From the NCBI GenBank assembly GCA_021775595.1, contig JAJFHN010000084.1, positions 1-63,872 of the forward strand: a DNA stretch of 63,872 bases, in the 5' to 3' direction. Position numbers and translations under genes: made by a program. Position 1 is the first letter of the stretch; every line of letters starts with the position of its first letter. The DNA is from Hyphomicrobiales bacterium (GTDB taxonomy: Bacteria; Pseudomonadota; Alphaproteobacteria; Rhizobiales; Methyloligellaceae). Below, piece after piece: positions 1 through 63,872 of the stretch. The notes under the pieces are model-generated. The model was not told where the DNA came from, ran no database searches, and worked only from the letters and a program-made list of their open reading frames with translations.

Positions 1-1
1 G

Positions 2-229
2 TTTGCCGCCCAACCCAAGGCCTATCGCGACAAGGTGCTGGGCAACGCGCCCCGCATCGCCATCGAGGCCGCCGCCAGGCTCGGCTGGGACCGCTGGCTG
101 GGCGATGGCGGCGTCTTTATCGGCATGGAGGGCTTCGGCGCCTCCGCGCCCGCAAACCAGCTCTACGACTTGTTCGGAATAACGCCCAATGCCGTGGCGG
201 ACACGGCCCGCGCGGTGATTGCGGCCTGA
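2..229 (+). CDS. tkt: Transketolase, C-terminal fragment (cut by window edge)
   Basis: Only the last 75 codons lie in the window. They read through in frame from base 2 to a TGA at 227-229. The residues match the C-terminal domain end of transketolase, including the [20 protein letters not shown] stretch, where the conserved GxSAP element helps bind the sugar phosphate. Transketolase moves two-carbon units between sugar phosphates in the regeneration arm of the Calvin cycle and the pentose phosphate pathway. The next gene is the Calvin-type aldolase 47 bp downstream on the same strand, so this is probably the cbbT copy of a cbb operon whose start lies left of the window. Confidence 0.88.
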
Positions 230-276
230 CGCTCCCGCCACCGGATTGAGAGCCAAACACTTGGAGAGATGAAAGG

Positions 277-1371
277 ATGCATTGGATGGCACGAGTGACA
301 CTGAGGCAATTGTTGGATCACGCCGCCGAACATCGCTACGGCGTCCCCGCCTTCAACATCAACAATATGGAACAGGTCATCGCCATCATGGCGGCGGCAC
401 GCGCGGCCGATGCGCCGGTCATCATGCAGGCGAGCCGCGGCGCCCGTTCCTATGCTGGTGACATCATGCTCGAAAAAATGGTCGAAGCGGCCGAAGCGCT
501 CTATCCCGAAATTCCGATTTGCCTGCACCAGGATCACGGCAACGACGAGACGACGTGCTTTTCGGCAATTCAGCACGGTTTCACCAGTGTGATGATGGAC
601 GGCAGCCTGGAAGCCGACGCCAAAACACCGGCGGCGTATGACTACAACGTTGCGATCACCCGGCGCGTCACGGACATGGCCCACAGAGTCGGCGTCTCGG
701 TCGAAGGCGAGTTGGGCTGCCTTGGTTCTTTGGAGACCGGTGAAGGCGAGGCCGAGGACGGTCATGGATTCGAGGGCGCCTTGGACAAGGACATGCTGCT
801 GACCGACCCAATCCAGGCGATGGAATTCGTCACCGAAACCAAGGTCGATGCCCTTGCCGTTGCCATCGGCACCTCGCACGGCGCTTACAAGTTCACGCGA
901 CCGCCCACTGGCGACATTTTGGCCATGGACGTCATCGAGGCAATTCATGAGCGCCTGCCGGACACACACATCGTGATGCACGGTTCATCTTCCGTGCCCC
1001 AGGAGCTGCAGGATGTCTTCAACGCCCATGGCGGCGCCATGCCCCAGACCTATGGCGTTCCGCTCGATGAGATCGAGCGCGGCATTAAGTCGGGTGTTCG
1101 CAAGGTCAATATCGACACCGACTGCCGCCTGGCAATGACCGGCGTGATGCGCAAGGTGGCGCAGGACAACGGCGCCGAATTCGATCCCCGCAAGTTTCTA
1201 AAACCCGCCATCGATGCGATGGGCCAACTTTGTCGCGACCGCTTCGAGCGCTTCGGCACCGCGGGCAACGCCTCCAAAATCAAGGTGATTCCAGTGGACG
1301 ACATGGCCAAGCGCTATGCCTCCGGCGAACTCGACCCTCGCATTTCCATAAAAGCCGCCGCAGCGGCATGA
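277..1371 (+). CDS. cbbA: Class II fructose-bisphosphate aldolase, Calvin-cycle type
   Basis: This zinc-dependent aldolase joins dihydroxyacetone phosphate with glyceraldehyde 3-phosphate, and with erythrose 4-phosphate in the Calvin cycle. The CLHQDHGN segment (residues 82-89) carries the catalytic Asp and a zinc-binding His. Further zinc or phosphate-binding elements are [10 protein letters not shown] and IVMHGSSSV. At 364 residues it has the usual length of the Calvin-subtype class II enzyme. GGAGAG at 263-268 supports the ATG at 277. The family usually starts at the in-frame ATG at 286 ([15 protein letters not shown]), so that start is also possible. It lies between transketolase and cbbL in one operon. 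Confidence 0.93.
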
Positions 1372-1386
1372 CGCAACGAGCGGTGA

Positions 1387-2874
<1,488 letters not shown>

Positions 2875-2891
2875 ATTGGAGACCAAATAAA

Positions 2892-3311
2892 ATGAAAGTC
2901 ACACAAGGAGCATTCTCCTTTCTGCCCGATCTGACCGATGAGCAGATTTTCAAGCAGGTGCAGTACTGCATTGACAATGGTTGGGCCGTGAATATCGAGT
3001 TCACGGACGATCCGCATCCACGCAATACCTATTGGGACATGTGGGGGCATCCCATGTTTGATGTCGAAGATGCGGCTGGTGTTTTGTATGAATTGAATGA
3101 GTGCCGGAAGGTCTATGGAGAGCGATATATCAAGCTCTCTGCCTTCGATGCCAGTCATGGCTGGGAATCGGTGAAGCTCTCATTTATCGTCAACCGGCCC
3201 AAGAGTGAGCCCGGGTTCACAGTCGAGCGCCAGGAAGTAGGCGGCCGAAACATTCGTTACACCACGCGCTCCTATGCCGCAGACCGCCCCGAAGGTAGTC
3301 GCTATTCCTGA
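2892..3311 (+). CDS. cbbS: RuBisCO small subunit
   Basis: The 139-residue small subunit caps the L8 core of form I RuBisCO. It begins MKVTQGAFSFLPDLTDEQI, a typical form IC start. The ATG at 2892 follows a GGAGACC sequence at 2878-2884 and lies 17 bp after cbbL. The C-terminal extension after residue 110 (RYTTRSYAADRPEG) is characteristic of red-type small subunits, where it forms the hairpins lining the central channel. It is cotranscribed with cbbL and followed 39 bp later by cbbX. Confidence 0.96.
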   Translation: MKVTQGAFSFLPDLTDEQIFKQVQYCIDNGWAVNIEFTDDPHPRNTYWDMWGHPMFDVEDAAGVLYELNECRKVYGERYIKLSAFDASHGWESVKLSFIVNRPKSEPGFTVERQEVGGRNIRYTTRSYAADRPEGSRYS

Positions 3312-3350
3312 TGACTTAATTCCAAGAGCGCGTGACGAGGTCTGACAAGG

Positions 3351-4298
3351 ATGACCGAACAAACGGGCGACGACAGTCTGGACGATACCCAAACGCTGCC
3401 CACCGAAATCGACTTGCGCGAAGAGTTCGTGTCGTCGGGCGTTGCGGATGTGCTGCGAGAGCTCGATGAAGAACTGATTGGTCTGGCACCAGTAAAGAAG
3501 CGGATTAGAGAAACAGCCGCGCTACTGCTGGTTGAAAAAGCGCGCAAGCGCTTCGGTTTGGCGCACGAGGCGCCGACTCTGCATATGAGCTTTACGGGAA
3601 ATCCAGGCACCGGCAAGACGACGGTTGCACTCAAGATGGCTGACCTGCTGTACCGACTCGGCTATGTGCGAACTGGCCAGCTCATCACTGTCACGCGTGA
3701 CGATCTCGTCGGCCAATATATCGGCCACACTGCGCCGAAGACCAAAGAAATTCTCAAGAAAGCCATGGGCGGCGTGCTGTTTATCGACGAGGCATACTAC
3801 CTCTATCGCCCGGAAAATGAACGCGACTATGGGCAGGAAGCGATCGAAATATTGCTTCAAGTGATGGAAAACCAGCGCGAGGACCTGGTTGTGATTCTGG
3901 CGGGCTATGCAGATCGCATGGACCGCTTCTTCGAGAGCAATCCTGGGTTCCGCTCTCGCATCGCCCATCACATTGATTTCCCCGACTATAAAGACGACGA
4001 ATTGCTGGCCATCGCAGAAGTTATGCTGAAACAGCAGAGTTATAAATTCTCGCCAGAAGCGCGGAAAACGTTCGCCGAATATGTGGTAAAGCGCCGGGCG
4101 CAGCCTCACTTCGCCAATGCACGGTCGATCCGCAACGCCTTGGACAGGGCGCGGTTTCGTCAGGCCAATCGGCTCTTCGATTCAGTCGAGGGGCCCGTCG
4201 GTCCAGAGGATCTTACAACCATCGAAGATGTGGATATTCGGGCGAGTCGGATTTTTGAGATTGCTGAGGAAAAAGATCGCGCGGAGCAAGAGCAATGA
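3351..4298 (+). CDS. cbbX: CbbX, AAA+ activase of red-type RuBisCO
   Basis: CbbX is a hexameric ATPase that pulls on the C-terminus of the red-type large subunit to free inhibitory sugar phosphates. The 315-residue protein has Walker [10 protein letters not shown] at 83-91, Walker B VLFIDEA near 142-148 and a family-typical acidic N-terminus. The [11 protein letters not shown] segment (121-131) is the pore-loop region. CbbX enzymes are stimulated by ribulose bisphosphate. Its stop codon overlaps the ATG of the next small reading frame (ATGA at 4295-4298), which indicates translational coupling. Confidence 0.96.
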
Positions 4299-4411
4299 CC
4301 TTTGATCCGCCGATGACATTTAGCGATCCCAGTTTCACGACCTTCGCCAAGACGGCCAAGGCGAAACCCGAGCTGGTCACGCCCAAAGCCGGTCGGTCGC
4401 GTAAGTTTTGA
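4295..4411 (+). CDS. Unrecognised 38-aa peptide between cbbX and cbbZ
   Basis: A short frame of 38 codons plus stop starts at the ATG overlapping the cbbX stop (ATGA, 4295-4298). It ends in a TGA whose last base is the first base of the cbbZ ATG (TGATG, 4409-4413). The peptide starts [17 protein letters not shown] and ends with a basic KAGRSRKF tail. It has no membrane segment or cysteine. I do not recognise a family. The exact coupling on both sides suggests it is translated, either as a functional peptide or simply to carry ribosomes from cbbX to cbbZ. Conservation in related cbb operons would decide between these. Confidence 0.6.
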
Positions 4412-5070
4412 TGCGCGACACGATCGTCTTCGACTTGGACGGAACGCTGATCGACAGCGCTCCCGATCTTACCCATTCGATCAATGCCACGCTCAATCTG
4501 GCGGGCACTCGAGCGTTCGGCATCGAGGCGATCAAGACCATGGTGGGCGACGGCATGATCAAATTGTTCGAGCGCGCGGTTGTCGCCTCGAGTCAGCGGT
4601 TCTCGCAGACTGAATTTGACGACGCCTACCGCGCCTTCGAGCGCCATTATGCGCAAAATGCCGTGGTGGACACGACGCTGTATCCAGGCACCCAGCAGAT
4701 GCTGGACACCCTCATTGACCACGGACTGACGCTTGCGGTTTGTACAAACAAGCTCGAGCCGATAGCGCGATATATTTTGGAGGCGCTTGGTGTCGCCGAC
4801 CGCTTCGCCGTCATTCTAGGCGGTCGGGCCGGACGACCGCCAAAGCCCGATCCCGCGCCGCTTTACGAGATTCTGGATGCACTTGCGAGCGGACCCGAGC
4901 GCGCCGCGCTGATCGGCGATTCGGAGGTTGATTGGGGAACGGCGCGGGCAGCGGCAATCCCATTCGTGCTGGCGACCTTCGGCTATTGCCAGACGGGAAC
5001 AAAAATTGATGCAGACGCTAGCTTCGACGCGATGAGCGCCCTGCCGCGCGCGCTGGCAAGTCTGCAATAA
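4411..5070 (+). CDS. cbbZ: Phosphoglycolate phosphatase (HAD family)
   Basis: This enzyme removes phosphate from 2-phosphoglycolate made by the RuBisCO oxygenase reaction. The 219-residue HAD hydrolase begins [20 protein letters not shown], with nucleophile Asp8 and general acid Asp10. It has the second-motif Thr in VCTNK, the motif-three region GRPPKPDPAPL and the metal-binding LIGDSEVDW. The start at 4411 is preferred over an in-frame TTG at 4408 because the ATG overlaps the upstream stop. It is the last gene of the cbb operon here; a convergent gene ends 22 bp beyond it. Confidence 0.93.
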   Translation: MRDTIVFDLDGTLIDSAPDLTHSINATLNLAGTRAFGIEAIKTMVGDGMIKLFERAVVASSQRFSQTEFDDAYRAFERHYAQNAVVDTTLYPGTQQMLDTLIDHGLTLAVCTNKLEPIARYILEALGVADRFAVILGGRAGRPPKPDPAPLYEILDALASGPERAALIGDSEVDWGTARAAAIPFVLATFGYCQTGTKIDADASFDAMSALPRALASLQ

Positions 5071-5092
5071 TCGCTTGGGGTTGACCGAGCAG

Positions 5093-5773
5093 TTATTCGG
5101 CCGGCTCCAAAAGGGCCAGATCCAGCGGGCGCGACCGCCAGCTGCCCGCCAATCCCTGCGCCGTCAGATAATCTTCGAAAGCACCGGCCGAATAGACCGT
5201 CTCGATCCAATCGCGAAAGACCAGGCTGCCTCGCGAGGCGTCATAGAAGTCGGGGAAGGCGCGAATCCAGCGCTGCTCTGGACGGTAGAGGTGGCGCAGG
5301 CGTTGGCGCTGCAGGTCGCGCCTCACTTGCGAGAGACCGCCGGAGTCCGACCGATTGAGGCGATAAATCGCCGCGGCGAACATCGAGCGATCGACGCCGC
5401 CGGCGCACTTCATCAACATCGGCCGAGCCAATGAGTCGAAGGCATCGACCAGTGAACGCAATGTGTGGCGTTCGGGCAATCGGCGCGAGCTCAGCCTGAC
5501 GTTGTGGTGGGCAATTCCAAGTTCGGCGCAATCAGCCACCTCGGCGCGATACCATGCCTTGGTAGGATTTTCGCCGCGCAAATTGAGAACGGCGCGCACG
5601 CGTTCGTGCCGGAGCAGTTTTTGCACGGGCAGGCGGAGGCCCTGGCCCGAGAGCGCGACGCCCTCATCGATATGGCGCCAGTTGCATGCAAATCGCAGAA
5701 GCGTAACCGGTGTATCGAGCCCTGATGCGCCCGCTCTTCGCACGGCGCCATGATCTGGCATTGTAGAATGCAT
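5093..5773 (-). CDS. Tyrosine/dual-specificity phosphatase-like protein
   Basis: The protein of about 226 residues has a CX5R phosphatase loop (KCAGGVDRS) after MLMK, followed by a helix starting FAAAIYRLNRS. An Asp/Arg-rich N-terminal half resembles the small tyrosine-phosphatase family found in many proteobacteria. The expected residue before the catalytic Cys is His in classical enzymes, but Lys here, as in several atypical bacterial members. The start is uncertain: the ATG at 5773 follows GAGGGG closely, and another ATG lies at 5812. Its substrate cannot be told from the sequence. It is convergent with cbbZ and does not share its operon. Confidence 0.6.
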   Translation of the reverse strand: MHSTMPDHGAVRRAGASGLDTPVTLLRFACNWRHIDEGVALSGQGLRLPVQKLLRHERVRAVLNLRGENPTKAWYRAEVADCAELGIAHHNVRLSSRRLPERHTLRSLVDAFDSLARPMLMKCAGGVDRSMFAAAIYRLNRSDSGGLSQVRRDLQRQRLRHLYRPEQRWIRAFPDFYDASRGSLVFRDWIETVYSAGAFEDYLTAQGLAGSWRSRPLDLALLEPAE

Positions 5774-6170
5774 GCGACCCCTCAATTGCGACCCCACTTG
5801 AGCAGGGGTCATCCAGACTGATCGACTGCGGTCCCTTGCGCGCCAGCGCTGCTGTCGCGTTCAAAGCGCGAACAAAAAACGAATCACCCGAGCCTTACGC
5901 AAACACTCAAGCCGATCTAAATTAAGGCATTGTTGCTTTCGCCTAATCCGGCTCAAATCAATCAAGATCACGAATTGGACAGTCACCTGTGCTGCCGCCA
6001 GAATGATCCTCAGACTGATTGTTTGGCACTGGAGCAAAGCTTGCCTCCTTGGCCGCTAAGCTGCGCAGTACTGCTTTTTGTTCGCCGCCGCGTTGTTCCC
6101 TGGAATGAGGCGCAGCCCAGGTGATACACAGAATTCGCCGGTGGCATGGAACGGATACGGGGAGAGGAAC
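5774..6170. other. Divergent intergenic region
   Basis: About 400 bp separate the phosphatase-like gene (minus strand) from the AtoE-type permease (plus strand). It must hold promoters for both. A six-base inverted repeat, GACCCC/GGGGTC, lies just upstream of the phosphatase start within roughly 5792-5812. Beyond that I see no convincing gene, RNA or operator. Confidence 0.4.
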
Positions 6171-7529
6171 ATGAGGCTCTTGCAAGCGACTGCGCGGCCA
6201 TTCGTGGTGTTTGTCGAGCGTTTCTATCCCGACCCACTGGTCTTCGCCATTGCCCTAACTGGCCTGGTATTCGCCTTGGCTTGGTGGCTGACGCCGGCGA
6301 GCCCTTTGGAACTCGTTGTCCATTGGGGCGATGGCCTGCAGCGGTTGCTTGCCTTCATGGCCCAGATCTCGATCACGCTTATCACCGCCCACGCGCTGGC
6401 CCACACCGATGCCGTGCGACGCATTCTGATTGTGCTCTCCCGCGTCCCCAAATCCGCATTTTCGGCCTATGCCTTCACCTGTTTCATCGCCGGGGTGGCA
6501 AGCTTGATCTCTTGGGCTTTTTGTTTGGTCGCGGGCGCGCTGGTTGCCCGTGAAGTTGCAATTCAGGCGCGCGACCGCGGCATCAAAGTTGACTATGCCC
6601 TGCTCGTCGCTTCGGCCTATGGCGGGCTGGTGATCTGGCACATGGGGTATTCGGGATCGGCGCCGCTGTTCGTTGCAACGCCGGGAAATGCCCTCGAAAC
6701 GGCGCTCGGCGGGCTCATTCCGGTTAGTGAGACCATCTTCGCGCCCTGGAATATCGCGCTGGCGCTGATCACGCTGGTCACGATCCCCATAGTGTGCGCC
6801 CTGATGGCGCCCCCAGCAGAAGACGTCGTCGAGATCCCCGATCACGTTCACTCGCAGCCAGATGACCCGCTCGCGGCAGAGTCCAGCTCCGCCGGACCGG
6901 AGACACTTGCTCGAAGGTTGGACAATTCCCGCTTCTTCACCTTGGCTCTGGGCGGCCTGTTGGTCCTTTACCTGATCAACTGGTTCACCACACGGGGTCT
7001 CGATCTCAACCTCAACATAGTCAATTGGACGTTTCTGGCCGCTGGGCTCTTGTTGTCGCGCTCTGCCGCCCACTATGTGCGCCTCGTCGCTCACGCCAGC
7101 ATGACCGTGGGACAGGTGCTGATTCAGTACCCGTTTTATGCGGGCATCATGGGCATCATGGCTGGAAGCGGACTTGCCTCGATCATGGCGGGCTGGTTCA
7201 CGGCCATCGCCAGCGCCGACACGCTGCCCTTTTGGGCATTTCTCTCTGGCGGCTTGATCAACATGTTTGTGCCCTCCGGCGGGGGACAGTGGGTCGTACA
7301 AGGCCCGATCTTCCTCGAGGCGGCCAAAGCGCTCGGAACCACGCCGTCTCACATCGTCATGGGCGTTGCCTATGGCGACCAATGGACCAACATGATTCAG
7401 CCGTTTTGGACGATCCCCATGCTGGCCATAGCTGGCCTGCACATGCGCGCGATCATGGGATATTGCTTCGTTATCCTGATCGCCACATTTTTCATTTTTG
7501 GCGGAGGTTTGCTGTATTTGGGAGCCTAA
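6171..7529 (+). CDS. atoE: AtoE-family short-chain fatty acid permease
   Basis: This polytopic inner-membrane protein of 452 residues has around ten to twelve hydrophobic segments. It belongs to the short-chain fatty acid transporter family (AtoE). Family hallmarks are HMGYSGSAPLFVATPG in the first half, and MFVPSGGGQWVVQGP plus YGDQWTNMIQPFW in the second. The ATG at 6171 follows GGAGAGG at 6161-6167. Members take up acetoacetate, butyrate and similar acids. It stands alone between divergent and downstream secreted-protein genes, so its actual substrate is not given by context. Confidence 0.87.
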   Translation: MRLLQATARPFVVFVERFYPDPLVFAIALTGLVFALAWWLTPASPLELVVHWGDGLQRLLAFMAQISITLITAHALAHTDAVRRILIVLSRVPKSAFSAYAFTCFIAGVASLISWAFCLVAGALVAREVAIQARDRGIKVDYALLVASAYGGLVIWHMGYSGSAPLFVATPGNALETALGGLIPVSETIFAPWNIALALITLVTIPIVCALMAPPAEDVVEIPDHVHSQPDDPLAAESSSAGPETLARRLDNSRFFTLALGGLLVLYLINWFTTRGLDLNLNIVNWTFLAAGLLLSRSAAHYVRLVAHASMTVGQVLIQYPFYAGIMGIMAGSGLASIMAGWFTAIASADTLPFWAFLSGGLINMFVPSGGGQWVVQGPIFLEAAKALGTTPSHIVMGVAYGDQWTNMIQPFWTIPMLAIAGLHMRAIMGYCFVILIATFFIFGGGLLYLGA

Positions 7530-7652
7530 TCGGCTCAACTCACGCGTCACTGGCTTGCTCGCAGCCGGGGCCGTCTCGCCATATCCAAACCCCATTCGCT
7601 TGATTAGCATGGCAGTGCGAGGGCATTTGTTGGACTGACCAAGAGGTTTGCC

Positions 7653-9221
7653 ATGCCCCACCTTGCCCGCGCTCTCATTGTCTTCCTGTGTGTGAATACC
7701 TTTCTGTCGCTCGCCGTCTCGCCCGGCCGCGCCGATGCGGTGTTGGGCGCAGGCGCCGAGGTGACCGCCAGCGTCGATGCCGCCAAACCAGGCAGAGCCA
7801 TTCCACCAGGCGTCGTGGGCTGGGGCGCCATGTGGAAGCGCGACATCATTTGGCCGGCACCACCCAAAGACTTCACCGATAAAAGCCATGCCGACTACAT
7901 CGTTCGGCTGGGGCGCGCCAATGCGCCGCTTGTAGCCGAGGCCGACATGCGCAATGTCTCCTGGCCCTGGGGCGTCTCCTTCTCGACTTATGCGGTCAAT
8001 TGGGAAAACAGTGCGCGGCCTTGGTCAAAACGCCCGGCCGATTGCGCCCGTATTCTGAACCGCACCGCGCCCTGGTGCGAAAAAACGATCGTCGGTGTCG
8101 GCGATCTGATGACGCTCGCTCATATTTGGCGTTTGGAAGCGATCACCGTGTCAGTACCGCTCGCGGTCATCGACGGTCGCCGAACCCGTTGGGGCCCGGG
8201 ATTTCTCAACCACACATTCTCCGATCAAACGATCGGTCAAATCAGCGATCACGCCCGCCTGCTGGTCGATTACATGAAACAACATGCCGCTTGGAAGGGC
8301 CTAAAGCGCGTCTATATTTCGGCTGGTTGCGAATGGCGCCACTACAAGTTCTCGAATCCATCACCCGCCGTCCTCTCCTATGCGCGTCTGGTCAAAGCGA
8401 TCCGGGCCAAGATTCCCGACAAGAAGGTGATCATCGTCGCCTCGGCTTCCGACAGTGCCGACATCCCCGGCATCAAAGCCAAGCAGGCAGAAAACTGGAA
8501 CCGGTATCTCTACCGGGAGCTGAAAGATGTAAAGGGCGTGGCGCTCGATCTACACCGCTACCGCGGCATGATGGGCGCCAGCCCCGGCAACGCCATGCCG
8601 ATGACGCCTCGCAACATCGACGTGCTGTTGAAGACTGGCCGCAGCCAGCGCGATTTTCTAACCGTCCGGCCCCAGCAATGGGGCGCCAACGGCAAGGCGG
8701 CGACCAGCGTATTGCTGGAAAACGCCGTCCACGGGCGCAATGGCGATCACGCTCAGCGAAGCGACAAACCCCGGCCTTGGCCGGTCGACATGGCCCATGC
8801 CGATCTGGTCCGCGAAGCCCTGGCCAGCGACGCCCTGACGTTTCTTGGTTGGACGTGGTTTCCCGAGAACCTGCCGCCGGAATGGCCGCACGGCGCGATT
8901 AAGAATGGAAAGCTTACGCCGCATGCCAAGGTCCAGGCGTTTCTGTCGCGCAACCATCGCGGTCGTGTGCTGGCGCTGCAGCTGAGCGACGAGAAGTCGG
9001 TGCGCGCCAACGCCGTCCGGGGTAGCGATGGCGTTGTGCGGCTCTATGGCGGAAATTTCAGCCGCTCGCCGAGCACGTTGGCCATCGCGGTCAAGGGCGC
9101 AGACGCTTCGGCGGCCACGGTCGAGACCATGACCGCCGAGGGTGTCACATCACAGCGCTGGGACGGCGATTCTCCGCTGCGGTTGCCTGCTATGTCGCTG
9201 TTCCGCATGCGTCTTCAGTGA
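7653..9221 (+). CDS. Secreted protein, glycoside-hydrolase-like TIM barrel (uncertain)
   Basis: A 522-residue protein starts with a clear signal peptide (MPHLARALIVFLCVNTFLSL, cleavage near Ala28). The mature part opens with PPGVVGWGAMWKRD and contains alternating strands and helices such as KRVYISAGCEW, KVIIVASASDSADIPG and KGVALDLHRYRG. It ends in a beta-rich region (residues 430-522). This layout resembles secreted family-39/51-type glycoside hydrolase folds with a C-terminal beta domain, but I cannot assign a catalytic pair with confidence. It should act in the periplasm or outside. Its 3' end overlaps the convergent helix-turn-helix gene by 72 bp. Confidence 0.65.
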   Translation: MPHLARALIVFLCVNTFLSLAVSPGRADAVLGAGAEVTASVDAAKPGRAIPPGVVGWGAMWKRDIIWPAPPKDFTDKSHADYIVRLGRANAPLVAEADMRNVSWPWGVSFSTYAVNWENSARPWSKRPADCARILNRTAPWCEKTIVGVGDLMTLAHIWRLEAITVSVPLAVIDGRRTRWGPGFLNHTFSDQTIGQISDHARLLVDYMKQHAAWKGLKRVYISAGCEWRHYKFSNPSPAVLSYARLVKAIRAKIPDKKVIIVASASDSADIPGIKAKQAENWNRYLYRELKDVKGVALDLHRYRGMMGASPGNAMPMTPRNIDVLLKTGRSQRDFLTVRPQQWGANGKAATSVLLENAVHGRNGDHAQRSDKPRPWPVDMAHADLVREALASDALTFLGWTWFPENLPPEWPHGAIKNGKLTPHAKVQAFLSRNHRGRVLALQLSDEKSVRANAVRGSDGVVRLYGGNFSRSPSTLAIAVKGADASAATVETMTAEGVTSQRWDGDSPLRLPAMSLFRMRLQ

Positions 9222-9431
9222 GTGCGCCGTGGCCTCATCGCGTTCCCATGGATTGTGCGTTCCATGCATCGCGATCCAAGCCATGGCGTAAGTGATGCGC
9301 GATGGGATCTTGGTGATGCCGCGCTCGTAGCGGTGCACTTGGCGAAAATGCAGACCGAGCATGTCGGCGAGCTGGTTTTGGTCGAGCTTCAAGATGCTCT
9401 TTCGGCAATGGGTGAATTGTTCAGGTGTCAT
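9150..9431 (-). CDS. Small XRE-type helix-turn-helix protein
   Basis: The 93-residue protein begins MTPEQFTHCRKSILKLDQNQ and continues LADMLGLHFRQVHRYERG, a Cro/C1-like helix-turn-helix (about residues 12-45) in which Gln18 and Arg-Tyr-Glu-Arg fit the recognition pattern. The start at 9431 is preceded by AGGAG eight bases upstream. The C-terminal 24 residues are basic and overlap the end of the secreted-protein gene on the other strand. It is probably a DNA-binding regulator or the antitoxin-like half of a lost pair; no toxin partner lies beside it. Confidence 0.68.
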   Translation of the reverse strand: MTPEQFTHCRKSILKLDQNQLADMLGLHFRQVHRYERGITKIPSRITYAMAWIAMHGTHNPWERDEATAHSLKTHAEQRHSRQPQRRIAVPAL

Positions 9432-9480
9432 TATGATCTCCTGTCTCAAATCGATGCGTGAGAAAGCCGGCCGAGAGGCC

Positions 9481-10527
9481 TTAAGGCAGCGCGAGCGAAA
9501 CACCGGACATGATTCGCCAATCGGGCTGCGATTGGGTTCCGTTGAAATCGTTGGAGACCGGGATTCCAACGGAGACGAAACCCGCCATCCCATCGGAGCC
9601 GAGCCTTATGCCGGGCGAGAGATAGAGTGTGTTGCCGCCGGTGTCGGGATCGACAATTCCGCTATCAACTTCTTTATCGCTCCACTCGCCATTGAGTTCG
9701 ACGACCAAGTCTAGTGTCGGGCCATGGGGATGATCGGAGGCGGCTGCGCTGTGGTGATGGACCGGCGCCTCGCCCAAGACCCGAAAGCTGAGCGCTGCGT
9801 TGTAGAGAAACCGATCGCCCAGATCGACGTCCTGGGTGCCTTCTTGCACGAAGATGTAGAGCACGCTGCTGTCGAATGTGAGCGGCCCAACTGGCTGTCT
9901 GTAGGCCCCGCCCAACTGGAGATCGACCGAGCCGGAGCCGGGCTGAAATTCCGCCTCGAAACTGTTGCCCTCAAGATCCTTGTCACCGGTTGAGCCAGTC
10001 GGAAGTTTCACTCCGCCGATCAAAGCGATCGTCTGGCCGGTGTCTGGATTCTGGAACAATCTGACCTGTGTGCTCAGCGTCAAATCGCCTATGCCCTCGG
10101 CCGTTCCCAGTTTTTCGACTTCGAAGTCGTCGTCGTGTTCCTCACCCTCGAAGATCTCCGAGCGGCTGACCCACGGGATAGCTGCGCCAATGGTAATGTA
10201 GTTCGTCAGACCGTAGAAAATGCCAACGGTTCCACTTTGAATTTTACCGAGCGAGTGGACATCCCGTTCTTGCGAAGCGGCGTCGATCAGCGTGTCGTCG
10301 TCCAAGCGGTTGAGCTCGATATATTCGTGCGTGACGCTTATCACGCGCTCACCGGCGCTCAACGTTTCGGCGTTCTGGGTGACAATACCGCCACTGCCAC
10401 CGCGCGAGGTTGTCCCGCTGGGGTGGTGGGCCATGGCGGCGTCATGCGCCATGAACCAGGCCAGCGTCAGAGCGCAAGCTGTTGCACCGGCGCGCCGGTC
10501 GAATCTCATTGTCGTCGTAAACATCAT
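9481..10527 (-). CDS. Outer-membrane beta-barrel protein, His-rich loops
   Basis: The 348-residue precursor has a signal peptide ending near AMA (residue 32), then a mature N-terminus starting HHPSGTTSRGG. The rest is a run of amphipathic strands ending with a C-terminal hydrophobic pattern (SGVSLALP), typical of outer-membrane barrels in the MetA/phenol-pathway-like transporter family. A loop with APVHHHSAAASDHPHGP and the His-His N-terminus suggest metal binding. The upstream gene on the same strand is a Cys/His-containing DUF2946-like protein, so a role in copper or other metal handling is likely but not proven. Confidence 0.72.
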   Translation of the reverse strand: MMFTTTMRFDRRAGATACALTLAWFMAHDAAMAHHPSGTTSRGGSGGIVTQNAETLSAGERVISVTHEYIELNRLDDDTLIDAASQERDVHSLGKIQSGTVGIFYGLTNYITIGAAIPWVSRSEIFEGEEHDDDFEVEKLGTAEGIGDLTLSTQVRLFQNPDTGQTIALIGGVKLPTGSTGDKDLEGNSFEAEFQPGSGSVDLQLGGAYRQPVGPLTFDSSVLYIFVQEGTQDVDLGDRFLYNAALSFRVLGEAPVHHHSAAASDHPHGPTLDLVVELNGEWSDKEVDSGIVDPDTGGNTLYLSPGIRLGSDGMAGFVSVGIPVSNDFNGTQSQPDWRIMSGVSLALP

Positions 10528-10640
10528 TGGTCCCCATCAACTCGTATGACTGTCTCCGGGATCAGTGCGGCACGCACTGCTCCCGCTGGTCACGGCAGAC
10601 CGGCGGTACCGGTCAAAGCGCAATCAAAGAGCGAAAAATG

Positions 10641-11030
10641 TCAGACGAGGTTTGGGGGTCCGCGGCCTTGCGGCGATAGCGGTTGCCGGCCGCCGGCGAT
10701 GCCGGTGCTCGACGTTGTGTCGCGGCTCTCTGTCGTTATGGCAAAGGCGATGTCGGCGTCAGGCAGCGCTGCCGCTGATGCGACCATGCCAAGACAGCAC
10801 GAGCAACCGCGCAAAGTGTTGTGTGAGCCGTTGCCGTTGGCGCCATCCGGTGTCTGGCCATCGGCGCCGTCGCCATGGCACATCATGCCGGCGTGCCCTG
10901 ACGCGTTTCCGGCCGCATAAGCGAACATGGCCGTGCCATGCAACGCGGTGAGACCCGCTTGCATCAGCAGCGCCAATGCGGCGAAAGTCGCCGCAAAGCG
11001 TCTGCATCTGATCGACCGGAACGCGTTCAT
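10641..11030 (-). CDS. DUF2946-like secreted Cys/His protein
   Basis: The 129-residue protein starts with a basic region and a hydrophobic signal segment (FAATFAALALLMQAGLTAL). It then shows GMMCHGDG and CSCCLGMV, the paired His/Cys motifs seen in small DUF2946 proteins that often sit in copper-handling operons. It ends with a Pro-rich tail. It lies 113 bp upstream of the His-rich outer-membrane protein on the same strand, which supports a shared metal-related role. The family has no firmly established biochemical activity. Confidence 0.62.
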   Translation of the reverse strand: MNAFRSIRCRRFAATFAALALLMQAGLTALHGTAMFAYAAGNASGHAGMMCHGDGADGQTPDGANGNGSHNTLRGCSCCLGMVASAAALPDADIAFAITTESRDTTSSTGIAGGRQPLSPQGRGPPNLV

Positions 11031-11235
11031 AGCTCACTACACCACATCGTTCGGCATTTGTGAAGCGATGCCGACCAGGCAGCGGCGCAGTTGCAGGGCG
11101 CGCGTTTGATTCGCCACCATTGATGAAAAACCCGAGAAAAACGCTGGCTGCCAGAGGCTAAAGCGGCAAAACCCTGCGGCGATCAGACCGGGTGAGAAGT
11201 GAACTTATTGAACGAAAGCTGGCAGGCCAGGCGCG

Positions 11236-11730
11236 TTAGTGAACCAGCCTGACATAGGGCGCCGGTGTGGCTTTCTTCTTGCCCGCGCGATCATCGCGGC
11301 GCCCGCGTTTTGGTTCTTCTTTTGGCAGCACCGCATCTGCCGTGGCCGATACATTGAAAACCGGCGGATCAAGGGGCATGACGCCCGCGAAATATTTGGT
11401 GCCCTTCTTCTTCAGGCGCACTTCGTAGCCTTCGTCGGTGAAGTCGAATGTGGCGTCGGCTTCGCTCGAATTGTGGGCCGCCAGCGAGCTGCGCGCCGCC
11501 ACATTCGCACGTTCCCTCTCGCCAGTCTGAAGATAGACAAGCGCACCGGCGACCGCGGCAGCGTCTGCCGCGATCTGCAAGTGCTCGCGTTGGCGTAGCC
11601 AAACGGCGAAATCCACGCTCATGCCGATCAAACCAACAACGATCGGCAACAACAGGGCAAACACGATCACCAGACCGCCGCTGGAGCAGTCCCGAAAGCG
11701 CCGAAGCGCGGATGTTGCCGCACAAGTCAT
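11236..11730 (-). CDS. TadE/TadG-like Flp pilus-type membrane protein
   Basis: The 164-residue protein has a short cytoplasmic start followed by the Tad-type segment GGLVIVFALLLPIVVGLIGMSVDFAVWLR... and the helix QIAADAAAVAGAL. This is the N-terminal Tad (putative Flp pilus assembly) domain. The remaining part is short, ending KKKGTKYFAGVMPLDPP and a Lys/Arg-rich tail, without the usual long TadG C-terminal domain. No other tad or flp genes are nearby, so it is an orphan, either a small stand-alone envelope protein or a remnant. Confidence 0.72.
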   Translation of the reverse strand: MTCAATSALRRFRDCSSGGLVIVFALLLPIVVGLIGMSVDFAVWLRQREHLQIAADAAAVAGALVYLQTGERERANVAARSSLAAHNSSEADATFDFTDEGYEVRLKKKGTKYFAGVMPLDPPVFNVSATADAVLPKEEPKRGRRDDRAGKKKATPAPYVRLVH

Positions 11731-12030
11731 GGCCGGTGACGCTAGCGCAAATTGGCAAACAGCCGCTTACGCGGGGGGTAATAATCAGCGCCATGGCATG
11801 ACCAGATTGATGCCAAGGTAAAGGAAACGTATTGGCACGGGCCGTGATATCGCCGCCTCCCCCTCCGGTGGACGCGTTGGCGCACCGCACGCCGCACCGC
11901 GCCATGCCCGCGGTCACAAGACTTCCTTAACCATGATCACGCTAGCGTGATGGGGCAATCTGGGTTCGATTCGGACGCATGAACCGCCTGCCTCGGCCCG
12001 GATATCGACACACAAGGCCGAGGAAGCGCC
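11731..12030. other. Divergent intergenic region with a 16-bp palindrome
   Basis: This 300-bp spacer separates the Tad-like gene (minus) from the PAS/chemoreceptor pair (plus). It contains a perfect palindrome (11936-11951, listed separately) about 80 bp before the PAS start. I found no other gene or RNA in it. Confidence 0.4.
11936..11951. promoter_or_regulatory. Perfect 16-bp palindrome upstream of the PAS gene
   Basis: ATCACGCTAGCGTGAT is perfectly self-complementary. It sits in a divergent promoter region, which suits a dimeric repressor or activator site. The cognate regulator cannot be named from the window. Confidence 0.35.
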
Positions 12031-12555
12031 ATGGCACGCGAGACATCACTCACCGGGATCGAACGGCATTTCGACGATGACGAGATCATCGTCTCGAAGA
12101 CCGATTTAAAAGGCCGCATCACATACGCAAACGACGTCTTTTTGCGACTTGCGGGATACGCCGAGAAGGACTGTCTCGGCCAGCCACACAGCATGATCCG
12201 CCATCCAGACATGCCGCGTTGTGTCTTCGGCTTGCTGTGGGACACGATTCAAGATGGCCGGGAAATCTTCGCTTATGTGGTGAACCGCAGCGAGAACGGC
12301 GATCATTATTGGGTCAACGCCCACGTCACGCCAAGCCGCGACGGCTCTGGCAATATCATCGGCTACCATTCCAATCGCCGCGTGCCCGACCGCACCATTC
12401 TCGAGAACAATATAATGCCGCTGTACAAGGAGCTGCTTGCAGCAGAAGAGCAGCACACCAACAGGAAAGAAGGCCTGCAGGCCTCGACCGGCATTTTCAC
12501 CAATCTGTTGAAAGAGCGGGGGCTCGAATACGACGAGTTCGTCGCCACCCTGTAG
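12031..12555 (+). CDS. Aer-like PAS-domain sensor protein
   Basis: The 174-residue soluble protein carries one PAS domain (about residues 20-125). It has [37 protein letters not shown], and [17 protein letters not shown] followed by [10 protein letters not shown]. These are the signatures of the Aer redox/oxygen receptor PAS domain, which binds FAD. The C-terminus has a short helix but no signalling domain. The next gene, 52 bp downstream, is a soluble chemoreceptor without its own sensor, so the pair probably acts as a two-protein energy-taxis receptor. Confidence 0.85.
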
Positions 12556-12607
12556 CGGCAAGGCCAGGCTGGCGCGCACCGCCAGTCCCACCAAGAAGAG
12601 CGCAACC

Positions 12608-13759
12608 ATGTCCTCCAACGATTACAAATCCGCAGTCCAGAAAGCGATTGGCGTTTGTAACGCCGTCGCCAAAGGTGACTTCGAATCCCGTATTCTCAAC
12701 ATCAGCGAGGAAGGCGAGGCCGGCGAAATGCTTTGGGCGATCAATCGCCTGATCGACCGCTCCGACGCCTACATCCGCGAATCGCGCGCGTCGCTCGAAT
12801 ACGTTGCCGCGAACAAGTATTTCCGTCGCATCGCCGAAAAGGGCATGACGGGCGCATTTGGCGAAGCCAGCAGAACCGTCAACGACGCCATGGATGCGAT
12901 GCAAAATCGCGTCGCCGATTTTTCCGGCGTGGTGGACGATTTCGAATTGCAAATGAAGGAAGTCGTCGAGGCGGTTGCATCGGCTGCCGCCCAGTTGCAG
13001 GCCTCTGCCAAAACCATGGAGCAAGCCGCCAACACCGTGAGCGAGCAGTCGACCGGTGTGGCTGCGGCCGCCGAAGAGGCATCGACCAACGTCAACGTGG
13101 TAGCCGCCGCCGCCGAAGAGCTGACCGCCTCGGTTGGCGAAATCAATGAGCAGGTTTCCAACGCCTCCCGCATAACGTCGGAGGCCGTTAGTCAAGTCGG
13201 CCGCACCAACGAGGACATTTCAGGCCTGGCGCGCGCTTCCGATACCATCGGTGAGATCGTCTCGCTGATTGCAGCCATCGCCAAGCAGACCAATTTGTTA
13301 GCGCTCAACGCGACCATCGAGGCCGCGCGCGCAGGCGAAGCGGGCAAGGGCTTTGCGGTTGTGGCCTCTGAGGTCAAGGGCCTGGCGAGCCAGACGGCGA
13401 AGGCCACGGAAGAGATCTCCGAGCAGGTCGGCGGTATCCAGGCCGCGACAGATGGCGCCGTAAACTCGATCGGGGAAATCGGCGCGACCGTCACACAGGT
13501 CAATGAAATCGCCACTGCCATCGCTGCCTCGGTCGAGGAGCAAAGCGCTGCGACCCAAGAAATCGCGTGCAATGTCGAACAGGCCGCTTCGGGCACTGGC
13601 GAAGTGAGCTCGAGCATCAGTCAAGTCAGCCAGTCGGCGACGGAAACGGGCGAGACCGCGGCGCGTGTCAGGACCGCGTCGGACGATTTGGCTGAAAAAG
13701 GCGAGATGCTGCGCGGCGGCGTCGCTCATTTCTTGACCGAAGTGCGCAAGGTCGTCTGA
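12608..13759 (+). CDS. Soluble methyl-accepting chemotaxis protein
   Basis: The 383-residue protein has a HAMP-like N-terminal part (residues 1-90), no transmembrane segment and a long coiled-coil signalling domain. The conserved hairpin tip reads [20 protein letters not shown], the site where CheA and CheW bind. Ala/Glu-rich heptads flank it and could hold methylation sites. It is likely cotranscribed with the PAS-domain gene upstream, from which it would take its input. It should be cytoplasmic and feed into the flagellar Che pathway, whose genes are not in the window. Confidence 0.9.
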
Positions 13760-13785
13760 GCCGAGCGGCCTCGAAGCCGTCCTGG

Positions 13786-13920
13786 CTATTTCTTTGCATC
13801 CTTATTCTCGTGTGGTGCGATCTGCCGCACGATCCGGGCGGCGGCGACCAATATGCCGATGCCGACCGCCAGTCCCAAAATCACGAGAAAAATTGCCGGA
13901 ATGATTTCGAGCGCTGTCAT
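13786..13920 (-). CDS. 44-aa single-span membrane peptide coupled to alcohol dehydrogenase
   Basis: A small frame on the minus strand begins MTALEIIPAIFLVILGLAVG and continues through GIGILVAAARIV to a charged tail (APHENKDAKK). This gives one clear transmembrane helix at residues 5-28. Its ATG overlaps the TGA of the alcohol dehydrogenase gene (ATGA, 13917-13920), so it should be translated by coupling. I do not recognise a family. It might anchor or modulate the dehydrogenase at the membrane, but that is only inference from position. Confidence 0.62.
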   Translation of the reverse strand: MTALEIIPAIFLVILGLAVGIGILVAAARIVRQIAPHENKDAKK

Positions 13921-14933
13921 TCGGTCAGCACCACGGCCCGGCCGGTCAATGTACCGTTGAGATGGGCCTCCAGTGCTGCTTGCGCATCGTCGAGTCCAAA
14001 CCGGGTGAGGCTTGGATGAATCCCGTTGTGGGCCGCGAAATCGAGTGCCCGGCGGATGTCTTCGGGTCCGCCGGTGGTGGAGCCGGTCAATTTGCGATTG
14101 CCATTGAGCAGAGCGCCGGGCTTGACTTCAATCATCTCAGGCGAGGCGCCAAGAACGACACATGTGCCCCGTTGCGCCAGGCCCGGAAACGCCTGTGTCA
14201 CGACCTTGGCCGAAGGCGCGGTGTTCAATATGACGTCCGCCCCGCCCCAGGCCTGAAGCGCGACCGCCACGTCCTCTTGGCTTGAATCGATAAAGAGCTC
14301 GGCGCCCAAGCGCTCGGCCTCGGCTGCTTTGTCCTTATGGCTGGAAATCACCGCGACCCGCGCGCCCATAGCGGCGGCATAAAGCACGCCCACATGACCA
14401 AGGCCGCCGAGCCCAATCACCGCGACCCTGTCGCCGGCTCGGTAATTGCCCTCCTTGAGGCCGTTGAAGACAGTCAGCCCGGCACACATCAGCGGGCCGG
14501 CCTCCTCAAACGGCACGCCGTCGGGCAGCTTCGCCACGGAGTGTGCGGGCGCAATCATATGGTCCTGAAAGCCGCCGTCGTGTGTGACGCCGGTCACATG
14601 CGTGTCTTTGCAGTAGACGCCGTCGCCGCGCCTGCAGGAGCGGCACTGACCGCAAGAATCGAACAGCCATGGCACGCCGACACGGTCTCCCGCGGCGTGC
14701 TCGCTGACCCCATCGCCAACGGCCTCGACCACACCGGCAACCTCGTGACCGGGCACCCGGGGGTAGGTGGCAAAGCCTTTATAGGGAAAGATGCCCTGCC
14801 ACATCGCCACGTCACCGTGACAGACACCGCAGGCATGCACGCGCAGGCGCACTTGGCCGGCAGCGGGTTCGGGCACATCGCGCTCTTCAAGCGAGAGCGG
14901 CGCGCCAGCTTTCGTCACCACCATCGCTCGCAT
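13917..14933 (-). CDS. Zinc-dependent alcohol dehydrogenase (MDR family)
   Basis: The enzyme of about 338 residues oxidises alcohols or reduces aldehydes with NAD(P). It shows the catalytic-zinc start HACGVCHGDVAMWQG, GHEVAGVVEAVG, the structural-zinc cysteines in DSCGQCRSCRRGDGVYC, and a Rossmann segment VAVIGLGGLGHVGVLYAAAMG. The ATG at 14933 (MRAMVVTKAG) is preceded by GGAGAAG and agrees with family starts; longer upstream frames are not supported. Its stop overlaps the start of a 44-aa membrane peptide. Substrate is unknown; family relatives prefer primary alcohols. Confidence 0.9.
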   Translation of the reverse strand: MRAMVVTKAGAPLSLEERDVPEPAAGQVRLRVHACGVCHGDVAMWQGIFPYKGFATYPRVPGHEVAGVVEAVGDGVSEHAAGDRVGVPWLFDSCGQCRSCRRGDGVYCKDTHVTGVTHDGGFQDHMIAPAHSVAKLPDGVPFEEAGPLMCAGLTVFNGLKEGNYRAGDRVAVIGLGGLGHVGVLYAAAMGARVAVISSHKDKAAEAERLGAELFIDSSQEDVAVALQAWGGADVILNTAPSAKVVTQAFPGLAQRGTCVVLGASPEMIEVKPGALLNGNRKLTGSTTGGPEDIRRALDFAAHNGIHPSLTRFGLDDAQAALEAHLNGTLTGRAVVLTE

Positions 14934-15193
14934 CTGAACTTCTCCGGCTTCCGGCTGTTTTTGACCGCAGTCTCGTCGCGCGTCCCGCAATTTGCATGCT
15001 AGTGCTTTGAGGCGTAATTCGCCAGCGGGCATCCTGCCTGTCGTAGAGGCCTGTCGGCCCATTGATCTTGGTCATTGCTCGGTACGGACTGTTTGCTCAT
15101 AGACATCTCTCCGACGAGCCGGACGCTGTGTTGAGCGCGCGCAATACGTGCCTCGTTGCGAACGTGGTACTGTCGGCTTGATCAACCAGGTGA

Positions 15194-16369
15194 ATGTGTC
15201 CCATGTTTCTCAAGCGTATTGAGTTGTTTTCCCTATTTGGATTCCGCGTCAGCCTGGATCTCTCATGGGTCTTTCTGGCGGTGCTGGTCACTTGGACGCT
15301 CGCCACCGGTTATTTTCCCGATGCTCTGCCCGATCAAACGACGGCGACCTATTATTGGATGGGCGTTGCCGGTGCTATTGGCCTGTTCGTCTCGATCATC
15401 TTGCACGAATTCGCCCATGCCCTGGTGGCTCGCCGTTACGATCTCGCCATTTCAGGGATCACCTTGTTCATATTCGGTGGCGTGGCGGAAATGACCGAGG
15501 AACCCAAGAGTCCGATCGCCGAATTTATGATGGCGATCGCAGGCCCCGTCCTTAGCTTCGCCTTGGCGGCGGCCTTCTATCTTTTCGAAGCCAGCACTCA
15601 CACAGCCATGGAGTTACCCCAGTTTTCCGCCGTGCTGAGCTATCTGGCGCTGATCAACTTCGTGTTGGCGGTGTTCAATCTGCTGCCGGCGTTCCCATTG
15701 GATGGTGGCCGAATTTTCCGCTCCATCGCCTGGTGGTGGACCGGCAGTTTGGCCCGTGCCACGCGCATTTCCTCGTGGCTTGGACGCCTCTTCGCCGGGG
15801 CCTTCATCGCGCTCGGATTGCTCAATCTCATCGCTGGAAACACAATCGGCGGCATCTGGCTGATGCTCATCGGTTTCTTTGTTTACAACGCGGCGGGCTC
15901 ATCGCGCATGCAGATGGCCGCCGCTACCTTGTTGAAGGGTGTTCCGCTCTCCCGCGTCATGCGATCGAATCCGGCAAGCGTGCCAGCCGACATTTCGATC
16001 GAGGCGCTGGTCGAGGATTACTTCTACAAACTCAATCATCGTTTCTTTCCGGTGCTGGGCGACGGCGACCTCAAGGGCTGCATCAGGCTCGACCAGGCTC
16101 GCGATATCGATCGCAGCCAATGGCGCGCCACCCGTGTGAGCGACGTCATGACGCCGCTCAGCGAGGCCAACATCCTCGATGTCGGCTATGACGCGCGCGC
16201 GGCCTTGGAAAAGATGATGACCGGATCAGGCAGCCATTACATGGTGACAAGCAATGGCCGGCTGGTCGGTGTCGTCACGCCGAAGGACATCATGGCCTAT
16301 CTGGCAATCCATCTCGAGCTGGAAGCGGATGCGGTTGACGGCTTGAGCCGCGCGCGCGGCAGCACCTGA
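15194..16369 (+). CDS. Site-2-type zinc metalloprotease with CBS domains
   Basis: The 391-residue polytopic membrane protein belongs to the S2P/M50 family. It has HEFAH at residues 71-75 and the second metal motif in NLLPAFPLDGGR. About six hydrophobic segments fill residues 1-230. A soluble C-terminal part has two CBS-like repeats (around 245-300 and 315-375), with DVMTPLSEANILDVGYDARAA in part and GVVTPKDIMAYL. Members cut membrane-embedded substrates, and CBS domains usually bind adenine nucleotides. Starts at 15194 or 15203 are both possible. It is a lone gene. Confidence 0.88.
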   Translation: MCPMFLKRIELFSLFGFRVSLDLSWVFLAVLVTWTLATGYFPDALPDQTTATYYWMGVAGAIGLFVSIILHEFAHALVARRYDLAISGITLFIFGGVAEMTEEPKSPIAEFMMAIAGPVLSFALAAAFYLFEASTHTAMELPQFSAVLSYLALINFVLAVFNLLPAFPLDGGRIFRSIAWWWTGSLARATRISSWLGRLFAGAFIALGLLNLIAGNTIGGIWLMLIGFFVYNAAGSSRMQMAAATLLKGVPLSRVMRSNPASVPADISIEALVEDYFYKLNHRFFPVLGDGDLKGCIRLDQARDIDRSQWRATRVSDVMTPLSEANILDVGYDARAALEKMMTGSGSHYMVTSNGRLVGVVTPKDIMAYLAIHLELEADAVDGLSRARGST

Positions 16370-16573
16370 GCCTCGCGCAAACACCTTTCCTAGCAGCTCG
16401 CGCAGCACTCCATTGGCCGCAGTCAAACGGCGCCGGCAAATATTGCAAATTTCTGAATATTATGAGACATCAGAACCGACGACACGTTGGGGCGGGACCG
16501 CCTGATTGACCCGCCGCAGTCGGCGCTTGAGAACCGGATAACCGGACTTTTTTGCTCATGATTAGGTGAGCTC

Positions 16574-18103
16574 ATGGCTAGGTGGGAGGATACACGTATT
16601 GCCCGCCTGGCGTTGGCGCGAAGCGCCGCGCTGGGCATCTCACGGTTGCGCCGCACCCGGGCGCCGGCCATCCGCGGTTTGGCTTTCTTTCTCTGGGAAA
16701 AACGCTGGTTTTTGATCGCGCTGGGCATCGGCGCGGCGCTTCTGGCCATGCCCGCGCCAGAGAGCTTATCGCGTGATGGCTGGATTACGATGATCATGTC
16801 GATCGTCGCAATTGTCTTGTTCGTGACCGAGCCGGTGCCGCTGCCGACCGTTGCCCTGATGATCATCGTTGGCCAAGTGCTGTTGCTGGGGTTGGATTCG
16901 ACCACCGTCGCCAAGAGTCTGATGAACGATTCCGTGCTCTTCATCATGGGATCGCTGATGCTGGCCGTTGCAGTGGTGAAGCAGAACTTCGACAAACGCG
17001 TGGCCTATGTCATCGTCCGCGCCACCGGCACAAAAACCGTCAACGTCTGCGTCGGCATATCGGTTGTCTCCGGTTTGCTGGCCTCGGTCATCGGCGAGCA
17101 TACCGTCGCCGCCATGATGCTGCCCGTTGCCGTTACCTTGATCACCTTGACCTCGGATGATCCACGACAAGTTCGCCGTCTGGCCGCCGTCCTGCTTTTC
17201 TCGATCTGCTATGGCTGCTCGATCGCCAGCATCGGCACACCGTCGGGTGGCGCACGCAATGCCATCATGATTGGCTATTGGAAGGAATTTTTCTTCGATC
17301 CCACCAATCCCGAGACATACAAATATCTCGTCGACTACGTCACCTGGGTCAAATATTGCTACCCGGTATTTTTGGTCCAACTGCCCTTCGTCACGGCAAT
17401 CCTGTTCCTTACCTTTCGTCCCGAATACGCCAACATCTCTCGCGCTGTCGTAAAACTGCGCTCCCAGATCGAAGCGGGCGGACCGATGCGCGCCAATGAC
17501 TGGTTGGCGATCGTGCTGTTCATGATGACTCTGCTGGGCTGGGTCTTTTTCTCCGACACGGTCGGGCTCGGCACCGTGGCGATAATGGGCGCCATCTCGT
17601 TTCTGGCCTTCGGGCTGGTGCGCTGGGAGGACATCAATTCCGGCGTCAACTGGGGCGTCGTTCTGCTCTACGCCGCGGCCATTTCGCTGGGTGTCGAAAT
17701 GCAGCAGACCGGCGCTGCACTTTGGGTGGCGACAAGCTTTCTCGATGTCATGGCGCCGCTTGGCGTCGAACACGGTGTTCCTTTGTGGACGGCCGTTTCG
17801 ACGCTGACTGCCGGTGTCACCAATACGATGTCAAACGGCGCGGCGGTCGCTGTTGTCGGGCCGATTACGCTCAAGCTCGCCGATGCCGCTGGCGAAAGCC
17901 CGCTCGTGATTGGCTTTATCACCGCGATTTCGTCGGCCTTCGCCTACTTGACCGTAATCGGGACTCCGGCATGCACCATCGTGTATTCTTCCGGTTATCT
18001 GAAACCCACCGATTTTCTCAAAGTCGGTTACAGAATGGTCGTCGTCTCGACGATAATCTTGATCTTGGCGGCATATTTTTATTGGCCGCTGCTTGGTTTG
18101 TAG
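16574..18103 (+). CDS. SLC13/DASS-family anion:sodium symporter
   Basis: The 509-residue inner-membrane protein has about twelve hydrophobic segments. Two family-type repeats are visible: the first with GEHTVAAMMLPVAVTL and GCSIASIGTPSGGARN, the second with TNTMSNGAAVAVVGPI and TVIGTPACTIVYSSGY. These SNT-like loops bind sodium and carboxylate or sulfate in the DASS family. A basic N-terminus precedes the first span. The universal stress protein gene starts 14 bp downstream, suggesting a shared transcript. Substrate could be a dicarboxylate, sulfate or another oxyanion. Confidence 0.87.
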   Translation: MARWEDTRIARLALARSAALGISRLRRTRAPAIRGLAFFLWEKRWFLIALGIGAALLAMPAPESLSRDGWITMIMSIVAIVLFVTEPVPLPTVALMIIVGQVLLLGLDSTTVAKSLMNDSVLFIMGSLMLAVAVVKQNFDKRVAYVIVRATGTKTVNVCVGISVVSGLLASVIGEHTVAAMMLPVAVTLITLTSDDPRQVRRLAAVLLFSICYGCSIASIGTPSGGARNAIMIGYWKEFFFDPTNPETYKYLVDYVTWVKYCYPVFLVQLPFVTAILFLTFRPEYANISRAVVKLRSQIEAGGPMRANDWLAIVLFMMTLLGWVFFSDTVGLGTVAIMGAISFLAFGLVRWEDINSGVNWGVVLLYAAAISLGVEMQQTGAALWVATSFLDVMAPLGVEHGVPLWTAVSTLTAGVTNTMSNGAAVAVVGPITLKLADAAGESPLVIGFITAISSAFAYLTVIGTPACTIVYSSGYLKPTDFLKVGYRMVVVSTIILILAAYFYWPLLGL

Positions 18104-18117
18104 GCACCGGGGCATCA

Positions 18118-19203
18118 ATGGCGGCGAAATCCGGTTCAGCATCCGACCGAAAGGCCGGCAAACAAAAAACAGCGACGCGCCGACGCGCTGCCGGCGCGCG
18201 CGCCGGCAAAGCCAAGGCAGCGAAAACGCCAGCGCGCAAGCGGGCCCCAGCCAAAAAGTCGCCGGTCACGTCTGCGGGTCCGCGCTTTCATATATTGGTC
18301 TGTATCGATGAATCGAGCGAGTCGGCGCGGGCTCTGAATTATGCCGTGCGCATCGGCTCGGGCACCGACGCGGACATGACGTTGCTTTACGTCCGTCCCG
18401 TCGACCAAGGCTTGCGTTCGGGTGGGCTGGAGATATCGGTTGCCCGCGAGAATTTGCTCGAATGGGGTTTGGAACTTCCCGGCACCAAGGCGCTGAACAA
18501 TGCCCGCGACACCTTGGTCGAGCTGGGCTATCTGAGCCCGGACTGGGAACAAGAATACAAGCACGGCGACGTCCAGGGCGATCCACTCGGCGACAATTTG
18601 GTGTCCTACCACTCTGACGAGGGGCGCCATATCACCCTCAAACTGCTCGTCTCGCCGACCGTCGAGCGGGGCGTTCTCGACCAATGCGAAATGGAGACCT
18701 ACGACATCGTCATTGTCGCCATGTCAGATGACGCTGAGGGATGGGGTCCAGGTCAGATCGGGCGCGTGGCCGCCGAGACCGTTGCAGTCGAGCACCACGG
18801 CACCGTCCTGGTTGCTCGCGAACTCGAAGAAAGCCATGGTCACTTGGTGTGCGTCTGGGACAATGAGCAGTCCATTATGGCTGCCCGGCGTGATGCAGAG
18901 ATCGCCAGCCGCTGTGCTTGTCCGGTTTTTCTCTATTCCGTCGCCGCCGACGAGAACGAGTTGCCGCAAGCCGAAGCCGCCGTCGCCAACGCCGAGAAAG
19001 CAATTCGCGAAGTGGGCATCCGCGTTTCGGGCAAAAAGATCGAGATCGGCGATCCGGTCGAAAAGATCATAGAGGAAGGTCGGCAATATTCGGTGATTGT
19101 GATGTCCTCAACTGCGCGCACGGGCCTTCGGCGCTTTTTCACCTCCTCGACCTCTTTTCAAGTGCTCCAGCGCGCCCGCAATTCGGTGATGATTGCGCGT
19201 TAG
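18118..19203 (+). CDS. Tandem universal stress protein with Lys/Ala-rich N-terminal tail
   Basis: The 361-residue protein has a basic low-complexity tail (residues 1-55, rich in Ala, Lys and Arg, with repeated AGKA/PARK units). A Usp domain starting FHILVCIDESSESARAL follows, and a second Usp-like domain ends SVIVMSSTARTGLRRFF and NSVMIAR. Usp domains bind ATP or nucleotides and act in stress survival. The tail looks like histone H1-type or nucleic-acid-binding tails, which is unusual for this family. It follows the SLC13 gene by 14 bp, matching the common transporter-Usp pairing. Confidence 0.83.
   Translation: MAAKSGSASDRKAGKQKTATRRRAAGARAGKAKAAKTPARKRAPAKKSPVTSAGPRFHILVCIDESSESARALNYAVRIGSGTDADMTLLYVRPVDQGLRSGGLEISVARENLLEWGLELPGTKALNNARDTLVELGYLSPDWEQEYKHGDVQGDPLGDNLVSYHSDEGRHITLKLLVSPTVERGVLDQCEMETYDIVIVAMSDDAEGWGPGQIGRVAAETVAVEHHGTVLVARELEESHGHLVCVWDNEQSIMAARRDAEIASRCACPVFLYSVAADENELPQAEAAVANAEKAIREVGIRVSGKKIEIGDPVEKIIEEGRQYSVIVMSSTARTGLRRFFTSSTSFQVLQRARNSVMIAR
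18189..18208. repeat. 20-bp perfect palindrome inside the Usp tail coding region
   Basis: TGCCGGCGCGCGCGCCGGCA is fully self-complementary. It encodes part of the Ala/Gly/Arg tail, so it may simply reflect GC-rich low-complexity coding. Confidence 0.5.
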
Positions 19204-19251
19204 CCATCCTCTCGCATTGCGGTGGCGCGCCGCTTGATTTACCACCACTGC

Positions 19252-19923
19252 ATGAACCATTCCCGCGACACCGGTCAGCTTGCCGAGCTTGCCGCCGACC
19301 CGGCAGGCGCCGCCATCTTGGCGAGCCTGTTGAGCGAGCGGGCGCTGCGGTCCAATGAAATTGCGTCCGAGACGAACCTGCCGCTTGATAGCGTTCGCAG
19401 CCAACTTGCCCGGATGGGCGAAATGACGCTGGTCTCGGAGGTCAAACAGGGCGGACGGGATTATTACCGGCTGACTTGCAACGATACGGCGCAGATGCTG
19501 GAGCGGCGTTTCGGCCTCTACGCCCACCCGCCACATGCCCGATTGCGTACCGGGCCCGCTGACCTCGAGCTGCGCCGCGCACGGTCTTGTTATGGTCATT
19601 TGGCGGGCGAAACGGGCGTCTGGCTTTACGATCAATTGATTGCGCGCGGCTATTTGTCGAATACGGGCGGTGCGCTTGTTTTGACACCGCGCGGCGCCAA
19701 GTCTCTTTCGAATTTCGGCGTGAACATCGAGCCCGTCAGCCGCCGCCCGTTATGCCGGACCTGCCTGGATTGGAGCGTTCGTCGAAGCCATTTGGCCGGC
19801 GAACTGGGCAAAGCGCTGTTGCAGCGGTTTTATCGGCTTGGCTGGGCGGTGCCCGGCTCCGGTACGCGGGCCGTCAATTTTTCAGCAAGCGGATCGGCTG
19901 CGCTGGAAAAGCAGTTTGGTTAG
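19252..19923 (+). CDS. Winged-helix (ArsR/MarR-like) transcription regulator
   Basis: The 223-residue protein has an N-terminal winged helix (about residues 10-85). ILASLLSERALRSNEIASET is followed by SVRSQLARMGEMTLVSEVKQ, the layout of ArsR-type DNA-binding domains. The C-terminal half has its own small domain with VWLYDQLIARGYL, a second winged-helix-like section, and RRPLCRTCLDWSVRRSHLAG, a Cys-x2-Cys that could sense metal or redox. The ATG at 19252 is chosen because the domain starts soon after. It is 3 bp upstream of a small membrane protein gene, probably its operon partner. Confidence 0.75.
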   Translation: MNHSRDTGQLAELAADPAGAAILASLLSERALRSNEIASETNLPLDSVRSQLARMGEMTLVSEVKQGGRDYYRLTCNDTAQMLERRFGLYAHPPHARLRTGPADLELRRARSCYGHLAGETGVWLYDQLIARGYLSNTGGALVLTPRGAKSLSNFGVNIEPVSRRPLCRTCLDWSVRRSHLAGELGKALLQRFYRLGWAVPGSGTRAVNFSASGSAALEKQFG

Positions 19924-19926
19924 GCG

Positions 19927-20304
19927 ATGACGGGTCCGAACGCGCCCCAGAGCGCATATTTTGCGGGTCCGCTTGCCGCCCATTTGATCGCCGTCGGCGC
20001 CCTGGTCCTGATGTATGCGCAGAATATGACGGTGCTGGGCGGCCAGAACACCGTTGTCATGATGGCGATTGTTCAATTATTTGCCATTGGGCTTCACACG
20101 TTCGCATGGGCGCGGGGTCCCCGGATAACTTATGGCGCGCGTTCGGTCTTGGTTGTGCTTGCTTTGCTCGGTCCGCTTTATACGCTTCTGGTGTTCGCGC
20201 TCTATGTTTTCACGGCGACGCAGCAGTCCGTCCTGCAGGCAATCCCGCTGGTTTTGGTCGTCGGTTGTTTGGTCTGTATGGGATTTGCGCTGCGCCGACC
20301 CTGA
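19927..20304 (+). CDS. Small four-span membrane protein, unknown
   Basis: The 125-residue hydrophobic protein has four predicted membrane helices (about residues 12-33, 42-62, 70-93 and 98-120). I recognise no motif. It follows the winged-helix gene by 3 bp, so the two are likely cotranscribed and the regulator may control it. It is convergent with the oxygenase-like gene that ends at 20314. Confidence 0.62.
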   Translation: MTGPNAPQSAYFAGPLAAHLIAVGALVLMYAQNMTVLGGQNTVVMMAIVQLFAIGLHTFAWARGPRITYGARSVLVVLALLGPLYTLLVFALYVFTATQQSVLQAIPLVLVVGCLVCMGFALRRP

Positions 20305-20313
20305 AGGGGCAGG

Positions 20314-21063
20314 TTAGATCAGATAACGCGTACCGATCGCGTAACCGGCCTGCCTCTGATTGCGGTAGTAGCTGGCGTGCAACACCGAACGATTGTCGAT
20401 CGCGGCGATTTCGCCGGCTGCCGTTTGCGCGGTCCAAGGCTGGTCGAGCACGATATCGCCCAGCAATGGATCAAGTGGTGCGGTCTTAAAAATATCATAG
20501 CGGATGCGGAACTGATCCGGCGTCGCCGTTCCATTGGCTTCCCGCTTGGCTTGCAGGGGGCCGACGGCGTTGGCGATGAAGATCGTCGAAGATGTTCGCG
20601 GTGCTGCCTGAACCGGATCCGAGCAGTCGCGGGTGTACATAGAAATCTGGTTCGGTTGACGGCCACCCCGATCGACATGAAAGCGCAAGTCGGGAAAAAT
20701 ATTGTGCTGGCAGTTGCCCCGCTCGCGCGTTTGTACATGGGCGTTGCGCATGATCACCGGACCAAAGGTGTTGATGGCGATACGCAGATCATCGTTGATA
20801 ACCGTATCGGCGTCATAGAGCTGCAATTCGGCCGGCTGCTCAAAGTCGATGATCAAACCGAAATGATCGAATGCCGGTGCGATGCCGAGGGCCTCGCAGG
20901 CCGCCGTCAAGCCGTTGGGCAGCAAGTCGGCATAGTGTTTCTCTACGCGTGATGCGTAGTTCGGAATGGCGATGTGAGCCTTGAATGCGCTTTTACCGGC
21001 TTGTCCTGCGTAAGCGCCCTTCGGTTGGCGCTTCAGGGCCGCGATGCCTTCATTGCCGATCAC
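20314..21063 (-). CDS. Possible HxD-type (2-oxoglutarate/Fe-like) oxygenase, unknown
   Basis: The protein of about 249 residues has a FHVDRGGRQPNQISMYTRD segment and a distal DNRSVLHASYYRNQRQAG near the C-terminus. An HxD followed by a distal His with a nearby Arg is the metal/2-oxoglutarate layout of non-haem iron oxygenases, so that fold is possible. I cannot assign a family. The GTG at 21063 overlaps the stop of the upstream Cys-rich gene (GTGA), which decides the start; a longer upstream frame is rejected. It should be translated together with that gene. Confidence 0.6.
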   Translation of the reverse strand: MIGNEGIAALKRQPKGAYAGQAGKSAFKAHIAIPNYASRVEKHYADLLPNGLTAACEALGIAPAFDHFGLIIDFEQPAELQLYDADTVINDDLRIAINTFGPVIMRNAHVQTRERGNCQHNIFPDLRFHVDRGGRQPNQISMYTRDCSDPVQAAPRTSSTIFIANAVGPLQAKREANGTATPDQFRIRYDIFKTAPLDPLLGDIVLDQPWTAQTAAGEIAAIDNRSVLHASYYRNQRQAGYAIGTRYLI

Positions 21064-21680
21064 GGCGCCAATGCCTTTGCCGCGGTTGTCCTCAGGTGAT
21101 CGGCCGCCGCCTTGAATTGGATCGGCATGAGCCGCGCGATTGTGAGCGCGTCCGCTTGCAGATCGGAGAGCATCCGTGCCGTCCCCTCTGGGCAAGGCTG
21201 AAGAGCAAATGTCGACTGCGGATTATCGTCGTCGGAATGACTGACATTCACTTCCCACGGGGTGCTGATGAGCTTGCGAAAACTGAGGCTTTTCAGCATG
21301 TCGGCCAAAATGCGCAGATGCAGTGTGGAATCGCAGGTAAACCACACCCGCGGCACTTTCCACAGTTCGCCATCATGGCCCAGATGGCCTTCGCATGACC
21401 AAGACGGTTTAAACAGACCCGTACGCCGCAATTCAAGCACCAGCGGCGCGATGCGTTCTTCGACCGGGTAGTCCTCACCTTCCGAGGAGAGCATGGCGCA
21501 CAGGTTCTCGCAATCGTGCGCGCACATGCATTGGCAAGAAATGGAGCCGCAGCTCGAACATTTCGCCGTGCAATGGGCGCCGCAAATGCGCCCGGTCGGG
21601 CCCGGCCCGCAAGCCTCAGCCAGTTGGCTTTCGAGTGAGTGAGCTTGGGGTGGGGTGAGCTTATTGCGTTCGATCTTCAT
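21060..21680 (-). CDS. Cys-rich N-terminal protein, unknown
   Basis: The 206-residue protein has ten cysteines between residues 24 and 61 (C24, 33, 37, 41, 44, 49, 51, 53, 57, 61), suited to a multinuclear zinc or iron-sulfur cluster. A soluble domain follows with PSWSCEGHLGHDGELWKVPR and a mixed helix-strand pattern. I do not recognise a family. It is coupled by a GTGA overlap to the oxygenase-like gene downstream. It may be a metal-binding partner or maturation factor for that enzyme, but this is inference from position. Confidence 0.62.
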   Translation of the reverse strand: MKIERNKLTPPQAHSLESQLAEACGPGPTGRICGAHCTAKCSSCGSISCQCMCAHDCENLCAMLSSEGEDYPVEERIAPLVLELRRTGLFKPSWSCEGHLGHDGELWKVPRVWFTCDSTLHLRILADMLKSLSFRKLISTPWEVNVSHSDDDNPQSTFALQPCPEGTARMLSDLQADALTIARLMPIQFKAAADHLRTTAAKALAP

Positions 21681-21849
21681 GCGGTCTCGTCGCCGGTTGA
21701 GACAAGGATTGCGGCAGTATCGAGCTTCAATCTCAAATTTCAGTTAAAGGCGCGGGCGCGGGCTGGCGATTGATCGGTGTCAATGCGACGGCTCAAAACC
21801 GCCGACAAACTCGATCCAGAACAGACGCCAAACAAGCGTGAGTACGACC

Positions 21850-22032
21850 ATGGACATGACCCAGGTGCACGAAATCGCAAAGCGCCTCGTCGCCAGCCAT
21901 GGCTCAAAAGCCGAGGCTGAAGCCGCCCAAAAGCTTCAAGAGGCTGAAAGCCAAGCAGACGCGGCGGCGGCCGAGTTATGGCGGCGTGTGCGCGGCGCGC
22001 TGCGCGACTCAAAACCACCGCACGAGAGTTGA
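21850..22032 (+). CDS. Small conserved-type alpha-helical protein (60 aa)
   Basis: A 60-residue charged protein starts MDMTQVHEIAKRLVASHGSK, then continues AEAEAAQKLQEAESQADAAA and LWRRVRGALRD. It resembles the small hypothetical proteins common in alphaproteobacteria with an HGxKAxxEAAQK pattern and a WRRIxxAL end. It is soluble and mostly helical. An in-frame GTG at 21838 would add four residues. It is followed 28 bp later by the DUF2189 membrane gene. Confidence 0.6.
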   Translation: MDMTQVHEIAKRLVASHGSKAEAEAAQKLQEAESQADAAAAELWRRVRGALRDSKPPHES

Positions 22033-22060
22033 TCGTGGGGCGGGGGATCGGAAACAGGCC

Positions 22061-22873
22061 ATGAGCGCGCAGTCGGCTTCAACGCGCACCCGGACCGCGA
22101 AGGGCAAAGCCAAGGCGCCCGCCATCCAAGTGCGTACGGTCACGCCCGCCGACTTGGTTGCGGTGCTTGTTTCTGGACTGCGTGATTTCCGCGCCGCCCC
22201 GCAATACGGACTGTTCTTCGGGGGCGTTTACGCGGCCGGCGGCTGGCTGCTGGTCCTGTTGCTCATTGCATTCGATCTCCCTTACCTGACCTATCCGTTG
22301 GCCATGGGTTTTGCGCTGATCGCGCCATTCATCGCCACCGGGTTCTATGACGTCAGCCGGCGCCTGGAGCTCGGCCAACCGCTCAGCTGGTCGGGCGTTT
22401 TGGGCTCTGTACGGGGCGCGGGACGCCGCGATCTGGGCTGGATGGCGCTGGTCACCGGTTTTGCGTTGGTCGTTTGGCTCGATATCGCCGCCGTCATCTT
22501 GTTTGGTTTTTTTGGCCTTGGCGTGCTGCAGCCATCTGAGTTGGTGAACCAAATCTTTGGCACCGGTCTGGGATGGACATTTCTCGCCGTCGGCAACGCC
22601 GCGGGCGCGTTGATCGCCTTCGCCGTCTTTGCGATTTCGGTCGTCTCATTCCCGCTGCTGTTCGACAGGGATATCGATTTCGTCACCGCTATGATCACCA
22701 GCGTCCGCCTGGTGCGCGAAAACCCATTCTCAATGGCGCTCTGGTGCGTCATCATTGCCGCGCTCATGGGACTGTCGTTTTTGACCGCATTCGCCGCGTT
22801 GCTTGTGGTCTTGCCGGTTTTGGGCCATGCCACCTGGCATTTGTATCGCCGCGCGGTCGCCCCCGCGTCTTGA
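22061..22873 (+). CDS. DUF2189 family membrane protein
   Basis: The 270-residue protein has a basic N-terminal tail (residues 1-30) and about six membrane helices. FRAAPQYGLFFGGVYAAGGW and FALIAPFIATGFYDVSRRLE are the conserved start of the DUF2189 family. The second half repeats a similar hydrophobic pattern, with SFPLLFDRDIDF. Function of the family is unknown. In proteobacteria it often sits near respiratory genes. Here the next gene, 15 bp downstream, encodes a DsrC/TusE-like protein, so the two may be cotranscribed. Confidence 0.83.
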   Translation: MSAQSASTRTRTAKGKAKAPAIQVRTVTPADLVAVLVSGLRDFRAAPQYGLFFGGVYAAGGWLLVLLLIAFDLPYLTYPLAMGFALIAPFIATGFYDVSRRLELGQPLSWSGVLGSVRGAGRRDLGWMALVTGFALVVWLDIAAVILFGFFGLGVLQPSELVNQIFGTGLGWTFLAVGNAAGALIAFAVFAISVVSFPLLFDRDIDFVTAMITSVRLVRENPFSMALWCVIIAALMGLSFLTAFAALLVVLPVLGHATWHLYRRAVAPAS

Positions 22874-22888
22874 GCAGACGGGATTGCA

Positions 22889-23206
22889 GTGTCGCTGATC
22901 GGCTATACACGCGACGACGAGGGGTATCTGGTTGAGCCCGAAGATTGGACGCCCGAGTTCGCCCGCACCGTGGCGGTGGAACTTGGCATCGAACTTGGAC
23001 CAGAGCACTGGGACGCCATCGAATTCATGCGCAGCTATCAGGAACAGCACCTGGTGACGCCCGATGTGCGTTACGTCACGCGCCATATGAGCAAAAAAAA
23101 CGGGACGGGACGCAACCGTATTTTTGAGCTCTTCCCCTATGGCTACGTGGAGCAGGCCTGCAAAATCGCCGGAATGAAGCGGCCGCGCGCCTGGAGCACT
23201 GGCTAA
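22889..23206 (+). CDS. DsrC/TusE-family sulfur-carrier-like protein lacking the penultimate Cys
   Basis: The 105-residue protein has the family fold signatures GYLVEPEDWTPEFA, LGPEHWDAIEFMRSY, and FELFPYGYVEQACKIAG. DsrC proteins carry a C-terminal Cys and a second one eleven residues earlier. Here the upstream Cys (Cys91) is present, but the site of the key Cys is Trp102 in a tail ending RPRAWSTG. It therefore cannot form the usual trisulfide between two cysteines. It may be a structural or regulatory homologue. The GTG at 22889 is the only fitting start. No dsr genes are nearby. Confidence 0.83.
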   Translation: MSLIGYTRDDEGYLVEPEDWTPEFARTVAVELGIELGPEHWDAIEFMRSYQEQHLVTPDVRYVTRHMSKKNGTGRNRIFELFPYGYVEQACKIAGMKRPRAWSTG

Positions 23207-23258
23207 AAAGCCAGGCATCCAGCCGATTTCCATCGATTCGTTCAAATGCGATCGATTG

Positions 23259-23273
23259 TGAAAATCATTTTCT
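23259..23273. promoter_or_regulatory. Fur-box-like palindrome upstream of the DUF2336 gene
   Basis: TGAAAATCATTTTCT contains a perfect inverted repeat (GAAAAT-C-ATTTTC, 23260-23272). It matches 11 of 14 positions of the 7-1-7 Fur consensus. It lies about 65 bp before the DUF2336 start. The regulator and its effect are inferred. Confidence 0.35.
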
Positions 23274-23335
23274 AACGGTTGTTCGGCATAATTTTACTGC
23301 AACGAAATTATCTCGAACAGGAAGTTCGCGAAACC

Positions 23336-24475
23336 ATGGCCGATCCGCTGCAAGATCTGCATCAACTGACCGAGCTGGCCCATCAGCGCGACGATCATTC
23401 GCGCCGCGCGTTGCTCAACCGCGTCACCGACATTTTCATGGACGCGCCAGACTCCTACACATCGCTGCAGAACGAATGTTTCGGCGACATCATGGTGACC
23501 CTGGCTTACGAACTCGAGCAAGAGGTGCGCGAAGAGCTTGCCTGCCGGATTGCCGAGGAGGCCAACGCTCCGCGTCTGCTGGTTCTGCGGCTGGCCAACG
23601 ACGTAATCTCCGTGGCCCGCAGCGTGCTGGAGAAAAGCCCTGCACTGGCAGAGTGCGACCTGATCCAGCTGGCGCGCCAGCGCAGCCAGGAGCATTTGTT
23701 TGCCATCACACGGCGCGTCGACATTCGCGTAAGGCTTGCCGGGGTGTTGTGTGAGCGCGGCGACGACCGCGTGATCGACAGCTTGCTGAAAAACGAATCC
23801 GCCGACATCGCTTCTGAAACCTTGCAGCGCATTGCCGACAGAGCCAAGAGATCGAACGTGTTGCAGTCGGCCCTGATCGCGCGCGGGGATGTGCCCAAGA
23901 CCATAATCCTCGATCTGATCGACCATGTATCCGACAAGCTGAAAAATGAGTTGCTGCACCGGTTGACGGAAGCCGACAAGACCAATCTCGACGTCGTCAT
24001 TGCCGCCTTCAAGGCGCAAGCCAAGGCGGCGGAGGCCAGCGCAGTGGAGCTGGAAATCAAGGAGATGGCCGACTGCGGCAAACTCAACCAATACGTCTTG
24101 ATGCGCTTTGTCTCGCGGGGAAAATACCAACACTTCCTACTTGGACTGTCTCATATGGCCGGCATCGGCGTGCCGGCGTGCCTCAAGATTTTGGGTGATG
24201 ACACCGGCACGGCATTGGCGATTGTCTGCCGCGCCAATGGCTTCGGCGCCAAGACGCTCAAACGCATCGCCATGTCGCCACTGACCGGCATACCGGCCGA
24301 TCTCAAGCGGGTGCGTGATTTGGTCTGGACTTACAATCGGCTCAGTCTCGATAACGCCCGCACCGCCATGTCGCACTGGCGCTCGCGCAAGGACGACCTG
24401 CCCGTCATGCCCGATGACTGCGCACCGCGCCAAATGCGAGCACCACGCGGCTCGCCAGCGCTTGCAACCGCCTAG
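23336..24475 (+). CDS. DUF2336 domain protein
   Basis: The 379-residue helical protein matches the DUF2336 family, which is common in alphaproteobacteria and built of HEAT-like helix pairs. Examples are RRALLNRVTDIFMDAPDSY, LAYELEQEVREELACRIAEE and APRLLVLRLANDVISVARSV. The ATG at 23336 is preferred over an upstream one at 23279 because family members start near MADPLQDL and AGGAAG precedes it. Function of the family is unknown; some members affect cell-surface or second-messenger behaviour. It is a single-gene unit. Confidence 0.85.
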   Translation: MADPLQDLHQLTELAHQRDDHSRRALLNRVTDIFMDAPDSYTSLQNECFGDIMVTLAYELEQEVREELACRIAEEANAPRLLVLRLANDVISVARSVLEKSPALAECDLIQLARQRSQEHLFAITRRVDIRVRLAGVLCERGDDRVIDSLLKNESADIASETLQRIADRAKRSNVLQSALIARGDVPKTIILDLIDHVSDKLKNELLHRLTEADKTNLDVVIAAFKAQAKAAEASAVELEIKEMADCGKLNQYVLMRFVSRGKYQHFLLGLSHMAGIGVPACLKILGDDTGTALAIVCRANGFGAKTLKRIAMSPLTGIPADLKRVRDLVWTYNRLSLDNARTAMSHWRSRKDDLPVMPDDCAPRQMRAPRGSPALATA

Positions 24476-24633
24476 GCCATCCGCCGAGGGCGATGCCCGC
24501 CCATTTCATTAGAACCTTTTTGCTCCCCGCCGCGACCAACGGAGCGGACGGGTGTATCTCCCCTCACGCAGCGCCCGTCCCGCGCGCGGCTTCTCGTCGC
24601 GCGCGTTCCCCCCGCTAGAAAAGGACAGGTAAG

Positions 24634-24918
24634 ATGATTATTCGCAGACACCTGAAGATCGTGGCCTTGAGCCTCGCCGGCTTCTCGCTTCCCCTGATTA
24701 CAGTTGCCCATTTGGACAGGGCCAACGCCCATCCCCATGACGCTCTGGCCCAATGCAAGGTCCCCGGCGGCAAGACGAAGATGTGCGATGAGACAATCCA
24801 CGATGCGTTTACGAACGAGCACGTGCCCAAAGACCAGGTTCACGTGCCCCGCGCCGACAAGACCATATCGATCGCTCCGTCGGGTTCTTCGACGGGCTTG
24901 AGGAAATTCAGCCGATAG
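24634..24918 (+). CDS. Small secreted protein, unknown
   Basis: The 94-residue precursor has a signal peptide (MIIRRHLKIVALSLAGFSLP, cleavage near ANA). A mature part of about 62 residues follows, with two cysteines in QCKVPGGKTKMCDETIHDAF, His-containing ends and a basic tail. A disulfide is likely after export. It has no recognised family. It is preceded by AGGACAGGTAAG and stands alone. Confidence 0.55.
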   Translation: MIIRRHLKIVALSLAGFSLPLITVAHLDRANAHPHDALAQCKVPGGKTKMCDETIHDAFTNEHVPKDQVHVPRADKTISIAPSGSSTGLRKFSR

Positions 24919-24978
24919 GCGCGGCCAATACGATGTCGGAGGGGTGGGCCGGAATTTCGCTGACCGGCCAGCGTGGCG

Positions 24979-25248
24979 CTAAGATTTCTTGGGAGTTTCG
25001 GCGCGCGGCATGTCGATCACCCGGCCGCCGTCCTTCTTGGGGTCGATGCGAAAGCCTTTGCGGACTTCCACATTGCGTATCATCACGTTGAGCGCCGTCA
25101 CGTCGAACGGGTCGGGGTTGATCGGCTCGGCGTATTTATCTCTCAGGCTGTGCAGCATTTCGAGCTCGTTGGGCATCAGCTGATCTTCGAGCTCGCTTGT
25201 CTCTTCAATCAACCGCATCAGTTCGGCGTAGGCGGTGATGATGAACAC
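24979..25248 (-). CDS. Small soluble protein, unknown
   Basis: The 89-residue charged protein reads MFIITAYAELMRLIEETSEL and ends with KKDGGRVIDMPRAETPKKS. The C-terminal DGGRVIDMPR may be a short structured element. No family is recognised. It lies between a secreted small protein and the LysR regulator, on the same strand as the latter but downstream. Confidence 0.5.
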   Translation of the reverse strand: MFIITAYAELMRLIEETSELEDQLMPNELEMLHSLRDKYAEPINPDPFDVTALNVMIRNVEVRKGFRIDPKKDGGRVIDMPRAETPKKS

Positions 25249-25335
25249 GGGCCGGCACTTCCGTTGTGAATGAAGGGCACACCATAAATTGCTCTCGCCG
25301 CGAGGGGTGAATTTTTTGACCGACGACGCCTCCCT

Positions 25336-26247
25336 TCAGCCCTCACGCGGCAAATAGGCCTTGGCTTCCGCTTTGACGAAGTCGATCAAAGCGCGGGTCT
25401 TGGCCGGCAGATGGGCTCTGTCGGGCGTGATCAACGAGATCGGCCTTTCGCGGCGCACGACCTTATAATCGGACAGCAGGCGCACGATCGATCCCGATTC
25501 GAGCTCGCTCAAAATCGCATAATTGGGAAGTACGCCGACACCGGCGCCTTCGAGAATCAATGTTTTGGCCGTGATGCCGCTTTGCGTCGTGACCGCCGCT
25601 TCGAAGTCCATTGTCACCGTCTCGCCGCTTGGGGCCCGCAACCGCAGTCGTTCGTGTTCGGGCAGTTGGGCAATCGAGATCCATGGGGCGCCTGCCAGGT
25701 CAGCGGGTTTGCGTACACGCTTGCAGCCTGGCCATTTGCGCGCTGCGCACAACACAAGCCCCATCGTGCCGATCCTGGACATGCGTAAATTGGGATCGCT
25801 CACCTCGCCAACCCGGATCGCCAGATCGATTTTTTCTTCGATCAGATTGAGCGGATTGTCATCGAGCACCAAATCGAGCCGGATCTCGGGGTAGCGGGCA
25901 TGGAAGCCAGCGGCGAGTTTGGTGAACACGGTCAACCCGAAATTGACCGAACACGATACCCGCACGAGACCGCGCGCGTCTGCCAGATCGCTCTCAAGTT
26001 CGGCTTCGGCTGCCTCGGCCAATTCCAGCATCTGCCGGCATTTTTCGTAATACCGCCGACCCTCGGCCGTCAGCGCCAGCTTTCGGGTCGTGCGCAACAG
26101 AAGCTGCGCGCCGAGATTTTCCTCGAGCTTCGCTACATGCGCGCTGACAACCGATTTGCTCAGACTGAGCGCTTCGGCAGCGCTTGTGAAGGTGCCTTCC
26201 TCAACGACCTTGGCGAAGACGCCCATGCGGTACAGGTCTTTTAGCAT
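25336..26247 (-). CDS. LysR-family transcription regulator, divergent from the glutathione module
   Basis: The 303-residue protein has an N-terminal winged helix (residues 1-60) with FTSAAEALSLSKSVVSAHVA followed by LEENLGAQLLLRTTRKLALT, and a periplasmic-binding-like effector domain. The ATG at 26247 fits the family start (MLKDLYRMGVFAKVVEEGTF). It is transcribed away from the SDR-GST-CoA-transferase-GST-ALDH run, with 125 bp between the starts, the usual arrangement for a LysR activator of the divergent operon. The co-inducer is unknown but should be a pathway intermediate. Confidence 0.9.
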   Translation of the reverse strand: MLKDLYRMGVFAKVVEEGTFTSAAEALSLSKSVVSAHVAKLEENLGAQLLLRTTRKLALTAEGRRYYEKCRQMLELAEAAEAELESDLADARGLVRVSCSVNFGLTVFTKLAAGFHARYPEIRLDLVLDDNPLNLIEEKIDLAIRVGEVSDPNLRMSRIGTMGLVLCAARKWPGCKRVRKPADLAGAPWISIAQLPEHERLRLRAPSGETVTMDFEAAVTTQSGITAKTLILEGAGVGVLPNYAILSELESGSIVRLLSDYKVVRRERPISLITPDRAHLPAKTRALIDFVKAEAKAYLPREG

Positions 26248-26262
26248 TGTCCTCTTAGACAG

Positions 26263-26278
26263 AATAATCGTTCTTATT
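26263..26278. promoter_or_regulatory. Candidate LysR binding palindrome
   Basis: AATAATCGTTCTTATT has inverted arms AATAA and TTATT around a six-base centre, in the 125-bp space between the LysR gene and the SDR gene. A second palindrome, TTCCGGAA (26315-26322), lies closer to the SDR gene. Both are plausible operator halves, but binding is not shown by sequence alone. Confidence 0.4.
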
Positions 26279-26372
26279 TTTCGATATTTCCAAAGTTTGC
26301 GCAATCAATTATTCTTCCGGAATGACCAAGGAACATTTGCCGTATCGGCAAATCGATGGGAGGAAATTGTTT

Positions 26373-27062
26373 ATGGCTTGCGTACTCGTGGTCGGTGCTG
26401 ATACCGGCATCGCCAATTCTATGTCGCGGCAACTCCACGCGCGCGGCGAAGAAGTCATCGCAGCGTGCCTCGGCGAAGGCGCCGACCTTAGTGAGGCAGG
26501 CATCAGGGTGGTGCCGGGCATAGACGTGACGTCGGATGCCGCCGTTCAAAAATTGGTCGATGATCTCAAAGCGTCCAATACCAAATTGGACAACTTGATC
26601 CACGTCGCTGGCATTTTGGGCTCGGACGATTTGGGTTCGATCGATATGGCCGACGTGCGGAAGCAAATGGAAATCAACGCTATCGGCCCATTGCGCACGA
26701 TCCAGGCGCTGGTGCCGTTCCTGCACGAGGGCTCGAAGGTTGGCCTTGTCACCAGCCGCGTCGCTTCGCTCGGCGACAACACCTCGGGCGGCATGGGTTA
26801 CGGCTACCGGATGTCGAAGGCGGCGGCCAACATGCTGGGCCTCAATCTGCACCATGATTTCAAGAAGCAAGGCATCGCCATGATCATGTTGCATCCTGGC
26901 ATGGTGAAAACGGATTTGACGATCGATTATCATGGCATCGAAGGATTGGAATTCATTACGCCCGACGAGTCGGCGGCCGGCTTGATCAAGCTGGTGGACG
27001 ATCTGACGCTTGAGACATCGGGCGAGTTTCGCCATGCCAACGGCGAGTTATTGCCTTGGTAA
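26373..27062 (+). CDS. Short-chain dehydrogenase, IsoH-like
   Basis: The 229-residue SDR has an altered cofactor loop (VVGADTGIANSM in place of TGxxxGIG), the NAG-type HVAGIL, the catalytic Ser in VTSRVAS, and YGYRMSKAA with the Tyr-x3-Lys pair. The ATG at 26373 follows GGGAGGAA; an earlier ATG at 26322 lacks support. In the isoprene cluster of Rhodococcus sp. AD45, IsoH of similar size oxidises the glutathione-alcohol adduct to the acid. The neighbours here (two GSTs, a CoA-transferase, an ALDH) match that cluster, so an IsoH-type role is inferred. Confidence 0.82.
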   Translation: MACVLVVGADTGIANSMSRQLHARGEEVIAACLGEGADLSEAGIRVVPGIDVTSDAAVQKLVDDLKASNTKLDNLIHVAGILGSDDLGSIDMADVRKQMEINAIGPLRTIQALVPFLHEGSKVGLVTSRVASLGDNTSGGMGYGYRMSKAAANMLGLNLHHDFKKQGIAMIMLHPGMVKTDLTIDYHGIEGLEFITPDESAAGLIKLVDDLTLETSGEFRHANGELLPW

Positions 27063-27128
27063 GGCACGCGTAGGGCTGGTCCGCGAAACGCGGAACGGCT
27101 GAGTGATCAACTGGGAGGAAGTGAAGTA

Positions 27129-27878
27129 ATGCTGAAAATATTCGTCTACAACACACCAGGTACGGGATGGGACGTCCCGTGCGTGAGCCCGTACGTTTCC
27201 AAGACGGTCTATTATCTCAAAATGGCTGGTATTCCGTTCGAAACCGAGCGCCAGGATTTGATGAAATTGGCGGAAGACGCGCCTTACGCCAAGCTGCCCT
27301 ACATCGTCGACACTGACGGCACCAAAGTCGCCGACTCGACCGAGATCATCAAGTATCTCAAGGGCGCATACGGCGATTCGCTCGATGCTGACGCCGACGC
27401 GCGCGAACTGGCCGACATGCATGCCTGGAACCGGATGCTCGATGAGCACCTCTATTGGGCCGCCGTGATCGAACCGCGCTGGGACGACGATGCCAACTTC
27501 GATATTTACCGGCCCTTCCTGGTCGGCATGGATGAGGTTCCCGACGAGGTCAATGCGATCCTCGACCAGTTCCGCACCGCAATACAAGACGAGCATGTTG
27601 GCCAAGGATTGGGCCGCATGGCAGCAGACGCGGTTTACGAGCGCGCCCGCCAGGACATTGAGGCTATTTCGAACTTCTTGGGCGATCGTCCCTTCTTCAT
27701 GGGCGACAAGCCGCGGTCGATCGATGCCAATATGACATCGCTGCTGAAGCACATCATGTATGTGCCGTTTAAGTTCCCGACTAAGGACCTGGCGCTCGGC
27801 ACGAAAAATCTGGTCGATTATACTCATCGCGTGGATAGCCAGTTTGGCTTGAACGAGCTGAGCAAAAAAGCGGCCTAG
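27129..27878 (+). CDS. Glutathione S-transferase, IsoI/FAXC-like
   Basis: The 249-residue GST has a thioredoxin-like N-terminal domain with SPYVSKTVYYLKMAGIPFE, KLPYIVDTDGTKVADSTEII (cis-Pro and the glutathione Glu/Ser-Thr pair) and an all-helical C-terminal domain. This pattern resembles the metaxin/FAXC-type GST group that includes IsoI of the isoprene and StyI of the styrene glutathione pathways, which add glutathione to an epoxide. It sits 66 bp after the SDR gene. The exact substrate cannot be read from sequence. Confidence 0.82.
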   Translation: MLKIFVYNTPGTGWDVPCVSPYVSKTVYYLKMAGIPFETERQDLMKLAEDAPYAKLPYIVDTDGTKVADSTEIIKYLKGAYGDSLDADADARELADMHAWNRMLDEHLYWAAVIEPRWDDDANFDIYRPFLVGMDEVPDEVNAILDQFRTAIQDEHVGQGLGRMAADAVYERARQDIEAISNFLGDRPFFMGDKPRSIDANMTSLLKHIMYVPFKFPTKDLALGTKNLVDYTHRVDSQFGLNELSKKAA

Positions 27879-28033
27879 CGAGTAGCGGTTGAGCCGGCGC
27901 CGCAGATGCTGGCGCCGGACTTGCCGCTCACGTTCGAACGTTTTAGCTGCCGTCGACAGCGACAGCCGTATGGCGTTGCCGGGCCAGATTTGGCCCGGCA
28001 GCCACCGGCCTCACAACACGCATAGGAGATCCC

Positions 28034-29254
28034 ATGTCTGGACCCCTGTCAGGAATCCGCATCATTGACCTCACAGCCATGCTGTCTGGCCCATGGGCGA
28101 CGTGTCTGCTTGCCGATCAAGGCGCTGACGTGATCAAGATTGAAATCCCAAATAAGGGCGAATTCGTTCGCATGATGGGCCACTCCCAGGCCGGGTTGCC
28201 CGCGATGTTTCTCAACATCAACCGCAACAAGCGCTCCCTCACCGTCAATCTGAAAGAAAAGAAGGGCATCGATCTGATAAAGCGCATGGTCGCCGACGCG
28301 GACGTCGTGGTGCAGAATTTCAGACCCGGCGTGGTTGAGCGGCTCGGCATCGGCCCTGAAGATTTGTGCGCGCTCAAGCCCGAACTCATCTACGTCTCGA
28401 TCACGGGCTTTGGCCACGACGGACCCTGGTCTCACAAACCAGTCTACGATCCCGTCATTCAGGCGGTTACGGGTCTCACTACCATCCAGGCGGGCTCCGA
28501 TGAGGAACGCCCGAAGCTGGTGCGCACCATCGTGCCCGACAAGCTTTCCGCCGTCACGATCTCCCAGGCCATCACCGCAGCGCTGTTCGAGCGCGAACGC
28601 TCAGGCGAGGGTCAGGTGGTGCGGATTTCAATGCTCGATTCCGTGCTGCAGTTCCTCTGGGCTTCGGACATGAACGCCCACACATTCGTCGATAATCCGG
28701 TGACTGAAGAAAAAGCCGCAGGCTTCGTCGACCTGATCTACGAGACCAAGGACGGCTTCATGACCGTCGCGATCATGAGCGACAAAGAATGGCGCGGGGT
28801 CTGCACGGCCTTTGAGAAGCTCGAATGGCTGGAGGATCCGCGCTTCAAGAACGCCGCGCTGCGCGATGAAAACGTCATCGATCGCCTGACATTGACGCAA
28901 GAGGTGCTCAAGACCAAAACAACGGCCGAGTGGATGGAGCTGTTGGAGGCAAATGACGTGCCATGCTCGCCCGCTCTCAGACGCAAGGATGTCTACACGC
29001 ATCCCCAGGTCGAGCATATGGGATCGGTCGTGACGTACGAACATCACGCGGCTGGGACATTGCGCCAGGCCCGTCACGCGGCTCGTTTCGAGCGCACCCC
29101 GGCGGCGATCCGCATGGGCGCGCCGCTGTTGGGCGAGCACAACGACGAGGTGTTGGGCGAGCTCGGACTTTCGGATGACGAAATTTCCACTCTGAAGTCC
29201 GAGGGCATCGTCGGCGCCGAGCGCGACGAGGGCAGCAAACAAGCCGCCGAATAG
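28034..29254 (+). CDS. Family III CoA-transferase, IsoG-like
   Basis: The 406-residue enzyme belongs to the CaiB/BaiF/Frc group of CoA-transferases and acyl-CoA racemases. It begins LSGIRIIDLTAMLSGPWATC, with LLADQGADVIKIE, NFRPGVVERLG and the catalytic Asp in VYDPVIQAVTGL. It is preceded by AGGAG near 28023. In isoGHIJ clusters the homologous IsoG attaches CoA to the glutathione-acid intermediate. The gene lies between the two GST genes, matching that pathway. A free-standing CoA-transferase role is the alternative. Confidence 0.88.
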   Translation: MSGPLSGIRIIDLTAMLSGPWATCLLADQGADVIKIEIPNKGEFVRMMGHSQAGLPAMFLNINRNKRSLTVNLKEKKGIDLIKRMVADADVVVQNFRPGVVERLGIGPEDLCALKPELIYVSITGFGHDGPWSHKPVYDPVIQAVTGLTTIQAGSDEERPKLVRTIVPDKLSAVTISQAITAALFERERSGEGQVVRISMLDSVLQFLWASDMNAHTFVDNPVTEEKAAGFVDLIYETKDGFMTVAIMSDKEWRGVCTAFEKLEWLEDPRFKNAALRDENVIDRLTLTQEVLKTKTTAEWMELLEANDVPCSPALRRKDVYTHPQVEHMGSVVTYEHHAAGTLRQARHAARFERTPAAIRMGAPLLGEHNDEVLGELGLSDDEISTLKSEGIVGAERDEGSKQAAE

Positions 29255-29334
29255 TGGGGCTTGGCATTTCGACCGCGGCCGCAGCGTGTTAGGCTGCAGG
29301 GCGGTCGGATGCTGTGGGATGAAGCCGACAGGCA

Positions 29335-30099
29335 ATGAGTGTCTCAGGGCACAAGCGGGATGTAAGTAAAGTGATTGAGCTCTTTTACGATGCAACGCCG
29401 AACGGCCGCAAAGCCCTCATCATGCTGGAAGAATGCGGGCTGGCCTACAATCTGAATTGGATTGAGATCGCCAAGGGCGACCAACACCATCCGGACTATT
29501 TGGAGATTTCTCCGAACGGCAAAATTCCAGCGATTATCGATCCCGATGGCCCCGGCGGTAAGCGCGTCACGGTCTTCGAGACGGGCGCGATCTTGTTGTA
29601 TCTTGCCGAGAAGACCGGCAAGTTTCTCTCCGCCGATCCGGTTGAGCGCATTGACGCCATAAAGTGGCTGTTCTGGCAGACCTCAAGCATGGGTCCGTTT
29701 GTCGGCCAGGCTGTTCATTTCATCAATTACGCCCGCGACCGCGGCATCGACGACACCTACGCCGTCGACCGCTATACGGCCGAGGCTGAGGGCCTCTACG
29801 ACGTGCTGGAAGAGCATCTCGAGGGCCGCGACTATATGGCTGGCGATTACTCGATCGCCGATATTGCGACGTTTCCCTGGGTCCGAGTTGCCAAGGGCCA
29901 CGGAATTGACATCACCCAGTACGACAATATTAGAAATTGGAGCGCCAGGATTTCCGAACGCCCGTCCACCCGCGTCAAGCCAACGATCCCGGAAAAGGAC
30001 GCCTCCTTCGAGCGCATCGATGGCTCAGACGAGGAATCCTGGAAAAACCTGTTCGACAAGAAACCCAAATCCGCCGCGCAAACCGCAAAGACCACTTGA
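29335..30099 (+). CDS. Glutathione S-transferase, YfcG/IsoJ-like
   Basis: The 254-residue GST has an N-terminal thioredoxin domain with ELFYDATPNGRKALIMLEEC, NGKIPAIIDPDGPGG (cis-Pro), ETGAILLYLAEKTG and the C-terminal helical domain motif AGDYSIADIATFPWVR. This is the Nu-class/YfcG-like pattern, able to act on disulfide or thioether bonds. In the iso and sty clusters the second GST (IsoJ, StyJ) is placed at the glutathione-removal end of the route. The start may be the ATG at 29335 or the GTG at 29371. A linker of 40 bp separates it from the aldehyde dehydrogenase. Confidence 0.85.
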   Translation: MSVSGHKRDVSKVIELFYDATPNGRKALIMLEECGLAYNLNWIEIAKGDQHHPDYLEISPNGKIPAIIDPDGPGGKRVTVFETGAILLYLAEKTGKFLSADPVERIDAIKWLFWQTSSMGPFVGQAVHFINYARDRGIDDTYAVDRYTAEAEGLYDVLEEHLEGRDYMAGDYSIADIATFPWVRVAKGHGIDITQYDNIRNWSARISERPSTRVKPTIPEKDASFERIDGSDEESWKNLFDKKPKSAAQTAKTT

Positions 30100-30139
30100 A
30101 GACCAGCGCGCCGCCGCCTGCAGTTGAGAGGATTTCCCT

Positions 30140-31564
30140 ATGAACGTACACGTCAAACCAACTTTGCCGATGCTGATCAATGGCCAGCTCGTCGCATCAA
30201 ACAAGACATTCGATGTCACGAACCCATCCACCGGCACGACCTTCACCCAATGTCCAGACTGCACCAAAGAGCAGTTCGAAGATGCGGTCGCTGCCGCCAA
30301 GGAAGCCTTCAAGACGTGGGGCAAGACGAGTTACGAAGAGCGAAAGGCGCTGCTGGAGCAGCTCGGCGCCCGCCTCACCGAAAACGCCGACACATTGGCC
30401 GAGCTGATCACCCTGGAAAACGGAAAACCGCTTGCCAAAGCCAAGCAGGAAATCGCCGCCAGCGTATTCTGGCTAAAGGGCTTTGCCGCGGTCGACTTTC
30501 CTGTCGAGGTGTTGAAGGACAATGAAACTCAACGCGTCGAGCTTCACCGGAAACCGCTGGGTGTCGTCGGACTGATTTTGCCGTGGAATTACCCGCTAAT
30601 GACGGCGATGTTCAAATTGGCTCCGGCTCTGATCGCCGGCAACACCATCGTCGTGAAACCGTCGCCATACACGCCGGTGACGACCCTGATATTGGGTGAG
30701 ATCGTCCAAGACCTCTACCCCGCCGGCGTCATCAATGTGCTCTCGGGCGGTAATGAGCTTGGCGCCTGGATCAGCGGCCATCCCGACATACGCAAGGTGA
30801 GCTTCACCGGTTCGACGGAGACCGGCAAGAAAGTGATGCAGAGCGCCTCGTCCAACATGAAGCGCGTCACCATGGAGCTTGGCGGCAATGACGCCGGCCT
30901 CGTGCTCGACGATATCGATCCGAAAATGATCGCCAATGATTTGTTCTGGTCGCGGTTCTCGAACAACGGCCAGGTCTGTGTCGCAATGAAGCGCCTGTTC
31001 GTGCCCGAGAAGCTCGCCGAACCGATTGCCAAAGAAATCGTCGAAGTGGCCAAAAATGCCAAGGTCGGCGATGGCTTCGATGAGGATAGCGAAATAGGCC
31101 CGATCCAAAACAAGATGCAATATGAGAAGGTGAAGGCGATCTTCGACGACGCCGTCTCGAAGGGCGCGAAGGTGCTCTTTCAGAGCGAGATTCCCGAAAG
31201 CGATGGTTATTTTTTCCCCATCACAATCTTGACCGATGTAAAGCCGGGCATGCGCATCATTGACGAAGAGGCTTTCGGCCCGCTGATGCCCATTCTTACC
31301 TATACGGATGAGGAAGAAGCCCTCGAGCGCGTCAACGACTCCGAATACGGCCTTGGCGGTTCGGTTTGGAGTTCGGACGTGGATCGCGCCAGCGCCCTGG
31401 CAGAACGTATCGAATCCGGGACGGCCTGGGTCAATCAGCACCCCTCGATGGCGCCCGATATTCCCTATGGCGGCGCTAAGCAATCGGGCATCGGCGTCGA
31501 GAGCGGCCGCTGGGGTGTCGAGGAATATACCCAAATGCAGGTTGTCAGCGTCAAGAAGACCTAG
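30140..31564 (+). CDS. NAD(P)-dependent aldehyde dehydrogenase
   Basis: The 474-residue enzyme has the family motifs GLILPWNYPLMTAMFKLAPAL, the glycine motif FTGSTETGKKV, the Glu in MELGGNDAG and the catalytic Cys280 in NNGQVCVAM. Its C-terminus carries GIGVESGRWGVEEYTQ. It oxidises an aldehyde to a carboxylic acid. AldH genes accompany isoGHIJ clusters, and this gene is the last of the five-gene run. A strong terminator follows 31 bp after its stop. Confidence 0.9.
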   Translation: MNVHVKPTLPMLINGQLVASNKTFDVTNPSTGTTFTQCPDCTKEQFEDAVAAAKEAFKTWGKTSYEERKALLEQLGARLTENADTLAELITLENGKPLAKAKQEIAASVFWLKGFAAVDFPVEVLKDNETQRVELHRKPLGVVGLILPWNYPLMTAMFKLAPALIAGNTIVVKPSPYTPVTTLILGEIVQDLYPAGVINVLSGGNELGAWISGHPDIRKVSFTGSTETGKKVMQSASSNMKRVTMELGGNDAGLVLDDIDPKMIANDLFWSRFSNNGQVCVAMKRLFVPEKLAEPIAKEIVEVAKNAKVGDGFDEDSEIGPIQNKMQYEKVKAIFDDAVSKGAKVLFQSEIPESDGYFFPITILTDVKPGMRIIDEEAFGPLMPILTYTDEEEALERVNDSEYGLGGSVWSSDVDRASALAERIESGTAWVNQHPSMAPDIPYGGAKQSGIGVESGRWGVEEYTQMQVVSVKKT

Positions 31565-31594
31565 GGCGCGAGCGCGCTTCCAGCAAATTGATAA

Positions 31595-31625
31595 GGGCGG
31601 GGCCAAGGCCCCGCCCTTTCTTTAT
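31595..31625 (+). terminator. Rho-independent terminator after the glutathione module
   Basis: A perfect ten-base-pair GC stem, GGGCGGGGCC/GGCCCCGCCC (31595-31604 and 31607-31616), with a minimal loop is followed by TTTCTTTAT. It ends transcription of the SDR-to-ALDH run before the TRAP genes. Confidence 0.85.
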
Positions 31626-31739
31626 GGCGCTCGGGCTTGCGCCCTGCTTTGCGAATCTGCGCACGGATGGCTACTTTAGCCCGCCGTCTCAGGCCGATTC
31701 GGCTTCTTCCAACGGTTCTGCCCGCAAGGAGTGCAAGAG

Positions 31740-32270
31740 ATGCGTCAGCTCATCAGTTGGCTCGACGAGAACATCGAGCGCACGGTGATCTTGCTGAACT
31801 ACACCGCGCTCGCCGCCATCATCTTTGTCGAGGTGATCCGGCGGTTTGTTTTTGCTGAGCAGGCCGCTTGGAGCACCACCATTCCCATTTATCTCTTCCT
31901 TTGGGTTGTTTGGATGGGCTGCGCCTACAACGTCAAAACGCGCAGTCATTTGCGTTTCGACGAATTACGCACACGCCTTTCTTATGAAGGCCAACTGGCC
32001 TGCCTGTTGCTGGATGCCGCCCTGTGGATCGTCTTCTCGCTCATCGTCATCTACTACACCGGCGAACAGGTGATGATCGCGCGCGAGAATTTCTCTATCG
32101 TCCAAGGGACCGACAATGTGATGCAGTGGTGGTTCTATCTCGCCACGCCGATCGCCTTTTTGCTGGTGATCGTGCGAACGCTGCAGAACCTTCGCGAAGA
32201 CGTCGCGGCCTATCGCGCCGGCGTGCCGCTCGCCGTCCGCTCAACCGCCTTCCAGGAAGATCACGTCTAG
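31740..32270 (+). CDS. dctQ: TRAP transporter small permease (DctQ)
   Basis: The 176-residue protein has four membrane helices, the usual layout of the small TRAP membrane subunit. Residues 1-25 lead into LLNYTALAAIIFVEVIRRFV, and later RENFSIVQGTDNVMQWWFY. AAGGAG at 31726-31731 supports the ATG at 31740 over a GTG at 31731. TRAP transporters import organic acids using a sodium or proton gradient. The large subunit starts directly after the stop. Confidence 0.87.
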   Translation: MRQLISWLDENIERTVILLNYTALAAIIFVEVIRRFVFAEQAAWSTTIPIYLFLWVVWMGCAYNVKTRSHLRFDELRTRLSYEGQLACLLLDAALWIVFSLIVIYYTGEQVMIARENFSIVQGTDNVMQWWFYLATPIAFLLVIVRTLQNLREDVAAYRAGVPLAVRSTAFQEDHV

Positions 32271-33638
32271 ATGGAGGCGGTTTGGATCAGCCTGCTCTCG
32301 CTCGCCGTCACCGGGCTCTTTATCTTGGGCGTGCCTATTTTTCTGGTGATCGGCTTCTGGGTGATCGGCGCCAGTCTGGTGATCGACTTCACTCTCGCAA
32401 ATCTTGGCGTCACGCTCTACGAGGGCCTCAATTTCTACGGCCTGCTGGCCATGCCGCTCTTCGTCTTGACCGGAGACCTCATCAAGGGTGCGGGCATCGC
32501 CAAGCGGCTCTCCGACTTCGCATATTCGGTGCTTGGCTGGATGCGTGGCGGCCTGGCGATGGCCTCGCTCGGCGCTTCAGGCCTGTTTGCCGCCATTTCG
32601 GGTTCGAACTCGGCCACCACCGCGACCATCGGCTCGATCATGCACCCGGAGATGGTCAAGGGCGGTTATGACAAGAATTTCGCCGCGGCCACCGTGGCCG
32701 CCGGCGGCACTGTCGGCATCATCATCCCGCCATCGATCATTTTCATCGTCTATGGCTTCCTGCTGAACATTTCGGTAAGCGACCTCTTTGTCGGTGGGAT
32801 CTTGCCGGGAATCCTGATGGTTGTAGCCATGCAATTTGCCTGTTGGCTCGTTTGCCAACTGAACGGATGGGGCCATCTGATTTCCTTTTCGCCACGGCGC
32901 ATCTTGCTCGCCGGGCTCGCCGCTTGGCCGGGTTTCGCGGCGATTGCGCTCGTTATATGGGGCATTTATTCCGGCGCTTTCTCGCCGACCGAAGCGGCGG
33001 GGGTATCGGCTGGCTTCTGTTTGCTGGCTGGGCTTGCCTTCTATCCGATTCACCAGCGGTTGCTTCGAAGCGGGCGCGTGGGGTCGGGTGATGACCTCCG
33101 CCTCTCCGGTCTCGTTATCGAGGGTTTCTCGCTCTCAACGGTGCCCAGTCTGATAATGCGCTCCGGCCGCATCACCGGCATGCTCGTGCCTCTGGTTGCC
33201 GTCTCCGTGGTCATGCAACAGATTCTAAGCCTGCTTGGCGCCAACGCATTCGTCACGCAAGTGTTGGGCGCGCTTGGCGGCTATTACGCCATTTTGTTTG
33301 CCTGCATGGCGCTTGTTTTAATCGCTGGTACGTTTTTGGAGAGCCTGCCCAACACCATAATCTTGGCGCCGATACTTGCGCCGATCGCCGTCGGCATCGG
33401 TGTCGATCCAATCCACTTTGCGGTGATCTTCTTGGTCGGTGACGCCATCGGCTTCATCACGCCGCCATATGGGCTCAACCTCTATGTGGCCAGCGGCATC
33501 ACAGGCATTCCCTATTTCAGGTTGTTGAAATACACCCTGCCCTATCTGTTTGCTCTGATGCTGGCTTGGCTGCTTATCGCGCTGGTGCCCGAACTTTCCA
33601 CCGCGCTGTTGGTGCATGAGGGCGCGGGCGTCTACTGA
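32271..33638 (+). CDS. dctM: TRAP transporter large permease (DctM)
   Basis: The 455-residue inner-membrane subunit carries the transport channel. Family signs are GLLAMPLFVLTGDLIKGAG, SGLFAAISGSNSATTATIGS, GTVGIIIPPSIIFIVYGFLL and FITPPYGLNLYVASGITGI. About twelve hydrophobic segments are visible. Its ATG directly follows the dctQ stop. Its 3' end overlaps the convergent substrate-binding gene by 7 bp. The substrate of the system is unknown; the location beside the glutathione module hints at an acid or alcohol feeding that route. Confidence 0.91.
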   Translation: MEAVWISLLSLAVTGLFILGVPIFLVIGFWVIGASLVIDFTLANLGVTLYEGLNFYGLLAMPLFVLTGDLIKGAGIAKRLSDFAYSVLGWMRGGLAMASLGASGLFAAISGSNSATTATIGSIMHPEMVKGGYDKNFAAATVAAGGTVGIIIPPSIIFIVYGFLLNISVSDLFVGGILPGILMVVAMQFACWLVCQLNGWGHLISFSPRRILLAGLAAWPGFAAIALVIWGIYSGAFSPTEAAGVSAGFCLLAGLAFYPIHQRLLRSGRVGSGDDLRLSGLVIEGFSLSTVPSLIMRSGRITGMLVPLVAVSVVMQQILSLLGANAFVTQVLGALGGYYAILFACMALVLIAGTFLESLPNTIILAPILAPIAVGIGVDPIHFAVIFLVGDAIGFITPPYGLNLYVASGITGIPYFRLLKYTLPYLFALMLAWLLIALVPELSTALLVHEGAGVY

Positions 33639-34882
33639 GCGCCCTGAGTTCGCCACCAGCGGCGCGGTTCCACATTGATAGCCTCGCGGTCTTTGGGAAT
33701 TTCGCGCGCGATGTCGAAGATCTCCTGATAGGTGTCGAGGCCGCCGGCCCAACCGTTCAGCCGCTCACGCCAGGTCTCCCAGGCCTTGGGCTGATACTGC
33801 GGCGAACACATTTCCTCGGCCTCCTTGATTGCTTCATCTGAGAGCGCCGCGACGCGGATATTGCCCTTGGCGTAATAGGTGTCGGGCAACGGCGGATTGC
33901 TGGCGCCGACAATTTGGTAAAGACCCGCTTCGTTGCAGCCCTGTGCCCACACCTGTGTCGTGTAGGCCGATTCCATCACCGCGTCTTGGAGTTCCGGCGA
34001 TAGCGCTTCGAACGACTGCAGCCGCATCGCCGTGCCGGCGCAACCGGAGAAGAATTTGAGCTGCACGTCCTGCGACATGACCGGCACCATATTGGCGTGT
34101 ACGGCGGCGCTCGACCAAGTTTCGGCGCCGTCCACCAAGCCTTGCTTAAGACCGTCGAGCGTTTCCTCCCAAGCGATCGGTACGGGATTGAGCTTCATCA
34201 GGTCCATCGCGATGCGGCCCAGTTGCGTGCCAGTCACCCTATTCTTGGTGCCCGCCAATTCGCTAACGCTCGTAACGGTAGGTCGGTCCTTCCATTTCTT
34301 GCCCAGCATCAGCCCGCGCAGTTCGGCATGGCTGAAGAGAAGCTGCAATTTGTGGCGTTTGCGCAGGGGCTCACGCAGCAGCGCCTCACTCTTTGGATGG
34401 TAGAAGAAGTGATACATCGCGGCCCGGCTTGGAAACATATAGGCGTAGTCGAGCACATTGAAATATGGCGCACCGCCAGCCGCATTCTGGGTCGAAGAGA
34501 CATAGATATCGACGATGCCTTGCAGCGCCTTTTTCACACAATCGAGCTGACCGCAAATCTGGCTGGCGCCGAGAAATTCAATGCGAACGGCACCATCGGT
34601 GCGCTCTTCGAGATCTTGCACGAAGCGCAGCGCACCGGAATGTTCGATTTGCTGGACGAATTCATTGATGGTCGCCGCGCCAAATTTCAGTGTGACCTCG
34701 GGCTGTTTGCTGAAGCGCGTTTGGTAAGTAGAATTGGCGGCCTCGGCCAGGCGCGGTAACGTGACGGCACCGGCCAAACCAGAAAGGCCGAGCAGCGTCG
34801 ACGTCACGCCGTAGTGCGCGCTGAGCCGCATAAAATCGCGCCTGCTCACCCCCGCCAGCTTTGATTTCATAGAACGCTTCAT
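33632..34882 (-). CDS. dctP: TRAP transporter substrate-binding protein (DctP), Tat exported
   Basis: The 416-residue periplasmic protein has a twin-arginine signal (VSRRDFMRLSAHYG) and a hydrophobic stretch ending near AEAANS. The DctP fold follows: TLKFGAATINEFVQQIE, DGAVRIEFLGASQICGQLDC, TGTQLGRIAMDLMKLNPVPI and GLVDGAETWSSAA. The Arg and the TQLG-type helix mark the carboxylate-binding TRAP family. The ATG at 34882 fits the signal. It is convergent with dctM, so the SBP has its own promoter in the 245-bp space shared with the ferredoxin reductase gene. Confidence 0.89.
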   Translation of the reverse strand: MKRSMKSKLAGVSRRDFMRLSAHYGVTSTLLGLSGLAGAVTLPRLAEAANSTYQTRFSKQPEVTLKFGAATINEFVQQIEHSGALRFVQDLEERTDGAVRIEFLGASQICGQLDCVKKALQGIVDIYVSSTQNAAGGAPYFNVLDYAYMFPSRAAMYHFFYHPKSEALLREPLRKRHKLQLLFSHAELRGLMLGKKWKDRPTVTSVSELAGTKNRVTGTQLGRIAMDLMKLNPVPIAWEETLDGLKQGLVDGAETWSSAAVHANMVPVMSQDVQLKFFSGCAGTAMRLQSFEALSPELQDAVMESAYTTQVWAQGCNEAGLYQIVGASNPPLPDTYYAKGNIRVAALSDEAIKEAEEMCSPQYQPKAWETWRERLNGWAGGLDTYQEIFDIAREIPKDREAINVEPRRWWRTQGAQ

Positions 34883-35127
34883 TGCGCGCCATCCTCTGAT
34901 GTTCAACTGCCCACTGTATGTGCACATCCGGGCCGCCGCGGGCAACAGCTGAGCCAAGCTATTTGGTTACACTTTGGTAAGTCGGTGTCGCTGGCGCGAT
35001 CAAATCCTGCCCGTTTTGCCAGCCATCACAATCGCGCGATTGAGCCCCGTTTGCTGGCGCAGACCAGCGCGCGCCTATATGGTGCGGGCCGATCGCAATG
35101 CATGTTTTGAGGGGCGCGCATAAGCCT

Positions 35128-36156
35128 ATGACCGAGCCGAAAAAAACCTTTCTCATCACCAATGCGTCCACCGATGATGCGTTTGAGCAAGCGCGCGACG
35201 ACTGTGTTCTGCGCGCCGCGTTGCGCGCTGGTTTGGGATATCCCTATGAGTGCAATTCGGGTGGATGCGGCAGTTGCAAATTCACCCTTGTCTCCGGCGA
35301 TGTCGAGGTGTTGTGGAAAGACGCACCGGCCCGCCGCGAGCGCGACGCCGAAAACAACCGCTATCTTGGCTGCCAAACGCGCGCGCTCAGTGATCTCACC
35401 GTCGAGGCGCGCATCGTGCCCAAATTCGTGCCCAAACATCTGCCCGCCGTGCGGCGCGCGAGGCTCGATGCGGTGACCGATTTGACATCTGATATCCGCG
35501 AATTCAGCTTCGCCAGCGATGCACCGGCGGCGTTTCTGCCGGGCCAATACGCAATTCTATTGCTGGGCGAGGAGCCGACGCGGCGCTGTTACTCGATGAG
35601 CAACGTCCCCAACGAGCAAGGACTCTGGCTGTTTCAGATCAAGCGCGTGGCGGATGGCGTAGCGAGCGACCAGCTTTTCTCCCTCGAACCGGGAGACGAA
35701 ATCAGCTTCGATGGCCCCTATGGCATGGCCTATGTGCGGCCCGAAACGCCACGCGACGTACTCTGCATTGCCGGTGGCTCGGGTCTCTCGCCTATGGTCT
35801 CGATCGCGCGATCGGTCGGCCTCGATGAAGCCCAGGGCAGCAAGCGGCTTTACTTCTTCTATGGCGGGCGCACGGCAGCGGACATTTGCGGTGAAAACTA
35901 TCTCACCGACCTGCCTGGCTTCGGCGAGCGCATAACCTATCACCCAGTTGTCTCCGAGCCCGATGATGCCAAAAGCACCGGTTGGTCCGGCGCCACTGGC
36001 TTCGTGCACGAGGAAGCCGACCGCGAACTCGGCGATGCGCTCAAGGAATTGGAAATCTATTTTGCCGGGCCGCCGCCCATGGCGGCGGCGGTGCAGAAAA
36101 TGCTGATGGGCCGTGAGGTGCCGTTCGGCCAATTGCACTTCGACCGGTTTTTTTAG
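35128..36156 (+). CDS. 2Fe-2S/FAD/NAD electron-transfer reductase (oxygenase reductase type)
   Basis: The 342-residue reductase has an N-terminal plant-type ferredoxin domain with CNSGGCGSCKF and the fourth ligand in YLGCQTRA. An FAD domain with RRCYSMSN follows, then an NAD domain with CIAGGSGLSPMVSIAR and YFFYGGRTAADI. This matches the reductases of soluble di-iron monooxygenases and Rieske oxygenases. The ATG at 35128 starts the domain; an earlier one at 35098 is not needed. No oxygenase subunit gene is in the window, so its partner is elsewhere. A haloalkane dehalogenase gene follows 49 bp downstream. Confidence 0.9.
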   Translation: MTEPKKTFLITNASTDDAFEQARDDCVLRAALRAGLGYPYECNSGGCGSCKFTLVSGDVEVLWKDAPARRERDAENNRYLGCQTRALSDLTVEARIVPKFVPKHLPAVRRARLDAVTDLTSDIREFSFASDAPAAFLPGQYAILLLGEEPTRRCYSMSNVPNEQGLWLFQIKRVADGVASDQLFSLEPGDEISFDGPYGMAYVRPETPRDVLCIAGGSGLSPMVSIARSVGLDEAQGSKRLYFFYGGRTAADICGENYLTDLPGFGERITYHPVVSEPDDAKSTGWSGATGFVHEEADRELGDALKELEIYFAGPPPMAAAVQKMLMGREVPFGQLHFDRFF

Positions 36157-36205
36157 GCGCGGCCTCTCACGCGATGAAGCACCGGCAGTTGGAGAGTTTG
36201 AACCC

Positions 36206-37081
36206 ATGACCAGCACCGCGGAATTGGCGAAAAAGAAGATCGGCGTTCTCGGCCGGCAGATGGCCTACGTGGAGATGGGCGCCGGTGATCCGATCGTGTT
36301 TCTGCACGGCAATCCGACATCGAGCTATCTCTGGCGCAATGTCATGCCGCATTTGTCGGGACAAGGCCGGCTGATCGCACCCGATCTCATCGGCATGGGC
36401 GACAGCGACAAACTGCCGGACAGCGGCCCTGAGCGCTATACTTTGGCCGAGCATCGAGACCATCTCTTCGCCCTGTTGGAGGCGCTCGATGTCACATCCA
36501 ACGTCACATTGGTTCTGCACGATTGGGGATCCGCGCTCGGTTTCCATTGGGCCGAGCACCATGCCGACGCGCTCAAGGGCGTCGCTTATATGGAGGCGAT
36601 CGTGCGCCCGCTCACCTGGGACGATTTTCCAAACAGCGTGCGGGACACCTTTAAGGCCTTCCGTTCGCCAGCCGGTGACGAACTGATCTTGCAGAAAAAC
36701 TTATTTGTCGAGGGCTTGTTGCCGGGCGCCATCATGCGCACGCTCGAGCCCGAAGAGATGGATGTCTACCGCAAGCCCTTCTTAGAGCCCGGTGAAGACC
36801 GCCGGCCGATGCTCTCATGGCCGCGCCAGATTCCGATCGAGGGCGAACCGGCCGAAGTCGTTCAGTGGGTCGAATCCTACGGCAAGTTCATGGAGAGCTC
36901 GCCGGTTCCCAAGTTATTCGTCGACGCCGACCCAGCCGCACTGTTGCGGGGCGAGGTGCGCGACTATTGCCGTACCTGGCCAAACCAGCAGGAAGTCACC
37001 GTCGCTGGCACGCATTTTATCCAGGAGGACTCTCCCCATGAGATCGGCGAGGCCGTATCAGCCTGGTTGAAGGGAATTTGA
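36206..37081 (+). CDS. Haloalkane dehalogenase (LinB/DhaA-like, HLD-II)
   Basis: The 291-residue alpha/beta hydrolase cleaves carbon-halogen bonds hydrolytically. The nucleophile Asp106 and halide-binding Trp107 lie in LVLHDWGSALGFHWAEH. The second halide ligand Asn36 is in FLHGNPTSSYLWRN, the acid Glu130 in AYMEAIVRPLTWDDF, and the base His270 in AGTHFIQEDSP. All five positions are exactly two below the LinB numbering. GGAG precedes the ATG at 36206. Together with the reductase upstream, it may be part of a chlorinated-compound route, although natural substrates are unknown. Confidence 0.92.
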   Translation: MTSTAELAKKKIGVLGRQMAYVEMGAGDPIVFLHGNPTSSYLWRNVMPHLSGQGRLIAPDLIGMGDSDKLPDSGPERYTLAEHRDHLFALLEALDVTSNVTLVLHDWGSALGFHWAEHHADALKGVAYMEAIVRPLTWDDFPNSVRDTFKAFRSPAGDELILQKNLFVEGLLPGAIMRTLEPEEMDVYRKPFLEPGEDRRPMLSWPRQIPIEGEPAEVVQWVESYGKFMESSPVPKLFVDADPAALLRGEVRDYCRTWPNQQEVTVAGTHFIQEDSPHEIGEAVSAWLKGI

Positions 37082-37235
37082 GACCATCGCGAAAGCAACC
37101 CGATTCTTGCGGCAAATACAAAAATATTTCTGCGGAACTCGTTGAAAAACTGCCCTATTTTGTGCGCTGAAGGCGGTGACCATACCGCTTGTGCATGGCG
37201 CCGAAAACGGCGTGAACCATGGGGAAATCCAAACG

Positions 37236-37691
37236 ATGATGCAATCAATCCTGAAACGCGTTGCGATACTGGGCATGACCGTAATGTTGATCTCGTACGG
37301 CAGCGCTCCGGTGCTCTCGCAAGACAAATCGCTTTATGAACGGCTCGGCGGCTATGACGCCATCGCGGCCTCGGTCGATGATTTTTTTGGCCGGCTGGCT
37401 GGCGACAAACTCAACGGCAAGTTCCTGGCGACGCTCTCAGACGAGCGCAAAAAGATCGCCCGCCAACTGACCGTCGATTACATTTGTGAAAAATCCGGCG
37501 GACCCTGTTTCTATCTCGGCCGCAATATGAAGGAATCGCACCAGGGTATGGGCATCTCCAAGGCCGATTGGGATGCCTCGATCGTCCAGCTCGACGCCAC
37601 CCTCGACAAATTTAAGGTCGAAGGACAGACCCGCACGGATTTCGTCGCGATGGTCACCGGGCTCGAAGGCGACATCGTCGACAAGAAATAG
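37236..37691 (+). CDS. Exported group 1 truncated haemoglobin
   Basis: The 151-residue protein has an N-terminal signal peptide (MMQSILKRVAILGMTVMLIS, cleavage near Ser28). A group 1 truncated globin follows: SLYERLGGYDAIAASVDDFF, NGKFLATLSDER, DYICEKSGGPCFYLG, and the haem-ligating His102 in KESHQGMGIS. Truncated globins bind O2, NO or CO. Export to the periplasm is unusual for this group, which is normally cytoplasmic. Cys84 and Cys91 could form a disulfide outside the cytosol. It is a lone gene. Confidence 0.85.
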   Translation: MMQSILKRVAILGMTVMLISYGSAPVLSQDKSLYERLGGYDAIAASVDDFFGRLAGDKLNGKFLATLSDERKKIARQLTVDYICEKSGGPCFYLGRNMKESHQGMGISKADWDASIVQLDATLDKFKVEGQTRTDFVAMVTGLEGDIVDKK

Positions 37692-37701
37692 GCGAAGCGG
37701 C

Positions 37702-37720
37702 GGGCGGCTTTTCGCCGCCC
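37702..37720 (+). terminator. Weak hairpin after the truncated haemoglobin gene
   Basis: A seven-base-pair GC stem, GGGCGGC/GCCGCCC, with a TTTTC loop lies just after the stop codon. It lacks a following T-run, so termination strength is doubtful. Confidence 0.35.
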
Positions 37721-37834
37721 CACGCAGCCCAACAGAGCGGGCTTGACCCCAAACCGACGTGAGCGATTGCCGCTTACGGGAAGGATTTTCCCGGATTCCG
37801 GCGGATTTCGTGCGCATTGACGCTTTTCCGCATT

Positions 37835-37851
37835 CTGTATACAATATACAG
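37835..37851. promoter_or_regulatory. GntR operator upstream of gntR-hcm operon
   Basis: CTGTATACAATATACAG is an inverted repeat with seven-base arms (CTGTATA, TATACAG) around CAA. It lies 33 bp before the GntR regulator start. Sites of this TGTATAC/TATACA type are typical of FadR/FCD-group GntR repressors, so autoregulation of the whole operon is likely. Confidence 0.7.
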
Positions 37852-37883
37852 AGTGCAGAAAAATTAAGTCATGTCGGTTTCCG

Positions 37884-38573
37884 ATGGACGCGTTGCCCCG
37901 CCAAAATTCCCTGCTTGAATCCGTCTATGAGGCGGTGCGCGACTCGATCTGCGACGGCGATCTAAAGCCCGGCGAACGCATCACCCAAGAGGCCATCGCC
38001 GAAAAGCTTGATGTTTCGCGCCAGCCTGTCAATCAGGCGCTTATCCTGTTGCGCGCCCAAGGCTTCATTCAAGATGCCGGCCGGCGCGGCGTCATGGTGA
38101 CGCCGTTGGATGCGAATTCCGTTCAGAAAATCTACGAAATTCGATCTGCCCTCGATCAGCTTGCGGCCCGCCTGGCGGCTGAGCGCGGCGACAAGGCTGG
38201 CATCGCCGAAGGCTACAAACTCATCGAAAAAGTGCGCGCTGGCGACGACACCGCCTCGACCGGCGATTTGGTGCGCGCCGATATGAGTTTTCACGAGTTG
38301 GTCTATCGGCTTTCGGGCAACGATCTCATTCAGTCTTCGCTCACTCCTTATTGGCATCACCTTCGGCGCGTCATGGCTGCGGTGATCGACATAGGCTTTG
38401 AGAGCACGCGTATTTGGAATGAGCATGAGGGGATTATAGCGGCCATCGAGGCCGGTCAGTCCGAGCTGGCGGCTGAACGCGCCGCGGCTCATGTCGACGC
38501 AGCCCGCCTGTCGCTGACCGAAAGCCTTATCGCGCAAGCCTCAGTCGAGGCGGGCCCTGATGCCGAACACTGA
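37884..38573 (+). CDS. GntR-family (FadR/FCD) regulator of the hcm operon
   Basis: The 229-residue protein has an N-terminal winged helix (residues 5-75) with ESVYEAVRDSICDGDLKPGE, VSRQPVNQALILLRAQG and GRRGVMVTPLD. An FCD helical effector domain follows, with FHELVYRLSGN and an HAAA/H pattern that can bind metal or carboxylates. It is the first gene of the operon that continues with hcmB 23 bp downstream, and an inverted repeat operator lies upstream. It probably represses the operon until 2-hydroxyisobutyrate or its CoA ester is present. The effector is inferred. Confidence 0.9.
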   Translation: MDALPRQNSLLESVYEAVRDSICDGDLKPGERITQEAIAEKLDVSRQPVNQALILLRAQGFIQDAGRRGVMVTPLDANSVQKIYEIRSALDQLAARLAAERGDKAGIAEGYKLIEKVRAGDDTASTGDLVRADMSFHELVYRLSGNDLIQSSLTPYWHHLRRVMAAVIDIGFESTRIWNEHEGIIAAIEAGQSELAAERAAAHVDAARLSLTESLIAQASVEAGPDAEH

Positions 38574-38596
38574 TTTTAACGCGAGGAGTTGAAGCT

Positions 38597-39016
38597 GTGG
38601 CAGATTCAAAAAAGACCCCAATTAGGGTGATGATGGCGAAGATCGGCCTTGATGGCCATGATCGCGGCGTCAAAGTGGTGGCGCGCGCGTTGCGCGACGC
38701 CGGCATGGACGTGATTTATACCGGCCTGCACAGGACGCCAGAGGAGGTCGCGCTCGCCGCCGTACAGGAGGACGTCGACGTCCTCGGCATTTCCCTGCTG
38801 TCGGGCGCGCACATGACGATCTTTCCCAAAGTCCTGCGTGTGCTGAAAGAGCAGGACGCCAAGGGCATCATTTTGCTGGGCGGCGGCGTTATGCCCGATG
38901 AGGACGTTACCGAGCTAAAGGCAATGGGCGTCCAGGGGGTTCTGCTACAGGACACACCGCCCAACGCGATCATCGAGACCATCGAGACCCTCGTTGCCGA
39001 ACGCGGCGCGCGCTAG
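38597..39016 (+). CDS. hcmB: B12-binding subunit of 2-hydroxyisobutyryl-CoA mutase (HcmB-like)
   Basis: The 139-residue protein is a stand-alone cobalamin-binding domain. GLDGHDRGVKVVARAL carries the Asp-x-His-x2-Gly motif with His21 as lower cobalt ligand, and LGISLLSGAHMTIFPKV and LLGGGVMPDED line the corrin pocket. The GTG at 38597 is supported by GAGGAG ten bases upstream. HcmB of Aquincola tertiaricarbonis has the same role and similar size. It should pair with the large subunit encoded at 41429. A methylmalonyl-type small subunit is the alternative, but the large-subunit signature argues against it. Confidence 0.83.
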   Translation: MADSKKTPIRVMMAKIGLDGHDRGVKVVARALRDAGMDVIYTGLHRTPEEVALAAVQEDVDVLGISLLSGAHMTIFPKVLRVLKEQDAKGIILLGGGVMPDEDVTELKAMGVQGVLLQDTPPNAIIETIETLVAERGAR

Positions 39017-39025
39017 GAGGGCGAG

Positions 39026-40456
39026 ATGGAATTTTGGTCCTTTCCCCCGAACTACGACAACTCGTACTTGCCCGATCCCAAGGCAAAATACTGGTTTCCC
39101 GAGCGCGAGACCATGGATCCGGCCAAGCGAGACCACCTGATCCTCGAACGGCTCAAGGAAGTTACCGCCTATGCCTATGAGCACGCGCCGTTCTATCGCA
39201 ATCACTGGGAGCAAGCCGGCTTCCACCCCGATCATTTGAAGTCGCTCGAGGACTTCGAGGACAAGGTGCCGGTCATAAAGAAGACCGACATCCGCGAGGC
39301 GCAAGCCCGCGCGCCGCTGTTCGGTGATTATCTCTGCATCGACGAGAAAGATATCTTCCGCGTTCATGGAACGTCCGGAACCACGGGACGACCGACCGCT
39401 TTTGCGATCGGACGCGACGACTGGGACGCCATCTCCAATGCGCATGCCCGCATCATGTGGGGCATGGGTCTGCGCCCGGGTGACATCATCTTCGTCGCCG
39501 CCGTGTTTTCGCTGTATCTGGGGGCCTGGGGGGCGCTGGCGGGCGCCGAGCGCATGGGCGCAACCTCGCTTCCCTTTGGCGCCGGAGCCGCCGGCATGAC
39601 TTCGCGCGCCGTCATGTGGCTCAGGGACGTCAAACCCAAAGCTTTCTACGGCACACCCTCATTCGCGCTCCATTTGGCGGAAACCGCCAAGGACGAGGGG
39701 ATCGACCCGCGCGAATTTGAGATGGATGTCTTGTTTTTCTCTGGCGAACCCGGTGCGTCCATTCCCGGTGTGCGGGACCGCATTGCCGAGACTTACGGTG
39801 CGCGCGTTATCGACACCGGCTCAATGGCCGAGATGACGCCGTGGATGAATCTGGCGGGTTCGGCCGAGACCGACGGCATGATCGTCTGGCAAGACGTCAG
39901 CTACACCGAAGTGTGCGACCCAGAAACCAGTCGCCGCGTGCCCTATGGCGAGCGCGGCACACCGGTCTACACCCACTTGGAGCGCACTTCGCAACCGATG
40001 ATCAGGTTGATGTCGGGCGATTTGACCCGTTGGGAAAACGGCCCAACGCCTTGCGGACGCACATATCCGCATCTGCCTGATGGCGTTTTCGGACGGATCG
40101 ATGATTCTTTCACGATCCGGGGCGAGAACATCTATCCCAGCGAAATCGATTCGGCGCTCAACCAAATCGAAGGCTATGGCGGCGAGCACCGCATCATCAT
40201 CACCCGCGATGCCGCGATGGATGAGCTCAATATCAGGGTCGAGGCCGCCGACGAACTGAGCGCCAAGGGCGAAGCCGCGGTCAATGGCTTTCGCGATGCA
40301 TTGCGCGACGAATTCACCCGCATGCTCGGCATACGCACCCAGGTCGAAATCGTGCCCGAGCACTCGATTGAGCGCACCGACTTCAAGGCCCGCCGGGTGA
40401 TCGACGACCGTGAAGTGTTCCGCGAATTTGGCACCAAACTTTCGGAGAAAAGCTGA
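39026..40456 (+). CDS. hcl: Acyl-CoA synthetase, probable 2-hydroxyisobutyrate-CoA ligase
   Basis: The 476-residue enzyme is an AMP-forming ligase of the phenylacetate-CoA ligase subgroup. The P-loop is HGTSGTTGRPT (residues 114-124), with FYGTPSFALHL, the Glu in MAEMTPWMN, SGDLTRW and the C-terminal GENIYPSEID and Lys-containing TDFKARR. Both the length and subgroup fit HCL, which activates 2-hydroxyisobutyrate in Aquincola. It lies between hcmB and meaH in a tight operon. Other short acids would be alternative substrates. Confidence 0.8.
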   Translation: MEFWSFPPNYDNSYLPDPKAKYWFPERETMDPAKRDHLILERLKEVTAYAYEHAPFYRNHWEQAGFHPDHLKSLEDFEDKVPVIKKTDIREAQARAPLFGDYLCIDEKDIFRVHGTSGTTGRPTAFAIGRDDWDAISNAHARIMWGMGLRPGDIIFVAAVFSLYLGAWGALAGAERMGATSLPFGAGAAGMTSRAVMWLRDVKPKAFYGTPSFALHLAETAKDEGIDPREFEMDVLFFSGEPGASIPGVRDRIAETYGARVIDTGSMAEMTPWMNLAGSAETDGMIVWQDVSYTEVCDPETSRRVPYGERGTPVYTHLERTSQPMIRLMSGDLTRWENGPTPCGRTYPHLPDGVFGRIDDSFTIRGENIYPSEIDSALNQIEGYGGEHRIIITRDAAMDELNIRVEAADELSAKGEAAVNGFRDALRDEFTRMLGIRTQVEIVPEHSIERTDFKARRVIDDREVFREFGTKLSEKS

Positions 40457-40460
40457 GCCA

Positions 40461-41432
40461 ATGAGCGTTGTCGCTTCCAAGGATTTGGTGAAAGGCGTCT
40501 TCGAGGGCCGTATCTGGGCAATCGCGCGCATGATCACGCGCGCTGAAGCAAGCGATAGGGCCTCGGAGGATGCTCTAGCAGAAATCTACAAGTCCTCGCG
40601 CAACGCCCATGTGGTCGGAATTACCGGCGTGCCGGGCAGCGGTAAGTCGACGCTCGTTGCCGAGCTCTGCAAGACGATCCGCAAGAGCGGTCGCAAGGTC
40701 GGCATCATCGCCGTCGATCCAACCTCCCCCTTCAGCGGCGGCGCTATCCTTGGCGACCGTATCCGCATGGGCGAGCTTGTTGGCGACGAGGGTGTTTTCA
40801 TTCGGTCCATGGCGACCCGGGGAGCTTTGGGCGGGCTTTCGCGCGCGACTCTGCCCGCGATCGATATATTGGATGCGGCCGGTTTCGATATCGTCATTAT
40901 CGAGACCGTTGGCGTCGGCCAAGACGAAGTCGACGTGGTGCGCGCCGCGCACACCACCGTGGTGGTTTCGGCGCCTGGATTGGGCGACGACATCCAGGCG
41001 ATCAAGGCCGGTATCTTGGAAATTGCAGACATACATGTGGTCTCCAAGTGCGATCGCTCGGACGCCAACAAGACGATCAGCGAACTCAAAAACATGTTGG
41101 CCATTGGGCTGGGTCTGAGTGCGCCGAGCGCCTGGACGCCGTCGGTGATCGCGACCAGCGCCGCCAAAAAAGAGGGCATCGACACCTTGGCCGAGGCGAT
41201 CGATTCCCACGTCAAGGTGCTCAAAGAGAGCGGCGAATGGCAATCCAGGCGGCTGACCATGGCCGAAATGCGCTTGCTGAAGACGGCCGAAGACATTCTG
41301 AGGGACGAATTCGAACGCCATCGCGCTGGCAAGATCCAGGCGCTGGTGAAGAAATTGGCTAACGCGGAGATTGCGCCACAGGGCGCCGCGCGCAAGCTGT
41401 TGGAAGATGTGTGGAAGGAGATTTCGCTATGA
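40461..41432 (+). CDS. meaH: MeaB-type GTPase chaperone of the B12 mutase (MeaH)
   Basis: The 323-residue G3E-group GTPase protects and reloads adenosylcobalamin in acyl-CoA mutases. Walker A is GVPGSGKS (residues 56-63), with the base-switch IIAVDPTSPFSGGAILGDRI, the Asp-rich IIETVGVGQDEVDVV and the SKCDRSDA specificity loop. The ATG at 40461 follows the ligase stop by 4 bp. Its TGA overlaps the ATG of the mutase large subunit (ATGA), so the two are coupled and probably made in a set ratio. Confidence 0.88.
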   Translation: MSVVASKDLVKGVFEGRIWAIARMITRAEASDRASEDALAEIYKSSRNAHVVGITGVPGSGKSTLVAELCKTIRKSGRKVGIIAVDPTSPFSGGAILGDRIRMGELVGDEGVFIRSMATRGALGGLSRATLPAIDILDAAGFDIVIIETVGVGQDEVDVVRAAHTTVVVSAPGLGDDIQAIKAGILEIADIHVVSKCDRSDANKTISELKNMLAIGLGLSAPSAWTPSVIATSAAKKEGIDTLAEAIDSHVKVLKESGEWQSRRLTMAEMRLLKTAEDILRDEFERHRAGKIQALVKKLANAEIAPQGAARKLLEDVWKEISL

Positions 41433-43123
41433 GTGAACGCACGAGGCGCAACGGCGAACTGGAATCGCTAGAGAAAGATTTGCGCGAATGGGAGGGTGCG
41501 GAAGTTGCGGCCTTCGTCCAGCGCCAACCCGAACGCAAGGACGACTTCACCACCATTGGCGGTTTCCCGCTCAAGCGCGTCTACACCGCGCTCGACGTGG
41601 CCGATACGCCTTTAGAGGAAGTTGGATTACCTGGCCGCTATCCCTTCACCCGCGGCCCTTACCCGACCATGTATCGCGGGCGCCATTGGACCATGCGTCA
41701 GATCGCCGGTTTCGGCATTGCCGAGGACACCAATCAGCGCTTCCGATATCTCATCGAGCAAGGCCAGACGGGTATCTCCACCGACTTCGATATGCCTACA
41801 CTTATGGGCTACGATTCCGATCATCCGATGAGCGAAGGCGAAGTCGGCCGCGAGGGCGTTGCCGTCGATACCTTGGCCGATATGGAAGCACTTTATGACG
41901 GCATTGACCTGGAAAAAATTTCGGTCTCGATGACCATCAATCCCAGCGCTTGGATCATGCTCGCCATGTACATCGCCATGGCCAAGAAGCGCGGCTTCGA
42001 TCTCAACAAGCTCTCGGGCACAATTCAGGCCGATATCCTGAAGGAATATATGGCCCAGAAAGAGTGGATCTATCCGATCGAGCCATCGGTGCGAATCTGC
42101 CGCGATTGCATCACCTACTGCGCCGAGAACATGAAGCGCTACAACCCGATCAACATTTCGGGCTACCACATCAACGAAGCAGGCTCCTCGTCTCTTCAGG
42201 AGGTGGCGTTCACGATGGCGAGCACAATCACCTACTTGGATGAAGTGACCAAGACGGGGCTCGATATCGATGCCTTCGCGCCTCGCCTCTCCTTCTTCTT
42301 TGTTTGCGGCTCTGATTTCTTCGAGGAAATCGCCAAGTTCCGCGCCGTCCGCCGCGTCTACGCAAAGATCATCAAAGAGCGTTACGGCGCCAAGGATCCG
42401 GCCTCCATGCGGCTGCGCTTCCACTGCCAGACCGCCGCCGCGACGCTCACCAAGCCGCAATACAAGATCAATATCGTGCGCACCGGCCTCCAAGCGCTGT
42501 CAGCGGTCTTGGGCGGTGCTCAAAGCCTGCACACCAACGGCATGGACGAGGCCTTCGCGATTCCAACCGAGGAGGCGATGCAAATCGCGCTGCGCACTCA
42601 GCAGATCATCGCCGAGGAGACCCGCGTCGCCGACGTCATCGATCCCTTGGGCGGTTCCTACTACGTCGAATCGCTGACCAATGAATATGAAAAGAAAATA
42701 TTCGAGATCCTCGACGAGGTGGATGAGAAGGGCGGCACCATCAAACTGATCAACGAAGGTTGGTTTCAGCGTCACATTTCCGACTTCGCTTATGAGACGG
42801 CCTTGCGCAAGCAATCGGGCGAAGATCCGGTCATCGGCGTGAACATGTATGTCGACCCAGATGACGATCCCGACATCGAGATCCACCCTTACGATCCCGA
42901 AACGGCAACCAAGCAGCTGGCGCGCTTGAACAGGGTGCGCGCCGAGCGCGACGACGCAAAACTGCAAAGCCTGATTGAACGCTTCAAGGCGGAAGCCAAG
43001 GACGATTCGGTCAACCTGATACCGGTCACCATTGAGATGGTCGAGGCCGGCGCCAGCATGGGCGACATCGTCGAAGCCGGCCGCGAGGTTTGGGGCACGT
43101 ACCAGGAGTCGCCGGTCTTTTAA
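41429..43123 (+). CDS. hcmA: 2-hydroxyisobutyryl-CoA mutase large subunit (HcmA-like)
   Basis: The 564-residue protein is an adenosylcobalamin-dependent acyl-CoA mutase large subunit that lacks a B12 domain. Active-site positions are Ile92 (MRQIAGFG), Asp119 ([19 protein letters not shown]) and Gln210 (KEYMAQKEW). In HcmA of Aquincola tertiaricarbonis these are Ile90, Asp117 and Gln208, a constant offset of two. Methylmalonyl-CoA mutases have Tyr, Ala and Arg instead. It should isomerise 2-hydroxyisobutyryl-CoA to 3-hydroxybutyryl-CoA with HcmB. Downstream within 20 bp is a thioesterase-like gene. Substrate assignment rests on these three residues and the operon. Confidence 0.86.
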
Positions 43124-43143
43124 GGCCGGCAATTCCGCAGCCG

Positions 43144-43971
43144 ATGCAGGAAACCGTCCGAAGCGTCGTAAAGACTTGGGAACTTGACGCAGTCGCGCAT
43201 TTCACGACCGCCTTCTACTACAAGGCGCTGAGCTCAGCGACCATGGCGATGCTGAGTCAATTGGGCCACGAACCGTGTGCTGCAGACGCCCCGTGGACGC
43301 AAAACTGCTGGACCCGGTTTTTGAAGGAATTGCGTGGTGGCGACGCCTATCACGTCACGTCGGGTTTGGTCGATGCCGATGATGCATCGTGTACGCTTGG
43401 ACACCAGCTCTTCAATTCCGAGACGGACGAGCTGTGCACCACCTTTCTGCAGCGCTTGAGCAAACCCCCAGCGGGTGAGCGGGCAGCTCAACGCGTCGAA
43501 TGGTCTGAACGCGCCTCCGAGCGCCAGGCGGAGGTTGCCGAAGGGGCGTCTTGGCAGCGCACAGCCGCCAGTGTTGTTCGCCCGGAAGAGCTCGATGGCT
43601 CGGGCCGCCTGGATCTAAGCGCCCTGATCCATGTGTTTTCAGATTCGAACATCCAACTGCAGAACGCGCTCGGCATGACATCGTCCTATATGCGCGATGA
43701 AGCGATCGGTTATTCGACCGCAGAATATCAGCTTGAGATGCAATGTCCGCCGCCCGTCGCGGGAACACGGCTTGAGGTGAGCTCAACCGTTGCCCACTTG
43801 GGCACAAGCTCATTGTGGTTCGTCCATCAAATGAATGACACAACAGCCGGCGCCCCGCTCGCCAGGCTGGTGCAACTGGGCGTGCATCTCAACACGAGCG
43901 CCCGCAAGCCCTCGCCCGTGCCCGAACCCATCCGCAAGCGCGCGCTGGAGTTGATGGGCGGGAAACGCTGA
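43144..43971 (+). CDS. Hotdog-fold thioesterase-like protein
   Basis: The 275-residue protein appears to hold two hotdog domains. The first begins TVRSVVKTWELDAVAHFTTA with FYYKALSSATMAMLSQLG. The second has LIHVFSDSNIQLQNALGMTS and a hydrophobic strand series ending LVQLGVHLNTSAR. An Asp and His in the first helix region match acyl-CoA thioesterases. It is the last gene of the hcm operon, 20 bp after hcmA, and converges on coxG 9 bp away. A role in freeing CoA from an over-accumulated ester is plausible. Dehydratase activity is the alternative. Confidence 0.72.
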   Translation: MQETVRSVVKTWELDAVAHFTTAFYYKALSSATMAMLSQLGHEPCAADAPWTQNCWTRFLKELRGGDAYHVTSGLVDADDASCTLGHQLFNSETDELCTTFLQRLSKPPAGERAAQRVEWSERASERQAEVAEGASWQRTAASVVRPEELDGSGRLDLSALIHVFSDSNIQLQNALGMTSSYMRDEAIGYSTAEYQLEMQCPPPVAGTRLEVSSTVAHLGTSSLWFVHQMNDTTAGAPLARLVQLGVHLNTSARKPSPVPEPIRKRALELMGGKR

Positions 43972-43980
43972 CGGCCGCGC

Positions 43981-44532
43981 TTACCAGATCAGCAGATAGA
44001 CTAAGATCAGACCAAGCAAGACCGCCGCGCCGACGTAGAGCCAAATCGTTTGGGTGCTGGCTACCCTACCTGAGGCGGCTGCCTCAGCCGGCGGCCCGGC
44101 GACAACGGCCTCGAAATTGTCGAAGAATTTACCCGCCAACATCTTGGCTGAGCTCTGAATCAGCCGCGAGCCCAGTTGAGCGATTTTGCCTGTGACCTGC
44201 GCATCGACATCATATGTGAGCAATGTTCCCCCGGCCTGGGGTGTCAGCTGGACTTTGGCACTGCCCTTGGCGTTGCCCGCGCTGCCGCCAGAACCAGAGC
44301 CCGAAAGCGTATAGCCGTTGGGCGGGTCGAGATCGGATAGAGCCACTTCGCCGTTAAAAGTGGTCTTCACCGGTCCAATTTTGGTGACGACCTTGGCCTT
44401 GAATTCATTGTCGGAAACCTTCTCGAGAGACTCGCAGCCCGGGATTGATTGGCGCAGGACTTCTGGGTCGTTGAGCGCTTCCCAAACCTTCTGCGGTGGC
44501 GCCGCGATCTGATTTTCTCCGGTGATCTTCAT
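43981..44532 (-). CDS. coxG: CoxG, membrane recruitment factor of CO dehydrogenase
   Basis: The 183-residue protein has a SRPBCC (START-like) domain with MKITGENQIAAPPQKVWEAL, SIPGCESLEKVSDN and GKIAQLGSRLIQSSA, and a C-terminal membrane helix (LYVGAAVLLGLILVYLLIW). CoxG binds CO dehydrogenase at the membrane and is thought to pass electrons to menaquinone or ubiquinone. It is the last gene of the cox cluster and converges with the hcm operon. Length and fold are normal for the family. Confidence 0.9.
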   Translation of the reverse strand: MKITGENQIAAPPQKVWEALNDPEVLRQSIPGCESLEKVSDNEFKAKVVTKIGPVKTTFNGEVALSDLDPPNGYTLSGSGSGGSAGNAKGSAKVQLTPQAGGTLLTYDVDAQVTGKIAQLGSRLIQSSAKMLAGKFFDNFEAVVAGPPAEAAASGRVASTQTIWLYVGAAVLLGLILVYLLIW

Positions 44533-44584
44533 CGCTCAAGTCTCCTCGCATGATGCGTGTTTCTGGGTGTGATCAGTGTTGGTT

Positions 44585-45205
44585 TCAGGCCAACGCGGCC
44601 AATGCCTGGGGCGTATCAATATCGCGCGTGAAATGGTCGTTTTGAACGTCGTAGCGCCATACGCGTTCCGGATTTGCGTCCATGAATTTGCGGCAACCGA
44701 AGTTCATCGGCCCATCACCTATGGTCTCAATAATGGCGCGCGGCACAACAATCGGATTGCCGCGCTGGCCGTCGAACACCGGCATCAGAATCCGGCTTCC
44801 GTCGGAGTCCTGAAAGGCGCCGATGAGGTCTGCGATGTCGGCCGCCTCCAGTCCCGGCTGGTCGGAAAGGGCGATGAATGCGGCCTCGTGTTCACCATTC
44901 AATGCGGCTAAACCGGCGCGAATGGAAGAGGCCTGGCCGTCACGATAGGCTGGGTTGTGCACAAATACGATGTTCTCGAGATCTCTCAGCGCCGCCTCGA
45001 CGCGGCCGCGTTCATGACCTGTCACGACATACAACGCCAGACCGCTGGCCTGCAGCGTCTCAGCTGCCCGCCGAACCATCGGCTTGCCGTCGATTTCGAT
45101 CAGCAGCTTGTTGATATCGCCCATGCGCTTCGAGAGTCCCGCCGCGAGCAAAACCGCGGCCATGGAGGTCGACGTATTTCGCGCTTGGGCCGCGCTCATG
45201 CGCAT
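44585..45205 (-). CDS. MobA/MocA-like molybdenum cofactor nucleotidyltransferase
   Basis: The 206-residue enzyme has the NTP-transferase signature LLAAGLSKRMGDINKLLIEI, the metal site in FIALSDQPGLEAADI, and RGNPIVVPRAIIETI. Homologues join CMP or GMP to molybdopterin. In cox clusters the cofactor is the cytosine dinucleotide form, so a MocA-type role is likely. The start at 45205 overlaps the end of the XdhC-like gene by 10 bp. It sits between coxF and coxG. The exact Cox letter is not consistent across species. Confidence 0.84.
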   Translation of the reverse strand: MRMSAAQARNTSTSMAAVLLAAGLSKRMGDINKLLIEIDGKPMVRRAAETLQASGLALYVVTGHERGRVEAALRDLENIVFVHNPAYRDGQASSIRAGLAALNGEHEAAFIALSDQPGLEAADIADLIGAFQDSDGSRILMPVFDGQRGNPIVVPRAIIETIGDGPMNFGCRKFMDANPERVWRYDVQNDHFTRDIDTPQALAALA

Positions 45206-46032
45206 TTTGCAGTATCACTGCCGCCGACGGCGCCTTTGTCAGATTCGGCATGACGCAACTGGATCACCTGGGCAAGGATCGAAACGGCAATCTCGGCCGG
45301 TTCCACCGAGCCGAGATCGAGTCCGGCCGGACAAATCACCCGCTCTAGCCGCTCGGCGCTGATGCCGGCCTCGAGTAAGGCCTTTTTGAGGGCGATCATT
45401 TTTTTGCCGCTGCCAACAAAAGCCACATAGGGCGCATCTTGGGCAAGCGCCACGCCGAGCGCATCGCGGTCGCGCGCGCCTTGGGTGGCAACGACCCAAT
45501 AGCTCTGCTCAAGCCGCTCGACGTCCGCGAACTTAAAATCCCGCACCACCCGCAGCCGGCCTTCACTCTCCGCCTCAATGCCTGGCGCCGCCTGGACGAC
45601 GTCAAAACCAACTGCAGCTCCGAGCTCTGCAAGCGAGCGCGCTACGAATGAATTGCCGCAAATCACCAACTGACTGCGCGGGACAACCGCTTCAATGAAA
45701 ATATCGCTGGTGCCCTTGCTGGGGCAGCCGCTCTTATGCAGCTCCACACCGTCATCGTCATGGCTAGAGGAGACGTCCTCCTTGGGCTTGACGCGGATCA
45801 TTTTGGCCTCGCCCGATTTGAGCACCTCTTGTCCGACCTTGCGTACCGCGCCTTGCACGCAACTGCTGCCAACCCAGCCGATCAGCTCGCCATTGTCCGT
45901 GATAATGGCCTTGGCGCCCGGTTTTGCTGATGTAGCGTTGCGCGTCCAGACAACTGTAGCCAGGGCGTAGGCCTCGCTTGTGCCGGCCTGTTTGATGAAT
46001 GATTCCACCGCTTCTCTAGGGTCGTTCGCCAT
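45196..46032 (-). CDS. coxF: CoxF/XdhC-family maturation factor
   Basis: The 278-residue protein has the XdhC/CoxF N-terminal Cys region with GSSCVQGAVRKVGQEVL, and the Rossmann-type segment LVICGNSFVARSLAELGAAV followed by WVVATQGARDRDALG. This family binds and inserts the molybdenum cofactor and helps add the essential sulfur or copper-sulfur ligand. It lies 3 bp from coxE and overlaps the nucleotidyltransferase gene. All expected motifs are visible. Confidence 0.87.
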   Translation of the reverse strand: MANDPREAVESFIKQAGTSEAYALATVVWTRNATSAKPGAKAIITDNGELIGWVGSSCVQGAVRKVGQEVLKSGEAKMIRVKPKEDVSSSHDDDGVELHKSGCPSKGTSDIFIEAVVPRSQLVICGNSFVARSLAELGAAVGFDVVQAAPGIEAESEGRLRVVRDFKFADVERLEQSYWVVATQGARDRDALGVALAQDAPYVAFVGSGKKMIALKKALLEAGISAERLERVICPAGLDLGSVEPAEIAVSILAQVIQLRHAESDKGAVGGSDTAKCA

Positions 46033-46035
46033 GGC

Positions 46036-47241
46036 TCACATCCTCGCAAGTTCGTTTTCAAGCGCGGCCAGACTCTCCACGTCGTGGGCTGATGCAAACA
46101 GATCGACATGCGGCAGCGCCGCAGCCATCCCGCCGGCCTTGGGCTCATATCCGTTCTGACCGATCAAAGGATTGAGCCAGATGAGGCGCTTGGAGCGCCG
46201 TTTCAGTGCCGCCATCTCTTGGGCAAGGTGCTCGGGCTCTCCGGTATCAAACCCATCGGAGACAATGATCACCATCGAGCGCGACGTCAGGATCGACTTG
46301 GCGTATTGCGCGTTGAAGTCGGCCAGACACTCGCCGATTTTTGTCCCGCCTGACCAGCCCTGGGCCAACAATGTCAGCCGATCGGCGAATTTCTCGGGAT
46401 CGCGTTCCATCAGCACGGTCGAAAGCTGCACCAAGCGGGTGTGGAAGGCGAAGGCTTCGGCTTGCTCGAATTCGGCAAGAACGGCATGCATGAAGCGCAG
46501 AAAGAAAGTCGAATGGAGATCCATCGATCCTGATACGTCCAGCAACACAACCAGCTTGAACGGCTTTTCACGCCGCTCCCGGCGATAGAGCTTGATCGGC
46601 GTGCCGCCTGAACTGACTGATTTTTGCATCGTGCGGCGCAAGTCCAACCGTTTGCCTTTGGGTCCGAACCGGTATCGCCTGGCCCGCCGGTAGCGAATCT
46701 TCTTCGACAGCCTGCTTGCGAGTTCGCGAACTTTCTCAAGTTCGTCGGTGTCGGCCAGGTGCGCCAAATCGGCGGTCTCGGTGTTTTCCGCCGACGAGGC
46801 GCCTTCGCTGCGCCCGGTGCCCGAGGCCTCGGCGCCCTCATCGCCATCGCCCGGCGCAAGGCTTTCCAGCAAATCCGCAAAGGCGCCTTTAGGATCGGGC
46901 TTGTTCGGGACGTCCATGATCTTCGATGTACCGCTGGCGGCATCGCCGGCAATGACGGTTGAGGGCACGTCGTGCCTCAGCCAGAAATTGTGGAAGATCT
47001 TTTCGAATTTCGACCAATCTCGGACGTTTGAACAAAACACGCTGCGCAGGACCCAGTGGGCCTCGTCCCGGTCGAGCAAGTCGATGCCCGATAGCGCAGA
47101 TGCGGCCTCGGCCACATCGCCGCTGCCGATGACAAATTCGTTGGCGCGCAACTCCCTGGCGAATTCGAGCATCCGTTGGTGGACCGGCATGCCGCCGCAG
47201 CCATCCAGGGTTGAAAAATCGAGGTGCGCGCCGTCATCCAT
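46036..47241 (-). CDS. coxE: CoxE, VWA-domain maturation protein
   Basis: The 401-residue protein has a von Willebrand A-type domain with the metal site LVVLLDVSGSMDLHSTFFLR, SGGTKIGECLADFNAQY and VIIVSDGFDTGEPEHLA. The N-terminal half is charged and resembles CoxE. CoxE works with the CoxD ATPase to build the copper-sulfur-molybdenum site of CO dehydrogenase. It follows coxD by 1 bp. Its length is normal for the family. Confidence 0.9.
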   Translation of the reverse strand: MDDGAHLDFSTLDGCGGMPVHQRMLEFARELRANEFVIGSGDVAEAASALSGIDLLDRDEAHWVLRSVFCSNVRDWSKFEKIFHNFWLRHDVPSTVIAGDAASGTSKIMDVPNKPDPKGAFADLLESLAPGDGDEGAEASGTGRSEGASSAENTETADLAHLADTDELEKVRELASRLSKKIRYRRARRYRFGPKGKRLDLRRTMQKSVSSGGTPIKLYRRERREKPFKLVVLLDVSGSMDLHSTFFLRFMHAVLAEFEQAEAFAFHTRLVQLSTVLMERDPEKFADRLTLLAQGWSGGTKIGECLADFNAQYAKSILTSRSMVIIVSDGFDTGEPEHLAQEMAALKRRSKRLIWLNPLIGQNGYEPKAGGMAAALPHVDLFASAHDVESLAALENELARM

Positions 47242-47242
47242 G

Positions 47243-48121
47243 TCAGGCCACTTTTTCAGCGATCATTTGCGCATATTCGGGCCCAATGGCGTCGCGATCG
47301 CTGCGGGTCTTCAAAACACACATCAGCGACTGGTGGAGAGATTTGCCCTGCGATTCGATCCGCGTGACATTGAGGCCAATCAGCGCGGCGGCCCAATCCA
47401 GCGTTTCGGCGATGCCGGGTTTTTTGAAGAGATCCTCATGCCGCAGCGCTTGGATAAAGCGCACCACTTGGCCAGCCAACACCTTGTCGATGTCGGGATA
47501 GTGCGCCTTTAGAATGCGCAGCTCGGCCTCTTCATTTGGATAGTCGACAAAATTGTAGAGGCAGCGCCGGCGCAACGCGTCGGACAGCTCACGCGTGCCG
47601 TTCGAGGTCAGCACGACATAGGGAATGGTCTTGGCCTTGATCGTACCAAACTCGGGAATGCTGATCTGATAGCCGGAGAGCACTTCCAGCAAATAGGCTT
47701 CAAATTCCTCGTCCGCCCGATCGACCTCGTCGATCAACAGCACCGGCGGCTCGTCCTCGAGGATCGCCTGCAGCAGCGGGCGCTTGAGCAGAAAATCCTC
47801 GCTGAAAATGTGGCTCTCTTTTTGTGCCGCGTCGAGATCGTCGTTCTCCAGGATCTTGATCGCCAGGATTTGCCGCTGATAATTCCATTCGTAGATCGCG
47901 TTGGAGAAATCCAAGCCCTCATAACACTGCAGACGGATCAGCTTTCGACCCAAGGATTCGGCGAGCGAAATCGCCACCTGCGTCTTGCCGACGCCCGCAT
48001 CGCCTTCGAGCAGCAGCGGGCGTTCAAGCCGATCCATCATGGCGATGGCCATGGCAAGTTGCGGGTCGGCGATATAGCCGACCTTTGCAAGCAAGTCTTC
48101 AACGTGTTCGCGGTCCAACAT
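47243..48121 (-). CDS. coxD: CoxD, MoxR-type AAA+ ATPase
   Basis: The 292-residue ATPase has Walker A LLEGDAGVGKTQVA, Walker B PVLLIDEVDRADEEF, and VVLTSNGTRELSDALRRRCL carrying sensor 1 and the arginine finger. It matches CoxD, which helps mature the CO dehydrogenase active site. The ATG at 48121 gives the family-typical start MLDREHVEDLLAKVGYI; an upstream ATG at 48160 is inside the hairpin zone and rejected. The coxE gene begins 1 bp after its stop. Confidence 0.9.
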   Translation of the reverse strand: MLDREHVEDLLAKVGYIADPQLAMAIAMMDRLERPLLLEGDAGVGKTQVAISLAESLGRKLIRLQCYEGLDFSNAIYEWNYQRQILAIKILENDDLDAAQKESHIFSEDFLLKRPLLQAILEDEPPVLLIDEVDRADEEFEAYLLEVLSGYQISIPEFGTIKAKTIPYVVLTSNGTRELSDALRRRCLYNFVDYPNEEAELRILKAHYPDIDKVLAGQVVRFIQALRHEDLFKKPGIAETLDWAAALIGLNVTRIESQGKSLHQSLMCVLKTRSDRDAIGPEYAQMIAEKVA

Positions 48122-48139
48122 CGTATCTCTAGATATAAT

Positions 48140-48173
48140 GCGGTCCCGGTGTGATTTCACGAACCGGGACCGC
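48140..48173. other. Long hairpin between coxL and coxD
   Basis: GCGGTCCCGGT (48140-48150) and ACCGGGACCGC (48163-48173) are perfect inverted arms of 11 bases. The loop contains another short pair (GTGA/TCAC). It lies between coxL and coxD, where it could set partial termination or mRNA stability within the cox transcript. No U-run follows it on the minus strand; a TTTT follows on the plus strand. Confidence 0.6.
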
Positions 48174-48196
48174 TTTTAGTCGATGGAGACTGGCGA

Positions 48197-50616
<2,420 letters not shown>

Positions 50617-50620
<4 letters not shown>

Positions 50621-51108
50621 TCCGCGGCCTCCTTCATGTTCATTTGAGCAGCTGCTTGGGAGATCGCCTTGACGATGTTCTGATAGCCCGTGCAGCGGCA
50701 AAGATTGCCCGAAATGCCCCACCTGATTTCTTCTTCGGTGGGATTGGGATTTTCCTGCAAGAGGCGGTGTGCCCGGGTCAGCATGCCGGGTGTGCAAAAG
50801 CCGCATTGCAGACCGTGATTGTCCATAAAGGCTTGCTGCAGGGGATGCAGGGTACCGTCGGCAGCGGCCATGCCTTCGACGGTAAGGACGTCTCCGTCTT
50901 GGGCTTGGACAGCAAGGACGGTGCAGGCTTTGACCGACTTGCCGTTCAGATCGACGGTGCAGGCGCCGCAATGGGACGTGTCGCAACCGATATGGGGTCC
51001 GGTGATGTTCAGGTGTTCGCGCAGCAGATGAATGAGCAGCGTGCGGGAATCCACCTCCGCCTCGACTTCGTTGCCGTTGACGGTGAGCGATACTTTGGTT
51101 GATGCCAT
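50617..51108 (-). CDS. coxS: CO dehydrogenase small subunit, two [2Fe-2S] clusters
   Basis: The 163-residue protein has an N-terminal plant-type ferredoxin cluster (Cys42, 47, 50 and 62; [18 protein letters not shown]). A four-helix domain binds the second cluster (Cys102, 105, 137 and 139; [10 protein letters not shown] and [11 protein letters not shown]). These pass electrons from the molybdenum site to FAD. Its stop overlaps the coxL start. Extra C-terminal residues after GYQNIVKAI are normal. Confidence 0.95.
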
Positions 51109-51120
51109 GTTCTCTTCTCC

Positions 51121-51984
51121 CTAGCTCGCGCGTTCGGCTGCCAAGCGAATGGCGCGCGCCACCATGACACCGGCCATTTTGCTTCGATATTCTTCCGATC
51201 CGCGCATGTCCGAGACGGGCGAGGTGATGCCCTCGGCCAAACTGACGGCACGATCGATCGCGTCGTCGCCCAAGTCGGAGCCGGCCAGGCTGTCGGAGGC
51301 CTCGGCCGCATACAGCGCGGTGTCGCCGACATTGGTGAGCGCGATCGATGCGCTCTGGCACGTCGAGCCGCTCATATTGAGGATCACGCCTGCAGCCGCG
51401 GTGGCGTAATCGCCGACCTTCCGCTTCAGTTTGCAATAGGCATAGCCGTGTCCTGCCGCGGGTGTCGGAATGCGCACCAGCGTGACGATTTCACCTTCAT
51501 TGAGCGCGGTGTCGTAAATGCCGTTGTAGAAATCGCGGGCGCCGACCTCGCGCGCGCCGCTGTTGCTCTCCAGCACATAAGTCGCGTCCAGACACTGCAT
51601 CAGCCCCGGCATGTCGTTGCCGGGATCACCATTGGCCACATTGCCGCCGATCGTGCCGCAATAGCGGACCTGGGGATCTGCTATCAGCGCCGATGTTTCT
51701 TGGATGATCGGACACGCTTGTGAGAGCTCACTGGAGGTGAGCAATTCATGCTGCGTCGTCATCGAACCAATTTCGATCACGTTGCCTCCGATCGAGACGC
51801 CCTTGAGTTCGTCGATCGCTCCAAGATCGACGAGGTGCTCGGGTGCAGCCAGCCGCAGTTTCATCATCGGGATGATGCTGTGGCCGCCAGCCAGCGGAAA
51901 AGCATCACCGCCGAGTTCGCCTAGAATTTGAAGCGCCTCTTGTTTGGAAGAGGGCCTGTGATAATCAAATTGACCTGGGATCAT
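51121..51984 (-). CDS. coxM: CO dehydrogenase medium (FAD) subunit
   Basis: The 287-residue flavoprotein has AGGHS at residues 32-36 and TIGGN at 111-115, both at the canonical positions that bind FAD. The ATG at 51984 is preceded by GGAGGACA; a longer upstream frame is not supported. It heads coxMSL. The 293-bp space before it, back to the end of the MHYT-LytTR gene, should contain the cox promoter. I see no strong operator in that space. Confidence 0.94.
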   Translation of the reverse strand: MIPGQFDYHRPSSKQEALQILGELGGDAFPLAGGHSIIPMMKLRLAAPEHLVDLGAIDELKGVSIGGNVIEIGSMTTQHELLTSSELSQACPIIQETSALIADPQVRYCGTIGGNVANGDPGNDMPGLMQCLDATYVLESNSGAREVGARDFYNGIYDTALNEGEIVTLVRIPTPAAGHGYAYCKLKRKVGDYATAAAGVILNMSGSTCQSASIALTNVGDTALYAAEASDSLAGSDLGDDAIDRAVSLAEGITSPVSDMRGSEEYRSKMAGVMVARAIRLAAERAS

Positions 51985-52277
51985 TCGCCAATTGTCCTCC
52001 CTACTGGCCGGGCTTGTGCCCGTTGCATTGGCATACCGGCCGAGTTTCCGCCGCGACCGCACATACCCTGGAGGCCGCACGGCGAAGACAACGCCAGCGA
52101 GTGAAATCAGTCTAAACGTGGCGGATGGCTTGATGGGCGCCGCTGCACCAATGTCATCGCAAGTGCATGAACAGTCGTCTGTGCGCACGAAAAACATGCC
52201 GCCCAAACGCCGCTCGGCACGATGGAGCGCATCGAAGTCGGCCGTTCCGCTAGACGCGAATGGCCGGCCGCTGCCGC

Positions 52278-53447
52278 TTAAGCTCCAGAAACAACGGAAG
52301 AATAATCGGGTTCGAATTCCAGACGGTGCAGAATGCCTTTGATCTTGGCGCGGCTCACCGGAACCGTCTTGTCAAAGCCTCCGTCCAAAATAAGGTATCC
52401 CCTGTCGCCCTTTTTGCTGAAGCCTTGCACGAAGCGCAGGTTCACCAAATGCGATCGGTGCGGTTGGGCAAACGGACCGCCGTCGAGCAACTTTGCAAGT
52501 TTTGATATCGACAAATCGCAAAAATATTCATCACGTTCATTGCTGACCAGGGTGTAATGACCTTGTGCGGTCACCGTCACGATATCGCCGGAACTGAGAT
52601 AGAGCGTCGCGCCGTTCTTGTGGACCGGTATGCGCCGCTGGGACGCCGGATCGTTGGCCAACACATAGGCCGCGCCATTGGTCGCATCCGCCATGTCATG
52701 GCCGGCGTCGGCTTCGATCTCAATTGTTCTCTCTCGTAGCCTTTTCTCATCGGGCAGCGCCATCAGCAGGAACAAGCCGCACAGCACGAAGGATACGACC
52801 GCCACGACGATCGCGAGATAGTCTTGCGTCAAAACAGGCGCCGCGACTTCTGCAACGTCTTTGATGGGTACGAAGCTGGTGGAGAACATCGCGGCGTAGT
52901 GCATTGAGGCGATCGCCAATCCAAGACTGATCCCGCCCAGCAGCGTCTCGCCGAACGTCTTGTGCCGGAAGGCGAACCATAGCGCGAAGGTCGACGCGGT
53001 CACCGCGATCGCCACCGAGGCGATCACGCCTGAAGGCGAATAATCGACGATGCAGCCGGCACGGATGGCCCCCATGCCGATATAGTGCATGCCGACGATG
53101 CCCGAGCCCATGAACAGTCCGCCGGCGGGCAGGCTCAAGGTCTTGAGCGGCCGGTAACTCACCATGTACAGGCCGAGACCCGTCACCAACATGGCCGTGA
53201 GCGCTGAAATCAGAGTGTAAAGAACGTCGTAATTGACGGCGATGGGCAGCTTGACCGCGAGCATCGCAATGAAGTGCATCGCCCAGATGCTGCCACCGAT
53301 GGCGATGGCGCCTTTCAGCACACGAATTTTCAGATGGGAGCCATGGGACCACAGGGCGCCGGACGTCAGCGCCAGACCGGTGAAAGAACCCATGATGGCC
53401 ACTGCCACCGAAAGCAGCACCAAGAGGGGGTCATATTGAACGAGCAT
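52278..53447 (-). CDS. coxC: MHYT-LytTR membrane sensor-regulator of the cox cluster (CoxC-like)
   Basis: The 389-residue protein has an N-terminal MHYT membrane domain with three metal motifs (AMHFIAM, GMHYIGM, SMHYAAM) in about seven helices. A C-terminal LytTR DNA-binding domain follows, with YLSSGDIVTVTAQGHYTLV and FAQPHRSHLVNLRFVQGF. CoxC and CoxH of Oligotropha share this architecture and are thought to sense CO through copper. It lies just before coxM on the same strand. The ATG at 53447 follows GGGAGGAAA. It probably activates cox transcription directly from the membrane. Confidence 0.88.
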   Translation of the reverse strand: MLVQYDPLLVLLSVAVAIMGSFTGLALTSGALWSHGSHLKIRVLKGAIAIGGSIWAMHFIAMLAVKLPIAVNYDVLYTLISALTAMLVTGLGLYMVSYRPLKTLSLPAGGLFMGSGIVGMHYIGMGAIRAGCIVDYSPSGVIASVAIAVTASTFALWFAFRHKTFGETLLGGISLGLAIASMHYAAMFSTSFVPIKDVAEVAAPVLTQDYLAIVVAVVSFVLCGLFLLMALPDEKRLRERTIEIEADAGHDMADATNGAAYVLANDPASQRRIPVHKNGATLYLSSGDIVTVTAQGHYTLVSNERDEYFCDLSISKLAKLLDGGPFAQPHRSHLVNLRFVQGFSKKGDRGYLILDGGFDKTVPVSRAKIKGILHRLEFEPDYSSVVSGA

Positions 53448-53559
53448 TTTCCTCCCGATATGCCGTCCGACCCTGTGTCGCAGAAGCACAGAATAACCTG
53501 TGGATTAGTCGATAGTATCACAAAATTTGTTGAATGCGGGCGGTACACACGCAATTTTG

Positions 53560-53622
53560 AGCGAGTCCTTACGGTCTACCGCTTATGCCTTGAATCTACT
53601 TGCGAATCTCAAGCGAATCCTT
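53560..53622. promoter_or_regulatory. Direct repeats upstream of the CoxC-like gene
   Basis: AGCGAGTCCTT (53561-ish) and AGCGAATCCTT (53612-53622) are near-identical repeats about 52 bp apart. GAATC also recurs at 53592, 53604 and 53615 with 11-12 bp spacing, about one helical turn. LytTR proteins bind pairs of short direct repeats, so this may be the autoregulatory site of the gene starting at 53447. Confidence 0.42.
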
Positions 53623-53705
53623 GGAAATTCCGCACCGCGTAGGGCAGATTCGGGTATCGAGTAAGCCCGGGCTGCGCGTGCGGACGGGACCGCGCTCCGC
53701 GCTGC

Positions 53706-54587
53706 TCAAGTCGTGCGCTCGATTTCGACCGTCGCGTGGTCGATATCAAAACGCTCAAGCAAACGGTTTTTTATGAGTTTGATTGCCGTCAACGGATCCT
53801 GGCCGTTGGCGATTTCCGCATGCAGGGTGAGGAGCGGTTGGCTTTGGGTGAGCGACCAGGCGTGTACGTGGTGCACGCGCAACAATCCAGGCACATGGCT
53901 CACCAAATCCTGCTTGATGTCCTCGATTGCGACGCCCGCCGGCGTGCCCTCGAGCAGAATATGACCGCTTTCCTTCGCCAGCCGCCAGGCGCTGCGAAAC
54001 AGAATGAGACCGACGGCCATCGATAGCAGGGGATCGATCGGCATCCAGCCGGTGGTCAGGATCACCGCGCCGGCAATCAGGGCGGCCAATGAGCCCAGCA
54101 GATCGCCCAACACATGCAGCATGGCGCCGCGAATATTCAGGTTTTCGCGGTCGGCGCCGTGCAGCAGAACAAAGGCGATGACATTGATGGCCAGGCCGAC
54201 CAGCGCCACCGCGAGCAAGACCGACCCGAGGACTTCGACGGGTTCGTAGAGCCGGTGCACGGCCTCGACGAAAATCCAGCCGATGATCAGAAAGAGCGTG
54301 ATGGCGTTGGCGAACGCCACGAGAATCTGGAATCGGTGGTAACCAAATGTGCGGTCGTCGTCGGCTGGCCGCTCGGCCAAACGGAAGGCGAGCCAAGCCA
54401 GCGCCAGGGAAGCGGTGTCGGTCAGCATGTGGGCGGCATCGGCAAGCAGCGCCAGCGAGCCCGAAATCAGCCCACCGGCGACCTCCGCCAGCATGAATCC
54501 GCCGGTGAGCAGCGCTGCCCAAAATGTGCGGCGTCGGTTGACGCCATGTCCGCTCGTGCCCATGCCATGGTCGTGCTGGTGGCCCAT
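53706..54587 (-). CDS. CDF-family divalent metal cation exporter
   Basis: The 293-residue protein has six membrane helices. It has the metal-binding HMLTDTASLALAWLAFRLA and HVLGDLLGSLAALIAG, and the cytosolic C-terminal domain with HVHAWSLTQSQPLLTLHAEI. The N-terminus carries His-rich GHQHDHGMGTSGHG. These are signs of Zn/Co/Cd exporters (CzcD, ZitB). The ATG at 54587 is chosen; the upstream frame is not coding. It is divergent from the unknown permease, 111 bp apart. Confidence 0.91.
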   Translation of the reverse strand: MGHQHDHGMGTSGHGVNRRRTFWAALLTGGFMLAEVAGGLISGSLALLADAAHMLTDTASLALAWLAFRLAERPADDDRTFGYHRFQILVAFANAITLFLIIGWIFVEAVHRLYEPVEVLGSVLLAVALVGLAINVIAFVLLHGADRENLNIRGAMLHVLGDLLGSLAALIAGAVILTTGWMPIDPLLSMAVGLILFRSAWRLAKESGHILLEGTPAGVAIEDIKQDLVSHVPGLLRVHHVHAWSLTQSQPLLTLHAEIANGQDPLTAIKLIKNRLLERFDIDHATVEIERTT

Positions 54588-54698
54588 CTGGTGCTGTCCT
54601 TGATTGGTTGGCAGCCGGCTGGGGCCGATAATTGCGGCAGACGGCGCCTTGGCGCAAGATCGCCGCGTACACAAGCAGAGAAGGGGCGCGGCGAGCAG

Positions 54699-56189
54699 GT
54701 GGCGGGCAAGTCTGATCAGGATAACCCGGGCGACAGTCTCGCGCTCCAGAATGTCGCGCCGGGCACCGCGTCGGCGCCGGTACTGAGCGCCGCCTTTTTG
54801 CTGTTGATGACGCTCGAGCTGCTGCGCATGTATGGGGCGGGGCCTTCGATCGTCGCCCTCGCCAATGTCGGCGTGGTGGTCGCGCTTCTGCTCTGCATCC
54901 CATTGGCTGCCAGCGGCCTGCGCGAGCGGTTTTTGCTGCTGTTGGCGGTACCCCTTGTCGCGGCCGTCTTGGCGTTGGCAAGTGATCCGATACATACGTT
55001 TTCGCGCGCGCTGGCCCAGGCGGGATTTTTGATGTCCTTCATCCTGCTGCTCGGTCTGCTGCGCGAGGCGGCACAGACTTCCCCCGCCATTCTGGCCTGC
55101 GGCAGCTATCTGACCCGTCAGCGCGAAGGCTGGCGCTATCTGAGCTTGCAGGGCGGCTCTCATTTCATCGGCGTGATCATCAATTTCGGCGCCATCGCGC
55201 TGCTGGCGCCCCTGGTGCAGCGGGGCATCCGCGCCAACGCCGGGAGATCGGGTCTCGATGCGCGCGCGATCATTCACGAGCAGCGCCAGCTTGCCGCGCT
55301 TCTGCGAGGCATGCCCTGGGTCATCGTCTGGGCGCCGACCACCGTCACGCAAGCCCTGTTGCCCAGCGTCATCACTGGCATTGATGGCCCGCGATTTCTG
55401 CTTTTGGGATTGGTCGTAGCAGCCGTTGTATTCGTGCTGGGAGCGGTCGAAGACCAGTTGCGCTGGCGCCGTCAGCTGCGCGCGTTGGATGGTGACGGGC
55501 TTGAGGAGCGCAAGGCCAGCGGCCCGTTTCCTTGGCGCGCCTTTTTTGATCTGCTGGGCGTGTGCGCCGGTCTAGCCGGTTTTGCCACGGCCATCGTCAT
55601 GGCGACCGGGGTTCCGACGGTGGCGGCGCTGATGGTTTCGGCCCCGCTCATGCTTGTTGTTTGGCTCATGGCCCAACACGCCGGCGAGCCGGCCCCGATC
55701 GCGCGCGCGGCGTTGGTTGGCCGCCTCCGCGACATTATTGCTCAAGCGATTCCGAGCCAGCAGCGCGAGGTCATGATTCTGGGACTGTCGGGATTCATCG
55801 GCATATGCGTGGCTGCCGTCGCGCCGGTTGATCAGATCGCTGATCTGCTGCGTTCCGCGGGCCTGCCGGCTTGGCTGCTGCTCTCATTGTTGACAGTGCT
55901 TGTTTTCGCAGGCGCACAGATTGGGCTCACGCCAATCATGACCGTTGTGGTGTTGGCGAACGTACTGGGGGCGATGTCGGAGCTGCCCGCCGATCCGACG
56001 TTGCTTGCCTTGGCGCTGGCAGCCGGCTGGGCGCTTGCTATGGTGGGCGGTCCGTTTTCTTCGTTGATCTTGCTGCTCTCGCGCATCAGCGGATACGACA
56101 CGATGCAGATCGCCTGGAAGTGGAATCTGCCCTACTCGCTTGCGACGATCGCTGCGCTCACTGCCATATTTGCATGGCTGGCTCCTTGA
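54699..56189 (+). CDS. Polytopic membrane permease, unknown (ion-transporter-like)
   Basis: The protein of about 496 residues has 10-12 membrane segments. Two repeated halves are visible: one with GGSHFIGVIINFGAIALLAP and PWVIVWAPTTVTQALLPSVI, the other with AGAQIGLTPIMTVVVLANVL. Such inner repeats resemble the ion-transporter superfamily (ArsB, NhaD, DASS), but I cannot name the family. The start is uncertain: the GTG at 54699 after a weak AAGGGG is preferred, and a far longer upstream frame overlapping the CDF gene is rejected. Confidence 0.62.
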   Translation: MAGKSDQDNPGDSLALQNVAPGTASAPVLSAAFLLLMTLELLRMYGAGPSIVALANVGVVVALLLCIPLAASGLRERFLLLLAVPLVAAVLALASDPIHTFSRALAQAGFLMSFILLLGLLREAAQTSPAILACGSYLTRQREGWRYLSLQGGSHFIGVIINFGAIALLAPLVQRGIRANAGRSGLDARAIIHEQRQLAALLRGMPWVIVWAPTTVTQALLPSVITGIDGPRFLLLGLVVAAVVFVLGAVEDQLRWRRQLRALDGDGLEERKASGPFPWRAFFDLLGVCAGLAGFATAIVMATGVPTVAALMVSAPLMLVVWLMAQHAGEPAPIARAALVGRLRDIIAQAIPSQQREVMILGLSGFIGICVAAVAPVDQIADLLRSAGLPAWLLLSLLTVLVFAGAQIGLTPIMTVVVLANVLGAMSELPADPTLLALALAAGWALAMVGGPFSSLILLLSRISGYDTMQIAWKWNLPYSLATIAALTAIFAWLAP

Positions 56190-56193
56190 GAGC

Positions 56194-57699
56194 TCAATCC
56201 GAGCCGCCAGAGAGTTTCATGACGAATGGATTGCCGGTGTCCTCGGCAGTGCTCACCCACACGCTTTTCGTTTCGAGATATTCCTCGATTCCGACCAGGC
56301 CGTTTTCGCGGCCGAGCCCGCTTGCCTTAAAGCCGCCGAAGGGCGAGGTCATGGAAACCGCCCGATAGGTGTTGATCCAAATGGTTCCGGCCCGCAGGCG
56401 TTTGGCCATCACCGTGGCGCGGGTCAGGCTTTCCGTCCACACGCCGGCCGCCAGACCGAACGATACGTCGTTGGCGATTTCAACCGCTTCGTCTTCGTCG
56501 CGGAACGGTATCACCGACAGGATGGGCCCAAACACCTCCTCTTGCGCGATGCGCATGTTGTTTTTGACGCCGGTGAAAATCGTCGGTTTGACGAACCATT
56601 TGCCGCCGCCCTCTTCGGCACTGGCGGGTTCTCCGCCCAGCACGCACTCCGCGCCGTCGGCCTTAGCGATGTCGATGTAGTCGAGCACCTTCTGGTATTG
56701 CGCCGGGGTCGTTACCGGCCCTACTTGGGTTTCAAAATCTTGCGGGTCTCCCATGCGGGCGGCCGACGCGGTCGCGATCAATTTGTCCATGAATTCGTTG
56801 TGAATGGACTCCTGCAGCAGCAGCCGTGAGCCGGCGATGCAGGTTTGGCCCGTGGCTGCAAATATGCCCGAGATCGCCCCATTGACCGCCGCGTCCTGTT
56901 TGGCGTCGTCGAAAACGATATGCGGCGACTTGCCGCCAAGTTCGAGGGTCACGCGTTTGAAGCTCTCGGCCGCGGCCTGATAGACGCGCCGGCCCGCAGC
57001 TTCGCCGCCGGTGAACGCCACCTTGGCGACCTTGGCATGGGTCACCAGCGGCTCGCCCACCTCAGGACCAAAACCCGTCACCACATTGACAACGCCAGGC
57101 GGCACGCCCGCTTCTTCGAAAACTTCCATGAGTTCGAGTATCGAGGCCGAGGTGAATTCCGACGGCTTGATCACCATCGTGCAGCCCGCCGCCAGGGCGG
57201 GCGCGATCTTCCACGACGTCAGCATCAGTGGCGAATTCCACGGACTGATCATGGCGCAGACGCCCACAGGTTCGCGCAATGTGTAGTTGAACGTGTCGGC
57301 TTTGTCGGAGGGTATGACGGCGCCTTCGATCTTGTCGGCCAGACCGCCGTAATAATAATACCACTCCGGCAGATAGCGGGTCTGGGCCAACATCTCGGAA
57401 ATAAGCTTACCGTTGTCGCGCACCTCGATGCGCGCCAGCTCTTCCGATTTCTCCGCGATCAGATCGCCGATTCGGCGCAACAGTTTGCCGCGTGCCGTGG
57501 CGCTCATTTCGGGCCACGGGCCGCTGCTGAAGGCGCGGTGTGCCGCCTCGACCGCGAGGTCGACATCGTCGGGACCACAGCGGGGCATCGTTGCCCACGG
57601 CGCGTCCGCATAAGGGTCGTGGCTTTCGAACCGTTCGCCTGAGATCGCATCGCAGCGCGCGCCGTCAATATAGACTTGATATGCTTTCATCGCCGCCAT
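56194..57699 (-). CDS. NAD(P)-dependent aldehyde dehydrogenase
   Basis: The 501-residue enzyme has MISPWNSPLMLTSWKIAPAL, FTGGEAAGRRV, the Glu in LELGGKSPHIVF and the catalytic Cys in ATGQTCIAGSRLLLQ. An NAD-type Rossmann pattern and the C-terminal SPFGGFKASGLGRENG are clear. It belongs to the betaine/aldehyde dehydrogenase group. The ATG at 57699 follows GAGGG; 57690 is an alternative. It is a single-gene unit, with a different sequence from the ALDH at 30140. Substrate is unknown. Confidence 0.9.
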   Translation of the reverse strand: MAAMKAYQVYIDGARCDAISGERFESHDPYADAPWATMPRCGPDDVDLAVEAAHRAFSSGPWPEMSATARGKLLRRIGDLIAEKSEELARIEVRDNGKLISEMLAQTRYLPEWYYYYGGLADKIEGAVIPSDKADTFNYTLREPVGVCAMISPWNSPLMLTSWKIAPALAAGCTMVIKPSEFTSASILELMEVFEEAGVPPGVVNVVTGFGPEVGEPLVTHAKVAKVAFTGGEAAGRRVYQAAAESFKRVTLELGGKSPHIVFDDAKQDAAVNGAISGIFAATGQTCIAGSRLLLQESIHNEFMDKLIATASAARMGDPQDFETQVGPVTTPAQYQKVLDYIDIAKADGAECVLGGEPASAEEGGGKWFVKPTIFTGVKNNMRIAQEEVFGPILSVIPFRDEDEAVEIANDVSFGLAAGVWTESLTRATVMAKRLRAGTIWINTYRAVSMTSPFGGFKASGLGRENGLVGIEEYLETKSVWVSTAEDTGNPFVMKLSGGSD

Positions 57700-57808
57700 G
57701 ACCCTCGGCCCTCCCGCTTTCAGCGGTTCTACATTGCACCATAGATTGCGTTGGAGCGCATTGACCCGCAAGGATTTTTCAGTACGTGATCCCTGGTGCC
57801 GAATGCAC

Positions 57809-58330
57809 CTAATTTGCCGCGAGGCGGTCTAAGGCCGCCTGGTGAAACTGCGCGCTTTGTGCGCTGAAGCAGCAAAACACGATTTGCTCAAATTGCCGCT
57901 CGGCTGCGATCTGATCCAGCACGGTTGCGACCGCGATATGGGCGGCGCGTTCAGCTGGGAAGCCATAGACGCCGGTCGAGATGGCCGGGAACGCAATGGT
58001 CGTCAGAGTGTTCTCTGCGGCGAGTGTCAGGCATGAGCGATAGCAGCTCGCCAGCAGCCCATCCTCGCCCCGTTCGCCGCCACTCCAAACGGGTCCGACC
58101 GTATGGATCACATGACGGGCGGGCAGGCGGTAGGCCTGGGTGATCTTGGCCTCGCCCGTCTCGCAGCCGCCGAGTGCCCGGCACTCCGCCAGCAATTGCG
58201 GACCGGCAGCGCTGTGAATCGCGCCATCCACGCCCCCTCCGCCCAACAGCGACGCATTGGCGGCGTTGACGATGGCATCGAGTGCCAGCGTCGTAATGTC
58301 GGCTTCGATGATTTCAATCCGGTGCGCCAT
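57809..58330 (-). CDS. Macro-domain ADP-ribose deacetylase
   Basis: The 173-residue protein has the MacroD-type pocket VNAANASLLGGGGVDGAIHS, HTVGPVWSGGERGED, and FPAISTGVYGFPAERAAHIA. These bind ADP-ribose; family members remove acetyl from O-acetyl-ADP-ribose or ADP-ribose from glutamates. It is a lone gene upstream of, and divergent from, the zur-znu operon. Confidence 0.93.
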   Translation of the reverse strand: MAHRIEIIEADITTLALDAIVNAANASLLGGGGVDGAIHSAAGPQLLAECRALGGCETGEAKITQAYRLPARHVIHTVGPVWSGGERGEDGLLASCYRSCLTLAAENTLTTIAFPAISTGVYGFPAERAAHIAVATVLDQIAAERQFEQIVFCCFSAQSAQFHQAALDRLAAN

Positions 58331-58371
58331 CTGCCGTCTTTAGCACGTGACGCGGTCTGCGCCTGCTGCTA

Positions 58372-58394
58372 GAAATGTGATATTATAACCTTTC
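58372..58394. promoter_or_regulatory. Zur box upstream of zur-znuC-znuB
   Basis: GAAATGTGATATTATAACCTTTC is a 23-bp near-palindrome differing at about three positions from the Zur consensus recalled for proteobacteria (GAAATGTTATANTATAACATTTC). It lies 23 bp before the zur start, fitting zinc-dependent autorepression. Confidence 0.78.
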
Positions 58395-58416
58395 ATAAGC
58401 AGCCCCCGTACGAGCA

Positions 58417-58917
58417 ATGGCGAAGCCCCGTTTTCCCGCGCCCGATCACGACCATCAAGCTTGCCTGTCGGCCAGCCTAGAACGCGCCGAAAGCGCCTAT
58501 GTCGAGGCCGGAGGTCGTCTGACCGAACTGCGCGCGAGCGTGTTGCGCGAATTGGCCGCGAGCCATCAGGCTTTGGGCGCCTATGACGTCATCCAACGGC
58601 TGTCTGCCGCCGGGCGCCGCGTTGCTCCCATTTCAGTCTATCGCGCCCTCGACAGTTTGCTCGAAGTCGGTCTTGTTCACCGCATCGAGAGCCGTAACGC
58701 ATTTATCGCGTGCCACGAGGCGCACGACGAAAGCCGGCCAATTCTCTTTCTGGTGTGCGATGCCTGCGGAACGGTGGCGGAATCTGGCGAGGAAGGGCTC
58801 AACGAAGCGCTCGGAAACGCCGCCAGAAACGCCAAATTCACGCTCGATGACACTGTGCTCGAAATGACAGGTCTGTGCGAGCACTGCGCCGGACGGGAGG
58901 GCACGCGTGGGCACTGA
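58417..58917 (+). CDS. zur: Zur, zinc uptake regulator (Fur family)
   Basis: The 166-residue protein has an N-terminal winged helix with GGRLTELRASVLRELAASHQ and ISVYRALDSLLEVGLVHRIE. A dimerisation domain follows, with FIACHEAHDE and two structural-zinc Cys pairs (VCDACG, LCEHCAG). It represses zinc-uptake genes when zinc is high. Its 3' end overlaps znuC by 11 bp, and a Zur-type box precedes it, so it should regulate its own operon. Confidence 0.92.
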   Translation: MAKPRFPAPDHDHQACLSASLERAESAYVEAGGRLTELRASVLRELAASHQALGAYDVIQRLSAAGRRVAPISVYRALDSLLEVGLVHRIESRNAFIACHEAHDESRPILFLVCDACGTVAESGEEGLNEALGNAARNAKFTLDDTVLEMTGLCEHCAGREGTRGH

Positions 58918-59692
58918 TCGGCAATCCGGCGAGGTGTTGTTGAGCGCCCATGGGCTCAGTATGACGCGCGGATCCCGCAAGCTGCTCGAGGACATCGACA
59001 TTGAATTGCGGGCTGGTGAAGTCGTCACGCTTATTGGACCCAATGGCGCGGGAAAGACCACTCTTGTGCGGGTGTTGTTGGGATTGATGTCCACTGATGC
59101 CGGTGAAGTGGTGCGGGCGCCTGGATTGCGCATCGGCTATCTGCCCCAGCGCTTTGAGCGAGACGCCACCATTCCGCTGACGGTGCGGCGCTTCCTGACA
59201 TTGACGACGCCCGCCGGCGACGAAGAGATCGCCGGTGTGTTGAGCGAGGTCGGCGCATTGGCGCTTGCCGATGCACAGATTGCAGATCTCTCAGGCGGCG
59301 AATTTCAGCGTGTGGCGCTGGCCAAAACGTTGATCGGTAGCCCGACGCTGCTGGTATTGGATGAGCCCGTGCAGAACGTCGACTATACCGGCGTCGCCGC
59401 GCTGTACCGCTTGATCGGCGAGATTCGCTCGCGGCGCGGATGCGGCATTTTGTTGGTGAGCCACGACCTGCACGTGGTGCTTGGCGAAAGCGACCGGGTG
59501 ATCTGCCTCAACACGCATATCTGCTGCTCGGGCGTGCCTGAATCCGTCACCAAGCATCCCGAATATATCAGCCTGTTTGGCGATGGCGCGGCCGGCGCCT
59601 ACGCCATCTATGCCCACGACCACGACCACAGCCACGGTCTCTCAGGTGACGTGACCCACGATCACCATGACCGCGATGAACGCATAGGCTGA
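58907..59692 (+). CDS. znuC: ZnuC, ATP-binding subunit of zinc ABC importer
   Basis: The 261-residue ATPase has Walker A LIGPNGAGKTTLVRV, the Q-loop YLPQRFERD, signature LSGGEFQRVALAKTL, Walker B LLVLDEPVQNVD, and the switch His in LVSHDLHVVL. The C-terminal tail is rich in His and Asp (AHDHDHSHG, THDHHDRDE), which is seen in some ZnuC proteins and can bind zinc. GTG start overlaps zur. znuB follows 4 bp downstream. Confidence 0.93.
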   Translation: MGTDRQSGEVLLSAHGLSMTRGSRKLLEDIDIELRAGEVVTLIGPNGAGKTTLVRVLLGLMSTDAGEVVRAPGLRIGYLPQRFERDATIPLTVRRFLTLTTPAGDEEIAGVLSEVGALALADAQIADLSGGEFQRVALAKTLIGSPTLLVLDEPVQNVDYTGVAALYRLIGEIRSRRGCGILLVSHDLHVVLGESDRVICLNTHICCSGVPESVTKHPEYISLFGDGAAGAYAIYAHDHDHSHGLSGDVTHDHHDRDERIG

Positions 59693-59696
59693 ACCG

Positions 59697-60506
59697 GTGC
59701 AAACGATTATGGTCGACGACTTCGTCATCAAAGCAATCATTGCGGGGGTCGGCATCGCGGTTGTCGCCGCGCCGCTCGGCTGTTTTATTGTTTGGCGGCG
59801 CATGGCCTATTTTGGCGCGACAATCGCCCACAGCGGATTGCTTGGTGTCGCACTTGGTCTTCTGTTGGCAATTGATCTGACCGTCGGCGTGGTGGCCGTT
59901 GCGTTGGCGCTTTCAGGCCTGCTGATCGCGCTGCAACGCCAACACCTGCTGCCGACCGATACGCTGCTTGGAATTTTGGCCCATGTGTCGCTCGCCGGCG
60001 GTCTGATTGCGGCCGCCTACGTATCGGGCGGGCGGCTCGATCTGATGGCTTATTTGTTCGGTGATATTCTGGCCGTCAGCAACCGGGAGCTGATTTGGAT
60101 CTACGCCGCGGGAGCTGGCATTTTGGCTCTCACCATCTGGATTTGGCGGCCCTTGCTGGCGGTCAGCCTGCATGAGGAACTGGCCCAAGCCGAAGGCGTC
60201 AACGCGCCGCTCATTGGAGGCGCTTTCATGTTTTTGCTGGCACTGACGGTGGCGCTAGCCATGAAACTCGTCGGCATCTTGTTGATTGCGTCGCTGCTCG
60301 TCATTCCGGCCGCCGCCGCCAGACCGTTTTCCAAGACGCCCGAACAAATGGCGGTCATCGCCGGGCTTGTCGCGGCCATTTCGGTTGTGCTGGGCATCGG
60401 CGCCTCGCTTGCTGTCGACACGCCGGCCGGACCGTCGATTGTCATGGCGCTCGCGCTGCTCTTTGTGGTTTCGTTGGCGAAAGTGTTCGTCGGCGCGGCG
60501 CGATAG
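59697..60506 (+). CDS. znuB: ZnuB, permease of zinc ABC importer
   Basis: The 269-residue inner-membrane protein has about eight helices and the ABC-3 family signs GCFIVWRRMAYFGATIAHSG, DTLLGILAHVSLAGGL and KLVGILLIASLLVIPAAAAR. Starts at GTG 59697 or ATG 59709 are both possible. It completes the membrane part of the zinc importer with ZnuC. No znuA binding-protein gene is in the window. Confidence 0.93.
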   Translation: MQTIMVDDFVIKAIIAGVGIAVVAAPLGCFIVWRRMAYFGATIAHSGLLGVALGLLLAIDLTVGVVAVALALSGLLIALQRQHLLPTDTLLGILAHVSLAGGLIAAAYVSGGRLDLMAYLFGDILAVSNRELIWIYAAGAGILALTIWIWRPLLAVSLHEELAQAEGVNAPLIGGAFMFLLALTVALAMKLVGILLIASLLVIPAAAARPFSKTPEQMAVIAGLVAAISVVLGIGASLAVDTPAGPSIVMALALLFVVSLAKVFVGAAR

Positions 60507-60581
60507 GCGCGGCGGACATCTGGTCATGGGCGAGCCAAGTGCGCTATCAAGGAACGCCCAAGATCGCAACGCATCAGGCCT

Positions 60582-61808
60582 ATGAGCGACATTGAGATCA
60601 AGCGGCGCCGATCTATCCCAGTCGATGTGGGCGGCGTCACCGTGGGTGGCGGCGCACCGGTCGTCGTGCAATCCATGACCAACACCGACACCGCGGACGT
60701 CGAGGCCACGGTGAAGCAGGTGGCCGCCCTTGCCCGGGCGGGCTCGGAACTGGTGCGCATTACTGTCGACCGGGCCGAGGCAGCGGCAGCGGTGCCCGAA
60801 ATCCGCCAACGACTGACCAAACAGGGCATCGACGTGCCGCTGATCGGCGATTTCCATTATATCGGCCACACCCTGCTTTCCGAGCATCCTGGCTGCGCCG
60901 AAGCGCTCGCTAAATATCGCATCAATCCGGGGAACGTCGGCTTTGGAGAAAAGCGCGACACGCGCTTTGCGCGGATCATCGAGATTGCACTCCAGCACGA
61001 CAAGCCTGTTCGCATTGGCGTCAACTGGGGAAGTTTGGACCAAGATCTTTTGACGCGCCTGATGGACGAAAACGCCACATCCAAGACGCCGATGGACGCG
61101 CGCGCCGTCGTTCACGAGGCCATGGTCCGTTCGGCGCTTGTGAGCGCGGAGCTCGCCAAGACGCTCGGTTTGGCCGACGACAAGATCATTCTATCGGCGA
61201 AGGTGAGCGCCGTGCAGGACCTGATCCAGGTCTACCGCGTGCTGGCCTCGCGCTCGAACCTGGCGATGCATCTGGGCTTGACCGAAGCCGGCATGGGCAG
61301 CAAGGGCATCGTGGCCTCATCGGCCGCGATGGCGGTATTGCTGCAAGAGGGCATCGGCGACACCGTTCGAATTTCGCTCACACCCGAGCCCGGCGGCGAT
61401 CGCACCAACGAGGTGCGCGTTGCTCAAGAACTTTTGCAAACAATGGGATTGCGCTCTTTCGCGCCGGTGGTCGCTGCGTGTCCTGGCTGCGGACGCACAA
61501 CGAGCTCGCTTTTTCAGGAGCTGGCGCGCGACATTCAAGACCATATTCGCGACAGCATGCCCGAATGGCGAAAAAGCTATCCTGGCGTGGAAACGCTGAC
61601 CGTTGCGGTCATGGGCTGCATCGTCAACGGTCCAGGTGAGAGCAAGCATGCCGATATCGGCATTTCGCTGCCTGGCACAGGTGAAACGCCCGCCGCGCCC
61701 GTCTTCATCGATGGCGCCAAGGCCGTCACGCTCCGCGGACCCGACATCGCAGACGACTTCAAGAAGATGGTCGCCGACTATATCGAAAAGCGCTTTGGCC
61801 AAGGTTGA
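60582..61808 (+). CDS. ispG: IspG, (E)-4-hydroxy-3-methylbut-2-enyl-diphosphate synthase
   Basis: The 408-residue enzyme of the MEP isoprenoid pathway converts the cyclic diphosphate to HMBPP using a 4Fe-4S cluster. Cluster cysteines are in [10 protein letters not shown] and [17 protein letters not shown]. The N-terminal TIM barrel begins [20 protein letters not shown] and [12 protein letters not shown]. Spacing and length are normal. It follows the zinc genes by 75 bp and converges with the prenyl synthase. Confidence 0.96.
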
Positions 61809-61829
61809 TCGGCGTTTTGTTTTGCCAAC

Positions 61830-62723
61830 TCAGTGCGCCCGGCGCGCAGCAAATCGCGCCGCATCGGCCAGAGCGGCGGCGTCGGCGCCAAATGGTTCGA
61901 GTGATGCGACTGCTTGGCTCTCAAGCGCTTCCAGCTTCGCCCGCGCCCCATCGCTGCCGAGCGTCGCGACAATAGTGGCCTTGCCAGCTGCCTGATCCTT
62001 TTGCGCCGCTTTGCCAAGCCGTTCGGCATTGCCTTCAAGGTCAAGCAGATCGACGGCCAATTGGAAGGCCACGCCGAGTGCCGCGCCATAATCTTCAAGC
62101 ACGGTGCGCTGGCGGGAAGCAGCGCCAGCCAGCGTGGCGCCCGCCACACAGGCAAATCTAATAAGCGCTCCGGTCTTGAGCGCATGGATGGCGCTCACGC
62201 GTTCCGAATCGAGCTGCTTTCCCTCACTTGCCAAATCGAGCGCCTGACCACCCGCCATGCCCCGCCAACCAGCCGCCTGGGCCAAAAGCAGAACGAGTTC
62301 GGCTCGAATTTGAGAGTCGGGATGGGTTCGATCATCTGCCAGGATTTGGAAGGCCAGCGTCAGCAGCGCATCGCCTGCGAGTATCGCCGTTGCCTCGTCA
62401 TAGGCGATGTGAACGCTGGGGCGGCCGCGGCGCATTGCGTCGTCGTCCATGGCAGGTAGATCGTCGTGAATGAGCGAATAGCAATGGACGCATTCGAGCG
62501 CGCATGCCGCATCCAATGATTGGGCGTAGTCCACGCCGAAAAGGGCCGCGCACTCCATCAACAAAAAAGGGCGCAACCGCTTGCCGCCATCGAGCACGCC
62601 ATAGCGCACGGCTGCCTCAAGATCGCCTGCGTACAAACGATCGACGGCGCTTGGGGCCAGCAGCTCGGTAAGCCGCGCCTCCACCAGCCGTGCAACTTCG
62701 TCACGTTTGTCGGCAAAACTCAT
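61830..62723 (-). CDS. ispA: IspA-like polyprenyl synthetase with altered second aspartate motif
   Basis: The 297-residue enzyme should condense IPP with DMAPP and GPP to make farnesyl diphosphate. The first aspartate motif is intact (CYSLIHDDLPAMDDD, Asp87-95). The second, normally DDxxD, reads VDLLD (Val224-Asp225-Leu-Leu-Asp228), with the first Asp lost. Residues before the first motif match the C15 class. The ATG at 62723 fits the family start. The loss may lower activity or change metal binding, but the rest of the enzyme is normal. It is convergent with ispG. Confidence 0.9.
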   Translation of the reverse strand: MSFADKRDEVARLVEARLTELLAPSAVDRLYAGDLEAAVRYGVLDGGKRLRPFLLMECAALFGVDYAQSLDAACALECVHCYSLIHDDLPAMDDDAMRRGRPSVHIAYDEATAILAGDALLTLAFQILADDRTHPDSQIRAELVLLLAQAAGWRGMAGGQALDLASEGKQLDSERVSAIHALKTGALIRFACVAGATLAGAASRQRTVLEDYGAALGVAFQLAVDLLDLEGNAERLGKAAQKDQAAGKATIVATLGSDGARAKLEALESQAVASLEPFGADAAALADAARFAARRAH

Positions 62724-62815
62724 TGCATAAACTTTGACGCGGCTGAATTGATTGTCAGGAACGGCTTCCATAACACGTTGCAGAGTGTGCCAACCAGCGA
62801 GTACAAGACGAAACA

Positions 62816-63547
62816 ATGGCCGAATCACAGACGTCGAACCGCGCTCAGGCAATCGGGCCCGCGCGTCCGGATGGACGCCTAAGGCGCGTTGTATTTGCCG
62901 CAGCCGCCCTCGCAATCGCCGTGCCGCTGGGGCTGATCATGCTCTATCGCTTCATCAACCCACCGCTCTCGACTTTGATGGCGGGCCGGTTGCTGACCGG
63001 CGGCAGCGTCAGCCAGACCTGGGTTCCTTTGGAGAAAATGTCACCCCACCTCGTTGCCGCCGTCGTTGCCAATGAGGACGCGCGGATATGCAAACATTGG
63101 GGCGTCGATTGGAATGCGGTCGAAGAGGCGATCGATGAGGCCGAAGAAACCGGCAAGCAACCGCGTGGCGCAAGCACCATACCCATGCAAGTCGCCAAGA
63201 ACCTTTTTCTCTGGCCACAGCGCTCTTATGTCCGCAAGGCCATCGAAATTCCGATGGCCTACTCCCTCAATGCCCTTTGGCCAAAGCGGCGCATTGTGGA
63301 GATTTATCTCAACATCGCCGAGTGGGCGCCGGGCGTCTATGGCGCCGAAGCAGCCGCGCGCCACCACTTCGGCAAGAGCTCTACCGCCATCACCAAGCGT
63401 GAAGCTGCTCTGCTCGCCGCAGCGCTTCCCAATCCCTATGTGCGCCATGCCGGACGCGCTGGCCCCAAGACGCGCCGGTTGGCCCGTCATATCGAGCGCC
63501 GCACAGCCAAATCTCCGCCGTATTTGCCTTGCATAGCGCCGCGATAG
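62816..63547 (+). CDS. mtgA: Monofunctional peptidoglycan glycosyltransferase MtgA
   Basis: The 243-residue protein polymerises lipid II glycan chains at the inner membrane. It has a short cytoplasmic start and one membrane anchor (about residues 24-45). The GT51 motifs are AAVVANEDARICKHWGVD (catalytic Glu87), GASTIPMQVAKNLFLW and EIYLNIAEWAPGVYGAEAAA. No transpeptidase domain is present. It is a single-gene unit close to rpmF. Confidence 0.94.
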   Translation: MAESQTSNRAQAIGPARPDGRLRRVVFAAAALAIAVPLGLIMLYRFINPPLSTLMAGRLLTGGSVSQTWVPLEKMSPHLVAAVVANEDARICKHWGVDWNAVEEAIDEAEETGKQPRGASTIPMQVAKNLFLWPQRSYVRKAIEIPMAYSLNALWPKRRIVEIYLNIAEWAPGVYGAEAAARHHFGKSSTAITKREAALLAAALPNPYVRHAGRAGPKTRRLARHIERRTAKSPPYLPCIAPR

Positions 63548-63657
63548 CGCAGCCGCGGAGCGTCTGGCCATTGGCGAAGAATGTCAGTATAAGGAGCCGC
63601 GTCGCGACGAGCGGCCGCTAGAAGACAGTATTCAGACTCTTCCGGAGAATTTGGACC

Positions 63658-63843
63658 ATGGCGGTACCCAAGAGAAAGGTCTCGCGCAGCAAGCGCGGTA
63701 GCCGGCGATCTGCCGACGCACTCAAACGGCCGACATACGTCGAAGATAAAGAAAGCGGCGAGCTGCGGCGCCCGCATCATATCGACCTGAAGACGGGCAT
63801 GTATCGCGGCCGGCAAATTCTAGAGCCGAAAGAAGATCTATAG
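63658..63843 (+). CDS. rpmF: 50S ribosomal protein bL32
   Basis: The 61-residue basic protein begins [20 protein letters not shown] and continues [16 protein letters not shown]. It is the alphaproteobacterial form of bL32, which lacks the zinc-binding cysteines found in some other groups. In many bacteria plsX lies next, which would be just beyond the window edge. Confidence 0.96.
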
Positions 63844-63872
63844 GCCGATTTCTCTGGTCTTGGTGGTGTAGC

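Follow-up and report, generated by a model that had tools for sequence, protein, structure and literature searches.

Isoprene emission is comparable to that of methane, and bacterial isoprene sinks are surveyed via the oxygenase gene isoA. What is the role of a gene set for glutathione-dependent epoxide processing in a genome in which the usual epoxide-making enzymes are not found? The question is raised by a 63,872-nucleotide stretch (hereafter the window; positions 1 to 63,872 of contig JAJFHN010000084.1, assembly GCA_021775595.1) from a Hyphomicrobiales bacterium, likely a CO-oxidising, RuBisCO-bearing alphaproteobacterium. The window holds a complete set of the type known from isoprene (iso) and styrene (sty) degraders, and the enzymes that usually supply its substrate were not found in the draft genome.

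Organization of the glutathione operon

The five genes lie contiguously on one strand in the order H-I-G-J-aldH, with all five families represented and all frames intact (Table 1). An initial annotation of this DNA had described them as tightly spaced, under a name implying the order G-H-I-J. All five are indeed there, in the different order given above, and their spacers (66, 155, 80 and 40 bases) are fairly short except for the 155 bases between the I and G genes. The divergent LysR gene and the strong terminator that it reported are both present. The LysR-type regulator likely starts at an internal ATG at 26247, because the frames of its homologues in two Rhodospirillales MAGs (L023 and L024) suggest so. 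A promoter-like element (TTAGCA-16-AATAAT, 26241-26268) overlaps the left end of the gap between the LysR and SDR genes; such sites are in no excess in the scanned region, with 3 found against 3.2 in shuffled sequences. The G+C content of the operon (0.58) is like that of the neighbouring DNA (0.57-0.595) and hence gives no sign of very recent arrival. Chromosomal genes (RuBisCO, cox and ispG) surround the operon, and the window covers a further 26 kb on its upstream and 32 kb on its downstream side.

Table 1. Features of the glutathione operon and of the genes around it
Feature	Position	Strand	Basis or remark
LysR-type regulator, divergent	25336-26247	-	PF03466/PF00126; longest frame to 26304
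Divergent gap, LysR/SDR	26248-26372	.	125 bases given ATG start at 26247
IsoH-like SDR (predicted glutathione-conjugate dehydrogenase)	26373-27062	+	Profile, tree; YRMSK motif from residue 145; longer frame possible, start 26322
IsoI-like epoxide glutathione S-transferase (FAXC-type GST)	27129-27878	+	Curated model, PDB match, tree
IsoG-like family III CoA-transferase	28034-29254	+	PF02515, tree, residues Asp169 and Leu17
IsoJ-like (YfcG-type) GST	29335-30099	+	Family models, similarity to sty J, tree
AldH aldehyde dehydrogenase	30140-31564	+	PF00171, small tree, motifs NGQVCVA and ELGGND
Intrinsic terminator	31593-31618	+	Stem of 11 pairs, 9 G-C
TRAP transporter DctQ, DctM, DctP	31731-34957	+, +, -	Tie to operon by position only
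Oxygenase reductase (2Fe-2S, FAD, NAD)	35098-36156	+	Homologue of IsoF and of the reductases of toluene monooxygenases
LinB-type haloalkane dehalogenase	36173-37081	+	Start chosen by hand; longest frame from 36113
Predicted 2-hydroxyisobutyryl-CoA mutase operon	37884-43123	+	6.3 kb downstream of glutathione operon
GntR	37884-38573	+	
hcmB	38597-39016	+	
hcl (ligase)	39026-40456	+	
meaB/meaH	40410-41432	+	
hcmA	41411-43123	+	

Affinities of the five enzymes

The claim of the initial annotation that these genes form the iso/sty epoxide-processing set is borne out by five trees, in which neither the GSTs nor the SDR fall outside the iso/sty sets. The H, G and J proteins of the window are placed inside 12-row iso/sty sets (support 97/89, 100/99 and 99/96, respectively), IsoI groups with proteobacterial IsoI (99/98), and AldH falls on the Ramlibacter side of a 98/98 branch in a small tree of 14 rows with a single distant outgroup. 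IsoI exceeds the cut-off of its curated model (NF049950; 306.6 bits, cut-off 300), IsoH scores just under that of its own (NF049951; 339.7 bits, cut-off 350), and among PDB sequences StyI (9qd3) is the sole match to IsoI at E ≤ 0.001 (E 1.3e-48). IsoG carries Asp169 and Leu17 at the positions reported for WS11-IsoG in PMC10057887.

The closest comparison is with the isoGHIJ-aldH genes of isoprene degraders, made by sequence for Ramlibacter sp. WS9 and from papers for Variovorax sp. WS11 and Rhodococcus sp. AD45. Like the window, Ramlibacter has all five families (identities: G 62, H 57, I 52, J 51 and ALDH 55%) and a divergent LysR gene adjoining isoG, whose product is 43% identical to that of the window; the window differs in its gene order and in lacking isoABCDE. 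In the MAGs L023 and L024 a divergent LysR gene (36% and 38% identity, respectively) adjoins H-I as in the window, and their I proteins belong to the same clade, but there isoI is followed by isoABCDE where the window has G-J-aldH, and their examined stretches contain no isoF match whereas the window encodes an IsoF-type reductase. The styGHIJ and ALDH genes of Gordonia rubripertincta CWB2 represent the same five families (identities: G 56, H 51, J 50, ALDH 48 and I about 37-38%), yet the sty proteins form a supported clade of their own, excluding the window, for H, I, J and ALDH, though not for G. Neither the iso nor the sty clade takes in the H and J proteins of the window, and the terminal branches of the window proteins are long (0.43 to 1.05 changes per site), so that the operon may act on a substrate other than isoprene or styrene.

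Similarity of single genes is a poor guide to membership of the set. IsoH-like SDRs occur in 34 of 397 genomes of the order at E 1e-30 (own genome included), with identities of up to 53% in relatives without the set. Of the 33 other genomes with such a match, 19 were examined in stretches of 3.4 to 20 kb, and the full set was absent from all of these. The nearest approaches there are an IsoJ-like GST (51%) about 2.4 kb from an IsoH-like SDR (L101) and a weak IsoI-like GST (28%) about 1 kb from another (L106). Elsewhere in the Alphaproteobacteria the isoG and isoJ families are adjacent as in the window, but these CoA-transferase/YfcG-GST pairs cluster apart in both the G and the J tree and have no H or I gene within the 1.5 kb (for some, 10 kb) examined. 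The finding of these genes in unrelated combinations, which the initial annotation had named as evidence against its reading, is confined to more distant homologues (IsoH-like SDRs, IsoI-like GSTs and CoA-transferase/GST pairs), and these fall in clades of their own. In the own genome, additional deep-branching paralogues of I and H lie on contigs C35 and C64, respectively, and in the I tree the C35 copy is only weakly excluded (80/22). We considered these as a second cluster, but the other genes of the set are absent beside both (12.5 and 15.0 kb examined), with the sole exception of a 29% IsoJ-like GST located 7 kb away from the H paralogue on C64. Overall, the trees put the five enzymes of the window with the iso/sty sets and separate them from the IsoH-like SDRs and the CoA-transferase/GST pairs found in relatives; for IsoI and AldH the affinity is with the iso clusters of proteobacteria.

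The missing oxygenase and the downstream genes

The initial annotation had found no homologue of isoABCDEF or styAB in the window. This holds for IsoA, B, C, D, E, StyA and StyB, which have no match there at E 1e-3; it had overlooked a match to IsoF at 35179-36153 (35%, E 7e-46). The genome-wide search that it proposed for di-iron monooxygenases yielded no match to PF02332 in the draft genome (103 contigs, 97.8% complete), while 9 of 15 other genomes, known hosts such as Ramlibacter WS9 among them, were matched. Likewise, the draft has no match to PF17885 (StyA; matched in 3 of 5 control genomes) and no Rieske oxygenase alpha subunit (family found in 4 of 14 control genomes). Two FA_desaturase matches (336 and 356 residues) were considered as AlkB-type oxygenases and read, by length and motif only, as ordinary desaturases; the genome also encodes two P450s, at C3:363-1598 and C48:13519-14682. 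The locus is accordingly not a complete isoprene cluster with isoABCDEF beside the module, the IsoF-type reductase alone being present, nor is it a styrene glutathione cluster, as the window has no styAB match, the assembly has none to PF17885, and the H, I, J and ALDH proteins do not join the sty clade.

The IsoF-type reductase and a predicted 2-hydroxyisobutyryl-CoA mutase (HCM) operon were missing from the initial annotation. The reductase gene begins 3.5 kb downstream of the glutathione operon; the best PDB match of its product is a carbazole-system reductase (7c3a), followed by toluene-4-monooxygenase reductase (4wqm), and it is 52% identical to its counterpart in a di-iron monooxygenase cluster of Paraburkholderia. 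The adjacent dehalogenase passes NF002938 (428 bits, cut-off 241), and its nearest solved sequences are LinB-type (PDB 7pw1, 438 bits).

The prediction of the HCM operon is well supported. The best PDB match of HcmA is 4r3u (970 bits versus 435 for methylmalonyl-CoA mutase) and that of the ligase is 6hdw (758 versus 239 bits). HcmA carries what we take to be Ile90 and Asp117 in the HcmA numbering, numbered 101 and 128 in the crystal chain. The order hcmB-hcl-meaB-hcmA is common to Methylibium PM1, Xanthobacter Py2 and Agrobacterium; the operon of Methylibium petroleiphilum PM1 also includes a GntR gene, divergent there and on the same strand in the window, and its HcmA is 75% identical. At seven other HCM loci the glutathione set, TRAP gene, reductase and dehalogenase are all absent from about 20 kb on the GntR side, and two more loci (L113 and L116), which end at contig ends about 2 and 5 kb out, are also without these genes; at the Agrobacterium locus (L206), a CoA-transferase of 33% identity and a gene annotated as a GST lie 9 to 18 kb off. 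Hence, the link to the HCM operon is a single case, and these nine loci do not support that operon as an obligate partner of the glutathione set.

Predicted pathway and alternative explanations

By analogy with Variovorax and Rhodococcus, IsoI would open a small branched 1,2-epoxide with glutathione, IsoH and AldH would convert the resulting alcohol to an acid, IsoG would form the CoA thioester, and IsoJ would use a second glutathione to remove the first, giving an acyl-CoA for central metabolism (step chemistry: PMC10057887, PMC9804861). The epoxide is most likely 2-methyl-branched, of the isoprene or isobutylene oxide type, and would either enter from outside or be made by an oxygenase that has so far escaped recognition. 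The initial annotation had proposed an electrophile that is imported or made elsewhere, which we treat as conjecture. The IsoF-type reductase and the HCM operon point to branched C4/C5 compounds, and the latter could take the 2-hydroxyisobutyrate formed if such an epoxide were hydrolysed and oxidised instead. The sequences establish the families of the proteins, the co-location of their genes, the intact frames and the lack of matches to the oxygenase families searched; the identity and origin of the substrate and the connection of the two operons are inferred. Our leading explanation, to which we give an even chance, is that a small 2-methyl-branched epoxide is the substrate of a chromosomal glutathione operon of the isoprene type, with an oxygenase that has been lost, replaced or is absent from the assembly. 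Against it stand the position of H and J outside both clades, the score of IsoH below its curated cut-off, the HCM link as a single case, the assembly in 103 contigs, the two P450s, and the report in PMC13188929 that isobutene is hydrolysed, and not conjugated, in Mycolicibacterium ELW1.

The organism might instead be an ordinary alkene degrader whose isoABCDE-like oxygenase sits on a plasmid or on a contig that is unbinned or missing; the reductase of the window would then be its partner. This we regard as possible but rather doubtful. According to PMC10057887 both model strains carry their iso genes on megaplasmids; the reductase is present though the genome yielded no di-iron or Rieske alpha subunit, and a di-iron monooxygenase adjoins the gene for a homologous reductase at 3 of 12 loci. 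However, the draft is nearly complete, the operon sits among chromosomal genes, and the oxygenase adjoins the glutathione genes at five iso loci (L023, L024, L025, L029 and L032), while here none occurs on either side within the window. Use of the module against another electrophile, such as a halogenated or chlorinated-epoxide substrate connected with the dehalogenase nearby or an endogenous epoxide, for detoxification and not for growth on alkenes, appears unlikely. The TRAP and dehalogenase genes between the two operons, the position of H and J outside both clades, the extra I and H paralogues, and the activity on cis-1,2-dichloroepoxyethane by which Rhodococcus IsoI was reportedly first described are consistent with it; against it, the CoA-transferase, second GST and ALDH, all retained, go beyond the needs of detoxification, the terminator sets the operon off from the genes for the TRAP transporter and the dehalogenase, and a dehalogenase was seen beside such a glutathione set at no other locus searched. 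That common families (SDR, GST, CoA-transferase and ALDH) came together by chance is very improbable: the occurrence of IsoH-like SDRs and CoA-transferase/GST pairs in relatives would allow it, but the trees split the five proteins from those copies, and the regulator and H-I order shared with iso clusters contradict it.

If the isoprene-type operon that we favour acts on epoxides made elsewhere, it might form an oxygenase-independent chromosomal pathway in a CO-oxidising autotroph living in part on epoxides leaked by isoprene and isobutene oxidisers, with the HCM operon as a complementary route for the hydrolysed fraction, an extension that we hold only tentatively and consider improbable as a whole. 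The natural source of 2-hydroxyisobutyrate is described in PMC7176365 as not yet identified, and the proximity of an isoprene-type glutathione route to a 2-hydroxyisobutyrate route bears on this question. More generally, a complete downstream set without isoA would escape isoA-based surveys, and would mean either that epoxides can be used independently of the oxidation of alkenes or that the operon is supplied by an oxygenase that has so far gone unrecognised.

Organization and family placement of the operon

The initial annotation had described five genes of the isoH-isoI-isoG-isoJ-aldH type with a divergent LysR gene and a strong terminator, and this arrangement is confirmed (see the table of features). 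The gaps within the operon are 66, 155, 80 and 40 bases, with 125 bases between the SDR gene and the likely LysR start; by eye, an AGGA/GGAGG-like stretch lies 5' of four of the five starts, a weaker one preceding the second GST gene (isoJ). The G+C content of the operon (0.58) is like that of its neighbours (0.57-0.595). Because the same window encodes the RuBisCO large subunit, CbbX, aldolase, IspG and CO dehydrogenase, the operon is most likely chromosomal. The host, probably a member of the class Alphaproteobacteria, is, judging from its genes, likely to be a CO-oxidising autotroph or mixotroph (carboxydotroph).

Features of the window and related genes on other contigs of the source draft genome
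Feature	Location	Strand	Remark
RuBisCO large subunit, CbbX, fructose-bisphosphate aldolase	277-4298		one side of operon
LysR (longest frame)	25336-26304	minus	divergent from operon
SDR, FAXC-type GST, family III CoA-transferase, YfcG-type GST, aldehyde dehydrogenase	26373-31564	plus	reading frames intact
Terminator, 11-pair	31593-31618		closes five-gene operon
Oxygenase reductase homologous to IsoF	35098-36156		35% identity, E 7e-46; overlooked initially
LinB-type haloalkane dehalogenase	36173-37081		overlooked initially
2-hydroxyisobutyryl-CoA mutase operon, complete (GntR-hcmB-hcl-meaB-hcmA)	37884-43123		overlooked initially
Aerobic CO dehydrogenase cluster	46036-53489		other side of operon; CoxL 1349 bits, cut-off 991
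Extra IsoI-like gene	L021 7448-8161 (G000 C35)		just outside iso/sty clade
Extra IsoH-like gene	L087 2340-3017 (G000 C64)		just outside iso/sty clade, different contig

The proposed assignment of the five genes to the iso/sty-type family holds. The first GST passes the NCBIfam IsoI model (306.6 against a cut-off of 300), StyI being the sole PDB sequence found for it, and the SDR falls narrowly below the IsoH model (339.7 against 350). The window proteins are 51-62% identical to the iso proteins of the isoprene degrader Ramlibacter sp. WS9 and 38-56% to the Gordonia sty set, and the window IsoG has Asp169 and Leu17 at positions equal to those in Variovorax WS11 IsoG.

Protein trees were built from tblastn rows with coverage of at least 70% and identity of at least 28% (IsoH, IsoI), 36% (IsoJ), 38% (ALDH) or 45% (IsoG); overlapping loci were left out of all trees (L063-L065, L122, L129) and additionally of the IsoG, IsoJ and ALDH trees (L128, L157-L175). 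In the IsoH tree the window SDR is sister to 11 iso/sty-type rows (12-row set, branch supports 97/89), 33 further rows (19 genomes, duplicates included), IsoH-like SDRs of the order, make up another clade, and the own-genome copy on C64 and one copy of locus L037 lie just outside the 12-row set. The window IsoI groups with Ramlibacter and two Rhodospirillales MAGs (99/98), the own-genome C35 copy being placed just outside iso plus sty with weak support (80/22). An iso/sty set of 12 rows in the IsoG tree (100/99) and a 12-row set in the IsoJ tree (99/96) are both separate from two-gene CoA-transferase/GST pairs, and in the ALDH tree (14 rows) a branch with 98/98 support has the window and Ramlibacter on one side. 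As the window proteins sit on long branches and, in the IsoH and IsoJ trees, fall outside both iso and sty, a simple isoprene label is disfavoured, and the substrate may be neither isoprene nor styrene.

Distribution of the complete set

An IsoI-alignment scan of named genomes gave 36 loci, seven of which, like the Gordonia plasmid, hold IsoG, IsoH, IsoI, IsoJ and ALDH together. Among these seven, isoA adjoins the set in L025 and L029 and styA in L034, styA lies elsewhere in the genome for L031 and L033, and the genome of L030 has two PF02332 matches. The seventh, the complete G-H-I-J-ALDH set of Actinomycetospora endophytica (L026), is accompanied by gshB and, after that of the window, is a second one with no isoA or styA match nearby (within the fetched 20 kb). 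Its genome gave no match to PF17885 and three other matches to PF02332, one protein being 23% identical to IsoA.

Among 397 genomes of the order, own included, 34 encode IsoH-like SDRs (E 1e-30) and 18 IsoG-like proteins (E 1e-115). No full set was found in the genomes read, namely 19 of the other 33 with IsoH-like SDRs and 14 of the other 17 with IsoG-like proteins (seven of these within just 1.5 kb around the gene). Across the class, IsoG-like proteins are encoded by 45 of 385 genomes, own included, and the 14 read of the other 44 likewise gave no full H-I-G-J-aldH set; one of their loci (L128) coincides with the L023 cluster, and another (L129/L156) has IsoG and IsoH genes adjacent. In L156 (9127-12229) this pair is followed by a frame with a MetE-type-like start (by eye), with a further GST near, possibly forming another thiol-linked cluster. 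Of the 14 loci read from the order, 13 have an IsoJ-like GST gene next to that of the CoA-transferase, as do 3 of the 14 from the class; these are two-gene pairs with no IsoH or IsoI in the stretches read (L142, L144-L155, L131, L132 and L140).

The two Rhodospirillales MAGs, CAR2_bin_5 (L023) and RHO3_bin_58 (L024), have isoABCDE clusters that are immediately preceded by a divergent LysR gene and isoH-isoI and whose IsoA is 75-76% identical to that of Ramlibacter; the fetched stretches gave no match to isoF. Their hosts are possible isoprene oxidisers. A GST of L024 was rejected as IsoJ, grouping in the IsoJ tree with the CoA-transferase/GST pairs.

In the accessible portions of the full-text literature, including PMC12917321, we came across no description of a full isoGHIJ-aldH set that lacks isoABCDEF; most subscription papers lie outside this scope, and there is a weak indication that an oxygenase-less complete set is novel. 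An isoprene-degrading Alcaligenes, as described in the available text of PMC9030188, is without the usual iso oxygenase genes and also without isoG, isoI and isoJ, the reverse of the window. The available text of PMC8552685 states that StyI and StyJ homologues mostly co-occur and that all but one of the organisms concerned have five or more related proteins; its homology section leaves the oxygenase question aside.

Search for a partner oxygenase

The absence of an iso- or sty-type monooxygenase, initially noted for the window, is supported for the whole assembly (2.90 Mb, 103 contigs, 97.8% complete), but is less certain for the organism itself. The own genome has no match to PF02332 (soluble di-iron monooxygenases, two subunits; 9 of 15 control genomes positive, including Ramlibacter WS9 and those of L023 and L024), to PF17885 (StyA; 3 of 5 other genomes positive) or to Rieske alpha subunits (PF00848; 4 of 14 controls positive). 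It encodes two P450s and two desaturase-like proteins, and an oxygenase might possibly reside on a plasmid missed in binning.

In the PDB, the IsoF-homologous reductase comes closest to its counterparts from the carbazole and toluene-4-monooxygenase systems; it shares 52% identity with a reductase encoded inside a Paraburkholderia aromaticivorans di-iron monooxygenase cluster. Twelve loci with homologous reductases were fetched, 4 from plasmids and 8 from order genomes: a di-iron monooxygenase adjoins the reductase in three (L188, L194, L197), and the remaining three plasmids (L189-L191) have Rieske-type genes nearby. Neither a Rieske (PF00848) nor a di-iron (PF02332) alpha subunit was found as its partner in the own genome. 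The LinB-type dehalogenase gene lies directly 3' of the reductase gene (35098-37081).

The neighbouring mutase operon and possible pathways

HcmA of the mutase operon scores 970 bits against PDB entry 4r3u versus 435 for methylmalonyl-CoA mutase, and the ligase 758 bits against 6hdw versus 239. Methylibium PM1, Xanthobacter Py2 and Agrobacterium have these genes arranged likewise, as hcmB-hcl-meaB-hcmA. HcmA is rare in the order: of 397 genomes, 7 (own included) encode it at E 1e-230. Its neighbours were read at nine further loci, in the six remaining genomes and on three plasmids, for some 9 to 10 kb past hcmA; on the GntR side the reading covered about 20 kb at seven loci and stopped at contig ends after about 2 and 5 kb at the other two. 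In these stretches none of the nine loci has a glutathione set, TRAP genes or a close reductase or dehalogenase; there are weak matches of 27-28% in L114, an ALDH of 35% in L115, and a CoA-transferase of 33% in L206 with an annotated GST 7 kb beyond. The glutathione and mutase operons of the window are thus the single observed case of such neighbours. In a class genome (L165 6242-9573), an IsoG-like CoA-transferase (57%) adjoins a B12 mutase set with HcmB-, MeaB- and HcmA-like proteins (33-37%); this is another neighbouring of both kinds of system, with a mutase that differs from the window's.

According to the available text of PMC10057887 and PMC9804861, in Variovorax WS11 IsoI forms the glutathione conjugate HGMB, which IsoH oxidises to GMBA, a reaction accelerated by AldH; IsoG and IsoJ are predicted to catalyse, respectively, CoA-thioester formation and the reductive removal of glutathione, and growth on isoprene requires each of isoG, isoJ and aldH. 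Isoprene-degrading Rhodococcus strains also have a cluster encoding 2-hydroxyisobutyryl-CoA ligase and lyase, and it has been suggested that there is a second isoprene route, by hydrolysis (PMC7176365, in part). Mycolicibacterium ELW1 is reported to process isobutene via hydrolysis, not glutathione (PMC13188929, in part). From the reports of the Rhodococcus ligase/lyase cluster and of isobutene hydrolysis in ELW1, it is therefore plausible that one region would combine glutathione and hydrolytic routes, both for 2-methyl-branched epoxides, and the glutathione and mutase operons may work jointly in this host.
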